From a virus, in the IMG/VR virus record IMGVR_UViG_3300028423_000442, positions 1 to 43,561 of that record: DNA of 43,561 nucleotides, one strand, 5' to 3'. Both the position numbers and the translations under genes were made by a program. This document shows, one piece after another, positions 1 through 43,561 of this stretch (within the stretch, counting starts at the first letter, position 1; each line of letters begins with the position of its first letter). A model generated the notes under the pieces. The model had not been told where the DNA came from, made no database searches, and saw nothing but the letters and a program-made list of their open reading frames with translations.

Positions 1-99
1 GACGAGATCCAAGGGAAGTACAGCGAGGACGATCTCAAGTATCCGTCAATGCAACGCAGCTACCGTGCGGACATTGATCAAGTAAAAATCAACGAAGCA
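1..99. repeat. Terminal direct repeat (circular contig overlap), left copy
   Basis: These 99 bases are identical to 43463-43561. A coding frame that enters the right end continues without interruption from the left copy to a stop at 129, so the two ends are the same locus. An exact 99-base overlap is what a k-mer assembler leaves on a circular contig. A true short terminal repeat is possible but less likely. Confidence 0.95.
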
Positions 100-129
100 A
101 TACTTGCCGAACTGGAGCAACAACCATGA
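1..129 (+). CDS. C-terminal part of the small MKHTPTPW-type phage protein (partial, continues from 43561)
   Basis: Frame 1 reads DEIQGKYSEDDLK and runs to TGA at 127-129. It is the 3' end of the reading frame that starts at 43046 (or at the internal ATG 43238). With the 99-base overlap removed, the whole frame is 181 residues from 43046 or 117 from 43238. The part from 43238 begins MKHTPTPW, a start seen in many small phage early proteins of unknown function. The last base of the stop overlaps a possible start at 126 (ATGA). No function can be assigned. Confidence 0.75.
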   Translation, partial: DEIQGKYSEDDLKYPSMQRSYRADIDQVKINEAILAELEQQP

Positions 130-173
130 ACATCGACGCCATCCTGGCCGCAGGCTGGCAAAAGCCGGAGTAG
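126..173 (+). CDS. Possible 15-residue peptide (MNIDAILAAGWQKPE)
   Basis: A very short frame starts at ATG 126, overlapping the stop of the preceding gene (ATGA), and ends at TAG 171-173. Translational coupling by overlap is common in this genome, which is the only support. It may be a peptide, a decayed gene or chance. Confidence 0.25.
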   Translation: MNIDAILAAGWQKPE

Positions 174-179
174 TTGGGT

Positions 180-185
180 TATACT
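180..185 (+). promoter_or_regulatory. Possible -10 element of a promoter upstream of the 190-325 structured segment
   Basis: TATACT at 180-185 is a good sigma70 -10 match. The upstream region has only weak -35 candidates (CTGGCA at 155-160, spacing 19). It would start a transcript near 192 that ends at the terminator at 299-322. Confidence 0.35.
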
Positions 186-191
186 GAGCAA

Positions 192-322
192 CACGGCCCG
201 ACCTCTTGCCACTGGCTACGTCGGGGTTATTATCCACCTTAATCCGGGGAGTTGGTGGCCCCGACTTATTTCATGCCGCACACGGATCGTGCATTCTTGC
301 CCGCTTTATTGCGGGCTTTTTT
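192..322 (+). ncRNA. Candidate structured non-coding RNA or leader upstream of terS
   Basis: About 130 non-coding bases lie between a TATACT box and an intrinsic terminator. CCCGAC (197-202) can pair with GTCGGG (220-225). GTCGGGG (220-226) can instead pair with CCCCGAC (259-265), so the two pairings exclude each other. CGGGG (245-249) can also pair with CCCCG (259-263). Alternative helices followed by a terminator suggest a small RNA, an attenuator or a riboswitch-like leader. No known RNA family was recognised. Confidence 0.35.
299..322 (+). terminator. Rho-independent terminator before terS
   Basis: GCCCGC (299-304), loop TTTATT, GCGGGC (311-316), then six T (317-322). It ends transcription coming from the early block (42664 to 129) or from the candidate RNA, separating it from the late region. 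Confidence 0.85.
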
Positions 323-323
323 G

Positions 324-332
324 TGGTAGACT
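324..332 (+). promoter_or_regulatory. Possible extended -10 promoter for terS
   Basis: TG-G-TAGACT (324-332) fits an extended -10 element directly after the terminator. Transcription would start around 339, at or next to the terS ATG (340), giving a leaderless or nearly leaderless mRNA. This agrees with the absence of a Shine-Dalgarno sequence before that ATG. Confidence 0.35.
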
Positions 333-339
333 CAAAAGT

Positions 340-738
340 ATGACAAATCCAGTAGGCAGACCCACCAAATACAACTCCGAGCTTCAAGAGCAGGCCGATG
401 ATTACCTGTTCAATTGGAGTGAGCGCGATGCCGTGCCTAGCCGCGTTGGCTTGTGCTGTTACCTTGGCATATCGAAGCAAACCAGCTTCGAGTGGGAGCG
501 CCTATACCCTGAATTTTTAGCCACGTTACGGGCCGTTGAGACGCTGCAAGAGCATACCGCCATGAACAAGGGCATTACTGGCGAGTTTAACAGCACCATC
601 GTTAAGCTGGTTCTGGCCAATCATGGATACAGCGATAAGGTGGAGCAGGCCCACACAAGCCCGGACGGCTCCATGTCCCCTGGCGTTACCCAAGATGCCG
701 TACTGCAAGCCCTGAAAGCGAAACATGACGCCAAATGA
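340..738 (+). CDS. terS: Terminase small subunit (P22 gp3-like DNA-packaging protein family)
   Basis: A 132-residue protein that should recognise phage DNA and load the large terminase. The N-terminus (VGRPTKYN, then residues about 10-60) is a helix-turn-helix-like segment with YLGISKQTSFEWE as the likely recognition part. The C-terminal half (EFNSTIVKLVLANHGYSDK) is typical of the GP3-package type family. The ATG at 340 is chosen because the family motif GRPTKY follows directly; a frame open from 289 adds unrelated residues encoded by the terminator. No Shine-Dalgarno is visible. The gene overlaps terL by 14 bases, as terminase pairs often do. Confidence 0.85.
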   Translation: MTNPVGRPTKYNSELQEQADDYLFNWSERDAVPSRVGLCCYLGISKQTSFEWERLYPEFLATLRAVETLQEHTAMNKGITGEFNSTIVKLVLANHGYSDKVEQAHTSPDGSMSPGVTQDAVLQALKAKHDAK

Positions 739-2107
739 AATCGCCACCTACCGAACCGACCTGCTAGAGTTTGTCAAGGTCATGTTTCAGGCCCGTAAGG
801 GTGCGCCCCTAAAAGAGAATTGGCATCAAGCCGCAATCTGTAGCGCCCTTGAGCGTGTCGTTATCGGAAAGACCAATCGGCTAATCATCAATATCCCGCC
901 CCGCTCCGGCAAAACCGAATTGGCCGTGATCAACTTCATTGCCTGGTGCATGGGTAACTTTCCTGAGTCTGAATTTATCCACGCTAGTTACTCTAAGCGG
1001 CTCGCAACGAATAACACCTACAACGCCCGCGCTGTCATGCAAAACGAGACTTACGGGCGAATCTTCGGCCCACCTGTATTTCGTGGCGACTCAAACGCCA
1101 AAGACGAGTTCCGGACGGATGCGGGCGGCATCGTGTACGCGACTGGCGCAGATGGCACCATCACTGGCTATGGCGCTGGCGGTATGACTGACCGATTCAA
1201 GGGCGCAATCATCATTGACGACCCGCACAAGGCCGGTGAAGGCAACTCCGACACGATGCGGGCCAATGTCATAGACTGGTTCAGCACCACCATGGAGAGC
1301 CGGAAAAACAGCCCTGATACGCCGATCATTCTGATTATGCAGAGACTCCATGAAGAGGATCTTTCCGGGTATTTGTTGGGCGGCGGCAACGGGGAGTATT
1401 GGGAGCACCTGAACATTCCGGCCATTCAGGGTGATGCCAGCTTTTGGCCTGAGCAATTCCCGCTTGATGACCTGAAGCGCATGGAGGCGACAAACGCTTA
1501 TCGTTTTGCCGGCCAGTACATGCAAAGCCCGGCCCCGATTGGCGGCGGCATATTCAGGGATGAATGGTGGCAATACTACAAAGCCCTGCCGCGCATCACC
1601 TACCGCATGATTTACGCCGATACCGCCCAAAAGACCAAAGAGCAAAACGACTACAGCGTGTTGCAATGCTGGGGCATGGGTCGAGATGGGCGAATTTACC
1701 TTCTGGATATGATTCGCGGCAAGTGGGAAGCGCCTCAACTTTTGGTGCAAGCAAAAGCGTTCTGGCAAAAGCACAAGGCCGATAAAAACATGGGCGTTTT
1801 GCGCCAACTTAAGGTTGAAGACAAGAGCAGCGGCACAGGACTGATTCAGCAGATGGGGCAGGCCGGCATACCGGTAGAGGGCATCCCCCGAGGCACCGAC
1901 AAGGTAACGCGGGCGCTGGACGTTGCGCCCCAGGTGCAAGCGGGCAACGTAGTATTGCCGGAAGATGCGCCGTGGCTGTCCGACTACCTATCAGAATTTA
2001 CAGCGTTCCCGAACGCGGCGCATGATGATATTGTTGACCCGACAATGGACGCCATTTCTGATATGCTTATTGACAACGACGTATTCGACTACAACCGCCT
2101 CCTATAA
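725..2107 (+). CDS. terL: Terminase large subunit, ATPase and nuclease
   Basis: A 460-residue packaging motor. The ATPase domain has a Walker A-like PPRSGKTE (residues about 58-65), Walker B AIIIDDPHK (about 161-169) and a coupling-type segment ILIMQRLHEEDLSG. The C-terminal RNase H-fold nuclease starts near IYADTAQKTKEQNDYS (Asp about 299), with a late acidic pair in AAHDDIVDPTMDA (about 434). This order and length match gp17-type terminases. It starts inside terS, implying coupled translation. The portal gene follows after a 10-base gap. Confidence 0.95.
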   Translation: MTPNEIATYRTDLLEFVKVMFQARKGAPLKENWHQAAICSALERVVIGKTNRLIINIPPRSGKTELAVINFIAWCMGNFPESEFIHASYSKRLATNNTYNARAVMQNETYGRIFGPPVFRGDSNAKDEFRTDAGGIVYATGADGTITGYGAGGMTDRFKGAIIIDDPHKAGEGNSDTMRANVIDWFSTTMESRKNSPDTPIILIMQRLHEEDLSGYLLGGGNGEYWEHLNIPAIQGDASFWPEQFPLDDLKRMEATNAYRFAGQYMQSPAPIGGGIFRDEWWQYYKALPRITYRMIYADTAQKTKEQNDYSVLQCWGMGRDGRIYLLDMIRGKWEAPQLLVQAKAFWQKHKADKNMGVLRQLKVEDKSSGTGLIQQMGQAGIPVEGIPRGTDKVTRALDVAPQVQAGNVVLPEDAPWLSDYLSEFTAFPNAAHDDIVDPTMDAISDMLIDNDVFDYNRLL

Positions 2108-2117
2108 GAGCCGAGCC

Positions 2118-3374
2118 ATGAAGATCACAGAGACGTTCAGAGACGGGATTCAGAGCCTTAACAGCATGCTGGCCAACCGGCGAAACGCGCAGAACAACAA
2201 CCGGCTGTCGTCCGGGCGCGTGGACTGGGAAGAGTTGCGGGCTATCTACCGCATGGGTATCGGCTCCAAGATCATCCGGCTGAAAACCGGCATCGCTCTG
2301 AACGACACGCTGCAATTTGAGAGCGAGGCGGACAAAGACTTTTACCAGGCGCGGTTGCAGCAATACGTCAAGGACGCCGCCAAGTTCCAGCTGGCCTTTG
2401 GTCGTGCATTGTTTGTGGTGCATGAGCCGGGAGCGGATCTGAGCCAGCCCATCGGCAGCATTAGCGACTGGTCCCGCGTGCGGTATCACGTGTTCAGCGG
2501 CGACATGATTTATGTGCAGTCCGTCAACCTGGATCTGTCCAGCCCCAATTATTTCAAGCCCCAGGCTTACAGCGTGCGAGGGTTCACCATCCACCCGAGC
2601 CGCGTGGTCGATTTCAAGTATGTCGAGCCTGTTGAGATGGACGCGCCGGAATACTTCTACGGCGGCATTTCTGAGTTTGAGTTGATCCGCAATGAGTTGG
2701 TGTCTGATCAGGTAGTGCAGAGAGCTGTGCCGGCCATTCTTGAAAAGTCGTCTACCCTGTTTTACAAGATCAAGGGCTTCAAAGAGCTACTGGCCGATAA
2801 GCAGGAAAAGGGCTTGCTTGAGTACCTTGGCGCTATCGAGAACACGCGCAGCATTTACGGCGCGGGCGTGGCGGATCAGGATGATGTCATCGAGACTCAC
2901 AACCAGGCACTGAGCAACCTTGCCGAGTCGGACATGATCACGTTGCGCCGGCTGTCCATGGTCACCGGCTTGCCGCTGTCGTGGCTGGTAGGCGAGGCAG
3001 CCAAAGGACTGAACAGCACGGGCGAAGGCGAACGGCAAGTGCTGAAGCAGACCATTGAAAGCTACCAGTCCGATTACCTGCTGGCGAATATTAACCGCTT
3101 GATGAAGTTGCACGGGCGCGGGCCGGTTGAGTTTAAGGATGGCTTGCTTGAAACCGACACCGACCGGATGGATATGCAGACCAAGGCTATCGACAACGCC
3201 CTGAAGCTGTGGCAGATGGGCGAGGACTACGGCAAATACCTGGAAGATCACGCGGTCATTGAGAAGGACGACTTTGCCGAGTTCTTTGGAGAAGACGAGC
3301 CAGAAGGACCGGAGCCGCCTGCCGAAGTGGATCTACAGAGCCTGTTGAGTGGTGGCGACAATGGCCAAGCGTGA
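2118..3374 (+). CDS. Portal protein, DUF1073 family
   Basis: A 418-residue portal forming the dodecameric channel at the packaging vertex. It matches the DUF1073 (PF06381) portal group by general pattern and by the motif LVGEAAKGLNSTGEGERQ, which is close to the family's L-x-G-x-x-x-x-G-x-N-x-x-G signature. The acidic tail (FGEDEPEGPEPPAEVD) is typical of portal C-termini. Start ATG 2118 is chosen because the upstream part of the frame is the shadow of terL. Some databases name this family after the anti-CBASS protein Acb1; here the position and length favour the portal role. Confidence 0.85.
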   Translation: MKITETFRDGIQSLNSMLANRRNAQNNNRLSSGRVDWEELRAIYRMGIGSKIIRLKTGIALNDTLQFESEADKDFYQARLQQYVKDAAKFQLAFGRALFVVHEPGADLSQPIGSISDWSRVRYHVFSGDMIYVQSVNLDLSSPNYFKPQAYSVRGFTIHPSRVVDFKYVEPVEMDAPEYFYGGISEFELIRNELVSDQVVQRAVPAILEKSSTLFYKIKGFKELLADKQEKGLLEYLGAIENTRSIYGAGVADQDDVIETHNQALSNLAESDMITLRRLSMVTGLPLSWLVGEAAKGLNSTGEGERQVLKQTIESYQSDYLLANINRLMKLHGRGPVEFKDGLLETDTDRMDMQTKAIDNALKLWQMGEDYGKYLEDHAVIEKDDFAEFFGEDEPEGPEPPAEVDLQSLLSGGDNGQA

Positions 3375-4275
3375 AGTAACCGCACAAGGCGGGGCAGAGT
3401 TTAAAGCCCCCGAGCCGCCTAAGACCGAGATCCGCGAGTTTGGCCAAGCCATACGCGGTATGGTTGAGCAGATGGAGCGGCGGTTTCGCAATCAGGTGTT
3501 CGGGGAGCTGAACCAGTCCACCATCAAGAAGTTTGAGACGGCGGATACGGCAGAAGCCCTTGAGCGTGCCAGCTATAGCTTTGCAGACGCCCAAATCGGC
3601 AACTTTGCTAACGTGTTCCTGAAGTTGGCGGACAAAACCCGGCGCAAGTTGCTAAGGCAGTACGATGATAAGCGCCTTGAGAAGCTGGCCAAGCGCTACA
3701 CCGGCAAGGTTAACCGGCGCAACCAGAATGAGCTCTATCAGCGCGTAGAGAAGCGCATCGGCATCAGCGCCGCTGAACTGGAGTCCACCGAAGGGCTCAC
3801 GTTTCAGATCAACGCCTTTCAAATGGAAACCTACCAGTGGTTGCGCAAGATGCGCGACGACACCATGCAGCAATGGACAAGCAACACGCTCAGGGACATG
3901 GCAGAGGGCAAGACCCTGCCGGAGATTCTTGAGCAGTTTGAGGGCATGGTAGAGAAGCGAAAGAACCATGCGGAGATGGTGGCCCGTACTCAGATCAGCA
4001 CGTTTAACTCGTTGGTGACGAAAACGCGGGCGCGGAATCTTGGGATTCAAAAGGCGGTTTGGGTTAGCTCAAACGATGAGAGAGTCCGGGGCAATCCGTC
4101 AGGAAAGTATCCAAACGTAAAGCCGAGCCACTGGTGGGCGGATGGCAAAGAGTTCGATTTGTCCGAAGGGTTGACGTTCCCGAATGGCCAGACATTGCTT
4201 CCTGGTACAAGTTATCAGTGCCGTTGCGACTATAGGCTTTTGATTCCAAAGCCAGAAGAAAGCGAGGGCGAATAA
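3361..4275 (+). CDS. Minor head protein (SPP1 gp7 / Mu gpF-like head morphogenesis protein)
   Basis: A 304-residue protein, mostly helical and charged in the first two thirds, with the Mu F-like domain at the C-terminus: EMVARTQISTFNS, then NDERVRG, the His-containing segment PSHWWADGKEF, and PGTSYQCRCDYR with the conserved CRC motif. These proteins bind the portal and are packaged in small numbers. ATG 3361 is preferred over GTG 3349 because of the GGTGG sequence just before it. The start lies inside the end of the portal frame, suggesting coupling. An HNH gene on the other strand follows immediately. Confidence 0.85.
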   Translation: MAKREVTAQGGAEFKAPEPPKTEIREFGQAIRGMVEQMERRFRNQVFGELNQSTIKKFETADTAEALERASYSFADAQIGNFANVFLKLADKTRRKLLRQYDDKRLEKLAKRYTGKVNRRNQNELYQRVEKRIGISAAELESTEGLTFQINAFQMETYQWLRKMRDDTMQQWTSNTLRDMAEGKTLPEILEQFEGMVEKRKNHAEMVARTQISTFNSLVTKTRARNLGIQKAVWVSSNDERVRGNPSGKYPNVKPSHWWADGKEFDLSEGLTFPNGQTLLPGTSYQCRCDYRLLIPKPEESEGE

Positions 4276-4289
4276 ATCGCCCTCAACAC

Positions 4290-4952
4290 TTAAGCTCTTC
4301 TCCAACCCTTGTGGCTGGGCCTGCCTCCTTTGTAGGCTCTGTGAAGCTGGGATTTTGATAGCCCGTTTTGCCGGCAAAATTCGGCCATATTGTAGAACTC
4401 GACTATCTCCCCATCCGGGCTTTTCATCTTAAATGTTTTGGCCAGGGCTTTTTCTGTATTCTTCCTTGCGGTTACGAAAAGGCACGTATTCGGCGAATAG
4501 ACCATGTTGCCATCTATTTTTATATCCTTGTCCACCTCCCAATCGTCGTCATGCTTTGGCTTGTTCTCGTGATACCATTTTGCAAAATTCTGAAAGTTCA
4601 GCCATTCCTCGCACACTGATACACCTCTACCACCGTACCTGCGATAGCTTTGACAGTTTTTGTAATAGCACCTGTAAATCATGCCTATCCAGCACTTATA
4701 GGCAGGGGTAGTCTTGTAGTTTATTGTGTTCCTGTAAGGCCCGATACCGATAGTGGCAACGCCTAGCACAGTGTTAGATCCTCGATCTAGTATCCTGCCC
4801 TCTCTGACGGTTTGTGATTTGCACTCGGTTTCGTAACCGCTTTCAACAAACCGAACCTTTACTCTGTTTCGGTTGTGGTACTCAACTATCTCAATGTCTC
4901 CGTTTTTGGTGTTGTGGATGAAACCGGTTATCATGTCTTTAGGCGTAGCCAT
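4290..4952 (-). CDS. Free-standing HNH homing-type endonuclease with C-terminal DNA-binding module
   Basis: A 220-residue protein on the strand opposite to the head genes. The centre has the pattern of phage HNH homing-type nucleases: YKCWIGMIYRCYY, RRYGGRGVSVCEEW (about 105-118), DKDI (141-144) and YSPNTCLFV (152-160). The N-terminus (residues 15-60) is a small beta-rich domain (EYHNRNRVKVRFVESGY). The C-terminus (178-220), with MAEFCRQNGLSKSQLHRAYK then HKGW, is a helix-turn-helix-like module that resembles the end of the GIY-YIG protein at 15103. The start at 4952 follows a strong AAAGGAG. It sits between two structural genes without disrupting either, as homing genes often do. Confidence 0.8.
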   Translation of the reverse strand: MATPKDMITGFIHNTKNGDIEIVEYHNRNRVKVRFVESGYETECKSQTVREGRILDRGSNTVLGVATIGIGPYRNTINYKTTPAYKCWIGMIYRCYYKNCQSYRRYGGRGVSVCEEWLNFQNFAKWYHENKPKHDDDWEVDKDIKIDGNMVYSPNTCLFVTARKNTEKALAKTFKMKSPDGEIVEFYNMAEFCRQNGLSKSQLHRAYKGGRPSHKGWRRA

Positions 4953-5031
4953 ATTCTGATCTCCTTTGGTAGGGATTTCATTGTATGGCATTACGCTATC
5001 ATTTTAAAGGTCATCCATTAGGAAAAAGACA

Positions 5032-5628
5032 ATGGCTAACCGCTTTACAAGATACCTGACCGACTTGCTCCCGCGCACGGGCCGACTGATCCGCGAAGAC
5101 GGCACGCCATTTAACCAGGCGGATTACTTGGAAGCCAAAAACCGCGATGAAATATCCGTGCAATCGGTGCTTGGCAATGCGTATGCAGCATCATGGCGCG
5201 GGGTCATCGCGGGCAATGCAACGGTTGATCTGGTTCTGGCTATCCCGGCAGACGTTAAGGTGTATTTCCACCTCCGCCAACAAGCCATCGTTGGCGGTCA
5301 GCTGGAATGGGAGCTGAGAGAGAAGCCCGACGCCGGCTATGCCGTTGTGCAGACCATCCACGGGCAGAACGTGGACCGCGCGATCGGCAACCAGTCCGGC
5401 GCGGCCATTGTTGAGACGAGCGGGGTGACAGGCTCCACGTTTTTGCGCGAGGGCATTATCTATCCAGCTGGTACAGGCTCAAATCGCACCAGCGCGACCA
5501 CCACCAGCGCCGATGCCGTGCCTCAGTATGTGCAGGAAGCCGAGCCAGTGCTCAGGCTGAACAACACCAATGGCGAGGATATGCTGACGGTGGTTAACTT
5601 TATTTGGGCGGAGTTGCCGAGGGCGTGA
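5032..5628 (+). CDS. Conserved phage protein in the head region, function unknown
   Basis: A 198-residue protein starting MANRFTRYLTDLLPRTGR. The N-terminal part looks helical; from about residue 60 it is rich in short beta-type segments (VDLVLAIPADVKVYFHLRQQ, LTVVNFIWAELP at the end) with few charged helices. That would suit a virion surface or decoration protein, but I do not recognise a named family with confidence. AGGAAAAAGACA before the ATG is the ribosome site. Its place between the minor head protein and the protease suggests a head role. Confidence 0.6.
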   Translation: MANRFTRYLTDLLPRTGRLIREDGTPFNQADYLEAKNRDEISVQSVLGNAYAASWRGVIAGNATVDLVLAIPADVKVYFHLRQQAIVGGQLEWELREKPDAGYAVVQTIHGQNVDRAIGNQSGAAIVETSGVTGSTFLREGIIYPAGTGSNRTSATTTSADAVPQYVQEAEPVLRLNNTNGEDMLTVVNFIWAELPRA

Positions 5629-5647
5629 GTTTGGGTTAGAGTTATTG

Positions 5648-5698
5648 GGCGGCTAGGGCAGTACACCCGAAAGCAGGCTTGAACCACCTGTTGCCGCC
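5648..5698 (+). promoter_or_regulatory. Nested inverted repeats upstream of the Mom-like gene
   Basis: GGCGGC (5648-5653) pairs with GCCGCC (5693-5698). Inside it, CAGG (5674-5677) pairs with CCTG (5687-5690). The structure lies 35 bases before the ATG at 5733. The mom mRNA of phage Mu is regulated through a leader structure, so a similar role is possible, but nothing further supports it. Confidence 0.3.
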
Positions 5699-5732
5699 TA
5701 TATCCATGGTTCGACAGCATGTAAGGTTCAGC

Positions 5733-6341
5733 ATGGAAATCAAGCCTATTACGCGCAATCAGTGCGCACCCTTCATTTTAGAAATTCACTACGCTAAGCG
5801 CTGGCCATCTATAAGTTACGCTTTTGGGCTATTCGATGAGTCCGAGCTAATTGGCGTGGTGACCTATGGAACACCGCCTAGCGCACCGCTAAAACGCGGA
5901 ATTGCAGGCGAAGAATTCAAGCATCAGGTGCTAGAGCTTAACCGTCTGTGTTTGAAATATAACCGCAAAAACGAGGCCAGCCGCTTAGTTGGCGCAAGCC
6001 TCAAGAAATTGCCAGAGTGCATTGTCGTGAGCTTTGCCGATACGGCTCAAGACCATAAAGGTTACGTATATCAGGCTTGTAACTTTCTATATTGCGGATT
6101 GAGCGCAAAGCGTACCGACTGGAAAATTAAGGGAAAGGAGCATCTGCACGGGCAGACAGTTGCCGACGAATTTAGAGGCCGGAAAGACAGGGCGGCAGCG
6201 ATGCGCGAGAAGTACGGAGATGACTTCTATCTTGCTGCCCGACCGCGCAAGCATCGTTACGTTTATCTAGTGGGCAGCAAGTCGTTTAAGCGTCGGGCGC
6301 GGAAAGCTATAAGGTATAAGGTTGAAAATTACCCCAAGTAG
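5733..6341 (+). CDS. Mom-like DNA modification protein (GNAT-fold family)
   Basis: A 202-residue protein related by pattern to phage Mu Mom (about 230 residues), which converts adenine in DNA to N6-carbamoylmethyladenine and blocks many restriction enzymes. Family-like segments are IHYAKRWPSISYAFGLF (18-34), the IGVVTYG strand (40-46), LELNRLCL (67-74), and the core SFADTAQDHKGYVYQACNFLY (100-120), which corresponds to the S-x-AD-x-x-x-x-H-x-G-x-x-YQ-A-x-N pattern of Mom. The start at 5733 follows TAAGG. It sits inside the head gene cluster, which is unusual for a modification gene. Identification is by recalled pattern only, not a search. Confidence 0.75.
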   Translation: MEIKPITRNQCAPFILEIHYAKRWPSISYAFGLFDESELIGVVTYGTPPSAPLKRGIAGEEFKHQVLELNRLCLKYNRKNEASRLVGASLKKLPECIVVSFADTAQDHKGYVYQACNFLYCGLSAKRTDWKIKGKEHLHGQTVADEFRGRKDRAAAMREKYGDDFYLAARPRKHRYVYLVGSKSFKRRARKAIRYKVENYPK

Positions 6342-6350
6342 CCCAACCCC

Positions 6351-6379
6351 TTGACCAAAACCACCCAACGGCATAGACT
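6351..6379 (+). promoter_or_regulatory. Sigma70-type promoter of the capsid genes
   Basis: TTGACC (6351-6356), 17-base spacer, TAGACT (6374-6379). It lies in the 65-base gap between the Mom-like gene and the protease/scaffold gene and would start a transcript for 6407 onward. Confidence 0.65.
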
Positions 6380-6406
6380 TATGTAAACCAACTGGAATAA
6401 AAGTCT

Positions 6407-7522
6407 ATGCCAGCTCAACCAATCCGCCGCCAGTTCGCAGACCTAGCGACGTACTCGGTCACTGATCGCACGGCTGTCAGTGTACGCGATGGCGTGCTTG
6501 AGTACTTGGGCGCTGAGCTAGGGCTTGAGCCTGCCGATAAGGTCTTTACCGTTTACCGTTCGCCTGCCACCATTGCCAACGCGGCTTATATGATGGCGGG
6601 CATCCCGCTGACTGACGAGCATGTGACCATTGACGGCCCTGCACCGGATACCGGCAGTACCGTGACCACCTCCGAAGTGATTGACCAGATTGACGAGCCT
6701 ACGTTTGCCCGGTTGGCCGTCAAGAACAAACTGGCCGTGTCGGACTCTATGGGCGTGATGCTGGAAGATAAGCGGCAACTGTCATTGGGCTACACTGCTG
6801 ACCTTGTACCTCATTCCCGATGGGACTTTGAGCAAGTGGGCATTGTCCCGCACCACCTGGCAGCCGTATCAGCAGGGCGCTGTGGCCCGCTGTGCAGTTT
6901 CCTTGATCGTAAACCACCGCAACCGCAAGAAAAGGAGGGCGACATGCCCAAATTGCATAAAGCGTTTTTGGACGCAGAGGGTGCGGTTAGCTTGGAGCAG
7001 ATCGTGGAAATGGCCACGTCCCTGCCTGACGCTATCCGTAAAGTGCCGGTTGATCGCCTTCAGGAGATCATGCCGTCACTGCAAGAGATCATGTCTTACG
7101 CCAAAGAGCAGGGCGCTATGCCTGCCGAGGAAGAAGGCGAAGGCATGGAAGACGAGGATAAGTCGGAAGCCCCGGCAGAGTCCGAAGAGGAAGAAATGAG
7201 CGACGAAGAGAAGCCGAAATTCTCCGACGCTGATTTCAAGGACGCCGTAGCCAAGGCCGCACAAGCCGAGGTGAAGCGCTACGCCGAAGTGGTCAACAAG
7301 GCCCGCAACTTCCTCGACAGCGATTACGATTTCACCAGCAAGAACGCGAACCAAGTAATGCGCGACGCGCTGGCGACTCAATCAACTGATAAGTTTGAAG
7401 ACTCCGAGCTGCCGGTGGCATTTAAAATGCTGCGCAAAGCAGACGCGGACTATTCAAAGTTTGGCGACAGCAAGCCAGAAGGCGGACTGTCTGCCCGAAT
7501 CAAAGCTCAACTGGAGGGCTAA
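6407..7522 (+). CDS. Prohead protease fused to scaffold (DUF2213 family)
   Basis: A 371-residue protein. The first about 165 residues match DUF2213, a family linked to prohead proteolysis: LSLGYTADLVPHSRWDFEQ, then GIVPHHLAAVSAGRCGP with the conserved His and Gly-Arg region. The remaining part is highly acidic and helical (PAEEEGEGMEDEDKSEAP), as scaffolds are. A second start with a strong ribosome site lies at 6944 in the same frame, so a separate scaffold is probably also made. The capsid decoration and major capsid genes follow. Confidence 0.8.
   Translation: MPAQPIRRQFADLATYSVTDRTAVSVRDGVLEYLGAELGLEPADKVFTVYRSPATIANAAYMMAGIPLTDEHVTIDGPAPDTGSTVTTSEVIDQIDEPTFARLAVKNKLAVSDSMGVMLEDKRQLSLGYTADLVPHSRWDFEQVGIVPHHLAAVSAGRCGPLCSFLDRKPPQPQEKEGDMPKLHKAFLDAEGAVSLEQIVEMATSLPDAIRKVPVDRLQEIMPSLQEIMSYAKEQGAMPAEEEGEGMEDEDKSEAPAESEEEEMSDEEKPKFSDADFKDAVAKAAQAEVKRYAEVVNKARNFLDSDYDFTSKNANQVMRDALATQSTDKFEDSELPVAFKMLRKADADYSKFGDSKPEGGLSARIKAQLEG
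6944..7522 (+). CDS. Nested scaffold protein from an internal in-frame start
   Basis: ATG 6944 is in frame with the 6407 gene and is preceded by AAAAGGAGGGCGAC, one of the best ribosome sites in the window. The product would be 192 residues, starting MPKLHKAFLDAEG and including the acidic linker and helical C-terminus. This is the arrangement of lambda C and Nu3, where the scaffold is the C-terminal part of the protease read from its own start. Confidence 0.7.
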   Translation: MPKLHKAFLDAEGAVSLEQIVEMATSLPDAIRKVPVDRLQEIMPSLQEIMSYAKEQGAMPAEEEGEGMEDEDKSEAPAESEEEEMSDEEKPKFSDADFKDAVAKAAQAEVKRYAEVVNKARNFLDSDYDFTSKNANQVMRDALATQSTDKFEDSELPVAFKMLRKADADYSKFGDSKPEGGLSARIKAQLEG

Positions 7523-7525
7523 CCC

Positions 7526-7999
7526 ATGGCTTTTGGTAACACTGTATTGGCAGAAAACAAAGACCTGCCAGCGGGCGAGGTCATCAAGGCCAGCCCTCAC
7601 AACGTATCCGCCTTTGAAGTATTTGAGGATGGGCTGATTGAAGGCCGTTTCGTCAAATACGACACCGGCTCTATCGACAACCTGGACAGCTCAGCGACTC
7701 CGACCATTGCCGGCATCGCGCGCCGTAAGCCGACTGGCGAAATTGGCACGGGCATCTACTCCACCAGCGGTCAGGAAATTGATCAGGTGGCGGAAGTGAT
7801 CAACTTTGGCTTTGCCACTGTCACCGTGACCGACGCAGCAGACCCGGCCAAGTATGATCAGGTGTACGTATCTAACACAGATGACGCAGACCGGGGCAAG
7901 GCTTCCGAGGTCGATACGCTGCTGGAAGTGCCGGGTGTGGTGTTCTGGGAACAGAAAGCCGCGAACGTCTGGCTTGTCCGAATTAACCAATACCTATAA
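7526..7999 (+). CDS. Capsid decoration or cement protein
   Basis: A 157-residue, mostly beta protein placed between scaffold and major capsid protein. It has the look of the structural cement / DUF2190-type proteins: an N-terminal FGNTVLAENKDLPAGEVIKAS, a central GIARRKPTGE stretch and a C-terminal NVWLVRINQYL. Such proteins bind the outside of the expanded capsid and stabilise it. Start ATG 7526 follows the previous stop by one codon. Confidence 0.65.
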   Translation: MAFGNTVLAENKDLPAGEVIKASPHNVSAFEVFEDGLIEGRFVKYDTGSIDNLDSSATPTIAGIARRKPTGEIGTGIYSTSGQEIDQVAEVINFGFATVTVTDAADPAKYDQVYVSNTDDADRGKASEVDTLLEVPGVVFWEQKAANVWLVRINQYL

Positions 8000-8010
8000 G
8001 GAGCTGAATC

Positions 8011-9003
8011 ATGGGTATGACTGAACAGCGAGTAAAAAGCCTTTATGACATTCGCTCCTTTGAGGATAAGGCAGCGTTTGCAAAGGCGCATTTCAAGGAC
8101 GACGGCGGGATCATCCTTGCCCGAAACCTTGAGCACGTATCTGCCGAAATCTTCACGCAAGAGTTTGCGGGCCTGACGTTTCTGAACCAGGGCGTTACCG
8201 TGAACAACGAAGGCGGCTATGCTACCAGCATCAAAAAGCTGAAGCTGGCGGTTGAGGGCGGCTTCCGTGAGTCCGGCACCAACACCAACACCACTGGCAA
8301 GATCACTCTGTCTGGCGAAGACGACTCCATTCCCGTGTTTACCATGGAAGGCGAGTCCGACTGGTCTGAGATCGAGCTGAAGCAAGCTGAGCTGCAAAAC
8401 ATCAACCTGCCGAGCCGATTCTTCGAAGGCCATGCCGAGCTGTACAATCGCAAGATTGACGACCTGGGCTATGTGGGCCATTTCCGCACTGACGGCACCA
8501 GCAAGACCACCGGCCTGCTCAACTACGGCTGGGCGACTGACGCCGCTGGCGGTACCGCCGAAACGCTAACCGGCGCTGAGCTGTATCAGGAGATTGCAGA
8601 CCTGATCACCCGCCAGTGGGCAGGCGTGCTGAACGTGGAAACCTTCAAGGCTGACCGTGTGGTTATGCCGGCCCGCGTGTATAACGTGTGTGCCAAGAAG
8701 ATCCTGAACAGTGCCGGCTCTGAAATGTCTGTACTGGCAGCGCTGAATGCCAACTTCCCTGAAGTGAACTTCGGCCTGACCACCAAGGCAGATGCCGACA
8801 CTAACCCAGGCGGTCTTCTGTCAGCCTCCACCACCGTCGCGTTCTCCAGCAACCGCCGCGCCATGCAAATGCGCATCCCGGTTCCGCTGAACGTATCCAG
8901 CGTGGATCAGCGAGGCTTCAAGTATTACGTTGAATCGTTCTTCGGCGTAGCTGGCTTGGACGTGATCGAGGAAGACGCCGCGCAGACCCTGACCGGCCTG
9001 TAA
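8011..9003 (+). CDS. Major capsid protein, DUF2184 family
   Basis: A 330-residue HK97-fold shell protein. It fits the DUF2184 capsid family: an N-terminal LARNLEHVSAEIFTQEFAGL segment, FHVTD-like core regions such as FFEGHAELYNRKIDDLGYVGH, TTGLLNYG, and the C-terminal SSNRRAMQMRIPVPLNVSSV then YYVESFFGVAGLDVI. AAGGAGCTGAATC before the ATG is a good ribosome site. Location directly after scaffold and cement genes agrees. Confidence 0.9.
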   Translation: MGMTEQRVKSLYDIRSFEDKAAFAKAHFKDDGGIILARNLEHVSAEIFTQEFAGLTFLNQGVTVNNEGGYATSIKKLKLAVEGGFRESGTNTNTTGKITLSGEDDSIPVFTMEGESDWSEIELKQAELQNINLPSRFFEGHAELYNRKIDDLGYVGHFRTDGTSKTTGLLNYGWATDAAGGTAETLTGAELYQEIADLITRQWAGVLNVETFKADRVVMPARVYNVCAKKILNSAGSEMSVLAALNANFPEVNFGLTTKADADTNPGGLLSASTTVAFSSNRRAMQMRIPVPLNVSSVDQRGFKYYVESFFGVAGLDVIEEDAAQTLTGL

Positions 9004-9048
9004 AGCAACCACAACGGCCAAGGAAGGCCGTGCCCATTGGGAGGTTTT

Positions 9049-9279
9049 ATGGATAACGAACAGATCAACATGGAGCCGGAAGAACAAAAGCCGGAGCCCA
9101 AGCCGCGCAAGCCAAAGCGCGAGAGCTACAAAAACATTGCAAACTGTACGGTTATGGTCATGGGCCAGCCGGTGCAGAAAGGCGAGTCGTACACGCTGAC
9201 AGCGGACGACCGCAAAGACAAGTACGCCATGAAGCGGCTGGAACGCGCCGTTGAATTGGGCCTGCTGGAAAAGGCGTAA
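9049..9279 (+). CDS. Small lysine-rich protein between capsid and connector genes
   Basis: A 76-residue protein: an acidic and Pro/Lys-rich start (EPEEQKPEPKPRKPKRE) and a folded C-terminal part with a VMVMGQPVQKGESYTLT strand segment and the helix MKRLERAVELGLLEKA. ATG 9049 follows GGGAGG. Similar small genes occur after capsid genes in other phages, sometimes as head fibre or connector accessories. Function is unknown. Confidence 0.6.
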   Translation: MDNEQINMEPEEQKPEPKPRKPKRESYKNIANCTVMVMGQPVQKGESYTLTADDRKDKYAMKRLERAVELGLLEKA

Positions 9280-9282
9280 CGC

Positions 9283-9636
9283 ATGGCCATTCTGGATGAT
9301 TTCAAGTCCCGTTTTCCCGAGTTCGACGCCACTACGGCAGACCAGTACATTCCGATTTTGGAACCTATCTGGCCTTGCTACTACGGCGGCAAATACGAGA
9401 CCGCGTGCGACAAAGAGATCATCCTGAACCTGCTGGCCCACTTACTGGTTAACGAAACCAGCACGGGCAGCGGCAACGTCAAGTCTACGCAGTCCAAGTC
9501 AGTCGGCAATGTATCCATTAGCTACAGCAGTGGATACGCACCGACCAGCGAGCGCATGGACTGGCTGAGCCGCACCAAGTACGGAATGCGCTACATCATG
9601 TTGACGCGCAAGCGCCAGGGCGCGGTGTTCGTATGA
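9283..9636 (+). CDS. Head-tail adaptor protein, DUF4054 family
   Basis: A 117-residue helical protein. The pattern FKSRFPEFDATTADQYIPILEPI, YYGGKYETACDKEIILNLLAHLLV, then the glycine/serine loop VGNVSISYSSGYAP and WLSRTKYGMRYIMLT matches DUF4054 connectors (HK97 gp6-like role). These form the ring below the portal. It overlaps the next gene by 4 bases. Confidence 0.8.
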   Translation: MAILDDFKSRFPEFDATTADQYIPILEPIWPCYYGGKYETACDKEIILNLLAHLLVNETSTGSGNVKSTQSKSVGNVSISYSSGYAPTSERMDWLSRTKYGMRYIMLTRKRQGAVFV

Positions 9637-10109
9637 CCCAACTCAAGCCTGAAGAAATGGCCAAGCACGTGCAGCGCATGGCGGATAACATCAAGGCCGC
9701 CAAGCGGGGCAGCGTGGCTGTAGGTCTGCCGCCTGAGAAGATCGGCGGCAAGGTCTACGGCGACGGCATGAGCGTGATTCAGGTGGGCGCTATCCACGAG
9801 TACGGGGCCGGCAACAACCCGCGTCGGTCGTTCTTGCGCGTGCCGTTTGAGACAAAGCGCGATGAGATCACGGCGGCGATTGCGGCGCAGTTCAAGGCCG
9901 TGTTTGAAGATGGGCGAGACGCGAAACAGGCGCTCGGGCTTGTTGGGGCAGAGGCTACTAACTTGAGCAAGGGCGCTTTCCGTACGCGCGGGTACGGCAC
10001 CTGGCCGGACATCAAGCAGTCCACCAAGAACGCCAAGGGTAGCAGCCAGCCGCTTATTGATACCGGCACGCTGCGCAATTCTATTACTTGGGTGGTGAGG
10101 GGCGTATGA
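9633..10109 (+). CDS. Tail completion or virion morphogenesis protein (HK97 gp10 / Mu gpG-like)
   Basis: A 158-residue protein with the typical pattern of neck/tail completion proteins: SVAVGLPPEK, VIQVGAIHEYGAGNNPRRSFLRVPFE (about 48-73), LIDTGTLRNSITWVV at the C-terminus. The NPRRSFLR and DTGTLRNSI motifs are the family hallmarks. It overlaps its neighbours by ATGA-type junctions on both sides. Confidence 0.8.
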   Translation: MTQLKPEEMAKHVQRMADNIKAAKRGSVAVGLPPEKIGGKVYGDGMSVIQVGAIHEYGAGNNPRRSFLRVPFETKRDEITAAIAAQFKAVFEDGRDAKQALGLVGAEATNLSKGAFRTRGYGTWPDIKQSTKNAKGSSQPLIDTGTLRNSITWVVRGV

Positions 10110-10450
10110 TTCTGGACATGTCCGACGCCCTGACCGAGTGGGAGCGCCCCACCCTGATCAAGACCGTAACCACCACGACCGTGGATTTTGTGGAGACGGA
10201 AGTGATTGCGGGTCGCACGCAGGATTGCGTGATCCAGGTGGCGCAGAAAGAGCAGCTTAACCCCGACACCATTGATTGGTCCCTTGAGTATTTAATGGTG
10301 CATAGCCGGTCAGCGCTTGCGATTGACGAGCTGATAGAGTTCGATGGACGCGATTACATCATCACAGAGAAAGGGCCGTGGCGCGGGTACGGGTATTATG
10401 AGGTGGTGGCGGCTGAGACTAAAAGGCCATTGGTAGAGGTGACTGAATGA
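10106..10450 (+). CDS. Neck protein of unknown fold, probable head-tail joining component
   Basis: A 114-residue, mostly beta protein starting MILDMSDALTEWERP; it ends with a YIITEKGPWRGYGYYEVVAAE strand region. Position between the gpG-like protein and the tail terminator suggests a head-closure or joining role, but no family was recognised. ATG 10106 overlaps the previous stop (ATGA). Confidence 0.6.
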   Translation: MILDMSDALTEWERPTLIKTVTTTTVDFVETEVIAGRTQDCVIQVAQKEQLNPDTIDWSLEYLMVHSRSALAIDELIEFDGRDYIITEKGPWRGYGYYEVVAAETKRPLVEVTE

Positions 10451-10629
10451 AAAAGTGCAGATCATGCCGAAAAGGGTTCAACGGAACTGACGGAAACGGT
10501 TATCAGCCGTGCGGCTGCAAGCCAACGCATAATATCGGGACCATTGGCCATGTCGATCATGGCGCAAACAAAAGGCCGCTATCTCGCCTGATTCGGCTGT
10601 TTTGCACAGGCGCTCCGGGGTCAGAATGA
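10447..10629 (+). CDS. Small Cys-rich protein with an EF-Tu-like peptide
   Basis: A 60-residue protein. The N-terminal half has CRSCRKGF and CGC, a possible zinc-binding arrangement. The middle, HNIGTIGHVDHGANK, is strikingly like the G1 peptide of elongation factor Tu (GTIGHVDHGKTT), but the catalytic Lys-Thr pair is missing. It overlaps both neighbours by 4 bases, so it is translated with the neck genes. Function is unknown. Confidence 0.5.
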   Translation: MKKCRSCRKGFNGTDGNGYQPCGCKPTHNIGTIGHVDHGANKRPLSRLIRLFCTGAPGSE

Positions 10630-11129
10630 ACGAATCCCTACGCCTAACCGCCGTCTACGTCCGCGACTTGCTAGGCCATCCAGAAAGCCAGATCAAGATT
10701 GGCCGACTGGGCGAAAACATCACCGACTTCGAGACCAACTACATCGGAGTGGACAGCCTGGGCGGGGCTACCCGCGTAGCATCTGCCAAGAGCTACGACG
10801 GCGATGCAGAGGAAATGACCTACAGCCAGCAATGGCACGCGCCTATCACCCTGAGCTTTTACGGGGCGGATGCGTGGGCCAACGCTACCAAGTTCGCCGT
10901 GTTGGTGGACTCTCAAAAGTCTTTCGAGCTACAGGGCCAGCTAGGCATTGGCGTGTTTCAGGCCAGTCAGCTGACAGACGTAAAGATCCTGGCAGGCGAG
11001 CAATACGGCAACCGCTACGAGGTTGCGTTGAATGTTCGATTCAGCCTGCAGGCGATTGTTGATACACTACGAATTGACACAGCCCGACTCAGGCTGTTAA
11101 CCGAAACCGGCGTGGAGATCGAGCCATGA
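10626..11129 (+). CDS. Tail terminator (phage neck terminator gp12-like)
   Basis: A 167-residue protein resembling the neck terminator gp12-like family that caps the tail tube on the head side: LRLTAVYVRDLLGHPE at the start, FETNYIGVDSLGG, YSQQWHAPITLSFYG, and a final RYEVALNVRFSLQAIVDTL. Placement directly before the sheath gene agrees. ATG 10626 overlaps the previous stop; the next gene starts inside its last codons. Confidence 0.7.
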   Translation: MNESLRLTAVYVRDLLGHPESQIKIGRLGENITDFETNYIGVDSLGGATRVASAKSYDGDAEEMTYSQQWHAPITLSFYGADAWANATKFAVLVDSQKSFELQGQLGIGVFQASQLTDVKILAGEQYGNRYEVALNVRFSLQAIVDTLRIDTARLRLLTETGVEIEP

Positions 11130-12625
11130 GTGTGAGCATCAATAACGTCGTCACCGTGTCACTGCTTCAGGGCGGGACATTGGCGATGGCAGACAACCCG
11201 AACGTGACCATGATTGTCACTTCGGAACAGCAAGGCCCGCTTAACAGCGCAAGCCGTTATCGCATCTATTCTAGCGCCGCGAGCGTGGCGGCTGACTTCG
11301 GAACCTTGAGTAAAGCCAACGACTTCGCTCTGTCGTTCTTCGGCACGCAACCGAACCCCACCAACGCGGGCGGCTTCCTAGTTGTGGGCTACTGGCGCGG
11401 CACCGAGGAAACCATTGACGCAACCGCTGCCAAGCTTACCGGCGCTCAGGTGTCCGAGGCTACGGTTGTGGGTGAACTGCAACAGGTATCAGACGGCGCT
11501 TTCGATATTGATATTGACGGCGTCACCGAAAACCTGACCGCGCTGGATTTCCAGTCTGTCACCACGCTTGATGAAGTGGCAGGCGTTATCGACACGGCGC
11601 TGACCGGCGGCACGGCTGAGATTGACGACCAGCGTTTGGTTATCACCAGTGCAACCACTGGCGAAACCAGCACCATTACATTCGCAACTGATCCCGGCAC
11701 CGGCACCTTTATCGGTGAACTTCTGGCCATTACAACCGGCTCCGGCGCATCCCTGACCCAAGGCGCAGCGGCGGATACCCTGAGCGCTGAAACCAAGCTG
11801 GAAGCTATCACAGAGCTTGCCAGTCAGGTTAAGTTCCGAGGCGCGATGTTTATCGACAACCCGACCGACGAGGAAAGCAAGACGCTTGCCGAGTGGGGGC
11901 AAGCTAATGATGTGCTGCAATACGATGTATTCGACAGCGCCGATAACCTGGAAGTCGATCCGACCAACGTGGTTTGGGACATCAAGCTATCCGGCCTGAG
12001 CAACTACCGCATGCTGTACAGCAAGGCGGGCAATCGCAAGCTGGCCGCTTCGTACATGGCGCGGGTGCATACGGTCAACTTTGCGGCTGAGAATAGCGCC
12101 CTGACCATGCACCTGAAAGAGCTGTCAGTAGCGGCGGAAGAGTACAGTCAGACTGAGGTTAATAAGGCCAAGACTGTCGGGCTGGACATTTACACCACTA
12201 TCAAGCTGACGCCGGCTGTGCTGACCAGTGGTGCTAACGTCTTCACAGATGAGCGGTATAACCTGATCGCCTATAAAGACTTCCTCGAAGTCGATATGTA
12301 CAACCTTCTGAAGCTGACCAGCACGAAGATTCCTCAGACCCGCGAGGGTGTGAGCCAGCTTGTGGATCAGGCCGAAAAGACAACCCGCCAGTTTGTGCGG
12401 GCAGGCGTTGCAGCCCCAGGCGAATGGACGAGCCCGGACTACTTCGGCAACCGCCAGACTTTTGAGCAAAACATTCGGGACAATGGCTTTTACTGGATTG
12501 CTGGCAGCTTGGCAGACCAATCTCAATCTAGCCGCGAAGCTCGGGAGTCGCCTGTATTGCAGGGCGCGGTTAAGCTGGCAGGCGCTGTTCACAGCGTTGA
12601 CCTGATCGTAAACATCAATCGCTGA
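11126..12625 (+). CDS. Tail sheath protein, DUF3383 family
   Basis: A 499-residue protein, the best sign of a contractile tail. The DUF3383 pattern includes INNVVTVSLLQGG at the start, a central Thr/Ala-rich beta domain (about 90-230, probably the outward-facing insertion), and the C-terminal segment FVRAGVAAPGEWTSPDYFG followed by GFYWIAGSLADQSQSSREAR. The tube gene follows directly. Confidence 0.9.
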   Translation: MSVSINNVVTVSLLQGGTLAMADNPNVTMIVTSEQQGPLNSASRYRIYSSAASVAADFGTLSKANDFALSFFGTQPNPTNAGGFLVVGYWRGTEETIDATAAKLTGAQVSEATVVGELQQVSDGAFDIDIDGVTENLTALDFQSVTTLDEVAGVIDTALTGGTAEIDDQRLVITSATTGETSTITFATDPGTGTFIGELLAITTGSGASLTQGAAADTLSAETKLEAITELASQVKFRGAMFIDNPTDEESKTLAEWGQANDVLQYDVFDSADNLEVDPTNVVWDIKLSGLSNYRMLYSKAGNRKLAASYMARVHTVNFAAENSALTMHLKELSVAAEEYSQTEVNKAKTVGLDIYTTIKLTPAVLTSGANVFTDERYNLIAYKDFLEVDMYNLLKLTSTKIPQTREGVSQLVDQAEKTTRQFVRAGVAAPGEWTSPDYFGNRQTFEQNIRDNGFYWIAGSLADQSQSSREARESPVLQGAVKLAGAVHSVDLIVNINR

Positions 12626-12640
12626 TAGGAGGCGACAACC

Positions 12641-13072
12641 ATGGCAGTTATCTCACTAGCCGCAGACGCAACAACGCTGATTATCAACGGCACGGCTATC
12701 AGCGATCTGGCAGAGGGTGACACCATCACCCTTGCACCCGTAAACCCGGCCACTGGTCGCAATAACGCTATTGGTGGCGGGGTCAACATCAACGAGCGAT
12801 CCGACAAGGGCGTTATGGATGTGACCGTGCGCGTTCAGAAGTATTCGGATTCTGACGTATTCCTGAACAACCTGATGCGCCAATCCCCGCCCGCCGTGTT
12901 GCAGGGCAGCGCCAAGACTGCATACACGCAGGACGGACAGGATGCTCAGGAATCGTACCTGCTGGAAAACGGCAGCTTCACCACGCAGCCAACCAACACG
13001 AAAAACTCCACTGACGGCAATTCGATGATGGAATACGTTATGAATTTCAGAGACGGCTCCCGCAACCTCTAG
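12641..13072 (+). CDS. Tail tube protein, DUF3277 family
   Basis: A 143-residue beta-rich protein. The pattern TTLIINGTAISDLAEGDTI, the VRVQKYSDSDVFLNNLM segment and the C-terminal MMEYVMNFRDGSRN fit DUF3277, the usual partner of DUF3383 sheaths. AGGAGGCGACAACC is a strong ribosome site. An intrinsic terminator follows 18 bases after the stop, so the tube is the last gene of this transcription unit. Confidence 0.85.
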   Translation: MAVISLAADATTLIINGTAISDLAEGDTITLAPVNPATGRNNAIGGGVNINERSDKGVMDVTVRVQKYSDSDVFLNNLMRQSPPAVLQGSAKTAYTQDGQDAQESYLLENGSFTTQPTNTKNSTDGNSMMEYVMNFRDGSRNL

Positions 13073-13090
13073 CGCTCCCCGCCGACCCTT

Positions 13091-13113
13091 GCCCGCCTTG
13101 TGCGGGCTTTTTT
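13091..13113 (+). terminator. Rho-independent terminator after the tail tube gene
   Basis: GCCCGC (13091-13096), loop CTTGT, GCGGGC (13102-13107), six T (13108-13113). Confidence 0.85.
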
Positions 13114-13117
13114 GTGT

Positions 13118-13156
13118 CTATAAAAACAAAAGCCCCAACTGTTGACAGTAGGGGCT
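13118..13156 (-). terminator. Minus-strand terminator-like dyad overlapping a plus-strand promoter
   Basis: AGCCCCAACTGT (13131-13142) and ACAGTAGGGGCT (13145-13156) form a 12-bp inverted repeat with one mismatch and a 2-base loop. Read on the minus strand it is followed by TTTTGTTTTTATAG (13117-13130), the form of an intrinsic terminator. No minus-strand gene nearby needs it. It may block antisense transcription or act as an operator, since it covers the -35 box of the 13142 promoter. Confidence 0.5.
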
Positions 13157-13170
13157 AATGGGTCTAATCT
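13142..13170 (+). promoter_or_regulatory. Strong sigma70-type promoter of the 13224-14444 genes
   Basis: Perfect -35 TTGACA (13142-13147), 17-base spacer, -10 TAATCT (13165-13170). The -35 box lies within the 26-bp dyad at 13131-13156. It directs transcription of the four small genes that follow and perhaps the tail chaperones. Confidence 0.7.
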
Positions 13171-13223
13171 GTAATTGCGTTGTGAGAGGCGCTTTAACCA
13201 TTACTGATTAGATGAGGTTTATT

Positions 13224-13547
13224 ATGTACGAAAATGCAACATTTTCAACAATTACTGCGCACCCTGGCTTTTTTGTTGCTATGCCGATTTATGATAATGA
13301 CGGCTTATGCCGTAGCTTTCACGAGGCACCAGTGGTTGCCTGGAATGTTTTTGTGGACGGAAAAGCAATGGGGGCTCTGGAAGGAAACGCCACTGCAATC
13401 CCTGTGATCCCTGAAGAAAAGATTGACGAAATTTATTTCATCAAGATGCCAGATGGGACGTACGACTTGCCGGAAGATGGTTTTGGGATGACAAAGAAGG
13501 AAGCTCTAAACCTTATTAACGAGGGCAAAAAAGGGGCAGAGGCATGA
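13224..13547 (+). CDS. Unknown protein, first gene of a possible moron cassette
   Basis: A 107-residue acidic protein starting MYENATFSTITAHPGFF. Its sequence suggests a small beta fold (VAWNVFVDGKAMGALEG, KIDEIYFIKMPDGTYDLP) with a C-terminal helix. Not recognised. ATG 13224 is preferred over 13212 because GATGAGG lies at the right distance. By eye it is richer in A and T than the tail genes around it, and it has its own promoter, both signs of later acquisition. Confidence 0.6.
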   Translation: MYENATFSTITAHPGFFVAMPIYDNDGLCRSFHEAPVVAWNVFVDGKAMGALEGNATAIPVIPEEKIDEIYFIKMPDGTYDLPEDGFGMTKKEALNLINEGKKGAEA

Positions 13548-13978
13548 AAAATAAACCATTTCCAAACCTAGACGGAAGAGAAGAAAAGACGCGCCAACTG
13601 AGGAAGATGGCCGTTGATCTAATCGGCACCGAAAGCGAATACGACAACTCCAGTTACATGACAAGGTCACTTTCTTGCAGGGCGGCGACCCTGGCGTGGT
13701 TGATGGAAAACGAAAATCTGTCACTTTCTGAGCTTGCGCAAACCAATAACGCTTATATCGGAGTTATCAAAAAGCTGACCGAAAACGATGAATCAGCAAA
13801 GCGGGCAATTCCTAGGCTGGATAAGGAGGAAGTCTTGGAGGCTGTCACGGAAGGCGCGAGAAAAGCGATATGGGACGTTGCAACCTATGCAACTGACATG
13901 CCTTGCTCGGACTTTTACGCCTCAATAAAAGGCGGTGTTGAAGATGCGATTTCTGAAATGAGGGGGAATGTATTTTGA
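13544..13978 (+). CDS. Unknown helical protein of the same cassette
   Basis: A 144-residue, largely helical protein. It has a Lys/Arg-rich start, a middle segment (ATLAWLMENENLSLSELAQTNN) that could be a helix-turn-helix, and a C-terminal acidic helix. Not recognised. It overlaps the previous gene by 4 bases, and a TTG start of the next gene lies in its last codons, so the cassette is translated as a coupled unit. Confidence 0.55.
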   Translation: MKNKPFPNLDGREEKTRQLRKMAVDLIGTESEYDNSSYMTRSLSCRAATLAWLMENENLSLSELAQTNNAYIGVIKKLTENDESAKRAIPRLDKEEVLEAVTEGARKAIWDVATYATDMPCSDFYASIKGGVEDAISEMRGNVF

Positions 13979-14136
13979 CTGACGGCAGAAAACAAATCCG
14001 CGTAACGATCCCCGCCGATAAGGTGGAAGCGTTCAACGCGGCGAAAAAGAAAGCAGAGTCGGCGGCAATGATTAGCCTGACAGATACGCAGTTTGCCAGC
14101 CGGTTGGTCCAAAAAGCAGTGGAGCAAAAACAATGA
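13975..14136 (+). CDS. Small ribbon-helix-helix-like protein, TTG start
   Basis: A 53-residue frame from TTG 13975 to TGA 14134. GAGGGGG (about 13960-13966) is the ribosome site. The product starts TDGRKQIRVTIPADKVEAFNAAKKK and ends FASRLVQKAVEQKQ: a short beta strand followed by two helices, like Arc/MetJ-type DNA-binding proteins. It could regulate the cassette. It overlaps both neighbours by 4 bases. Confidence 0.55.
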   Translation: MTDGRKQIRVTIPADKVEAFNAAKKKAESAAMISLTDTQFASRLVQKAVEQKQ

Positions 14137-14444
14137 CCAAACACGACCTAATCACAGGCACAGCATGGGGCATCGGCATCGGCCTAGTTGCCCTGCTCGG
14201 CACAAACGACCCGCTGGCAATGGGCGCGGCAGGCTTCGGCATTGTCTTCGGCATCTGTCACCGCGAGGCAAAGCGCTTTCGTGTGCGCCCGGTGTTCGCG
14301 GGCATCTTCGGCCTGCTGGCCGGCTGGATGGCAATGGGGTATCTTCACGTGGACGCAGAAGGCGCGGCGGTTATGATGGCGCTGTTGTTTGTTGTGTTTA
14401 GTGGGGTGGCTTTTCAAATCGGTAAAGGAGTGTTGAGTAAATGA
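14133..14444 (+). CDS. Membrane protein of unknown function
   Basis: A 103-residue protein with about four hydrophobic segments: TGTAWGIGIGLVALLG, MGAAGFGIVFGICH, VFAGIFGLLAGWMAMGYL, and VMMALLFVVFSGVAFQIG. It is probably in the host inner membrane. It could be a moron product such as a superinfection-exclusion protein, or a holin-like protein, but the lysis genes are elsewhere (24246-25597). It overlaps both neighbours by 4 bases. Confidence 0.55.
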   Translation: MTKHDLITGTAWGIGIGLVALLGTNDPLAMGAAGFGIVFGICHREAKRFRVRPVFAGIFGLLAGWMAMGYLHVDAEGAAVMMALLFVVFSGVAFQIGKGVLSK

Positions 14445-14797
14445 CCAACGCAGACCAAGCAAAGCAAATGCTAAAAGAAGTCCACGATGACAAGTGCGCA
14501 GAGATCAACGGGCGCACCTACGAGATCACCAGCATCAACCACATTAAGCGGCGCAAGGTGTTCGCGTACTTTACGCACGTTCAGGTCGATCTGCAGAAGG
14601 GGGACTTGTGGTTTCTGGACTCTCCCGACTGGCGCGAAGTCGAAAAGGTCATTGAAGACTGCGTGACGTTTGAGGGCATGCAGATCAGCAAGCGACAAGG
14701 CCACTGGGACGAATACCCCGAAGACTACATGCTGTTCGTGCAAACCATGCTGGGGGCGCTGTCCTACCCTTTTTTGTCCGGTCTCAGTGGCGGCTAA
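14441..14797 (+). CDS. Tail assembly chaperone, short (zero-frame) form
   Basis: A 118-residue protein ending at TAA 14795-14797. AAAGGAG precedes the ATG. It lies where lambda G lies, just upstream of the tape measure (apart from an inserted homing gene). It carries a C-CCT-TTT slippery site at 14767-14773, close to its end. Such proteins bind the tape measure and help the tube assemble around it. No sequence family was recognised; the call rests on position, size and the frameshift signal. Confidence 0.7.
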   Translation: MTNADQAKQMLKEVHDDKCAEINGRTYEITSINHIKRRKVFAYFTHVQVDLQKGDLWFLDSPDWREVEKVIEDCVTFEGMQISKRQGHWDEYPEDYMLFVQTMLGALSYPFLSGLSGG

Positions 14798-15024
14798 AGG
14801 TCCATGATCCAGGCGCGGACGGTGACTTTATCGCCCGCACCAACCTGGATGATGACGCCATGGCCGTTCTGTATCTGGCCAAACAGGGGTACGGCACGCC
14901 AGCGGAGATCCGAGAATGGGACACGCCTGACTTTCTGGATGCGCTGGAGTATGAGGCCATTGGTAACGCCATTGATCGACATCTTAGGTGGAAGGCCGAG
15001 CAGGAAAGCAAGAGCAAGAGATAG
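14441..15024 (+). CDS. Tail assembly chaperone, long form by -1 ribosomal frameshift
   Basis: At 14767-14773 the sequence CCCTTTT has the exact X-XXY-YYZ arrangement relative to the zero frame (C|CCT|TTT). Slipping back one base opens 83 more codons from 14773, including DFIARTNLDDDAMAVLYLAKQ and EIREWDTPDFLDALEYEAIG, to TAG 15022-15024, giving about 194 residues. This extension has no good start of its own and is protein-like. It corresponds to the G-T fusion of lambda-type tails. An intrinsic terminator begins in its stop codon. Confidence 0.8.
14767..14773 (+). promoter_or_regulatory. Programmed -1 frameshift slippery heptamer
   Basis: CCCTTTT followed by TTG, read C|CCT|TTT in the chaperone frame. 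Both tRNAs can re-pair after a one-base slip. The zero-frame stop lies 21 bases further on. Confidence 0.75.
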
Positions 15025-15045
15025 CCCGCCAAGAGCGGGCTTTTT
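15024..15045 (+). terminator. Rho-independent terminator after the tail chaperones
   Basis: GCCCGC (15024-15029), loop CAAGA, GCGGGC (15035-15040), five T (15041-15045). It would separate the chaperones from the GIY-YIG gene and the tape measure. Confidence 0.8.
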
Positions 15046-15059
15046 CATGCCCGCTGTCA

Positions 15060-15068
15060 TGCTATACT
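15060..15068 (+). promoter_or_regulatory. Extended -10 promoter upstream of the GIY-YIG gene
   Basis: TG-C-TATACT (15060-15068) is a good extended -10 element, 34 bases before the ATG at 15103 and right after the terminator. No convincing -35 box. It could drive the endonuclease gene and, through it, the tape measure and baseplate genes. Confidence 0.45.
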
Positions 15069-15102
15069 GTGCAAAAGCTAACCGGCAGCGGATAAACCTA
15101 TC

Positions 15103-15969
15103 ATGAACTGTCAGACCGATAATGCCCACTATGTATACCTGCACGACTTCCCAGATGGGTCAATCTATATAGGAAAGGGGACAGGAAACCGGGCCTACCT
15201 GAAGAGCAAAAGCAAGCGAAGCGAGCTTTGGATGCGCACTGCAAAGAAGTACGGAAACCCAGAGGTTTCGTTCTTAAAAAGCGGAGTTTGCGAAGAGCTT
15301 GCATTCTTTATTGAGTCTGAGGCTATAGAAATTTACAGACTCAGGGGTCACAAGATGAGAAATCTTGCACCCGGAGGGCTGGGCGGAGTTTTTGGGGCAA
15401 GAGGTGAACTGGCTGTCAACTATGGGCGAAAAAAGTCAATAGAGCTTATCGAGCGATTATCAATAGAAAACTCAGGGCAAGGAAATCCCCATTACGGGAA
15501 AAGGCATAGCGAGTCAGCAAAAAGAGCAATTGGCGAAAACACCAAGAAAAACTGGCTCAATAACCATGCCAAAATGAGAATGATCAACAAGGGCCGGAAG
15601 CACACAGCTGAACACAATGCTAAAATTGGCGCAGCGTCGCGGGCCATGTCAAAAGAATCGAGAGAACTTATTCGCCAGAAAACAACCGGGCAAAAGCGAA
15701 CTCCAGAGCAGCTTGAGAACTACAAACGGGCAGGCGAAAGAAGGAGAGGTACAAAGCATTCGGAGGCGACAAGGGAGAAAATGTCTAGCAACCAATGGCT
15801 AAAGGACAAGAAAATTCACAAGTTTATTGGCCCGGATGGGCAGGCTTTCGAGGGTATGCGGTCAGATTTTAGTAGAGAATTTGGGTTTAGCGTTAACGAC
15901 CTGTTCAGGAAAGACAAAAAGCGCAGGCCACACGTTAAGGGGTGGCGGCTGGCAGGGAGCACCGAATAA
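15103..15969 (+). CDS. GIY-YIG homing endonuclease with NUMOD3 repeats
   Basis: A 288-residue free-standing homing endonuclease. The GIY-YIG domain is at 10-90: YVYL (10-13), IYIGKG (21-26), and Glu residues near 71-73. It is followed by NUMOD3-type DNA-binding repeats such as GNPHYGKRHSESAKRAIGE, GRKHTAEHNAKIG and GTKHSEATREKMS. The C-terminus (FIGPDGQAFEGMRSDFSREF, ending HVKGWRL) resembles the end of the HNH protein at 4290. It sits between the tail chaperones and tape measure, which are normally adjacent. Its stop overlaps the tape measure start (TAATG). Confidence 0.9.
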   Translation: MNCQTDNAHYVYLHDFPDGSIYIGKGTGNRAYLKSKSKRSELWMRTAKKYGNPEVSFLKSGVCEELAFFIESEAIEIYRLRGHKMRNLAPGGLGGVFGARGELAVNYGRKKSIELIERLSIENSGQGNPHYGKRHSESAKRAIGENTKKNWLNNHAKMRMINKGRKHTAEHNAKIGAASRAMSKESRELIRQKTTGQKRTPEQLENYKRAGERRRGTKHSEATREKMSSNQWLKDKKIHKFIGPDGQAFEGMRSDFSREFGFSVNDLFRKDKKRRPHVKGWRLAGSTE

Positions 15970-17492
15970 TGGCAACGGTTACTTCTTTGATCACGGAATT
16001 TAAATTTTCGGGCTCAGAACAACCCCTCAACAAGTACAACGCCTCCCTATCCAAGGGCATCGGGCTTCTGGCAGGCATGGGCGCGGCGGCGGTTGCCTCC
16101 GGTGCGGCGGTGGCTAAGTGGGCCTCTGGCGTCCTGCAAGGCGAGCAGGCGCTGATCAACCTGTCCGACCAGACCGGCGTGACGGCTGAACGGCTGCAAG
16201 AGCTGCAATACGCCGCCAGCGTGAGCAACTCCAGTGCCGAGGCGCTGAATACGTCCATGCTGGAGCTGTCGAAAACCATCGGTGACGCGGCCCAGAAAGG
16301 CAGCGAAGAATTTGCCCGCCTTGGCATTTCCGTCCGTGACGCTAATGGTCAGGTTAAAGACTCAGATCAGGTGTTGATGGAAGTCGGGCAGCGGTTCCGG
16401 CAGCTTGGATTGTCTATGTCTGAGCAGCAATCCTTTGCCCAGGCGCTGGGTATCGAGCCCTCGCTGATCAACATGCTTAACAAGACCGGCAGCGAGATGG
16501 CGCAACTATCCGCCCGCGCCCGTGAGCTTGGCACGCTGACCGATGAGCAGACCAAAATGGCAGAGACGTACAACGACTCCATGACAACCATGGGTTTTGC
16601 CATTGACGGCGTGCGGCGGCTTGTGGCGGTTGGGCTTGGGCCTGAGCTAAAGGAAATGGCCGAATCGTTCACCAACTTGCTAACCGAAAACCGAGATTGG
16701 ATCATCAACGGCGTGCGGGCAACACTGGGTGTGCTGAATGACTTTATCGACATGCTGGGGCGCGTGTGGCCATTACTTGCCGTGGGCGCGGCTGCGTTTG
16801 TGGCCTTGAAGGTGGCAACCATTGGATGGGCTGGAGCGTTGGGCGTTCTGCTATCGCCTGCCGTGCTGATTGCCGTTGGCATTGCCGCTATTCTGTTGAT
16901 CGTGGATGATCTGATAGTAGCTTTCCAAGGTGGCGAGTCCGTTATAGCCGGGTTCTTTGAGGAGTTCTTTGGCTGGGATATTCAGCCGGTATTGCAGGGC
17001 ATTGTTGAAGCCTTTAACAACATGGTCGAATCTGTCACAACACTTATTACTGGCTTTGTGTCAGGAATAGGCGGCATTTTCTCAGGTATCGGCAACATTC
17101 TCACGGGCAACTTTGAGCAAGGGCTAGACGACCTCTCTAATAGCTTCACGATCTGGATCAACTCTATTCGAGAGGCATTCATGAATATGTTTGGCGGCGT
17201 GTTCGATTGGGCACGTGAAGCCGCTATGGGCATTCTGCCGGATTGGGTTAAGGATCTGATCGGCGTTGACAGCGGTGACTCGGAAACCGCAAAACCGGGC
17301 GGCGAGGTGGATGCCAGCATGAAGCCGGGCGGTGGCGCTCAGGCCATGATGCAGAACAACCGCAGCGTCAACCAGGACGTGCAAATCAACATCAACACCA
17401 GCGACGCAGAACGAGCAGGGCAGGCGGCGGCTGACGGGCTTCAGCGGCAAATGGAAGACGCGCAAACACAAGCCAATCGAGGGGGCATGTAA
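15969..17492 (+). CDS. Tape measure protein
   Basis: A 507-residue protein setting tail length and ejected with the DNA. It has an N-terminal LSKGIGLLAGMGAAAVASGAA segment, long helical stretches (LQELQYAASVSNSSAEALNT, ARARELGTLTDEQ), strongly hydrophobic helices around 257-305 (LLAVGAAAFVALKVA, AVLIAVGIAAILLIVDDLIV), and a repetitive Gly/Phe region. It is short for the family, implying a short tail. The start at 15969 overlaps the preceding stop; an upstream extension to 15942 belongs to the endonuclease frame. Confidence 0.85.
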   Translation: MATVTSLITEFKFSGSEQPLNKYNASLSKGIGLLAGMGAAAVASGAAVAKWASGVLQGEQALINLSDQTGVTAERLQELQYAASVSNSSAEALNTSMLELSKTIGDAAQKGSEEFARLGISVRDANGQVKDSDQVLMEVGQRFRQLGLSMSEQQSFAQALGIEPSLINMLNKTGSEMAQLSARARELGTLTDEQTKMAETYNDSMTTMGFAIDGVRRLVAVGLGPELKEMAESFTNLLTENRDWIINGVRATLGVLNDFIDMLGRVWPLLAVGAAAFVALKVATIGWAGALGVLLSPAVLIAVGIAAILLIVDDLIVAFQGGESVIAGFFEEFFGWDIQPVLQGIVEAFNNMVESVTTLITGFVSGIGGIFSGIGNILTGNFEQGLDDLSNSFTIWINSIREAFMNMFGGVFDWAREAAMGILPDWVKDLIGVDSGDSETAKPGGEVDASMKPGGGAQAMMQNNRSVNQDVQININTSDAERAGQAAADGLQRQMEDAQTQANRGGM

Positions 17493-18256
17493 TGGCGTCC
17501 ATCAACAAGTTCCTGGCGGGCCAGTTCGCCAACGACGAGGAAGAGGAGGTAGGCATCGGCGGCTTCGTAACCGCTGCCCGCTTGCGTGAGCGCATGGCCC
17601 GCACCCGGCAAGTGCCGACCACATACCTTGAGGACGGTACGGCAGTCTCTGACCACATCATACGCGACCCGCTGACCATCTCTATTGAGGGCCAGGTGTC
17701 CAACGTGTACGTGCGCCCTAACCCGATACTTGAGCGCATACGCGAGGCACAGACGCAGGTTGGCGCGGTGGCGCAATACGCGCCGGCCCGGACTCAGTCA
17801 CAGTTGAGTCGGGTTTCTGGGCTTGTGGGTGACGTGTCGGGGCTGATCAATCAGGTGGATCAGGCGCTGGCGACGGCTCAGGACTTTGGCGAGTACATCG
17901 GCGTGATCGACGGTGACGGCGGAAAGACCAACATTGAAAAGTTTATCGACTACATGGAGGGGCTTTACGCGGCTGACTCGCTGATCAAGATTGATGCGCC
18001 ATTTCGCACCTACAAGAACATGGCCATTACCTCGTTTAACCATGAGCGGGACAACACGACCGATAGCCTGACGTTTTCAATCGAGGCGCAGGAGGTGCGC
18101 TTTGTGGAGACTATTTTTGTTGAGGTGAGCGCTGCCCCGAATCCGGCAGCGGGCACGAATGGCCAGACGCAAAGCGAAGCAGACAAGGGCGCTCAAGAAG
18201 GCGAGGATGTGCCGCAGTCGTTCATTGATAGCTTTATCGAGAGGTTCGCCGGATGA
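17492..18256 (+). CDS. Dit-like distal tail or tube-initiator baseplate protein
   Basis: A 254-residue protein. The region after residue 30 has PTTYLEDGTAVSDHIIRDPLTISIEGQV, the familiar beta core of Dit-like phage tail proteins of small myoviruses (a protein that must flatten against the baseplate). A second strand block, IKIDAPFRTYKNMAITSFNH then DSLTFSIEAQEVRFVET, completes the domain. Its start overlaps the tape measure stop (TAATG). Confidence 0.75.
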   Translation: MASINKFLAGQFANDEEEEVGIGGFVTAARLRERMARTRQVPTTYLEDGTAVSDHIIRDPLTISIEGQVSNVYVRPNPILERIREAQTQVGAVAQYAPARTQSQLSRVSGLVGDVSGLINQVDQALATAQDFGEYIGVIDGDGGKTNIEKFIDYMEGLYAADSLIKIDAPFRTYKNMAITSFNHERDNTTDSLTFSIEAQEVRFVETIFVEVSAAPNPAAGTNGQTQSEADKGAQEGEDVPQSFIDSFIERFAG

Positions 18257-18597
18257 AGCGCATAACCAACATCACAGACGAGGCCATCCAGCGCCACATA
18301 GTCGTGTTTGAGGAATCCGAAATCATCCTACGGCTTCGGTTCTTTCCGAAAACACAGCATTGGACATTCGACGCGGAATATAACGGCAAGGCTGTCTATG
18401 GCGTTAAGCTATCGGTTGGCGTGCTGCACATGACCAGCGAAAACCAGCCGTTTGATTTTTTCGTGACGGACCGGAGCGGTAACGGTATCGACCCTTTCCA
18501 GATTGACGACTTTGCTAACGACCGTTGCAGGCTGTATATGCTTGAGACTGCCGAGATGGTAGCGGTTCGGGGCGGGGCTGAGGTGCCTTTGCCATGA
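18253..18597 (+). CDS. Baseplate plug protein (cyanophage Pam3 gp18-like)
   Basis: A 114-residue beta protein with the FEESEIILRLRFFPKTQHWTFD pattern and GVKLSVGVLHM, like the plug proteins that link the hub and tube in the Pam3-type simple contractile baseplate. It overlaps its neighbours by 4 bases on each side, within the baseplate operon. Confidence 0.65.
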   Translation: MKRITNITDEAIQRHIVVFEESEIILRLRFFPKTQHWTFDAEYNGKAVYGVKLSVGVLHMTSENQPFDFFVTDRSGNGIDPFQIDDFANDRCRLYMLETAEMVAVRGGAEVPLP

Positions 18598-19427
18598 GTA
18601 GCATCCCCCGCTTCAACCGCAACTACGAATTAAAGATCCGCGCCCTAGGCGGCGAAGTAACCATACTCCCGCCCCTACGCATCGGCTTTAACGCAGACAA
18701 GTCCATTCGTGGCGGGCTCAACAAGCTGCAACTCCAGATCTACAACTTGGAAGAGCGCAAGCGACTCGCATTGGTGCGAGATGCCGAAGACCGCTCCGTG
18801 ATCCCGCTGCAACTCAAAGTGGGCTATCAGGACACGATGGAGCTAATTTTCAAGGGCACGATCCATAGGGGCAGCAACGCACGCCAGGGTGCGGATATCG
18901 TCACCACTATTGAGTGCCTTGACGGTGGCTTTGACTTCATCAACTCCTTCACCAGTCGCACCGTGGAAGGCGGTAGGAGAGCCGTGGACGCCGCCCTTGC
19001 CGACATGCCTAATACCGGAACAGGCAAGATCACCGACCGCCCAACACTGACGCGCCCGAAGGTACTGGTAGGCAACTCTGCCAAGCTGATAGATGACACG
19101 ATAGGGCCGGACGAAACGTGGTACATCGAGAATGAGCAGCTCTACATCATCAAGAATAACGAGGTGGTGAGTCGCTTTATCCCGGTGGTCAGTGCGCAAA
19201 CCGGCCTAATCAGCACGCCCGAACGCGAGAGCAATCAGGTCACTTTCAAGACATTAATGAACCCGGCTGTTAAAATAGGCCAGCGGTGCAAGCTGGTATC
19301 TTCTACAGCGCCGCACCTGGATGGAGTGTATCGGATCGAAACCATCAACTACTCTGGCGACAACTTCGGCAGCGACTGGACTCAAATCGTGACCGGCACC
19401 CTGGCCGGCGATGTGAAGGTGCTTTGA
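18594..19427 (+). CDS. Baseplate hub protein (gp27-like)
   Basis: A 277-residue hub protein: NYELKIRALGGEVTILPPLRIGF, KLQLQIYNLEERKRLAL, MELIFKGTIHRGSNARQGADIVTTIEC, then TWYIENEQLYIIKNN and the C-terminal GVYRIETINYSGDNFGSDW. These segments are those of gp27/gp44-like hub proteins, which form the central ring above the spike. Its final base overlaps the spike gene start. Confidence 0.8.
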   Translation: MSSIPRFNRNYELKIRALGGEVTILPPLRIGFNADKSIRGGLNKLQLQIYNLEERKRLALVRDAEDRSVIPLQLKVGYQDTMELIFKGTIHRGSNARQGADIVTTIECLDGGFDFINSFTSRTVEGGRRAVDAALADMPNTGTGKITDRPTLTRPKVLVGNSAKLIDDTIGPDETWYIENEQLYIIKNNEVVSRFIPVVSAQTGLISTPERESNQVTFKTLMNPAVKIGQRCKLVSSTAPHLDGVYRIETINYSGDNFGSDWTQIVTGTLAGDVKVL

Positions 19428-20119
19428 TGGAAAAGAAACAGCTCATTGATACCATCGACATTGCCATTCAGGCGGCGCTGGCGAACCTGCATACCGCCAC
19501 TATCGCCCGTGTTGAGTCGGTGGGCGCGAAGACGATCAGCGTGAGGCCAGTGATTAACCGTGTCGTGAATGGCCGCGTTATCCAGCTGCCGGAGTTTACG
19601 GAAGTGCCGCCCGTATTTATGCAGGGCGGGGCCAGCTACACCGCGCACCCAATAGCCGTGGGCGATTACTGCCTATTGGTGCTGACCGAGCGCTGCTTTG
19701 ATGCGTGGTATGATGGGCAAGACTTCCGACCGCCCGCCGAGTTTCGGATGCACGACTACTCGGATGGACTGGCCATTGTGGGCGTGCTGCCGCGTGGTGG
19801 GGCCATTACCATCCCTGACGTTATCACGCAGATCGGTGACACGTATCAGGAAGGCGATTATGTCCATGAGGGCAACCGGACTCAGACAGGCGACCACACC
19901 CAGACCGGCGACTTTACGCTGACCGGGAACATGACAGTTAACGGCAACATTACCTGCACCGGCACGATTGCAGCGGGCAACTTCACCGGCCTGGATGGCG
20001 GCGCAATGACCAGCGACGTTACCATACAGACCAATCAGGACGTTGTGGCTAGCGGCATTAGCCTGAACAGCCATACGCACCCTGGCGACAGTGGCGGCAC
20101 CACAGGAGGCCCGCAGTGA
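19427..20119 (+). CDS. Baseplate spike protein (Gp138-like / baseplate V)
   Basis: A 230-residue spike. Residues about 20-130 have the OB-fold of Gp138-N type (ARVESVGAKTISVRPVINRV, YLLVLTERCFDAWYDG with a C in place of the more usual residue), followed by repeated short beta turns (THTQTGD-like: QTGDHTQTGDFTLTGNMTVN), forming a triple-stranded helix. The C-terminal SHTHPGDSGGTTGGPQ carries the H-x-H motif that binds iron at the tip of such spikes. The start overlaps the hub stop. Confidence 0.85.
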   Translation: MEKKQLIDTIDIAIQAALANLHTATIARVESVGAKTISVRPVINRVVNGRVIQLPEFTEVPPVFMQGGASYTAHPIAVGDYCLLVLTERCFDAWYDGQDFRPPAEFRMHDYSDGLAIVGVLPRGGAITIPDVITQIGDTYQEGDYVHEGNRTQTGDHTQTGDFTLTGNMTVNGNITCTGTIAAGNFTGLDGGAMTSDVTIQTNQDVVASGISLNSHTHPGDSGGTTGGPQ

Positions 20120-20475
20120 GAGTATCTGGCCTAGACAAAAACTCTGATTGGACCTTTGGAAAGGGCAAAGCCAACTACATCACCAAAAGCAAAGCCATTG
20201 CCCAAAACGTCAGCACGCGACTCAAGTCTTTCGAGAACGATTGGTATTTGGATGTAACGAAGGGCATCCCGTGGATCAGCCTGTTGGGCCGACTCGGCAC
20301 CGAGCGCCGGATTCTCCGAGCGGTTGAGCGTACCACTTTGCAGACCGAGGGTGTTGTGTCGATTCAAGTGCTGGACATAGTAAGGCGCGACGGCAATAGA
20401 GGTGTTACAATCAGGGTTGATTACACCGACGTTTTCGGGCAGACGAATAGCGAGACATTGGAGCAGCGGGTATGA
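20116..20475 (+). CDS. Baseplate wedge protein, gp25-like
   Basis: A 119-residue protein with GTG start after AGGAGG. The order TKSKAIAQNVSTRLKSFENDWYLDVTKGIPWISLLG and GVVSIQVLDIVRRDGNRGVTIRVDY fits T4 gp25 / DUF2634-type wedge proteins, which start sheath polymerisation. It sits between the spike and the baseplate J protein, the standard order. Confidence 0.8.
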   Translation: MRVSGLDKNSDWTFGKGKANYITKSKAIAQNVSTRLKSFENDWYLDVTKGIPWISLLGRLGTERRILRAVERTTLQTEGVVSIQVLDIVRRDGNRGVTIRVDYTDVFGQTNSETLEQRV

Positions 20476-21650
20476 AGCCGGAATTCACGCCAGACGGCAT
20501 ACAAGTCGAGACCTTTCAAGAGATTTACGACCGCATTGCCGACGGCTATCGTGACATTTACGGCGCGGATATCAACCTGGACCCTAACAGCCCGGACGGC
20601 CAGCGTGTGGCGCTTGAGGCTCAGGCACAGCTAGACCTGCAATCGTTTGGCGCGTACACCTATACGCAGTTTGACCCCGACACCGCCATTGGTATTGCGC
20701 TCAATACTATTATCAAGCTTTCCGGCATCACCCGCCGCCCTGCTACGCGCTCCCAAGTTGACGTTGAGGCCACAACCGACCGGCCCGTTACCTTGCCCGA
20801 TGATTACGCGGTTGAGGACGATCTGGGGCAGGCGTGGACGACGCTGGAAGAAAAGAGCCTGACCGCCGGCACCACTACCATCACGCTGTTTGCGGAAAAC
20901 TTCGGCGCGGTTGAGGCTGACGCAGGCACCGTGACCGAGCCGGCCACCATCGTTATTGGTGTGCAGTCAGTCACCAATCCAGCCGCCGCAACCGTGGGGC
21001 GCGACGAGGAAACCGACGAAGAACTACGAATCCGGCGCAACCGCTCTCTGGAAACCCCGCAATCCTCAAGCATTGGCCGGCTGATCACGGCGCTTGGCAA
21101 TGTCGCAAACGTGACTGATGTGGTGGTTTACGAAAACGACACGGCCACCACGGACAGCCGAGGCATTCCGGCCCACTCGCTTTGGGCGGTTGTTGAGGGC
21201 GGATCGGTTGCCGATATTGTCGAGGCGATGGTTAAGAATAAGACCGGCGGCAAGCCGTTGGTTGGTAGCGTTACCGGCACTTACGATGAAGAAGTTTTGC
21301 GCCCTAACGGCATGACCTTTGTCATCACGCACAGCATGACCTTCGACCGGCCCGACCTGACGTCTCTATCGGTTCGGCTAAACGCCACTCGCAAGACCGC
21401 CACGAGCCCAATTGATGAGCAACTAATCGCTAATGAGATAGCCAAGCGGACGTTTGTGATTGGCGAGAACGTGCTGGCCACCGACCTGTACCGGAACGCT
21501 TACAACGCTGGCGACAACTTCATTCCTACCGACCTGGAAGTGAGCGACGACGCGGGGACAACGTGGACCGATGGCCGCTTACTGTCCGCCCTGAACGGCA
21601 AATTTACGATTGACGCCGCCGATGTGGCCGTAACGGAGATCATCCCGTGA
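20472..21650 (+). CDS. Baseplate J-like wedge protein (Mu gp47 / gp6 family)
   Basis: A 392-residue protein. Typical segments: IYDRIADGYRDIYGADINLDPNSPDGQ at the start; the conserved GRDEETDEELRIRRNRSL (about 177-194), and SSIGRLITALGNVANVTDVVVYEN. These are hallmarks of baseplate J proteins, which form the wedge ring that opens during contraction. Start and stop overlap the neighbours. Confidence 0.9.
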   Translation: MKPEFTPDGIQVETFQEIYDRIADGYRDIYGADINLDPNSPDGQRVALEAQAQLDLQSFGAYTYTQFDPDTAIGIALNTIIKLSGITRRPATRSQVDVEATTDRPVTLPDDYAVEDDLGQAWTTLEEKSLTAGTTTITLFAENFGAVEADAGTVTEPATIVIGVQSVTNPAAATVGRDEETDEELRIRRNRSLETPQSSSIGRLITALGNVANVTDVVVYENDTATTDSRGIPAHSLWAVVEGGSVADIVEAMVKNKTGGKPLVGSVTGTYDEEVLRPNGMTFVITHSMTFDRPDLTSLSVRLNATRKTATSPIDEQLIANEIAKRTFVIGENVLATDLYRNAYNAGDNFIPTDLEVSDDAGTTWTDGRLLSALNGKFTIDAADVAVTEIIP

Positions 21651-22369
21651 GTTTTGAAAGCGAGTACGCTGACCTACTGATAAAACAGTATTGGGAGAAG
21701 CCCAAAGCCTACGCCGAAATCGAGATGAAGGCGGGCGGCTATCGGCGCGTGTTTGAGTGGCTGCGCTCGTTTATTGATGAGTTCGATCTAGATAACGCGA
21801 CCGGCGACCGGCTGGATATTACCGGAAAGATCGTCGGGATTAACCGGATCGTGCCGCTTGTTGTGCCAAAGATCGCGTTTGGCTTTGATGAGAACCCCAA
21901 TGCACGGGGCTTTGACGACAAGTTCCAGCCGATTGCCGACGCCGCGCCGTTTCAGGACAAGTTTGAGCGGGCGTATGCCGACCTGCAACTGAGCGATAAC
22001 GAGTTCCGGTTTTTCATTCGGGCTAAGATCGCCAAGAACATAGGCAGCCCCTATCTTGTGGACGATAACGGGCTTGCGATTCAGGAAGCCGTCAACACGC
22101 TGTTTAGCGGTTTGGCCTATGTTCTGGACAATCAGGACATGACCCTGACCCTCTATGTCAGCCCGCAATTTAACCTTGACCGCCTTAATGCTATCATCAC
22201 GCTAGAGCTGTTACCGAAGCCACAAGGTGTGCCGTATGCGCTGGTGGTGCAGGCAGGGCCGGGTGAGACATTCGGCTTTGCGGATAACCCGAACGCTTTA
22301 CCGTTCGCCAACAAATTTGATTTAGAAAATGAGCCGGGTGGCCGGTTCGCTGAAAAGGTGCTTATCTGA
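21647..22369 (+). CDS. Tail protein, DUF2612 family (Mu gp48-like wedge/fibre connector)
   Basis: A 240-residue protein with GTG start. Pattern: LLIKQYWEKPKAYAEIEM, RLDITGKIVGINR, NEFRFFIRAKIAKNIG, IQEAVNTLFSG: the DUF2612 arrangement. A short repeated motif is visible: FGFDENPNARGFDDKF in the middle and FGFADNPNALPFANKF near the end. It connects the baseplate to fibres in related phages. Confidence 0.8.
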   Translation: MSFESEYADLLIKQYWEKPKAYAEIEMKAGGYRRVFEWLRSFIDEFDLDNATGDRLDITGKIVGINRIVPLVVPKIAFGFDENPNARGFDDKFQPIADAAPFQDKFERAYADLQLSDNEFRFFIRAKIAKNIGSPYLVDDNGLAIQEAVNTLFSGLAYVLDNQDMTLTLYVSPQFNLDRLNAIITLELLPKPQGVPYALVVQAGPGETFGFADNPNALPFANKFDLENEPGGRFAEKVLI

Positions 22370-22370
22370 T

Positions 22371-23372
22371 ATGGCAAAAATTACACGTTATCCGGGCAAT
22401 CTAAAAGCGTTTGCCAGCGAAGCGCTAGGCACTGAGCGGACGGTGTTTGGCAGTACGTCGCAATCCGATACGCTGGCCGACAACATCACAACCGACTTCT
22501 TGCGCGGCTGGGGTATTGTTGGCGTTAACGAAAACCCGACTAAGCAGGACTTTGCTGGACTTGGGTTTACGCTGGGGCAGCTGCTGGCGTACCTGCACCA
22601 GATCGGTATTGCTGAGTGGGATGATGAGCAGGAGTACCCGGAGCATGGCATCTGCGCTGTTAACGGGGCGCTTTATCGCTCACTGTCCGACGGTAATATT
22701 GGCAACGATCCGACGGCCGATGACGTTAATTGGAAGTATTTGCTTTCGGCGGACGACACGCAGTACGACAACTCAACTTCCGGCCTGATTGCCACCACCA
22801 CTCAGGGGGCGATTGATGAGCTTGATGGGCGGGTTGATCAAGTAGAGTCTGGCTTCACCACAAAAGCCATAGGCGAAACATTCAATCTTGCCACGCATAT
22901 ACCGGGCGTCGTTGAGCCTGATAATTCAGGTAGCGCAAAGTTCATAAAGCTGACCGCAGGACTTGACGGCGCAGGCGGCTACAACGAAGGCATACTGATC
23001 AACGAAACCATCACCGGCAGCGGCCCAACCGTCGAAATCACCGCCGAAATCGCCACCGGTCCGAGCGCGGGCGCCATCGTGAACCTGATCAACTCGGAAC
23101 GGCGATATGTGGCGCCTGGGGAAAACAGCGGGGTGGTTGCTGATGACCAGATGCAGCAGATTACGGGCAGTTTTGGCGGTTTGCGAAATTCTCCCGCGTC
23201 CAACGTAGAGTCTGGAGTCTTCACGCGAACCGACACATATAGCGATGTTAGCGGCGGCCAAGATTCATTAAAAAATGCTGAGCTCGACTCCGCAAACTCC
23301 CCCAACGCCCGCACCGGCGACCACACAAACGTAAAACACATCCAGGCCACATACTACATGAGGATCGCATAA
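22371..23372 (+). CDS. Tail fibre protein
   Basis: A 333-residue probable receptor-binding protein. Residues 1-130 are baseplate-binding type (FLRGWGIVGVNENPTKQDF, GALYRSLSDGNIGNDPTADDVNWK, a carbohydrate-binding-like W-K end). After an AIDELDGRVDQVES coiled-coil-like link there is a beta-rich C-terminal domain ending IQATYYMRIA, as in many fibre tips. The following gene is probably its assembly factor. Confidence 0.75.
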   Translation: MAKITRYPGNLKAFASEALGTERTVFGSTSQSDTLADNITTDFLRGWGIVGVNENPTKQDFAGLGFTLGQLLAYLHQIGIAEWDDEQEYPEHGICAVNGALYRSLSDGNIGNDPTADDVNWKYLLSADDTQYDNSTSGLIATTTQGAIDELDGRVDQVESGFTTKAIGETFNLATHIPGVVEPDNSGSAKFIKLTAGLDGAGGYNEGILINETITGSGPTVEITAEIATGPSAGAIVNLINSERRYVAPGENSGVVADDQMQQITGSFGGLRNSPASNVESGVFTRTDTYSDVSGGQDSLKNAELDSANSPNARTGDHTNVKHIQATYYMRIA

Positions 23373-23785
23373 TGCCCTACGCAGATGACGACCGAATAAG
23401 CAAAGGCATAATTGAGGGAGGCATCAAAATCTCCGAGACCGAATATAACGAGGCCAGAAATCACGCACTCTCTGGCGGCATGATTAAGGTGCACGATGGA
23501 AAGATGGTACTGACGCGCAAGCCAGAGAAAAAAGAAGGTCACGAAAACCCCAGTTGGCAAAACGGGGTTTGGCATCATGAGCCACTACCTGAGCCAACAC
23601 AAGCCGAAAAAGACGCCAAGCGCCTCCAAGAAATCGACACCCGCCTACGCCAAATCGACGTAGAATCCGTCCGCCCGCTACGCGCCATCAACAACGGCAC
23701 GGCGGTGCAGTACGATCACGACCGACTGGCGGAGATGGACGCGGAAGCTGAAACGCTGCGTGAAGAGCGGGTGGCACTGGCATGA
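23372..23785 (+). CDS. Probable tail fibre assembly protein
   Basis: A 137-residue protein overlapping the fibre stop. N-terminal part: EYNEARNHALSGGMIKVHDGKMVLTRK; the Trp-containing middle (SWQNGVWHHEPLPEPTQ) followed by a long charged helix that includes RLQEIDTRLRQIDVESVRPLRAI is characteristic of tail fibre assembly proteins of this type. Confidence 0.65.
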   Translation: MPYADDDRISKGIIEGGIKISETEYNEARNHALSGGMIKVHDGKMVLTRKPEKKEGHENPSWQNGVWHHEPLPEPTQAEKDAKRLQEIDTRLRQIDVESVRPLRAINNGTAVQYDHDRLAEMDAEAETLREERVALA

Positions 23786-24252
23786 AAAAAACCGCCATCC
23801 TAGTCGCCATAGCCATCATCGCTATCATCTGGTCCCGTTATTCCGAAGCCGAGAACGGCGCACGAATTGGTATAGGCCGGACGGTGATCAATTCTGAATT
23901 GAAAGTTGGCGAAATCGGCTACGAGTACAATAGCTGGGAAGTTAACGCGGCATTGATTGAGGCGGGCGACACGAAAAACGGCCCGCAAGATCAGGCCGCC
24001 GTTTACTCGGTGAGTCATATCACAAGGCCCGCTTTCGGCAAACCATGGGCGCAGCCGTTTATGCGCCTTGGTGTGAGCTATAACACGGGCTCTGAGCTTG
24101 TTGGGCGCACTAACTTTCGGCTTGGCGTTGGCTTGGATTTCTCGGATATCTGGCGGGTGGAGTACAGTCATCTGAGCAGCGCCGGGATTCACCAGACTAA
24201 TACCGGCACTGATTACGTGTCGATCACGTATAAGGCTCCGCTGCCATGGTAG
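23782..24252 (+). CDS. PagL-like lipid A 3-O-deacylase (acyloxyacyl hydrolase family)
   Basis: A 156-residue protein with an N-terminal signal or anchor (KTAILVAIAIIAIIW, residues 3-17) and an outer-membrane beta-barrel look. The C-terminal strand region VEYSHLSSAGIHQTNTGTDY (127-146) resembles PagL. His130 and Ser132 have the catalytic H-x-S spacing, and Asp144 is 14 residues after the His, where Pseudomonas PagL has Glu140. It would remove an acyl chain from host lipid A. It lies at the fibre/lysis junction, so it could alter the receptor surface or help release. Identification is by motif only. Confidence 0.65.
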   Translation: MKKTAILVAIAIIAIIWSRYSEAENGARIGIGRTVINSELKVGEIGYEYNSWEVNAALIEAGDTKNGPQDQAAVYSVSHITRPAFGKPWAQPFMRLGVSYNTGSELVGRTNFRLGVGLDFSDIWRVEYSHLSSAGIHQTNTGTDYVSITYKAPLPW

Positions 24253-24461
24253 TGTTCTTGTTGGGCTTGCTACTTGTGCCGGGGCTGCTGGGCTTGTTGG
24301 TGATCTATCACGTATTCATTCGCCGCAAGAAATCGCCGGCAGACAAAAGCAATCGCATTAATCATTTGCGACTTGTGTGGTTTGCGCTGACGCGTGAGGA
24401 TGAGTTTGTGGGGTTGTTTCCGTGGCTCAAGCGGGACGAGTGGGAGAATATGAGTGACTAG
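24246..24461 (+). CDS. Small single-span membrane protein in the lysis region
   Basis: A 71-residue protein with one N-terminal membrane span (VVFLLGLLLVPGLLGLLVIYHVFI) followed by a basic RRKK and a mostly cytoplasmic-type tail. It overlaps both neighbours. A role in lysis (accessory holin or regulator) is likely from position. It lacks the periplasmic coiled coil expected of an i-spanin. Confidence 0.55.
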   Translation: MVVFLLGLLLVPGLLGLLVIYHVFIRRKKSPADKSNRINHLRLVWFALTREDEFVGLFPWLKRDEWENMSD

Positions 24462-24867
24462 CTTATACGCCCTACCACTGCGAGAGTGCGACGCCCAAGG
24501 CTGCGGCCACTTCGGCGCAAGTCGTGACAGTCGCACCCATAGCGGCATTGATCTGGCCTGCAATCCAGGCACCGCTATCTGCTCTCCGGTTGCGGGTACG
24601 GTCACCAAAATCGGCTGGCCATATGCCGATAAGCCGGATATTCGTTACGTCCAAGTCACTGCCGGCGATTACGATTACCGCGTGTTTTATGTGGAGCCTA
24701 TCGTTGAGGCGGGCGACGAGGTGACGACAGCGGACGTTATCGGCGGCTCGCAGCGGCTTGAAAGCATGGACCTTGGCGGGACGCAGCATGTGCATTTTGA
24801 GATTATGCGGGGCGGGGAGTATGTAGACCCGACGCCGCTTTATGAGACTGTGAGGGCGATTATATGA
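24454..24867 (+). CDS. M23 family peptidoglycan endopeptidase (endolysin)
   Basis: A 137-residue zinc metallopeptidase. Zinc ligands are His29 and Asp33 in THSGIDL, and the catalytic/ligand His pair in HVHFEI (about 112 and 114), with the usual GTVTKIGW strand between. It has no signal sequence, so it depends on the holins that follow. GTG 24454 overlaps the previous gene by 8 bases. This is the only lysin seen. Confidence 0.85.
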   Translation: MTSLYALPLRECDAQGCGHFGASRDSRTHSGIDLACNPGTAICSPVAGTVTKIGWPYADKPDIRYVQVTAGDYDYRVFYVEPIVEAGDEVTTADVIGGSQRLESMDLGGTQHVHFEIMRGGEYVDPTPLYETVRAII

Positions 24868-25253
24868 TGAGCATATTTTCCAAACTATTCGGCTCAAACA
24901 AAGTAGTTGACGCTGCCATTAAAGCCGGAGACGTCATTTTCTACACCGACGAAGAAAAGAGCGAATGGAAGCTGCGCATGCTCAAGGCTTATGAGCCGTT
25001 CAAGATTGCGCAGCGCTACCTTGCCGTTATTCTATCCATCCCGTTTGTCGGGCTTCACGCGCTCGCAGGCATCCAGATACTGATTGCCGGATGGTTCACC
25101 GGGGCTACTGGAAAGAACATTCACGAAGCGTCTCTAGCGCTCATGGAAATCAACAACGAAACCTTGGGCATGCCGGTTAGTATTGTTTTGGGATTTTACT
25201 TCGCTGGCGGGCTTGCCGAGGGCGCTTTCAGGGCGAAGAATGGCAAAGATTGA
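24864..25253 (+). CDS. Holin, 3TM (PF11351-type) family
   Basis: A 129-residue protein. After an amphipathic start (FSKLFGSNKVVDAAIKAGDVIFYTDEEKSEWK), typical of 3TM holins, there are hydrophobic segments YLAVILSIPFVGLHALAGIQ, ILIAGWFTG and PVSIVLGFYFAGGLAEGAF. The conserved DEEK motif before the first span supports the family. It overlaps the endopeptidase by 4 bases. Confidence 0.8.
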   Translation: MMSIFSKLFGSNKVVDAAIKAGDVIFYTDEEKSEWKLRMLKAYEPFKIAQRYLAVILSIPFVGLHALAGIQILIAGWFTGATGKNIHEASLALMEINNETLGMPVSIVLGFYFAGGLAEGAFRAKNGKD

Positions 25254-25261
25254 TCGTCAAA

Positions 25262-25270
25262 TGATACAAT
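25262..25270 (+). promoter_or_regulatory. Possible extended -10 promoter before the lambda-type holin
   Basis: TG-A-TACAAT (25262-25270) follows the stop of the 3TM holin and precedes the next ATG by about 20 bases. The best -35 candidate, TGGCAA at 25241, is weak. Confidence 0.3.
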
Positions 25271-25291
25271 CCGCTAAACCCAAACGTAAAC

Positions 25292-25597
25292 ATGACCATG
25301 GATTATAACCGAATGCCTTGGCGCAACTTGGACCCTCAACTAGTGGCACCCATATTGGCTATCATCGTGGCAGCGTTGCGCGTCATGTACGACGACCGGG
25401 AGACACGATTCTGGCGGATTGCATTTGAGGCGCTGATCTGTGGCTTCCTGACCCTGGCAGCCGGTGCGGCGATTCGGGCCATGGGGCTTGAGGGCGATTG
25501 GTCGATTGTTGCGGGCGGCGCTATCGGGTTTTTAGGTTCTGAATTTGTCCGATACACCGCCCGGCGGATTGTGGGCAACTATACGCCAAAGGCTTAA
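25292..25597 (+). CDS. Lambda S-type holin with a dual-start-like N-terminus
   Basis: A 101-residue protein with three membrane spans: LVAPILAIIVAALRVMY, IAFEALICGFLTLAAGAAIRAMG, WSIVAGGAIGFLGSEFVRY. The order and the FWRIAFEALIC middle match lambda-family holins. The start is MTMDYNRM: two Met codons separated by one residue, as in lambda S (holin and antiholin). No clear Shine-Dalgarno is visible. It is the second holin of the cluster and ends by overlapping the convergent gene at 25594. Confidence 0.8.
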   Translation: MTMDYNRMPWRNLDPQLVAPILAIIVAALRVMYDDRETRFWRIAFEALICGFLTLAAGAAIRAMGLEGDWSIVAGGAIGFLGSEFVRYTARRIVGNYTPKA

Positions 25598-26148
25598 TAG
25601 TACCCGGCGACCGCCTGCGGCCTGGCGCTTAACTGCATGGCCAAGAACGCCCCGACCGGCGACCACTGAGGCTTGTGGCTGGACTCCTCCTCAACCTCCC
25701 GGCCCACTTTTTCCGAGATCTCAATAACCCTCTTATAGCTTATCCCCAGATCCTTGCGCACCTTTTCAATTGTGTGGTTTCCGGCCAACTGGCGGGCGGT
25801 AATGCCGTTCAGTAGCCGGCGCTGGATATATCGGGCATCATCCTCGCTCATGCCGTCAGGGATAGACCCGCCACGCAGCTTGCTCAATACAGGGCGGCTT
25901 ATGCCCGTCTCTTGCTCCAGTGTGCGGCCAGAGTTAGCCTCGTGCTTCGCCGCCTGTACCCTGGCGTAGCGTAGCCGGTATTCTGCGATTAGCTCCTTCG
26001 GCAGTGGCGCGGGCCTGACTTTCTTGGTAGCCGTCTTTAGGTGTCGAACGCTGTAGCCGCTATTAACAACCGTCTCGGCAGCGGGGTAGCTCATACCGTT
26101 GTCCGTTAGCGTGCGGATAACGGGGATCAGGTGTTTTGGCTTAGTCAA
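25594..26148 (-). CDS. Putative DNA-binding protein with two helix-turn-helix segments
   Basis: A 184-residue basic protein. TLEQETGISRPVLSKLRGG (76-94) and TIEKVRKDLGISYKRVIEIS look like helix-turn-helix motifs. The start is TTG 26148, supported by AAAGGAGGT at good spacing upstream; it overlaps the previous gene by 8 bases. It may be a transcriptional regulator, possibly of late genes. Its stop (TAA) overlaps the holin stop on the other strand within the same TTAA. Confidence 0.6.
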   Translation of the reverse strand: MTKPKHLIPVIRTLTDNGMSYPAAETVVNSGYSVRHLKTATKKVRPAPLPKELIAEYRLRYARVQAAKHEANSGRTLEQETGISRPVLSKLRGGSIPDGMSEDDARYIQRRLLNGITARQLAGNHTIEKVRKDLGISYKRVIEISEKVGREVEEESSHKPQWSPVGAFLAMQLSARPQAVAGYY

Positions 26149-26317
26149 TTTTCAGTACCTCCTTTCTGTAGCCGGATAGGATCAGCTTGAGTAGTAGCGG
26201 GTTTGATCTGTGCCAGTGGTCCAGCTTGCCGCGTGTTGCGCCGATGGTTTGGGCGAACTCTGTTACCGATAGGCCGGTGGATTCGCGGATTTTGTCGCTT
26301 AGGGTGTGGCGGTTCAT
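26141..26317 (-). CDS. Small helix-turn-helix protein
   Basis: A 58-residue protein, MNRHTLSDKIRESTGLS followed by VTEFAQTIGATRGKLDHWHR. The segment SVTEFAQTIGATRGKLDHW is a good helix-turn-helix, as in Cro-like proteins. GGAG lies 8 bases upstream of the ATG. It overlaps the coiled-coil gene by ATGA and the following TTG-start gene by 8 bases, so the three are coupled. Confidence 0.65.
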   Translation of the reverse strand: MNRHTLSDKIRESTGLSVTEFAQTIGATRGKLDHWHRSNPLLLKLILSGYRKEVLKID

Positions 26318-26679
26318 GGGTTGCGCTCCAGTTCGTTGGCTTGTTGGCGGAGGCGTTGGGCGTATTGTTTCGCCGCAGCGGATAAGCCTTTAGCCAGAGT
26401 TGCGGGCCAGCTAGAGCCTTCATACTCTGAAAACGCCTCCACCGCTTCGGCTTGCTTTCGGATAATGAACGCCCCTCTCATCTTATCCAGGGCGTTGTCG
26501 TCTGCTTCCATTTCAGCCACCCGCGCCTGGGCATTCTCAGCCGTGGCCCGCGCATCATCGAACCAGTCCTGCAAGTCGCGGTTTGCTGCTTTCAGGGCCT
26601 CAATTTCAGATTTCAGGCGGGTAATTTCTGCCAGTGCATTTTCTAGCGTTTTGGTATTGTCGGTTTTGATGTTACTCAT
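26314..26679 (-). CDS. Coiled-coil protein of unknown function
   Basis: A 121-residue protein, helical from LENALAEITRLKSEIEALKA (12-31) through AENAQARVAEMEADDN, with a C-terminal part (AFSEYEGSSWPATLAKGLS) that is less regular. Such coiled-coil proteins are common in phage early regions. It overlaps both neighbours. No function is assigned. Confidence 0.6.
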   Translation of the reverse strand: MSNIKTDNTKTLENALAEITRLKSEIEALKAANRDLQDWFDDARATAENAQARVAEMEADDNALDKMRGAFIIRKQAEAVEAFSEYEGSSWPATLAKGLSAAAKQYAQRLRQQANELERNP

Positions 26680-26833
26680 GGCCGGGGCCCTCCTGATTTA
26701 TTTTCCAGTAAAAGCCGAGCCCGATTCGGCACCACTGACTTCCGTCTTCAAATTTGATCAGCATCCAATAAGATCCGCCTGCAAAAGCTAGCCTCCCTAG
26801 CACGAAATCAAAATACTCTCTTGCTTTTGTCAT
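26672..26833 (-). CDS. Small protein of unknown function
   Basis: A 53-residue frame starting MTKAREYFDFVLGRLAFAGG and ending NQEGPGHE, preceded by GGGAGGTGAGTG. Strands around WMLIKFEDGSQWCRIGLGFYW suggest a small beta protein. It overlaps the start of the coiled-coil gene by 8 bases. Its good ribosome site and coupling support it despite its size. Confidence 0.55.
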   Translation of the reverse strand: MTKAREYFDFVLGRLAFAGGSYWMLIKFEDGSQWCRIGLGFYWKINQEGPGHE

Positions 26834-26848
26834 CACTCACCTCCCTGT

Positions 26849-27436
26849 TCACGCGGTGGCTGTGGGCGGCTTTAGCGGCATGTAGTGGGTGGCGTCACTA
26901 ACGGTCTTAACAAAACCTGCTGGCACTATCCGATATTCGATTTCCGCCTGTTCAGAGGGAGTGTATACAAGGCACCGGTGCTTATTGGCATCGCTAGGTA
27001 GCTTTTCCCATGGATCACCTGCAGGCTGGGGTGTGGTGGTGAGCAGATCAATGACTTCATAGATAGCCTGAGTGGTGCTGTGGCCAGCCCCATCAAGGTC
27101 TCCGTTTCCGAGTGCAGAGGCATAGTCCTCCAGCATGTCTATTGCTTGTGACAGCCCCTCCGGCACCCCGGCGCTCTGTGGCTGGGTGTAGAGCTTTGTG
27201 CCTTCTGGCAACTCCGCGCCGGTAAGCCAGCGCACCCTTTCATCTCCATATTCGTCAACGAACAGTTCCGCCTTCGGCTCCGCACCCTGTGCGCGGGCGG
27301 CTTGCAGCTCTGTCTCAAGCTCAGCGATTCTGTCATTTGCCTCGTTCAGCTCACAAAGCGGGCACCGCTCCGGCTCCCATGCATCGGTGTAGGTTTCATC
27401 GCCGCAGCACGGCCACTCGTTTCTATATCCACTCAT
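26849..27436 (-). CDS. Zinc-ribbon / coiled-coil phage protein, function unknown
   Basis: A 195-residue protein. An N-terminal Cys cluster (WPCCGDETY, then RCPLCELN) is probably a zinc ribbon, followed by the helix NDRIAELETELQAARAQ and a mixed C-terminal region that ends with DATHYMPLKPP, a motif typical of Ead/Ea22-like or DUF551-like early phage proteins. Start ATG 27436 follows GGAGAGG; a frame open to 27442 uses TTG. Confidence 0.6.
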   Translation of the reverse strand: MSGYRNEWPCCGDETYTDAWEPERCPLCELNEANDRIAELETELQAARAQGAEPKAELFVDEYGDERVRWLTGAELPEGTKLYTQPQSAGVPEGLSQAIDMLEDYASALGNGDLDGAGHSTTQAIYEVIDLLTTTPQPAGDPWEKLPSDANKHRCLVYTPSEQAEIEYRIVPAGFVKTVSDATHYMPLKPPTATA

Positions 27437-27438
27437 AA

Positions 27439-27639
27439 TCAATCCTCTCCATTCGCAACATCATAAGCCCGCGACCAGATCCACGAGTACGGGTCGGGTT
27501 CGTATTCGCCGTCTACCTCAAGCGCCACCATGTCCGGTATCCAGGCGTCGTCTTGTCCAGGGCGTTCGGATTCTTCCCATGTGCATTCCACTTCATACTC
27601 GTGGATGCCGTCTTCAAATTGGATGGTTTTGGTTTTCAT
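27439..27639 (-). CDS. Small acidic protein of unknown function
   Basis: A 66-residue, very acidic protein (EYEVECTWEESERPGQDD, YEPDPYSWIWSRAYDV). Its start at 27639 lies in the last codons of the previous gene. Acidity and small size are reminiscent of DNA-mimic or host-takeover proteins, but there is no direct support for that. Confidence 0.5.
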   Translation of the reverse strand: MKTKTIQFEDGIHEYEVECTWEESERPGQDDAWIPDMVALEVDGEYEPDPYSWIWSRAYDVANGED

Positions 27640-27830
27640 TTTCCGCACTCCCTAGACTCATAATTAGGCCAGCCGTATTCGCCGCCACTGTCTTTATAGA
27701 TTTTTACCATGTCGCAGTAATGATCGTGGCGGGCTTGCGCTTCGCTTTTTTCGGTGTCGGATAGCGCGTAGCCTAGCGCAGTGACGATAATCAAAAGAGC
27801 CAGCCCCACAATCCTGCCATCAAGACGCAT
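27636..27830 (-). CDS. Small inner-membrane phage protein
   Basis: A 64-residue protein: one N-terminal span (IVGLALLIIVTALGYAL) followed by HDHYCDMVKIYKDSGGEYGWPNY and a final C. The H-x-x-YC-x-MV ... GWP-x-Y pattern recurs in small membrane proteins of many Gram-negative phages. Function unknown. It overlaps its neighbours on both sides. Confidence 0.65.
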   Translation of the reverse strand: MRLDGRIVGLALLIIVTALGYALSDTEKSEAQARHDHYCDMVKIYKDSGGEYGWPNYESRECGK

Positions 27831-28035
27831 GATCAAAATCCCTGCACAGCTTGTGTGCCGTTGCGTTGACGAGTATGCGCAGCGCAACGGGGTTGCCGAT
27901 GTACGCACGGTTCACAGCCGCCTCAAAACGCTCATGGCGCATAGCGGCGCGGATTACGTCGTGCCAGTCGATTGCAAAGTGGCACTTGCCCGTTTCGATT
28001 AGGGTGTTGGCTTGTTCGGTGGCGTAGGTGGTCAT
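27820..28035 (-). CDS. Small protein of unknown function
   Basis: A 71-residue helical protein (ATEQANTLIETGKCHFAIDWHDVIRA at the start with the break, then AAMRHERFEAAVNRAYIGN). Not recognised. It overlaps both neighbours. Confidence 0.5.
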   Translation of the reverse strand: MTTYATEQANTLIETGKCHFAIDWHDVIRAAMRHERFEAAVNRAYIGNPVALRILVNATAHKLCRDFDHAS

Positions 28036-28229
28036 GCTTGCTTTTCCTCCAATGCTTCAGCCAGCAACTTGAGCGCCGTGGCGTGATTGCGTAGGTCGTC
28101 CGGGCTACTGAAAAACATTGTCATAGTGCCTCCGACATCTCCGATAAACCTAACCGTTGCAAATGAACCGTTTTCATTAGTCAGCACATTGCATGCTTCG
28201 CGCTTGGGATTGTGGATGTCTGCGTACAT
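28032..28229 (-). CDS. Small protein of unknown function
   Basis: A 65-residue protein: strands (GSFATVRFIGDVGGTMTMFF) then a helix (LRNHATALKLLAEALEEKQ). The strand-then-helix layout is seen in many short early phage proteins. A GGGAGCAAAAC stretch before the ATG gives a ribosome site. No function is assigned. Confidence 0.5.
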   Translation of the reverse strand: MYADIHNPKREACNVLTNENGSFATVRFIGDVGGTMTMFFSSPDDLRNHATALKLLAEALEEKQA

Positions 28230-28261
28230 GTTTTGCTCCCTGTTTCGTTGTTGGTGTTGCC

Positions 28262-28287
28262 GCCACCCTTAGCGGGTGGCTTTCTTT
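28262..28287. terminator. Hairpin at the end of the 28269 gene
   Basis: GCCACCC (28262-28268), TTAGC, GGGTGGC (28274-28280), then TTTCTTT on the plus strand. For the minus-strand gene it covers the stop codon and has no U-run, so it could be an mRNA 3' stabiliser. For the plus strand it has the form of a terminator, though no plus-strand gene is upstream. Confidence 0.35.
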
Positions 28288-28508
28288 GCGAAGCTGTAGG
28301 CTTCCAGTGCTTCTTTGCAAGTTGCGAAGTCTGTACCCAATCCGATGATGTTGTCGTCTTCGCCGTAGATTTCTTCCGCTCCGTCTTCTTCGATCATGAA
28401 CTCTACAGCTCTTTCCATGTGCGCGATGTCTTTAGCGTTGCCCTCTTTGGCGATGATCATCAGCAGGGTGTTGCCGGTTCCGCGCTCTTTGTTGGCTGTT
28501 GCTTTCAT
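28269..28508 (-). CDS. First gene of the leftward accessory operon, function unknown
   Basis: A 79-residue acidic protein (MKATANKERGTGNTLLMIIA, then AVEFMIEEDGAEEIYGEDDN and a basic end AKKATR). GGAGAAAAGAGC precedes the ATG at 28508; an extension to 28607 runs over the promoter and is rejected. It lies about 37 bases downstream of a strong leftward promoter, so it is probably expressed early. Confidence 0.6.
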   Translation of the reverse strand: MKATANKERGTGNTLLMIIAKEGNAKDIAHMERAVEFMIEEDGAEEIYGEDDNIIGLGTDFATCKEALEAYSFAKKATR

Positions 28509-28544
28509 GCTCTTTTCTCCGTTATTTCTCGATTTGATGGGTTC

Positions 28545-28573
28545 ATTGTATGGCTTTTCCGCGTTGCCGTCAA
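28545..28573 (-). promoter_or_regulatory. Leftward promoter of the accessory operon
   Basis: On the minus strand: -35 TTGACG (28573-28568), 17-base spacer, -10 TACAAT (28550-28545). It faces left into 28508-25594. Confidence 0.75.
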
Positions 28574-28578
28574 ATACT

Positions 28579-28596
28579 TTTAGCAATAAATTTAGC
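28579..28596. promoter_or_regulatory. Direct repeat between divergent promoters, possible operator
   Basis: TTTAGC occurs at 28579-28584 and 28591-28596, 12 bases apart, between the two -35 boxes. A regulator bound here would touch both promoters. The HTH protein encoded at 28658 is the obvious candidate. Confidence 0.35.
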
Positions 28597-28597
28597 C

Positions 28598-28626
28598 TTG
28601 ACGCCATAAAATAAACCGCCCATACT
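28598..28626 (+). promoter_or_regulatory. Rightward promoter of the helicase/methylase/clamp operon
   Basis: -35 TTGACG (28598-28603), 17-base spacer, -10 CATACT (28621-28626), 31 bases before the ATG at 28658. Confidence 0.7.
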
Positions 28627-28657
28627 TGCCACCGTCAACACACAAAGGAGAAACGAC

Positions 28658-28921
28658 ATGGCGCAAGCCGAGGTTTTAGATCTGGATCAGCTAATGAGAG
28701 TCGCCAGCGTTGGCGTGTACGAGGCCGCCAAACGTGCGGACATTGCACCGTCTAACTGGAGCCGCTGGCGTAACCAGGGCGTGAGTCCGAACATGAGCAA
28801 ATTTAGCAAAATGAAAGTGGCCGTCATCGAACTGGCCATCGAACGAGAATCCCTGCCCATCGACTGCGCAGGTAAGACGGTGGCGGAGTTGATTGAATTG
28901 GCGAAGGAGTGGAAATCATGA
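28658..28921 (+). CDS. Helix-turn-helix transcriptional regulator
   Basis: An 87-residue protein. LMRVASVGVYEAAKRADIAP then SNWSRWRNQGVSPNMSKFSKM is a Cro/CI-like helix-turn-helix with the recognition helix near SNWSRWR (about 32-38). AAAGGAGAAACGAC gives a strong ribosome site. As the first gene right of the divergent promoters, it probably controls them. It is too short for a classical repressor with a dimerisation domain. Confidence 0.75.
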   Translation: MAQAEVLDLDQLMRVASVGVYEAAKRADIAPSNWSRWRNQGVSPNMSKFSKMKVAVIELAIERESLPIDCAGKTVAELIELAKEWKS

Positions 28922-29382
28922 GCAAGCCAGACTGGAAAAGCGCGCCAGAGTGGGCGCAATGGCTGGCGCAAGACGAGGACGGCGAGTGGTTTTGGTTTGA
29001 AGGTCAGCCAACTGATAAAAGTTGCAGCTGGCAAGATGACGCAAATGGAAAGGTGAGAAGCGCCGGGCTATCTGAAGAAAACGAAACTTGGGCATTTACG
29101 CTTGAAAAGCGCCCTGCCGACCTTGACAGCGCAATCATGACCGAAGAGGAAGAGCAAATGACAGCGGAAGAGCTGCCAAAAAGCAAATACCACCGCGAAA
29201 TCGCCCCCGGCGTATGGGTGGATGTTTACGATGTCCTGCACGCATGGGCCGTACAGAATCCGGCCTTGCAGCACCTCATTAAGAAGGCTTTGCAGCCTGG
29301 CGAGCGGGGACATAAAGACAAGGCTCAGGATATGGACGAAATTGTAGCGTCGGCACTGCGGGCGCGGGAGTTGGAGGGATGA
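28918..29382 (+). CDS. Conserved phage early protein of unknown function
   Basis: A 154-residue protein. The N-terminal half is Trp-rich (DWKSAPEWAQWLAQDEDGEW). The C-terminal half, HREIAPGVWVDVYDVLHAWA then PALQHLIKKALQPGERGHKD, resembles a small domain found in many phage proteins near replication genes (the H-x-KK-x-L-x-x-G-x-RG-x-KD pattern). It overlaps the HTH gene stop and the helicase start. Confidence 0.6.
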   Translation: MSKPDWKSAPEWAQWLAQDEDGEWFWFEGQPTDKSCSWQDDANGKVRSAGLSEENETWAFTLEKRPADLDSAIMTEEEEQMTAEELPKSKYHREIAPGVWVDVYDVLHAWAVQNPALQHLIKKALQPGERGHKDKAQDMDEIVASALRARELEG

Positions 29383-31310
29383 GCGAATATCAGAAATTCA
29401 TCGAGGCGAAGTCATTCCGGCATGTAAACGCTGGCTTCTCTTGCCCTGACGAATTGCCCTATCCGCTTTTCGATTACCAGGAGCCGATTGTCAGATGGGC
29501 GTGCAAGCGAGGCAAGGCGGCTGTATTTGCCGATACCGGACTTGGCAAAACCATCATGCAGTTAGCGTGGGCGGATCAAGTGGCTCAATTTACTAAAGGC
29601 CCGGTTCTGGTTCTGGCACCGCTTGCCGTGTCGAATCAAACGATCAAGGAAGGAGAGAAGTACGGAATTGAAGTGCAGAAAGCGAATCCGGGCGCGCCGA
29701 TGTTTGGTCCGCATATCGTGATCACCAACTATGAGCAGCTGCATAAATTCGATCCTGACGTTTTTCGGGGCATAGTTTTGGATGAGTCCAGCATCCTGAA
29801 AGGCATGGATGGTCGTCGTCGGAAAGAAATAACTGAGTTTGGCCGGTCCATTCCGTATCGATTGAGCTGCACAGCCACTCCGAGCCCTAACGATTTCATG
29901 GAGCTTGGCACGCAGGCGGAGTTTTTGGGAATTATGAGCCAGACTGAAATGCTGGCCATGTTCTTTATCCATGACGGCGGCGATGTGTCGAAGTGGCGGC
30001 TAAAGGGCCACGGAGAGAGCAAGTTCTTCCAATGGCTGGCAACGTGGGCAGTCGTGATACGCAAGCCTGATGATCTGGGATTTGATGGATCGCGCCACCA
30101 CTTGCCGCCGGTTATCTATCACTCCCATGTGGTGGAGACGACGCCGGAAGATTCTCTTTTTGTGGAGCCGGCGCAAGGGCTGCAAGATCGCAATAAGGCC
30201 CGCAAAAACTCCGTTGATGATCGAGTGGCAAAGGCCGCTGAAATCGCCGCGAAAATGGAAGGCCAGGTTTTGATCTGGTGCAACCTGAATGAAGAATCGG
30301 AAAAGCTGGCAAAGGCGATTGATGATGCGGTTGAAGTTAAGGGTAGTGATAAGCCGGAGCATAAAGTTAATGCCGTATTGTGGTTTTCGTGCGATAATGA
30401 TTCGGAGTTAATTTCAAGTTATCCGGGGATAGAATCATGGCTGACCAGCAATACTTCAAAGACTATTACCAAAAAAACAGGGAGAAGCGAATCCAGCAAT
30501 CAAGAGAGTGGCAAGAAAAAAACAAAGAACATCGAAAGGAATACATGCAAAGGTACGCAAAATCAAACAGGGAAAAGTTTAGAAGAACACCAGAACAGCA
30601 AGCAGAATACAACAGAAAAAGAAGGGAGCGATACGCAACAGACCGGCAATACAGGGATCGAGAAAGACAAAAAGTCGCAGAATATCAGCGCGCAAATCCT
30701 GAAAAAAGATTTGCAGATAGGCTTAAAAAATACGGAATCACGCCAGAGCAATATAGATCAATGCTCAAAAGCCAGGGGGGCGGATGCGCAATATGCGGGT
30801 CAGAAGACTCCGGGTGCTCAAAAAAAGAAAGGCTACATGTCGATCACTGCCACGAGACTGGAAGGGTCAGAGGGCTGTTATGCACAAACTGCAATCAAGG
30901 CATCGGAAAATTTAAAGATAACGCCGATAGAATCAGATTGGCAGCAGAATACATTGAAAAAGGTACTGGTTAGTAAGCCCCGCATTTTTGGGTATGGCTT
31001 GAACCTGCAAAACTGCCACCAGATGATATTCGTTGGCCTGTCAGATTCGTGGGAGTCCTACTATCAGGCTATCCGCCGTTGCTGGCGATTCGGGCAAACT
31101 GAACGGGTTCATGTTCACGTAGTGAGCGCCGATACCGAAGGCGCGGTTATCGAGAATATCCAGCGTAAGGATCGCCAGAACCAGCTTCTAGGCGAGCGCA
31201 TGGTTGGCCATATGAAGGCGGCAATGGATAAAGAGATATTCGCCGCATCCACCGAAAAAACAGAATACAACGCAACACAAGCAATGGAGATTCCGGCATG
31301 GCTTCAGTAA
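29379..31310 (+). CDS. SF2 (SNF2/DEAD-like) DNA helicase with a nested endonuclease insertion
   Basis: An open frame of 643 codons. Helicase motifs: Walker A ADTGLGKT (51-58), motif II DESS (135-138), motif III CTATP (164-168), and, after a gap, VLVSKPRIFGYGLNLQNC (529-546) with motif VI QAIRRCWRFGQ. Residues about 340-527 do not look like helicase: they are rich in K, N, Q, S, T and E with no hydrophobic core. In another frame this segment encodes an Endonuclease VII-type protein (30437-30973). Without it the helicase would be about 455 residues, a usual size. It is paired with the methyltransferase that follows. Confidence 0.8.
   Translation: MSEYQKFIEAKSFRHVNAGFSCPDELPYPLFDYQEPIVRWACKRGKAAVFADTGLGKTIMQLAWADQVAQFTKGPVLVLAPLAVSNQTIKEGEKYGIEVQKANPGAPMFGPHIVITNYEQLHKFDPDVFRGIVLDESSILKGMDGRRRKEITEFGRSIPYRLSCTATPSPNDFMELGTQAEFLGIMSQTEMLAMFFIHDGGDVSKWRLKGHGESKFFQWLATWAVVIRKPDDLGFDGSRHHLPPVIYHSHVVETTPEDSLFVEPAQGLQDRNKARKNSVDDRVAKAAEIAAKMEGQVLIWCNLNEESEKLAKAIDDAVEVKGSDKPEHKVNAVLWFSCDNDSELISSYPGIESWLTSNTSKTITKKTGRSESSNQESGKKKTKNIERNTCKGTQNQTGKSLEEHQNSKQNTTEKEGSDTQQTGNTGIEKDKKSQNISAQILKKDLQIGLKNTESRQSNIDQCSKARGADAQYAGQKTPGAQKKKGYMSITATRLEGSEGCYAQTAIKASENLKITPIESDWQQNTLKKVLVSKPRIFGYGLNLQNCHQMIFVGLSDSWESYYQAIRRCWRFGQTERVHVHVVSADTEGAVIENIQRKDRQNQLLGERMVGHMKAAMDKEIFAASTEKTEYNATQAMEIPAWLQ
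30437..30973 (+). CDS. Endonuclease VII-type HNH endonuclease nested inside the helicase gene
   Basis: A 178-residue protein in the +2 frame relative to the helicase. Residues 1-95 are a Lys/Arg/Glu/Gln-rich helix. Residues 97-175 fit Endonuclease_7 (T4 gp49-like): YGITPEQYRSML, CAIC (117-120), HVDHCHETGRVRGLLC (134-149), CNQGIGKF. Zinc ligands are Cys117/120 and Cys149/152; active-site His is in HVDHCH. GGGGAT 8 bases before the ATG can act as ribosome site. The stop is only a few bases inside the returning helicase sequence, so the gene fills nearly the whole insertion. Role: homing endonuclease or resolvase. Confidence 0.9.
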   Translation: MADQQYFKDYYQKNREKRIQQSREWQEKNKEHRKEYMQRYAKSNREKFRRTPEQQAEYNRKRRERYATDRQYRDRERQKVAEYQRANPEKRFADRLKKYGITPEQYRSMLKSQGGGCAICGSEDSGCSKKERLHVDHCHETGRVRGLLCTNCNQGIGKFKDNADRIRLAAEYIEKGTG

Positions 31311-32260
31311 TTGATCAAGTTCACACCAACGACTATGCAGCCTATCACGCAGACACGGTAGAAGTGGCGATGGGCCTGCCTGACGATAGCATTGATTTCA
31401 GCATTTTTTCTCCGCCTTTTGAGTCATTATATACATACAGCAACAGTGACCGAGATATGGGGAACAGCAAGGATTCTGACGAGTTCTGGCGGCAATACCT
31501 GTACCTGATCAAAGAGCAATATCGGGCCATGAAGCCGGGGCGGATCATTGCAATTCACTGCATGAACCTGCCGACCAGCAAACAGAATGACGGCTTTATC
31601 GGTATCCGAGACTTCCGGGGCGAAATCATCCGCACCTATCAGGACGCGGGCTTTATCTATCATTCAGAAGTCTGCATCTGGAAAGATCCAGTGGTTGCTA
31701 TGCAGCGGACCAAGGCACTCGGATTGCTGCACAAGACCATCAAGAAAGATAGCGCCATGAGTCGCATGGGCATTGCTGACTACATGGTTATGATGCGCAA
31801 GCCTGGAGACAATGCAAATCCGGTGAGTGGCGAGTTTAACTATTACGTGGGGGACAACCCGGCCCCCGGATTCAAGCGCCATAAGTGGGATGATGGACGT
31901 GAATGCTGGACAGTCGAGGAAGGTAGCCACAACACCAGCGTTGATGTGTGGCAGCGGTATGCCAGCCCGGTGTGGGATGACATTAACCAAACTGACACAT
32001 TGAACTACCGAGAAGGCCGTGATAGCGATGACGAGCGCCACATTGCCCCATTGCAGCTTGATGTTATTCAGCGTTGTCTGCAGATGTGGAGCAAGCCCGG
32101 CGAAATCGTATGGAGCCCGTTTATGGGTATCGGCAGTGAGGGGTATATGAGCCTGAAAGCTGGCCGGCGATTTATCGGGGCAGAGCTGAAAAAATCATAC
32201 TTCGATCTGGCTATCCGCAACATGGAAGCCGCAAAAGAAACGCAATACGATCTGTTTTAA
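31298..32260 (+). CDS. Site-specific DNA methyltransferase (beta-class, N4/N6)
   Basis: A 320-residue enzyme transferring methyl groups from SAM to an amino group on DNA bases. Catalytic motif IV is SPPF (39-42 region, FSPPFESLYTY), and the SAM-binding motif I comes late: SPFMGIGSEGYMSLKAG then FIGAELKKSYFDLA. Motif IV before motif I is the beta-class order; SPPF favours N4-cytosine, N6-adenine is possible. It starts inside the last codons of the helicase gene; such helicase/methylase pairs recur in phages. It may protect phage DNA. Confidence 0.85.
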   Translation: MASVIDQVHTNDYAAYHADTVEVAMGLPDDSIDFSIFSPPFESLYTYSNSDRDMGNSKDSDEFWRQYLYLIKEQYRAMKPGRIIAIHCMNLPTSKQNDGFIGIRDFRGEIIRTYQDAGFIYHSEVCIWKDPVVAMQRTKALGLLHKTIKKDSAMSRMGIADYMVMMRKPGDNANPVSGEFNYYVGDNPAPGFKRHKWDDGRECWTVEEGSHNTSVDVWQRYASPVWDDINQTDTLNYREGRDSDDERHIAPLQLDVIQRCLQMWSKPGEIVWSPFMGIGSEGYMSLKAGRRFIGAELKKSYFDLAIRNMEAAKETQYDLF

Positions 32261-32271
32261 GGAATCAAGCC

Positions 32272-33252
32272 ATGATCACAGTCACCAAAGAAACCCTATC
32301 CCCGGCCATGAAAAAGCTGGCCAAGATTGCAGGCAAGAAAACCAGCCTGCCGATCATGAATCACGTTGCCGTCGATTTTGACGGCAGCACCTTGACCCTG
32401 ACCGCCAATGACGGCAATGCCACCTACAGCGCCCGCATGGAGGCGCAAGGCAAGGCGTGCCAATTCACGACCGAAGCGGATAAGCTGGCCAAGTCGGTTA
32501 ACGCGATGCGGGCCGGTGAGATCCAGCTAACCGACGGGCAGATCAAGCAAGGGCGTAGCCGGATCAAGCTGGATTGCGGCAACTATGACGACTTCCCGCA
32601 ACCGGATTACGGGGCGGCTGAAGAGCTGTCATTTTCTGCCGAGGCGCTAGGCGCGTCTCTGGCGTCCGTGAGTCACTGCATCCCGCAGGACGATGTTCGG
32701 TACTACCTGAATGGCGCGTGCCTGGTAGACGGTAACGCAGTGGCCACAAACGGACACCGCATGGCCTGGACCGATCTGGACTTTGAAGGCAGGATAATCA
32801 TTCCGCAAGAAGCGGTCAGCCAGATCATCGGCATGGATGGCACGGTGTCACTGTCACAAAACCAGCTCATCATTGAAAACGACTCCGAGCGGTTCAGCAC
32901 GAAGCTGGTTGAGGGCAACTATCCAGACTGGAAGCGCGTTGTTCCGACTGGCGATGCCGTTACCGTTAATGCTGACGCGGGCGATATCCTGGAAGCCCTG
33001 CAAGCCGCTCAGATTGGCGGCGAAACGGCACGCTTTGAGTTCTCCGGGGATAGCGTAGCAATCAGCAACAATGGGGCCGAGGCGGCGTTTTCGTGCGAGT
33101 CTGACAGTGATATGACCATTGGCTTTTCGATCAAGTATCTGATGGATGCCGTGAAAGCGTGCGGGGATGGTACAATCGAGATTCAGCTATTTGAGGCTAA
33201 CCGCCCTTGCATTGTTGGCGGCAATAACGTGGTCATGCCAGTAAGGCTATAA
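32272..33252 (+). CDS. dnaN-like: DNA polymerase III beta sliding clamp homologue
   Basis: A 326-residue clamp, shorter than the host's about 366. Conserved features: ITVTKETLSPAMKKLAKI at the start, SLPIMNHVAVDFDGSTLTLTAND, RYYLNGACLVDGNAVATNGHRMA (the strongest family signature), KLVEGNYPDWKRV and the C-terminal CIVGGNNVVMPVRL. No polymerase gene is present, so it probably recruits host Pol III or another clamp-binding protein to phage DNA. An intrinsic terminator follows 7 bases after the stop. Confidence 0.9.
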   Translation: MITVTKETLSPAMKKLAKIAGKKTSLPIMNHVAVDFDGSTLTLTANDGNATYSARMEAQGKACQFTTEADKLAKSVNAMRAGEIQLTDGQIKQGRSRIKLDCGNYDDFPQPDYGAAEELSFSAEALGASLASVSHCIPQDDVRYYLNGACLVDGNAVATNGHRMAWTDLDFEGRIIIPQEAVSQIIGMDGTVSLSQNQLIIENDSERFSTKLVEGNYPDWKRVVPTGDAVTVNADAGDILEALQAAQIGGETARFEFSGDSVAISNNGAEAAFSCESDSDMTIGFSIKYLMDAVKACGDGTIEIQLFEANRPCIVGGNNVVMPVRL

Positions 33253-33259
33253 ATCAACC

Positions 33260-33281
33260 GCCCCGGTTCGCCGGGGCTTTT
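33260..33281 (+). terminator. Rho-independent terminator after the sliding clamp gene
   Basis: GCCCCGG (33260-33266), TTCG loop, CCGGGGC (33271-33277), four T (33278-33281) then GTTT. Very stable stem with a UUCG loop. Partial read-through probably feeds the following small genes. Confidence 0.85.
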
Positions 33282-33294
33282 GTTTGGGTGAGAT

Positions 33295-33465
33295 ATGAGT
33301 GACGACAGAACCGCGCTGCTAGACCGCCTCTCAAAGATGCGAGACAAACGCGACTACCACATGCGCGAAAACAAGAAACTGCGAGAGCGGGTTAGGAATC
33401 AAACGGAGCAGATTGCAGGGCTGGAAATGAAGATCAAACGATTGGAGGAAGAATATGGCCGATGA
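33295..33465 (+). CDS. Small coiled-coil protein
   Basis: A 56-residue basic helical protein, MSDDRTALLDRLSKMRDKRD then LRERVRNQTEQIAGLEMKIK. GTGAG lies before the ATG. It overlaps the zinc-finger gene by 11 bases. Function unknown. Confidence 0.55.
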   Translation: MSDDRTALLDRLSKMRDKRDYHMRENKKLRERVRNQTEQIAGLEMKIKRLEEEYGR

Positions 33466-33658
33466 AATAGACCAGGCAACAGAAGTAGCCGACTTGCACC
33501 TGGAAGCCGCACTTGAAAACGCCAAGCTGAAAGCGCCGGAACGCCGGACGGGCCGGTGTCTTAACTGTTTTGAACCGCTGGATCGGGGCGCTTATTGTGA
33601 CAGCGACTGCCAACGTGATCATGAGATGAGGGTGGGATTTAGAAATGCCAGACACTAA
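33455..33658 (+). CDS. Small zinc-finger protein (TraR/DksA-like)
   Basis: A 67-residue protein: a helix (TEVADLHLEAALENAKLKA) then a C4 finger CLNCFEPLDRGAYCDSDCQRD. The CxxC-(about 9)-CxxxC arrangement and size fit phage relatives of TraR/DksA or simple zinc ribbons. TraR-like proteins bind RNA polymerase, but these have a longer coiled coil. GGAGGAA precedes the ATG. Confidence 0.6.
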   Translation: MADEIDQATEVADLHLEAALENAKLKAPERRTGRCLNCFEPLDRGAYCDSDCQRDHEMRVGFRNARH

Positions 33659-33974
33659 CCCAAAAACACCAAAGGCCGCCACAAACAGCCGCCTTATCTA
33701 TGCCCTGACGGCAGCAATCCGTGCGGGCGATATGGGTATTGCGGGTGTTGTCCGCATGATAAGAAGGGCCGCAAGAAATGACCCAAACCCGCCACCAATC
33801 TCTAATAGAAGCCCTGACCAACGTCGCCATCGGTTACACGGTGGCGCTTCTATCTCAACTGATCGTCTTCCCGCTTGTAGGCGTGGAGGTCGATTTTGCA
33901 ACCAACCTGGAGATCGGCGCTTACTTTACGCTGATTTCTATTTGCCGCAGCTATTTGGTGCGGCGGTATTTTAA
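33645..33974 (+). CDS. Possible protein overlapping the 33778 gene
   Basis: A 109-residue frame. The first about 45 residues (NSRLIYALTAAIRAGDMGIAGVVRMIRRAARN) look like a real amphipathic helical protein, while the rest is Pro/Arg-rich and is probably the frame shadow of the gene at 33778. It overlaps the zinc-finger stop. The true gene may be real only in its first part, with the C-terminus tolerated. Confidence 0.4.
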   Translation: MPDTNPKTPKAATNSRLIYALTAAIRAGDMGIAGVVRMIRRAARNDPNPPPISNRSPDQRRHRLHGGASISTDRLPACRRGGRFCNQPGDRRLLYADFYLPQLFGAAVF

Positions 33975-33990
33975 TCGGAGGAACCAATGA
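33778..33990 (+). CDS. Small membrane protein (DUF7220-like)
   Basis: A 70-residue protein with two hydrophobic segments (ALTNVAIGYTVALLSQLIVFPLV, IGAYFTLISICRSYLVRRYF). The sequence SLIEALTNVAIGYTVAL followed by a Q-x-x-x-FP motif is typical of a small phage family (DUF7220). It lies in another frame of the preceding gene over 197 bases, and the next gene starts in its last codons. Confidence 0.7.
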   Translation: MTQTRHQSLIEALTNVAIGYTVALLSQLIVFPLVGVEVDFATNLEIGAYFTLISICRSYLVRRYFNRRNQ

Positions 33991-34466
33991 ACAACACCTA
34001 CCACGAAAACGACATCAAACAATGGGGTATCGACCGCAACCTAATCGGCCCCACCGGTCAGGCCACGCCAGAGACGCAGGTAAGCAAGTTGCGCGAGGAG
34101 GTGGACGAGATTGCGGAGGAAGTCGAAAAACGCGACAGGGACGCTCTAAGGCTGGAAATCGGGGACGCTTTTGTGGTCCTATGCCAGATTGCCGCCATGT
34201 GGAACATGACCGTGGAAGAATGCGCCGAAGCGGCCTGGCACAAGATCAAGGATCGCAAAGGCATGATGCTTGGCGGGAAATTCGTTAAGGAAGAAAATCT
34301 AAACGCCCTGAAGCTAGCCGGGTTTAGCGCGTATCAGGGCCGGATGTCTATCCAGGTGGCCAAACCTGACGAGCGGGACGCGGCTATCAGCGTGGCAAAC
34401 GCTAACGGTCTGGAGCCTCGCAGTCAGTGGTTTGCGCAGCTCGGGTGTTGGGAGGTGTCGGTTTAA
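33987..34466 (+). CDS. MazG-like nucleotide pyrophosphohydrolase
   Basis: A 159-residue all-alpha NTP pyrophosphohydrolase. Metal-binding motifs are LREEVDEIAEEV (about 36-47, the E-x-x-E part) and LEIGDAFVVLC (about 56-66, the E-x-x-D part), followed by ECAEAAWHKIKDRKG. It hydrolyses (d)NTPs or alarmones; phage MazG may adjust nucleotide pools or ppGpp. The C-terminal region, from about 105, is extra and may be a separate domain. A terminator follows. Confidence 0.8.
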   Translation: MNNTYHENDIKQWGIDRNLIGPTGQATPETQVSKLREEVDEIAEEVEKRDRDALRLEIGDAFVVLCQIAAMWNMTVEECAEAAWHKIKDRKGMMLGGKFVKEENLNALKLAGFSAYQGRMSIQVAKPDERDAAISVANANGLEPRSQWFAQLGCWEVSV

Positions 34467-34472
34467 TGGAGA

Positions 34473-34495
34473 GCGGGCCTAGCGCCCGCTTTTTT
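34473..34495 (+). terminator. Rho-independent terminator between convergent operons
   Basis: GCGGGC (34473-34478), loop CTAGC, GCCCGC (34484-34489), six T (34490-34495). It ends the rightward transcript from 28598. It overlaps the last codons of the leftward VRR-NUC gene. Confidence 0.8.
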
Positions 34496-34898
34496 GTTTC
34501 AGGAAGGCGGTGATTCTGCTCAAAGCGTCATCGCAGCCATGTCCCACAATGACCTCATAACCTACCCGCTCAAGCTCTGGAATCACCTCTTTTTGAGCGG
34601 CGCTTAACCGCCCGCCTTTTTGCCGCTTCATTTCTACCCATAGCCGCCACTCTGGCACAAACAAATCAGGCACGCCCGGCAACAGGCCCTCAAGTGACAG
34701 CTTATGCGCTGTCACCTTGCCCCGCTTGCCGCCATTGGGTACAGAAAAGATAATCACGCCAGGCCACCGCTTTTTGAATTGACTGACAAAGTTGCGATGC
34801 TCGACATGCTCAGACGGGCAACTAGAACGGGATGCCTTCTTGCCAGTTGTCGCAGCCGGTTTCCCTGAAGTCTTCTGGAGGTTGGTCTTTAAACTCAT
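34479..34898 (-). CDS. VRR-NUC domain nuclease
   Basis: A 139-residue PD-(D/E)XK-type nuclease. Motifs: HVEHRNFVSQF (31-41), SVPNGGKRG (52-60), GVPDLFVPEWRLWVEMK (75-91) with catalytic Asp78 and the E-x-K of WVEMK, and Gln102 in SAAQKE. Stand-alone VRR-NUC proteins of phages cut branched DNA such as Holliday junctions. The chosen start at 34898 is supported by AGGAT upstream; the frame is open to 34955, which overlaps the previous gene more extensively. Confidence 0.85.
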   Translation of the reverse strand: MSLKTNLQKTSGKPAATTGKKASRSSCPSEHVEHRNFVSQFKKRWPGVIIFSVPNGGKRGKVTAHKLSLEGLLPGVPDLFVPEWRLWVEMKRQKGGRLSAAQKEVIPELERVGYEVIVGHGCDDALSRITAFLKQKSGR

Positions 34899-35019
34899 CG
34901 CAGTATCCTGTTTTCCGGTTGTATTTATCACAGGTGTAACAGCAAATGGGCGCATTTACAGCGCCCATCCATGCCGAAACATCCAGCCTATGCGAGCCGT
35001 CTGTTTTCTTGTAGGCCAT
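34822..35019 (-). CDS. Small Cys-rich protein
   Basis: A 65-residue protein: MAYKKTDGSHRLDVS, then CCYTCDKYNRKTGYCDEF and a later CDNWQ. The Cys spacing suggests a metal-binding finger. GGAGAGAGT precedes the ATG at 35019; a longer reading from 35103 lies in the helicase gene. It overlaps both neighbours. Function unknown. Confidence 0.55.
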   Translation of the reverse strand: MAYKKTDGSHRLDVSAWMGAVNAPICCYTCDKYNRKTGYCDEFKDQPPEDFRETGCDNWQEGIPF

Positions 35020-36616
35020 ACTCTCTCCTAACAACTTTGTGATATTTTCCGTCCGGTTTGACCCATATCGCGGATGGCGATTCCGTGTATGGCAGCCGTT
35101 CAAGCGCTTCGTCTACGGTCATCTTCGGAGCGCCGTGCTGATCCATCCATTGCTTTGCCCTGGCTTCAGCATAACCGCCATGTTCAAGGCATACCCACTC
35201 GCTAAAAGTTCGCAGCCCACAATGGTAATCCACCTTTACGCTGTCCGGCTTGCCCATTTTCTTGTGCCGTGAGTAGGTGGCGAAATCGACTTCTATCCGC
35301 TCTGCCTTGACCTGGTTACTCAGTATCGGCGCGTCGCTTGCCTTGCCGTCAAAGTTTGGGGGCGGCGGTGGGAAGATGTAGCCGCAATCAGGGCACTCTC
35401 TGGAAGCTATCAGCAACAGGCTGTGACAATCCGGGCACTCTTTCACGGGTGTATCGCCTGGCTCGTCTCCGGCCATTTTAGCCGCCCTGCCTTTGATCTT
35501 ATCGACTGGCCCATGCCGTGAACTGTTTTGGCCGAAATCCAGAACCAGGCAATCAGTCTTGCCTTGCGCTAAACGAGTGCCACGACCGCAAATCTGGACC
35601 CATAGGCCGGGCGATTTGGTGGGGCGAATGACCGCCAACAGATCCACCTCTGGCACGTTGAATCCAGTGGTCAAAACGTCGCAGTTTGTCAGGCAACGAA
35701 TCTTGCCAGCTTTGAAGTCTTCGATAATCTGATCACGTTCGGCGTCTGGCGTTCCGCCGTGGATCATTTCGGCGCTGTAGCCACGCGCCCGGACCTCATC
35801 GCGTATGTGTTCAGCGTGTGCGACACTGACGCCAAAGGCAAGCCAGGACTTTCGGTCCTTGCCGTATTCGACAATTTCAGAGACAGCTTCGCGTGTGACC
35901 GCTTCCTGATCGACCGCCTCGGCAAGCCCCTTTTTCTGAAAATCGCCGCCAACGGTTTTCACGCCACTGGTATCTATTTGCGTGTGCATACCCTTGTGAA
36001 TCAGTGGCGACAGATACCCCCATTCGATCAGGTCGGCAATACCAACTTCATAGGCAATGCGCCCGAATATCCGGCCATCGCCCTGATCTAGTCGCCCGGA
36101 CTGCATACGAAAAGGCGTTGCCGTGTACCCGATGATCTTAACATAGGGGTTGGCCAGCTTTAGATCGTCCAGCAGCTTGCGATACATGCCCTCGGCTTTG
36201 TGCGGGATCAAGTGAGCCTCGTCAACAATGACAAGATCCACCGAGTCCATGTCGAAGCCGTTTTTGTAAACGGACTGAATAGAGGCAAAAACCACCTGCC
36301 CCGAAAAGTCTTTTTTCTTGCTGATGCTGGCAGACGCTATCGAGGTTTTACAGTGCGGCATGACCTCTTTCATCGTGTCGTGGTTCTGCTTTACCAGCTC
36401 CTTAACGTGGACTAGCTGCAAGATTCTGGTATCGGGCCATTGCTCGATAGCCTCACGGATGAATGTCGCCAGTACGGGGGCTTTGCCGCCCCCGGTTGGA
36501 ATGACCACCAGCGGGTTACTGGCCCATGCTTCAAAGTGATCATAAATGGCGTCGATGGATTCGCGCTGATATTGGCGCAGGGCGAACGGGTTGGGGCGCG
36601 GGATGGTTGAGGTCAT
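34988..36616 (-). CDS. DEAH-box SF2 helicase with zinc finger
   Basis: A 542-residue helicase: Walker A IPTGGGKAPV (about 39-48), DEAH in VDEAHLIPH, TATPFRM (motif III), GGTPDAERDQI, LTTGFNVPEVD (motif V) and QICGRGTRL (motif VI). A zinc-binding pair, CPDC and CPDC, lies near 400-420 and is typical of phage helicases of this kind. The Walker A has Ala where Thr or Ser is usual (GGGKA). It opens DNA for the recombination or replication genes around it. ATG 36616 overlaps the preceding stop. Confidence 0.85.
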   Translation of the reverse strand: MTSTIPRPNPFALRQYQRESIDAIYDHFEAWASNPLVVIPTGGGKAPVLATFIREAIEQWPDTRILQLVHVKELVKQNHDTMKEVMPHCKTSIASASISKKKDFSGQVVFASIQSVYKNGFDMDSVDLVIVDEAHLIPHKAEGMYRKLLDDLKLANPYVKIIGYTATPFRMQSGRLDQGDGRIFGRIAYEVGIADLIEWGYLSPLIHKGMHTQIDTSGVKTVGGDFQKKGLAEAVDQEAVTREAVSEIVEYGKDRKSWLAFGVSVAHAEHIRDEVRARGYSAEMIHGGTPDAERDQIIEDFKAGKIRCLTNCDVLTTGFNVPEVDLLAVIRPTKSPGLWVQICGRGTRLAQGKTDCLVLDFGQNSSRHGPVDKIKGRAAKMAGDEPGDTPVKECPDCHSLLLIASRECPDCGYIFPPPPPNFDGKASDAPILSNQVKAERIEVDFATYSRHKKMGKPDSVKVDYHCGLRTFSEWVCLEHGGYAEARAKQWMDQHGAPKMTVDEALERLPYTESPSAIWVKPDGKYHKVVRREYGLQENRRLA

Positions 36617-37080
36617 GGCGACACCCAAAAGTCATCTTGCGTTGATTCGCTTTCATTCTTGTCAAATATCGGGCACCTGATAAAATCAATCCCCTGGCCC
36701 TCAAGAATTTTTTTGAACCTGTCATCTGGACAGACAATCACAAATTTACTTATAGCGTGGCCGACAAAAAAATCATATTGCCTAATTTGTCTAATGGTTT
36801 CGCCAACATTTTTTATTTTTGATTTAACTTCAAATATTAATCTCTGGCCAGTGCTGGTGCTGACCAGTAAATCGGCATAACCGATGATGGTTTTGTATTG
36901 GCCCGTGCCCTTAGGTAGTGCCGCCTCCCATTCGGCATCTTCCACTTCGTATCCCATTTCCCCGGCGATTTCGTCTATGTTTTCATAGAGCCAGATCATT
37001 ATCTGGTCATGCTCGTCTGTCATAAGATCGGAATCAACGAATCCCGCGTTACGCAAGTTTGCCTTATCTTTTCTGTTCAT
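36613..37080 (-). CDS. PD-(D/E)XK nuclease-like protein, AT-rich
   Basis: A 155-residue protein. GYADLLVSTSTGQRLIFEVKSKIKNVG is a good PD-(D/E)XK core: Asp in YADLL, then E-V-K with the lysine, followed by the helix TIRQIRQYDFFVG. The C-terminal FVIVCPDDRFKKILEGQGIDF completes the fold. By eye the DNA is richer in A and T than its neighbours, a sign of transfer. It could be a defence-related or anti-restriction nuclease. It overlaps both neighbours by 4 bases. Confidence 0.65.
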   Translation of the reverse strand: MNRKDKANLRNAGFVDSDLMTDEHDQIMIWLYENIDEIAGEMGYEVEDAEWEAALPKGTGQYKTIIGYADLLVSTSTGQRLIFEVKSKIKNVGETIRQIRQYDFFVGHAISKFVIVCPDDRFKKILEGQGIDFIRCPIFDKNESESTQDDFWVSP

Positions 37081-38102
37081 TTCACAACCTCCCCATCAAA
37101 CTTCTCAATAATCGCCGTCGCATTCCCATCTAGCGCCCGGACATCTTCAGCCGCCGCAATGTTTCGGCTGCTAACCCCGCTATGGCTATCATCAGCCGCA
37201 TTTATAAGGCCGTTCTCATAACTCATGGTGTGCGAGTCGGGGTCATATTCCTTGACCTTCAGCGGCATCACAGACGGGTTAAATAGATGATCCGGGCAAG
37301 CGTCTTTTTGGTCATCGGTGGTTAAATCTGTTTTATGGTGTTCGCAGAACCATGTACCGTCCTGGCGAGGCGTTACAAAGGCGCAGGATCGGCAGCTAAC
37401 CTTTGGCGCTTTGTTGCCATGACACACATCGGAATAGTCGCAAAACTTGCACTTGAAAAAGGCCGGATCGGATGAAATGCCAGATAGCGGCTCTTCTGAA
37501 AACACAATACGCTCGGCTTTTTCTTCCAGTTGCTTTCCGACTGACGGCTTAATGTGGCCGCGCTCGACATACAGTTCATCGGTGTCCTTGTTTTTGGCCA
37601 GGTACAGGAACCGTGGCAATTCCTCCTTGTAGCCATAAATCTGCATCTGAGCGTAATGCTGTGGTTTTGCAGCTTCTACGCCCTTCTGCTTAAGCTCCTT
37701 AAACGACTTGGCGTTGTGGGTCTTCATTTCGACAACGTGCGGCTTTGAGCTGCCGGGTACGTCAATCGCTACCCCATCAAGCGAGCCGCCCGCATGGCCG
37801 CCCGCCATCTTGATTCGGATTTGCCGGCCTGTGTCGGGATCAACTTCCCAAACCTGACATCCGATTCCGCGAAGCTCTTTTACAAATCGGTCTTCTTCTA
37901 GCTGACCAGTCTCAAACAGCCGAAGCATTCGCCCGTCAAATGACGGCGGCAGAGTCCAGCGAAACGAGTACCAGAGCTTGCGCTCGCACTCATCGCCCAA
38001 CAGTGAGCCGCCAAGGTGCGGGCGTCGCCAGTCGCCTTGCTTGCTCTCGTGGTATTGGTAGATTGCTGTTACGATTGGGTGGTCGGTTGGTAGTTTTGCC
38101 AT
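37077..38102 (-). CDS. RecB-like PD-(D/E)XK exonuclease
   Basis: A 341-residue nuclease. RRPHLGGSLLGDECERKLWYSFRW is the N-terminal RecB/Cas4-type part; GGSLDGVAIDVPGSSK then HVVEMKTHNAKSF has the catalytic Asp and E-x-K; QHYAQMQIYGY is the conserved Q-x-x-x-Y motif. A Cys cluster (CKFCDYSDVCHG, then CRSCAF) could bind Zn or an Fe-S cluster. With the DUF669 and Sak4 genes upstream it forms a recombination set, degrading DNA ends for annealing. GGAGTG precedes the ATG at 38102. Confidence 0.8.
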   Translation of the reverse strand: MAKLPTDHPIVTAIYQYHESKQGDWRRPHLGGSLLGDECERKLWYSFRWTLPPSFDGRMLRLFETGQLEEDRFVKELRGIGCQVWEVDPDTGRQIRIKMAGGHAGGSLDGVAIDVPGSSKPHVVEMKTHNAKSFKELKQKGVEAAKPQHYAQMQIYGYKEELPRFLYLAKNKDTDELYVERGHIKPSVGKQLEEKAERIVFSEEPLSGISSDPAFFKCKFCDYSDVCHGNKAPKVSCRSCAFVTPRQDGTWFCEHHKTDLTTDDQKDACPDHLFNPSVMPLKVKEYDPDSHTMSYENGLINAADDSHSGVSSRNIAAAEDVRALDGNATAIIEKFDGEVVK

Positions 38103-38119
38103 GGTGTTCACTCCAGATT

Positions 38120-38141
38120 AAAAGGGGGCCGATTGGCCCCT
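38120..38141 (-). terminator. Minus-strand terminator or attenuator upstream of the RecB-like gene
   Basis: On the minus strand GGGGCC-AATC-GGCCCC is followed by CTTTTA. It lies between the DUF669 gene and the RecB-like gene and may reduce expression of the downstream nucleases and helicase. Confidence 0.55.
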
Positions 38142-38148
38142 GTTGTGG

Positions 38149-38613
38149 TCACTTCTGCCAAGGTTTTTTCGGCGCTGACTGTTGCTGCTGTTGCGGTGCG
38201 GCCTGTTGTTGCGTCTGCCCGCCGCCCAGCTTTTTATAGGCGCTGATTTCGTTCTGAGGGTCATACCCCTGAGACTGTCGAATCTTGACCTTAACTGACA
38301 TCGGCTTGTCGTGGAGTTCGCTAGAGTCGTTCGGAGTCAGTACGCCAACCGCGTGACAGATAGCGGACAACTCGCGTTGCGCAATATCGACCGCCGTCTG
38401 GTTCGGGTTGTTAAGGTTCAGGCGGGCAAAAATCTTACGCCCGGTATATTCGCCGTCGCAGACCTCGAAAACCAGTTGCAGGTATTCGCCCATTCCGTTT
38501 TTAGTCGGTTTCATTTCCGAGTCCGTAATCATGGCGACGTAATCGCCTGCCGGAATCGGCTCGAAATCCATTTGCGGTTCTACTGCTTCAGCGTTAAATC
38601 CTTGCAAGTTCAT
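38149..38613 (-). CDS. DUF669 protein (probable ssDNA-binding protein)
   Basis: A 154-residue protein. The beta core (DFEPIPAGDYVAMITDSEMK, GEYLQLVFEVCDGEYTGRKIF, RLNLNNPNQTAVDIAQREL) matches DUF669, which occurs next to Sak4-type recombinases and has an SSB-like role. The C-terminal tail is Gln/Pro-rich (GGGQTQQQAAPQQQQQ), ending PKKPWQK; it looks like the flexible tail of an SSB but lacks the acidic tip. AGGTG precedes ATG 38613. Confidence 0.8.
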   Translation of the reverse strand: MNLQGFNAEAVEPQMDFEPIPAGDYVAMITDSEMKPTKNGMGEYLQLVFEVCDGEYTGRKIFARLNLNNPNQTAVDIAQRELSAICHAVGVLTPNDSSELHDKPMSVKVKIRQSQGYDPQNEISAYKKLGGGQTQQQAAPQQQQQSAPKKPWQK

Positions 38614-38639
38614 AATGTTCACCTTTTTCGCTTGGTTGT

Positions 38640-39404
38640 TTATTGCATGGTTTCGTTCAGAGCGGCGTCAAAATCCGCCCATGAAAGATTAATGGTTGGT
38701 GGCAAGTTGTAGCGGTTGCCCGCCAGGTAGGCCGGAGAGCCCTCAAGGCGCAACTCACGCTGACCGCCATCAATGCCCCGGAATCGTTCGCCGCTTTCGG
38801 TCTTTTTGGCGAATACCTTTTTGGTGGCGAAGCCGATGATATCCGCCCATTCGTTGAGCAGAGACAGAGCGCCAGAGTTGCCAGATTTCGGCTCGTGGAG
38901 CTTCATCTTGTAGCAGTCATACGCCTCGCTTTCGGGGTCATTAATGGTCACGATGCGGCTGTGACAGATCATGCCGATTATCATGCCGCGAGTGGCGGAT
39001 AGGTGATCCAGAGCGCCCAACAGCTTGCGCCAGTAGTTCAGCGCCTCGGAGTAGCCCTTGCCGTATCCGCCGGCTGCAAGCTCGATGGTTTTGACGTTGT
39101 GATCCTGGCACACCTTGTCGTGAATCAGGCGCTCAAGCCAATCGGCGCTATCAATAACGACCGTGCGGAAATCGTGTTCTTCGTTTTGCAGTGACTCAAT
39201 GGCCTCGAAAACCTGAGATAGATCCGTGGCCAGCGGGAACGCTTGCGCGTCGATACCGGCCAGGCCATCTTCCGTCTGAATAAAAATGGTGTCAGGAGCC
39301 TGAGCGAAAAACGTAGACTTGCCCACCTTTTCGCTGCCATGAATGATCATGCGCGGCGGCTTTGCGTGTTTGGTTTTGGTGATGTGTGCAAGCGAAATAG
39401 CCAT
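38640..39404 (-). CDS. Sak4-like P-loop ATPase (AAA_24), RecA-type recombinase
   Basis: A 254-residue ATPase with Walker A GSEKVGKST (23-31), Walker B TVVIDSADW (81-89) and the ATRGMIIGMICHSR segment. It matches the AAA_24/Sak4 family, which promotes single-strand annealing together with a DUF669-type SSB. The gene order (DUF7173-like, Sak4, DUF669, RecB-like nuclease) is a known recombination cassette. It overlaps the preceding gene at 39404. Confidence 0.85.
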   Translation of the reverse strand: MAISLAHITKTKHAKPPRMIIHGSEKVGKSTFFAQAPDTIFIQTEDGLAGIDAQAFPLATDLSQVFEAIESLQNEEHDFRTVVIDSADWLERLIHDKVCQDHNVKTIELAAGGYGKGYSEALNYWRKLLGALDHLSATRGMIIGMICHSRIVTINDPESEAYDCYKMKLHEPKSGNSGALSLLNEWADIIGFATKKVFAKKTESGERFRGIDGGQRELRLEGSPAYLAGNRYNLPPTINLSWADFDAALNETMQ

Positions 39405-39769
39405 TATACTTTCTCCACTTTGATTGACGGCTTGCCCGGCTTGGCGGTAATCGCCTCGCTGACCAGTCGATAGATTTCGGGTTCGTTATCGCGCAGATAT
39501 TTGAGGCCGCGATTGTCCAGCGATGGGCGGTACTTAACTGGCGACAGATTGGATGGGATCTTGCCGGACACGCTATCCCATGCCGCCTCGTCAATCGTGC
39601 GATTCATGCGTCCGGTAATGGTGACTTTGTAGCCGTCCGGCTTGACGGTCTGGCTACCCTCTTCCTTGCAGCCGTATTCCTCGACAATCTTTTGCTCAGC
39701 TTCAATCCGAGACTCCCTTGCCTCATCTTCACGGCTTTTTGCTTCCAGCCATTGGGCGAACAAATCCAT
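39404..39769 (-). CDS. Conserved phage protein next to Sak4 (DUF7173-like)
   Basis: A 121-residue protein. A charged helix (MDLFAQWLEAKSREDEARES) precedes a beta part (GSQTVKPDGYKVTITGRMNR) and ends SIKVEKV. It is often the gene before Sak4; the family name is a tentative recall. The GAGGT sequence just before the ATG is the ribosome site. It is the first gene of the leftward recombination/helicase operon. Confidence 0.6.
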   Translation of the reverse strand: MDLFAQWLEAKSREDEARESRIEAEQKIVEEYGCKEEGSQTVKPDGYKVTITGRMNRTIDEAAWDSVSGKIPSNLSPVKYRPSLDNRGLKYLRDNEPEIYRLVSEAITAKPGKPSIKVEKV

Positions 39770-39779
39770 AATGTACCTC

Positions 39780-39803
39780 GTTCGGTTGGTTGTTCGGTTG
39801 GTT
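39780..39803. repeat. Tandem 12-bp repeat in the leader of the 39769 gene
   Basis: GTTCGGTTGGTT is present twice, at 39780-39791 and 39792-39803, directly in front of the 39769 start codon on the minus strand (AACCAACCGAAC twice). It could be an operator or affect translation of the first gene of the operon. Confidence 0.6.
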
Positions 39804-39835
39804 TGTGTCGGCGCTTTGTTGCGCTGACGTTTGCT

Positions 39836-39864
39836 ATATTAGATTTGACGTTGTAGCATGTCAA
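39836..39864 (-). promoter_or_regulatory. Leftward promoter of the recombination operon
   Basis: On the minus strand: perfect -35 TTGACA (39864-39859), 17-base spacer, -10 TAATAT (39841-39836). This is the best promoter in the window. Confidence 0.8.
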
Positions 39865-39880
39865 CACCCTGACAGATAAT
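39851..39880 (+). promoter_or_regulatory. Weak rightward promoter of the HTH/primase genes with a TGTCA dyad
   Basis: TTGTAG (39851-39856) and GATAAT (39875-39880), spacing 18. TGTCA (39859-39863) and TGACA (39870-39874) form an inverted repeat in the spacer that overlaps the -35 of the leftward promoter. The TGTCA core is also in the repeats at 42354-42585. Confidence 0.4.
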
Positions 39881-39900
39881 TTTCCACAACGGAGTAAAAA

Positions 39901-40068
39901 ATGCTGACATTAATGGAAATTGCCGAAAAGCTGAGAGACCGCCGATTGAGCGTTGTTGCCGAGGCGACTGGCCTGCATTACAACACCATCAAAAGCGTAA
40001 GGGACGGCGCTAATCATCGGCCAAGCTATGAAACCGTAAAAGCCCTCTCTGACTACCTGACAAAGTAA
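39901..40068 (+). CDS. Small helix-turn-helix regulator
   Basis: A 55-residue protein, MLTLMEIAEKLRDRRLSVV then AEATGLHYNTIKSVRDGANH. VVAEATGLHYNTIKSVRDG is a textbook helix-turn-helix, as in XRE-type or phage Cro-like proteins. GGAGTAAAAA gives the ribosome site. It probably represses the two divergent promoters just upstream. It precedes the primase gene by 9 bases. Confidence 0.75.
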   Translation: MLTLMEIAEKLRDRRLSVVAEATGLHYNTIKSVRDGANHRPSYETVKALSDYLTK

Positions 40069-40077
40069 GGCGGCAAC

Positions 40078-42309
40078 ATGGACATGAAACAGCACGCGCT
40101 CGAATACGCGGCGCGGGGATGGGCGGTTTTTCCTGTTCACACGCCAACGGCTAACGGGAAATGCTCATGCCACCGCCACAACTGCGAGCGAATCGGCAAG
40201 CATCCGAGAATCGGCAGCGGTCGAAATGGCGCAACGACTGACCCCGATATGATTGATCGGTGGTGGTCAACCTGGCCAGACGCCAATATCGGTATCGCCA
40301 CGGGCAAAGAGTCCGGCCTGATTGTTTTGGACGTAGACGACGGCGGCGAAGACTCTCTAACCGGCAAGCCGCTGCCCGATACCGTAGAGCAGATCACCGG
40401 ATCAGGTGGCCGCCACCTGGTCTACAAGCGCCCGGACGATGACAACCGGTATAAAACTCGCGTGCGGTTTATGCCGGGACTCGATAGCCGGGCCGATGGA
40501 GGCTATATCGTGGCCCCGCCATCGTTGCACGAATCCGGCAATCGGTACGATTGGGAGGGCAGCTCTGACCCGACAGAAGGCGTTGAGCCGGTGGACCCGC
40601 CTCAGTGGTTTGTGGATGCCATTGGCGAAGCCCCGCTTGATAGTTCGGCCAACCCGGCCCCGGAATGGAACCCTGACGGCGATTTGCCAGAGAACATCAT
40701 GGAGATTCTGTCCTATATCCCGGCAGAGGATTATGAGGTCTGGCGTGATACCGGCATGGCCTTGCACTATGAAGATCCGGCAGATGGCCTAGAGATATGG
40801 GACTGGTGGAGCGGGACCGCCGCCAACTATTCCCCCGATGCCGTAAAGCGTGAATGGCGAAACTTTTCGCGCCGTGGTCATGCCGTCGCCAACCCCATTA
40901 CCGTTTCCACCATCATGCGCCTGGCAGAACAGCACGGCTGGACTGACCCGGCCATTGAGCATGGGGCAGAGGTGGCCAATCGACTGATTGAGAGTCACCA
41001 GAGATCAGTTACCGAACAGCTGACAAGCAAAGCGCCGAAACCGGCTACGATTGAAGCGCCGGAAATGCTGCCGCCTACCGGGCTGATTCGCGGCATTGCT
41101 GATCGAATCCTTGAAACCAGTATCAGGCCGCAACCTCGACTGGCTGTTGCCGCCGCACTGGCCTTTGTGGGCACGCTGGCCGGGCGCAAGTATCGGACAG
41201 AAACCGGCCTGATGAGCAACGTCTATGTGGCAGCCTTGGCGCAATCCGGCCACGGCAAGGATCACGCCCGAAAGGTGATTAACAATCTGGTGACTCAGGC
41301 CGGAGTGGATGACTACCTTGGCGGGGACGCCATCGCATCCGGCCAGGCGGTTATATCGGCGCTCGTTCGCCACCCCTCAAAGCTGTTTATGCTTGACGAG
41401 TTCGGCAAGTTTTTGGGGGCGCTGACCGGCCAGAAAGCCGCCCCACACCAGCGAGACATAATCACCAAACTGATGATCCTGTACTCGTCTGCCGGATCGG
41501 TATATCGGGGCACGGAATACGCAGACCAAAAAGAGCGCCCGCGAGAGGACATTGTAAACCCTAACGCCTGCGTTTACGGGACATCGGTTGCGGAGAACTT
41601 TTGGGGCGCAATGTCAAGCTCTGAAGGTGGTGACGGCACCATGTCCCGGCTTATTGTGGTAGAAGCAAAGCCGCAAAGGCCAAAGCGACAGCGCCCAGGT
41701 ATGGGGTCTGTCGATCCCGCCCTGGTTGACGCGATAGCCGATCTGGCGAACTATTCGCCCGGTGGCGGCAACCTTTCAGGCCGTGCTGGTGCAGGCGTCG
41801 ATGAGCAATCGCAGACCGTGCCCATGACGAGCGCCGTGTTCAAGGCGTGGGAGGATCTTGATGATGACATGACCGAAAACATGACCGACGGCATTAGTGC
41901 CTCGATCTATAGCCGGGTGGCTGAAAACGCCGCCAAGTTGGCCATGATCTATGCCGTGTCATTGGATCATCACGCGCCGGTCATTGATGACGATGCTTTT
42001 TTGTGGGGGCGTGAGCTGGCGCTATGGTCGGCAAACACGCTCATGCACAACATTGGCCGCAACGTGGCAGACAACCAGCAGGAGGCTAGCTATAAGCGGG
42101 TAATGAACCACATTCACGACAATGTAGAGATCAAGCGCCGGGATCTGATGCGCAAGTGCAAGTTTCTCAAAAAGCGCGAGCTGGATGAAATCGTGTCGCT
42201 TGCCCTGGAAGCCGGAGAAATCACCATCGAAAACCGGAAAGGCAACGCCGGGCCGGCGGCGACTTTCTATGTGTCAGTTGACAACACACCCGAACCTGGC
42301 ACAGAATGA
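40078..42309 (+). CDS. Primase-polymerase / helicase (prim-pol, PriCT_2 and DUF3987-type)
   Basis: A 743-residue replication protein. Residues 1-180: bifunctional primase-polymerase N-domain (YAARGWAVFPVH, CSCHRHNC which may bind zinc, LIVLDVDDGGED with the metal-binding Asp pair, and GRHLVYKRP). Residues 210-290: PriCT_2-like linker (ILSYIPAEDYEVWRDTGMAL). Residues 330-743: a DUF3987-type P-loop domain with LAQSGHGKDHARK (GKD instead of GKT/S, as in some relatives) and LFMLDEFGKFL (Walker B). It should prime and unwind phage DNA. The repeat-rich origin candidate lies right behind it. Confidence 0.85.
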   Translation: MDMKQHALEYAARGWAVFPVHTPTANGKCSCHRHNCERIGKHPRIGSGRNGATTDPDMIDRWWSTWPDANIGIATGKESGLIVLDVDDGGEDSLTGKPLPDTVEQITGSGGRHLVYKRPDDDNRYKTRVRFMPGLDSRADGGYIVAPPSLHESGNRYDWEGSSDPTEGVEPVDPPQWFVDAIGEAPLDSSANPAPEWNPDGDLPENIMEILSYIPAEDYEVWRDTGMALHYEDPADGLEIWDWWSGTAANYSPDAVKREWRNFSRRGHAVANPITVSTIMRLAEQHGWTDPAIEHGAEVANRLIESHQRSVTEQLTSKAPKPATIEAPEMLPPTGLIRGIADRILETSIRPQPRLAVAAALAFVGTLAGRKYRTETGLMSNVYVAALAQSGHGKDHARKVINNLVTQAGVDDYLGGDAIASGQAVISALVRHPSKLFMLDEFGKFLGALTGQKAAPHQRDIITKLMILYSSAGSVYRGTEYADQKERPREDIVNPNACVYGTSVAENFWGAMSSSEGGDGTMSRLIVVEAKPQRPKRQRPGMGSVDPALVDAIADLANYSPGGGNLSGRAGAGVDEQSQTVPMTSAVFKAWEDLDDDMTENMTDGISASIYSRVAENAAKLAMIYAVSLDHHAPVIDDDAFLWGRELALWSANTLMHNIGRNVADNQQEASYKRVMNHIHDNVEIKRRDLMRKCKFLKKRELDEIVSLALEAGEITIENRKGNAGPAATFYVSVDNTPEPGTE

Positions 42310-42321
42310 ACGCACCTACCG

Positions 42322-42357
42322 CAAGTTGCTGTTTTTATTGAAAAACTTGGCAACTTG
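42322..42357 (+). other. Hairpin after the primase gene
   Basis: CAAGTTGC (42322-42329) pairs with GCAACTTG (42350-42357); inside, TTTTT (42332-42336) can pair with AAAAA (42341-42345). No T-run follows, so it is not a standard terminator. Confidence 0.4.
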
Positions 42358-42416
42358 TCACTAACCTGTCAACCGCAATGGGTGACAGGTTATCCCCTTG
42401 ATTTGCAAGGCAAAAT

Positions 42417-42495
42417 TACTACCTGTCAACTGTTCCCGCCATTTTATACTAGGAAGAAATACCCCTATACCTATGGGAACAGTTGACAGGTAGTA
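42417..42495. repeat. Perfect 21-bp inverted repeat
   Basis: Left arm 42417-42437 (contains ACCTGTCAACTGTTCCC), right arm 42475-42495 (contains GGGAACAGTTGACAGG), with 37 bases between. Each arm contains one copy of the iteron motif. It could form a cruciform or bind a dimeric initiator. Confidence 0.9.
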
Positions 42496-42542
42496 TATCT
42501 CTTCTTTTTTTTTCTTCTATCTCAACTACTTACTTAAAAATA

Positions 42543-42585
42543 ACCCGTCACCAACCCGTCACCAAAAACATTTACCCGTCACCAA
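42543..42585 (+). repeat. Three direct repeats ACCCGTCACCAA
   Basis: Identical 12-mers at 42543-42554, 42554-42565 and 42574-42585. They are a sub-class (CCCGTCACC) of the CCTGTCAAC repeats upstream. Spacing of 11 and 20 bases keeps them on one face of the helix. Confidence 0.85.
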
Positions 42586-42599
42586 CTGAAAAAACCCAC

Positions 42600-42627
42600 T
42601 TGCACCCACACCCATTCCATGTATAAT
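42600..42627 (+). promoter_or_regulatory. Promoter of the early small-gene block
   Basis: TTGCAC (42600-42605), 16-base spacer, consensus TATAAT (42622-42627), 37 bases before the ATG at 42664. The iterons stop just upstream, so the same protein could control it. Confidence 0.6.
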
Positions 42628-42663
42628 TAGAACTATAGAGACACGGCAACGGAGAGAAACGAA

Positions 42664-42852
42664 ATGGCCAAGAAAGAAACCATCTACATCGTCAGCAACG
42701 AAGACAACCTGATCATCCGCGCCAGCCGCACTTATCTTGCTGCGCTGGAGCATTCAACAAAATTGGAAGACGGCAGCTTTTACCTCTGCACTTCCGAGTT
42801 CAACGGACTGAAGAAAGGCGACCCGATCAGCAACATCGAGAGCTTTCTGTGA
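42664..42852 (+). CDS. Small early protein of unknown function
   Basis: A 62-residue protein starting MAKKETIYIVSNEDNLIIRA, a beta/alpha layout with a central helix (TYLAALEHSTKLED). CGGAGAGAAACGAA is the ribosome site. It is first in an overlapping set of short genes that crosses the contig join. Confidence 0.6.
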   Translation: MAKKETIYIVSNEDNLIIRASRTYLAALEHSTKLEDGSFYLCTSEFNGLKKGDPISNIESFL

Positions 42853-43049
42853 TGGAGGCTCTCAACAGCAAACCGGCAAGCACCCTGAAGATTGGAGACA
42901 CCATTCAAGTCTGGTGGGGCGCTAAGCGGGCAACCGTGACTGGCTTTCGCTCGCATAGCAGTCAGCAAGCAGGATGGACCGTTGCGGATTTTGCAGACGG
43001 CGTGTCCATGACCATTACCCCAAACATGAGAGTTAAGGAGATCGCATGA
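42852..43049 (+). CDS. Small early protein, beta-barrel-like
   Basis: A 65-residue protein from ATG 42852 (GTG 42849 also possible and overlaps the previous stop). LKIGDTIQVWWGAKRATVTGF followed by GWTVADFADGVSMTITP resembles a small SH3-like barrel. Function unknown. Its stop overlaps the next ATG (ATGA). Confidence 0.55.
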   Translation: MEALNSKPASTLKIGDTIQVWWGAKRATVTGFRSHSSQQAGWTVADFADGVSMTITPNMRVKEIA

Positions 43050-43561
43050 AATCAACCGGCAAAACCCGAAGCATCTACATCCACCAGGAAGACTACGATT
43101 ACCTGGGGCGCATCGGCAACGGCTACGCTGACGGACTCAGGAAAGCCGTGGAGGCGCATAAGTGGTTGAGGGCGGCGAATGGTACTGGTGAGGGTGAAAA
43201 GGGCGTTAGAGGTGACGAGAGGGGGGGGGTCACAGAAATGAAGCATACACCGACGCCGTGGGCGTGGGCAGGAAACGACATTGAGGCCGGCGAATACGGA
43301 CAGACCGACGTAATGGCTCCAGAGGTAGCATGTGGAATGTATTGCCAAGGCGGTATGGTCGATCTGAACATCTCTCAGGATGACAAGGATTATATCGTCA
43401 AGGCGGTTAACTATCATGATCGGCTGGTTGAGGCTTTGCGCCAGACAACCGAAGAGCTTGCCGACGAGATCCAAGGGAAGTACAGCGAGGACGATCTCAA
43501 GTATCCGTCAATGCAACGCAGCTACCGTGCGGACATTGATCAAGTAAAAATCAACGAAGCA
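43046..43561 (+). CDS. Fused frame: ribbon-helix-helix-like protein plus MKHTPTPW-type protein (continues at 1-129)
   Basis: One open frame from ATG 43046 through the contig end to 129, 181 codons after removing the overlap. Residues 1-40 (TRSIYIHQEDYDYLGRIGN then ADGLRKAVEAHKW) look like a ribbon-helix-helix DNA-binding protein. Residues 65 on, MKHTPTPWAWAGNDIEAG, are a start typical of another small phage protein. The two parts are joined across a run of nine G (43221-43229). With eight G the first protein would end at a TGA overlapping the ATG of the second, the usual arrangement here. So this is probably two genes fused by a one-base insertion or sequencing error. Confidence 0.6.
   Translation, partial: MKSTGKTRSIYIHQEDYDYLGRIGNGYADGLRKAVEAHKWLRAANGTGEGEKGVRGDERGGVTEMKHTPTPWAWAGNDIEAGEYGQTDVMAPEVACGMYCQGGMVDLNISQDDKDYIVKAVNYHDRLVEALRQTTEELADEIQGKYSEDDLKYPSMQRSYRADIDQVKINEA
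43221..43229 (+). repeat. Nine-G homopolymer at a gene junction
   Basis: Nine consecutive G lie 9 bases before the ATG at 43238. Removing one G gives an upstream stop TGA at the ATGA overlap. It may be a sequencing error, a phase-variable tract, or a programmed slip site. Confidence 0.7.
43463..43561. repeat. Terminal direct repeat, right copy
   Basis: Identical to 1-99. It should be removed when the circular sequence is joined (unique length 43,462 bases). Confidence 0.95.

Follow-up and report, generated by a model that had tools for sequence, protein, structure and literature searches.

An EndoVII-type endonuclease gene overprinted on a phage helicase gene with both reading frames open

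A mobile gene within a coding sequence is commonly assumed to harm its host unless it is removed by splicing, of the RNA or of the protein. A viral DNA stretch of 43,561 nucleotides (IMG/VR record IMGVR_UViG_3300028423_000442, positions 1 to 43,561; hereafter the window) raises the question of how else a host might be spared: an earlier note, made from the sequence alone, had described a 178-residue endonuclease VII (EndoVII)-type gene lying in another frame inside an SF2 helicase gene that has no stop across it. Is this opening a matter of chance, and is the helicase read straight through? The reading that we favour, with a probability of roughly 0.8, is that a mobile EndoVII-type homing endonuclease gene has been overprinted on the helicase gene, both frames being read and the resulting loop tolerated.

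Architecture of the locus

The open reading frames (ORFs), Pfam and PHROGs agree on the nested arrangement (Table 1). The outer ORF contains DEAD and Helicase_C domains (Pfam and PHROGs), and its structure model resembles Snf2-type motors. The inner ORF matches Endonuclease_7 in Pfam (PF02945, E = 3.7e-25) and endonuclease VII in PHROGs (E = 7e-32), and phmmer aligns it with T4 EndoVII in the PDB (E = 1.3e-4), which is also its best match in a fold search, a weak one (E = 0.024). Membership of the EndoVII family (PF02945) is indicated by the significant family match and by the presence of the conserved cysteine pairs and the DHxH core, and the AlphaFold model of the endonuclease (pLDDT of 89) is that of a folded protein. 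Elsewhere, a nested endonuclease from Rhizobium (L284:3001-3537) has HVDHSH instead of HVDHCH and has thus lost a zinc-binding cysteine, with both frames still open.

Alignment with 37 uninserted relatives places the insert between two conserved helicase segments, as the earlier note had proposed, with boundaries at F336 (ending at 30386) and V529 (starting at 30963), directly before motif V 'VLVSKP'; the net gain is 186 codons relative to the uninserted relatives. Each host codon comprises endonuclease codon positions p2-p3-p1, and the part of the helicase with motifs V-VI is conserved and in frame after the insert. The host-frame stretch is rich in K, T, S, Q and N, and residues 341–524 are predicted to be disordered, both in keeping with the earlier description; in the AlphaFold model the host-frame insert has a pLDDT below 50 within an otherwise confident, intact helicase. 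A second SF2 helicase (ResIII/DEAD/Helicase_C) is encoded by the same phage at 34988–36628 of the window on the minus strand, and its presence could make a loop in the first helicase less costly.

Table 1 Features of the nested locus in the window and positions of related elements in other loci
Feature	Position	Strand	Details
SF2 (Snf2-like) helicase ORF	29379..31310	+	643 aa, no stop, open through the insert
Left co-moved flank, ~60 nt	30327..30386	+	87% identity to the divergent inserted helicase L082, then 45–53%
Insert in helicase frame	30387..30962	+	~192 codons versus 6 in empty genes; polar, predicted disordered
Leader, left boundary to endonuclease start	30387..30436	+	Ribosome site weak
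EndoVII-type homing endonuclease ORF (putative)	30437..30973	+	178 aa, overprinted, other frame
Endonuclease_7 domain, residues 96–175	30722..30961	+	Pfam
Endonuclease stop TAG	30971..30973	+	Arises in another frame within host codons V531-S532 (VLVSKP)
Right co-moved flank, ~60 nt	30963..31022	+	83% identity to L082
N6/N4 DNA methylase gene	31298..32260	+	Overlaps the helicase end; the two form a single fusion in L003 and phage Pacc40 gp60
Leader motif AAACTGGCAAC in other loci	L002:2891, L162:2984, L163:2984, L164:2972, L168:2987, L170:2763, L182:2984
Phlyer intein locus	L528:2217-2978
Keitabear intein locus	L529:514-2901

The endonuclease frame is shut by an upstream stop, about 12 codons before the start in the window and in a related locus (L082) and nearer to it in three others (L002, L003 and L162). 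Because its frame closes so shortly upstream, the endonuclease needs its own start, independent of any distant frameshift. This part of the earlier claim stands, and the GGGGAT ribosome site proposed along with it is weak: the site scores −5.7 kcal/mol, poorer than the median of −7.9 at other starts of this phage, and an equally good score is reached at 25% of all ATGs in the window. A strong Shine–Dalgarno sequence for this gene is not supported.

In T4, the bypass element of gene 60 is associated with a mobile endonuclease, and programmed bypassing or frameshifting might similarly join the helicase halves or make the endonuclease from the helicase start. Such a mechanism is hardly credible here, given that the upstream stop calls for a separate endonuclease start and that bypassing would not select for the open, polar host frame described below. 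A self-splicing intron, of group I or with some unknown ribozyme, that carries the endonuclease, with the helicase mRNA spliced and the open frame a chance effect, would fit an insert located in a conserved motif, and phage introns often carry endonucleases of this class. The endonuclease ORF, however, occupies 537 of the approximately 576 nt of the insert, leaving no room for a ribozyme core outside it; no Rfam match was found at E <= 1 in the window or at the gathering threshold in 15 related loci, and a spliced insert would not explain why the host frame is open and polar in all cases. An intron is therefore very unlikely.

Recurrence in helicases

The earlier note had suspected that similar units recur at this site in other phage helicases, and such units were found. 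A search with the helicase as query returned 78 relatives with a spacer of 3–13 nt at the insertion site, together with two loci (L082 and L083) in which an EndoVII gene, 67% identical, lies at the same place with both frames open. The helicase query carried insert peptide patterns, by which these two loci, and not the other cases, were possibly favoured. Searches with endonuclease queries, which are independent of the host frame, revealed EndoVII genes nested in the helicases of L002, L003, L164–L168, L170, L172, L174 and L182 and, among isolates, in Gordonia phages Malisha and Squiddly; nested copies are also present in bacterial genomes of Rhizobium, Mesorhizobium and Sphingobium. A query with the helicase N terminus, which is blind to the insert, added one further locus (L480), with 2 of 80 helicases inserted and both open.

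The insertions occupy two sites, site A before motif V and site B before motif IV. The nested helicases found come from divergent phages and prophages, and in every one of them the host frame is free of stops over the entire endonuclease; a single relative frame is common to all except L003. Alternate-frame openings over EndoVII genes in L004, L030, L054, L063, L065 and L298 are short, at gene ends or of low complexity, and were not counted as nested. One nested case has an in-frame helicase TAA (L167:3650) 112 nt downstream of the endonuclease, which may represent decay, an error or recoding.

Footprints of homing

The helicases nearest to that of the window (L084 and L155) and to that of L082 (L107) have no insert, and the inserted helicases of the window and L082 lie on separate branches. 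This patchy distribution, with empty sites, is consistent with homing. In the 60 nt on either side of the insert, the window and L082 share the identities given in Table 1, which on the left fall away in the next bins. Compared with its own nearest empty relative, L107, L082 is 47% identical in the adjoining left bin and 63–85% identical farther out. A similar pattern is seen in L448, which carries the L168 element, against the 97%-similar empty helicase L449: identity on the left is 86–97% and declines to 76% at the insert, and on the right it is 47–51% over 200 nt before returning to 87%. These identity profiles mark the flanks as co-conversion tracts, such as double-strand-break repair leaves behind when it copies from an inserted donor, and as looked for at a site occupied by a homing endonuclease. 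Together with the empty relatives, they bear out the earlier suggestion that a mobile endonuclease entered the helicase gene.

Most likely, the endonuclease would cut empty helicase alleles and repair would copy the element in, at a surface loop that precedes motif V of the helicase. Directly before the start codon, a leader with the consensus AAACTGGCAAC is common to seven nested copies at both helicase sites (Table 1); neither 148 freestanding EndoVII genes nor the remainder of the 1.56 Mb searched contain it. Because the leader is shared, the elements at the two sites are kin; it may serve as an initiation signal or form part of the target of the element. A scan of the collection with the motif yielded no new nested case, three of its four matches being already known and the other (L283) unrelated.

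Selection on the open host frame

Stops in the helicase frame of most related insertions, the earlier note held, would mark the opening as a matter of chance. The host frame is open in all 20 nested genes, against 1 of 145 freestanding EndoVII genes (Fisher p = 8e-25), for which 1.4 open in the main frame were expected; 53 freestanding EndoVII genes of similar length have a mean of 7.4 stops, and none is open. When the codons of the window endonuclease were shuffled synonymously, the host frame was open in 1.2% of shuffles. Among 14 nested genes in the main frame, the per-gene probability of an open frame ranged from 0.008 to 0.73 and all 14 are open, giving a product of 9e-16 that is overstated and only indicative because the nested cases partly share ancestry; the freestanding genes provide the sounder comparison. 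In L003, which has the other frame relation, no host-frame stop is present where 8.2 were expected. The count of open frames is unbiased only for the helicases, whose two halves were searched for irrespective of frame, and for the intein family described below, which was retrieved with an endonuclease query. Non-helicase hosts were identified in part by their open frames. The open host frame is not due to chance, which the 145 freestanding controls and the codon shuffles reject.

Nor does a filter at entry suffice. The differences between the window and L082 should have produced 9.2 host-frame stops and produced none (P ~1e-4), and across nested pairs 4–13 stops were expected per pair and none was seen, under a Poisson approximation in which all mutations are equally likely. 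An entry filter alone is rejected by this pair divergence.

Constraint on the amino-acid sequence of the host-frame peptide as such is unsupported. Between the window and L082 the peptide is 44% identical, compared with 67% for the endonuclease, and codon position 2 of the host frame varies within the insert about as freely as helicase third positions; being poorly conserved and free at that position, the exact sequence hardly matters. Its polarity is another matter. At third positions of nested endonucleases where C or T can be chosen, T is avoided and C favoured; at these sites T yields F, L, I, M or V in the host frame and C yields S, P, T or A. Relative to host flanks, the silent-site shift of nested genes averages −0.134, with 19 of 20 values negative; for 152 freestanding genes relative to their neighbours it is +0.059 (Mann–Whitney p = 1.7e-8), and in the intein family it is −0.103 (34 of 48 negative). 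L003 has no such shift, and its frame relation puts that base elsewhere. Correspondingly, the hydropathy of the host-frame inserts in helicases is −0.6 to −1.3, against −0.03 in the same frame of freestanding genes. Were the host-frame peptide not translated, silent-site selection of this kind would be difficult to account for, and it suggests that the peptide is made.

These observations bear on a further alternative, that the insert splits or inactivates the helicase, the second half being separately translated or dead and the open frame reflecting chance or an entry filter. Phage split genes with an endonuclease between the halves exist, for example Aeh1 nrdA, and the stop in L167 falls in the second half. 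A split is nonetheless improbable: it fits neither the open frames of all nested helicases, in view of the stops expected from divergence after insertion, nor a part with motifs V-VI that is conserved and in frame, nor silent-site selection for a polar host peptide.

Terminases, inteins and other hosts

EndoVII genes are nested out of frame in other hosts as well. One lies in a terminase large subunit gene (L258:2815-3318), with TerL_ATPase and TerL_nuclease on either side and the host frame open; an intein was looked for in this terminase and none was found. Another, in a Microvirga lupini contig (L310:2732-3661), lies in a gene with a dATP/dGTP diphosphohydrolase N-terminal domain (PF18909), also open in the host frame.

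A third host is a terminase intein (L316:3-1976; Intein_splicing, E = 8e-15; Terminase_6C) with an out-of-frame EndoVII gene. A search with its endonuclease returned 80 viral loci (L364–L443), 76 of which have EndoVII out of frame within a terminase intein and an open intein–terminase frame; of the remaining four, three (L377, L434 and L439) are cut by contig ends and one (L408) is frameshifted. All 48 distinct representatives of this family are open in the host frame (log10 P = −41, assuming unrelated cases). Its isolates include Mycobacterium phages Phlyer, Chandler and Athena and Gordonia phage Keitabear. The DNA of the Chandler TerL6-f intein is 99.9% identical to that of the Phlyer intein with the hidden EndoVII gene, and this intein splices well in an MBP–intein–GFP reporter (PMC5050341), where the hidden gene was not reported. 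Reading of the host frame across the hidden gene thus yields a working protein in that case. No earlier report of an out-of-frame endonuclease inside an intein was found among the open-licence papers searched.

The presence of the same endonuclease class inside true inteins raises the possibility that the helicase insert is itself an atypical intein that excises itself from the protein. The helicase ORF does not match Intein_splicing, as L316 does as a positive control; nothing of the insert is left over once the endonuclease and its short leader are counted, and the host-frame sequence is poorly conserved. Self-excision is exceedingly unlikely. With no match to Rfam or to Intein_splicing, the unit is neither intron nor intein, as first proposed.

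Discussion

From selection on the host frame and the published intein splicing assay, we infer that the helicase is translated through the insert. In the favoured reading, the endonuclease would be made from its own start codon, in an alternative frame within the helicase message, and helicase ribosomes would pass straight through, producing a loop of about 190 residues, disordered and polar, by which the fold, judging from the structure model, would not be disturbed; helicase activity would be retained. Purifying selection acts unequally on the two frames, on the amino-acid sequence of the endonuclease and, in the host frame, only for a stop-free and hydrophilic reading.

Overprinted homing endonucleases are probably a general third way, beside introns and inteins, of residing in a gene without harming it, in which the host frame is selected at silent sites as a translated, stop-free, polar and disordered linker; the same trick probably gave rise to the terminase intein family. 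The host apparently reads through, and silent-site selection on the parasite gene would render readthrough harmless. The nested genes thereby illustrate dual-frame coding cleanly: the reason for it is clear, and the freestanding copies serve as an internal control. They would account for disordered inserts in phage helicases and terminases, and they predict that a published terminase intein able to splice contains a hidden endonuclease.

The general idea is already known: an out-of-frame endonuclease insertion was reported in 2025 as the ShiLan domain of a mycobacteriophage methylase, with Pacc40 gp60 as a second example (PMC11855218). What is added here is the EndoVII class, insertion at two sites of helicases from many lineages, controlled evidence that both frames are under selection, direct homing footprints and an intein family with its endonuclease out of frame. 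As in the helicase, the ShiLan endonuclease lies in an alternative frame inside the insert, the host frame is open throughout and the stop codon is at the very end of the insert; the two also share a patchy distribution, the lack of an intron or intein and a predicted disordered host-frame loop, and for ShiLan no ribosome-binding site was detected (PMC11855218). The ShiLan endonuclease is reported as HNHc-type with zinc fingers (PMC11855218), and is set apart by this description from the PF02945 enzyme. Its host is a methylase in mycobacteriophages, whereas the hosts described here are helicases, which have insertions at two sites and belong to prophages as well as to phages of several bacterial groups. 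Tests of selection and co-conversion are absent from the ShiLan paper and present here.

Pacc40 gp60 (L530:3102-7127) belongs to the same helicase–methylase family as the window locus (67% and 58% identical stretches to L003) and likewise combines a hidden endonuclease with an open host frame. Its published 'methylase' insertion is actually in the helicase part, at a third site, after 'QRPSDI', and the endonuclease is reported as AP2/HNH-like (PMC11855218), not EndoVII. T4 EndoVII and freestanding phage EndoVII genes (PF02945) are of the same catalytic family as the nested endonuclease; unlike the nested genes, the freestanding ones have stops in their other frames and do not have the leader motif of the seven nested copies. 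The terminase inteins (Phlyer and Chandler TerL6-f) resemble the helicase case in their EndoVII gene, frame relation and open host frame. They differ from it in the fate of the host-frame peptide, which in the terminases is a linker within a self-splicing intein and is removed, whereas in the helicase it would stay.

Follow-up and report, generated by a model that had tools for sequence, protein, structure and literature searches.

The Rep protein of SaPIs reads, through its C-terminal domain, iterons located directly downstream of its own gene, and the isolated C-terminal domain of Cch2 likewise binds its putative origin (PMC7581432). In Gram-positive and Gram-negative PICIs, the AT-rich region 3' of rep has a set of iterons on either side, and a plasmid replicates from one segment of this kind (PMC6092414). 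The polymerase of phage NrS-1 combines primase, polymerase, and helicase activity, and an 8-nt sequence recognized by the primase occurs twice in the NrS-1 genome and has been proposed as its origin (PMC7102993). In the open literature searched, no direct precedent was found for the pairing of a prim-pol with iterons, nor was there one among Streptococcus thermophilus phage origins.

Here, we describe a region of IMG/VR virus record IMGVR_UViG_3300028423_000442, whose whole 43,561-nt stretch is referred to as the window. An end overlap of 99 bp in this circular virus record bears out the 43,462-base circle assumed in an original prediction, and the window encodes a complete tailed phage with terminase, portal, capsid, protease, tail sheath, and tape measure proteins. 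A Mom-like DNA modification protein (phrog_1384; 5679-6341) is encoded amid the head genes. Judging from its sequence and that of its relatives, the region is probably an iteron-type origin of a tailed phage, located directly 3' of its own initiator gene and bound by the winged helix of the prim-pol encoded there.

Anatomy of the intergenic region

The original prediction, made from the letters alone, viewed the region as a candidate initiator-bound origin and as the only long non-coding DNA, directly behind a prim-pol gene. In our own gene list, this gap is indeed the window's longest, at 354 bp, with the next longest at 202 bp. Its features are as follows:

42310-42663, no strand: proposed iteron-type replication origin, non-coding, directly 3' of the prim-pol stop; layout kept in relatives L001, L019, and L024
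42354-42362, plus: degenerate iteron CTTGTCACT, with 2 mismatches
42365-42373, plus: iteron CCTGTCAAC of set 1, forming an inverted pair with 42381-42389
42381-42389, minus: iteron CCTGTCACC of set 1
42417-42437, plus: left arm of a perfect 21-bp inverted repeat
42422-42430, plus: iteron CCTGTCAAC of set 1, within the left arm
42475-42495, minus: right arm of the inverted repeat
42482-42490, minus: iteron CCTGTCAAC of set 1, within the right arm
42491-42543, no strand: AT-rich spacer (79% AT) separating the two iteron sets, proposed melting region
42544-42583, plus: iteron set 2, three direct copies of CCCGTCACC at 42544, 42555, and 42575
42600-42627, plus: promoter-like TTGCAC-N16-TATAAT into the gene at 42664, read by eye; weak, and missed by a consensus scan

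The array begins approximately 45 bp past the prim-pol stop, and its unit is ACCTGTCAAC. Eight CCYGTCAMC-type repeats in both orientations had been claimed; seven are exact (42365+, 42381-, 42422+, 42482-, 42544+, 42555+, and 42575+), while the eighth is the degenerate copy at 42354-42362. They fall into set 1 (42354-42490), made of two inverted pairs, and set 2, made of three direct copies with spacings of 11 and 20 bp. These spacings, the perfect inverted repeat, the T tract (T9 at 42505-42513), and the AT-rich DNA were all confirmed. The arms of the inverted repeat lie 37 nt apart, each is built around one iteron, and the repeat folds as single-stranded DNA with an energy of -23.2 kcal/mol (z -8.6).

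Exact copies of CCYGTCAMC averaged 0.012 in dinucleotide shuffles of the region, with a maximum of 1 (n = 5000), and the whole window contains only one more, at 5424 on the minus strand and inside a gene. An untargeted 9-mer statistic likewise yielded 8 in the region, where shuffles gave 2.7 (maximum 4), and ranked the region first among the genome's 354-bp tiles. Among 80-bp windows, the one from 42465 ranks as the genome's second least stable; the least stable 80-bp stretch (36766-36845) lies within the ORF at 36613-37080 and is devoid of iterons.

A DnaA-box search, missing from the original prediction, found no TTATNCACA in the region; the window's sole copy is at 30878. A search of Rfam gave no match. 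Cumulative GC skew, which had been suggested as a check, was uninformative because it follows gene strand: its detrended minimum (1656) is approximately 2.6 kb from the array, and its maximum (34512) falls where the gene strands switch.

The adjacent prim-pol and other replication genes

The following genes are relevant to the proposed origin:

40078-42309, plus: prim-pol, 743 aa, proposed initiator, with Prim-Pol (PF09250), PriCT_2 (PF08707), an MCM-like AAA+ helicase region, and a C-terminal winged helix
42073-42282, plus: winged-helix domain of the prim-pol (residues ~666-735), proposed iteron reader; Lys695 at 42160-42162
39901-40068, plus: 55-aa Cro/CI-like HTH protein, directly upstream of the prim-pol; its recognition helix does not track the iterons
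38149-38622, minus: single-strand DNA-binding-like protein (phrog_6015)
38640-39404, minus: Sak4-like AAA_24 annealing protein
37077-38111, minus: Cas4-domain exonuclease
32272-33252, plus: polymerase processivity factor-like (clamp-like) protein (phrog_947)

By domains, the best reading of the prim-pol is an NrS-1-like primase-polymerase-helicase. Its sequence matches Prim-Pol (E 5e-42) and PriCT_2 (E 2e-13), and phrog_3022, a family of phage primases, matches residues 4-720, indicating full-length similarity. An AlphaFold (AF2) model places a winged helix at residues 667-733, in a prediction built from 30 sequences (mean pLDDT 83.5, pTM 0.56) whose domain placement is uncertain. When this model was used with Foldseek, MCM helicase chains were the top matches, pointing to a P-loop ATPase fold in the predicted helicase region, and the NrS-1 primase-polymerase (6a9w, E 1.7e-5) and pRN1 ORF904 were also matched; the low whole-chain TM-scores are to be expected for a multidomain model of uncertain domain placement. 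A phmmer comparison of the prim-pol with the PDB found no match, and a profile search reached only pRN1 ORF904. Folding the C-terminal 114 residues from a single sequence gave a poor model (pLDDT 53), which was left out.

Several further genes merit mention. The clamp-like protein is present, yet no family A or B polymerase was found among the ORFs scanned, which were part of all ORFs. At 29379-32260, the ORF after a 643-aa helicase is methyltransferase-like and has a second match, to the C-terminal part of that helicase's family (phrog_16).

Position and layout of arrays in relatives

No close relative was found in a search of genome contigs. The closest relative, L001 (76%), possesses an array in the same place with the unit ATACTGTCCC. 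Measured from the prim-pol stop, the iterons lie at 57+, 74-, 114+, 175-, 236+, 247+, and 267+ in the window and at 67+, 85-, 124+, 185-, 237+, and 249+, plus others, in L001, and the iterons of the inverted repeat are 61 bp apart in both, with changed sequence. Array layout is therefore conserved while the unit has been switched in place. The start of the product encoded at 43046-43561 is strongly conserved in L001 (QEDYDYLGRIGNGYADGLRKAVEAHK) despite the differing iterons.

More distant relatives present comparable arrangements. For example, L019 (56%) has the unit CATATTGTCCC in the same two-set layout flanking AT-rich DNA, L024 (47%) has two sets of AACCTGTCAA around AT-rich DNA, and L190, which has a different backbone, has the unit AACCTGTCAnCC. 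Named phages with an array near a homologous gene include Synechococcus phage Yong-M3-232 (GCTAACCGACA) and Pseudomonas phage Baskent_P4_1 (CCCTATCCCC).

For a wider view, 350-bp tiles of each locus were scored by the copies of their most frequent 9-mer family (up to 1 mismatch, both strands, non-overlapping). The 350 bp directly 3' of the prim-pol stop were the strict richest tile in 46 of 140 distinct relatives, versus at most 6.6 expected, the loci being related to one another so that the trials are not independent; a strict maximum was seen in 26 of 67 loci in the first set and 24 of 72 in a later one. Approximately two-thirds of relatives are without a clear array in this tile, some because the array is elsewhere. 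In L021, for example, where gene order differs, 11 copies of ATTTTTCAA lie upstream of the prim-pol operon (2128-2983), and so the position 3' of the prim-pol is not universal. A far "array" in L023 (~7350-7550) was discarded as a pentapeptide-repeat protein gene that mimics DNA repeats. A different layout occurs in Loktanella phage pCB2051-A (L010), where two long imperfect inverted repeats, with arms of 41 and 56 nt, lie 3' of the prim-pol homologue (6291-6663).

As a positive control, the tile statistic recovered both the crr of P4, directly 3' of alpha, and the P4 ori. This phage also supplies the model for a competing role, in which the array is a crr-like initiator-binding element, required in cis or for copy-number control, while synthesis begins at another site. 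The crr array of P4, required in cis, is indeed separated by approximately 5 kb from the annotated origin, which has its own copies of the same repeat; an array 3' of the initiator gene is thus not necessarily where replication begins. The window's least stable 80 bp, at 36766, likewise lies outside the region. However, the only other exact iteron is the one within a gene at 5424, leaving no second array as in P4, and an AT-rich stretch lies between the two sets of the array itself, as in the origins of PICIs (PMC6092414). A crr-like role is the main competitor of the origin reading but seems unlikely.

Which protein reads the iterons?

As the possible reader of the iterons, the original prediction named the prim-pol or a small HTH/RHH protein. 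Across 27 dereplicated loci, the best predictor of iteron distance was winged-helix distance (Mantel r = 0.68). In partial Mantel analyses, the winged helix retained 0.53 once the helicase region was controlled for, whereas the reverse control left the helicase region with 0.19, the segment directly before the winged helix with 0.21, and the PrimPol domain with 0.36. The C-terminal domain, a winged helix by prediction, thus co-varies with the iterons across loci, a correlation that physical linkage in recombination tracts could partly underlie.

More telling are pairs of closely related phages. The L057 and L034 proteins are 96% identical in the helicase region and 40% in the winged helix, and their iterons are ACTCTTCAA and ATnCGTCAA, respectively; at the DNA level, 87% identity extends to -98 of the stop, gives way to unalignable sequence as far as +243, and resumes at 83% beyond it. 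Similarly, L070 and L082 are 90.6% identical up to -145 of the stop, with identity resuming at +344, and again the iterons change. These breaks in identity indicate that the 3' end of the gene and the array are exchanged as one piece: between near-identical phages, the array has been replaced jointly with the final 33-50 codons of the prim-pol. Pairs at 87-91% were needed to see this, since at the 70% DNA identity of the window and L001 non-coding DNA is unalignable anyway. Breakpoints recur within the winged-helix domain, immediately ahead of its presumed reading part, a pattern that functional coupling would appear to explain better than linkage alone.

This behavior bears on two further readings of the locus. 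In one, the repeats are operators through which a transcription factor controls the promoter of the genes from 42664 on, with no role in replication. Set 2 does lie just upstream of the promoter-like TTGCAC-N16-TATAAT, whose elements and spacing are the same in L001. Nevertheless, the unit changes completely among relatives and the promoter does not, set 1 and the inverted repeat are far from the promoter, and the repeats track the winged helix of the prim-pol and are replaced along with it, making a purely regulatory function quite improbable. In the other, the region is an origin, with the small HTH protein (39901-40068) or some other small protein as the iteron reader that loads the prim-pol. 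Such an HTH gene is found directly upstream of the prim-pol in the window and several relatives. In a comparison of four loci, however, the recognition helix is nearly the same in the window (GLHYNTIKSVRDG) and L019 (GLHYNTIRNVRDN), whose iterons differ, and the window and L024 share an iteron core with different HTH helices (GLSYGTVLNITKP in L024). We therefore consider a small-protein reader very unlikely; the sequence comparisons favor the prim-pol over the small HTH protein. Finally, the strong hairpin and the T9 run behind it would suit a terminator, packaging, or recombination site with incidental repeats, but such a site can hardly account for the inverted repeat: its 37-nt loop is unfit for an intrinsic terminator (a scan for these reports none in the region), its arms are built from iterons, and L001 keeps the 61-bp spacing though the sequence has changed.

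Proposed mechanism

Under the favored reading, an origin read by the prim-pol itself, the winged helix would bind the AACCYGTCAMC iterons in the two sets, on the left the two inverted pairs and on the right the three direct copies. Helicase rings would then assemble on the iterons and melt the AT-rich DNA at 42491-42543, after which the same prim-pol would prime and either extend the DNA itself or hand over to host Pol III via the phage clamp-like protein. We infer, then, that physical binding, melting, and the start of replication all take place at this region. The iterons were also considered as simple priming sites: the GTGA motif of NrS-1 is present in the CACC-type copies and absent from the TCAAC copies and from L001's unit, and this role was rejected accordingly.

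A possible recognition rule and exchangeable cassette

Lys695, which lies between helices 2 and 3, marks a position that may hold a recognition rule. Gln at this position accompanies TCAA/TTCA in 11 of 13 winged-helix types versus 0 of 17 others (Fisher 1.4e-6), and Arg accompanies TCCC in 4 of 7 types versus 1 of 23 (p 0.006), although these p-values overstate the rule, since it was seen before counting, the types, collapsed at a loose similarity cut-off, are in part still related, and some alignments there are uncertain. L021, which lies outside the rule table, combines Gln with its upstream array of 11 ATTTTTCAA copies and fits. The association of Gln with TCAA and Arg with TCCC is thus put forward as a post hoc hypothesis. 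L085 and L226 have very different initiators, both with His at the turn position, and ATAACCG iterons are found 3' of the prim-pol in L085 and in relatives of L226.

It is tempting to suggest, if only tentatively, that the origins of phages with this primase-polymerase-helicase are exchangeable cassettes. A single swap would replace the adjoining array along with the last 33-50 codons, which encode the turn, recognition helix, and wing of the winged helix, and would thereby alter replication specificity at one stroke, possibly following a rule at the Lys695 position that matches Gln with TCAA half-sites, Arg with TCCC, and Lys with TCAMC. The proposed origin arrangement is seen here in a whole tailed phage as well as in numerous relatives, and natural near-isogenic pairs that are identical but for winged helix and array make origin specificity, as well as origin-based incompatibility between co-infecting phages, directly testable. 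The same pairs constitute a data set for a protein-DNA recognition rule.

Comparison with known systems

Unlike a DnaA-dependent origin, the region is devoid of DnaA boxes. Four other systems are closer. In SCCmec Cch2/CCPol-MP, the C-terminal domain of an initiator helicase binds short repeats located downstream of the operon (PMC7581432), much as is proposed for the window's prim-pol; the system differs in having separate polypeptides and three 5-nt iterons. The NrS-1 primase-polymerase has the same succession of Prim-Pol, PriCT_2/helix-bundle, and hexameric-type helicase region, as also reflected in the Foldseek match to 6a9w, whereas no iteron array is described in NrS-1 (PMC7102993).

In the satellite phage P4 (alpha/crr/ori), an array in both orientations lies directly 3' of a primase-helicase gene, its unit TGTTCACC resembles the window's CTGTCACC, and the same blind statistic detects both; P4 differs in possessing a second array at its annotated origin, none of which was found in the window. 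The Rep-ori systems of PICIs and SaPIs (SaPIbov1, EcCICFT073) likewise have the origin directly 3' of the initiator gene, with two iteron sets flanking an AT-rich region (PMC6092414), and the window matches this layout, with 79% AT between its sets. In those systems, the initiator helicase recognizes its iterons with the C-terminal domain (PMC7581432), as is proposed here from sequence. In contrast, set 1 of the window consists of inverted pairs, the initiator is a single prim-pol, AAA+, and winged-helix protein, and the element carries its own structural genes, making it a complete tailed phage and not a helper-dependent satellite island of the PICI class. Taken together, the best reading is an iteron origin of the SaPI/P4 type, found here in a whole tailed phage with an NrS-1-like initiator.
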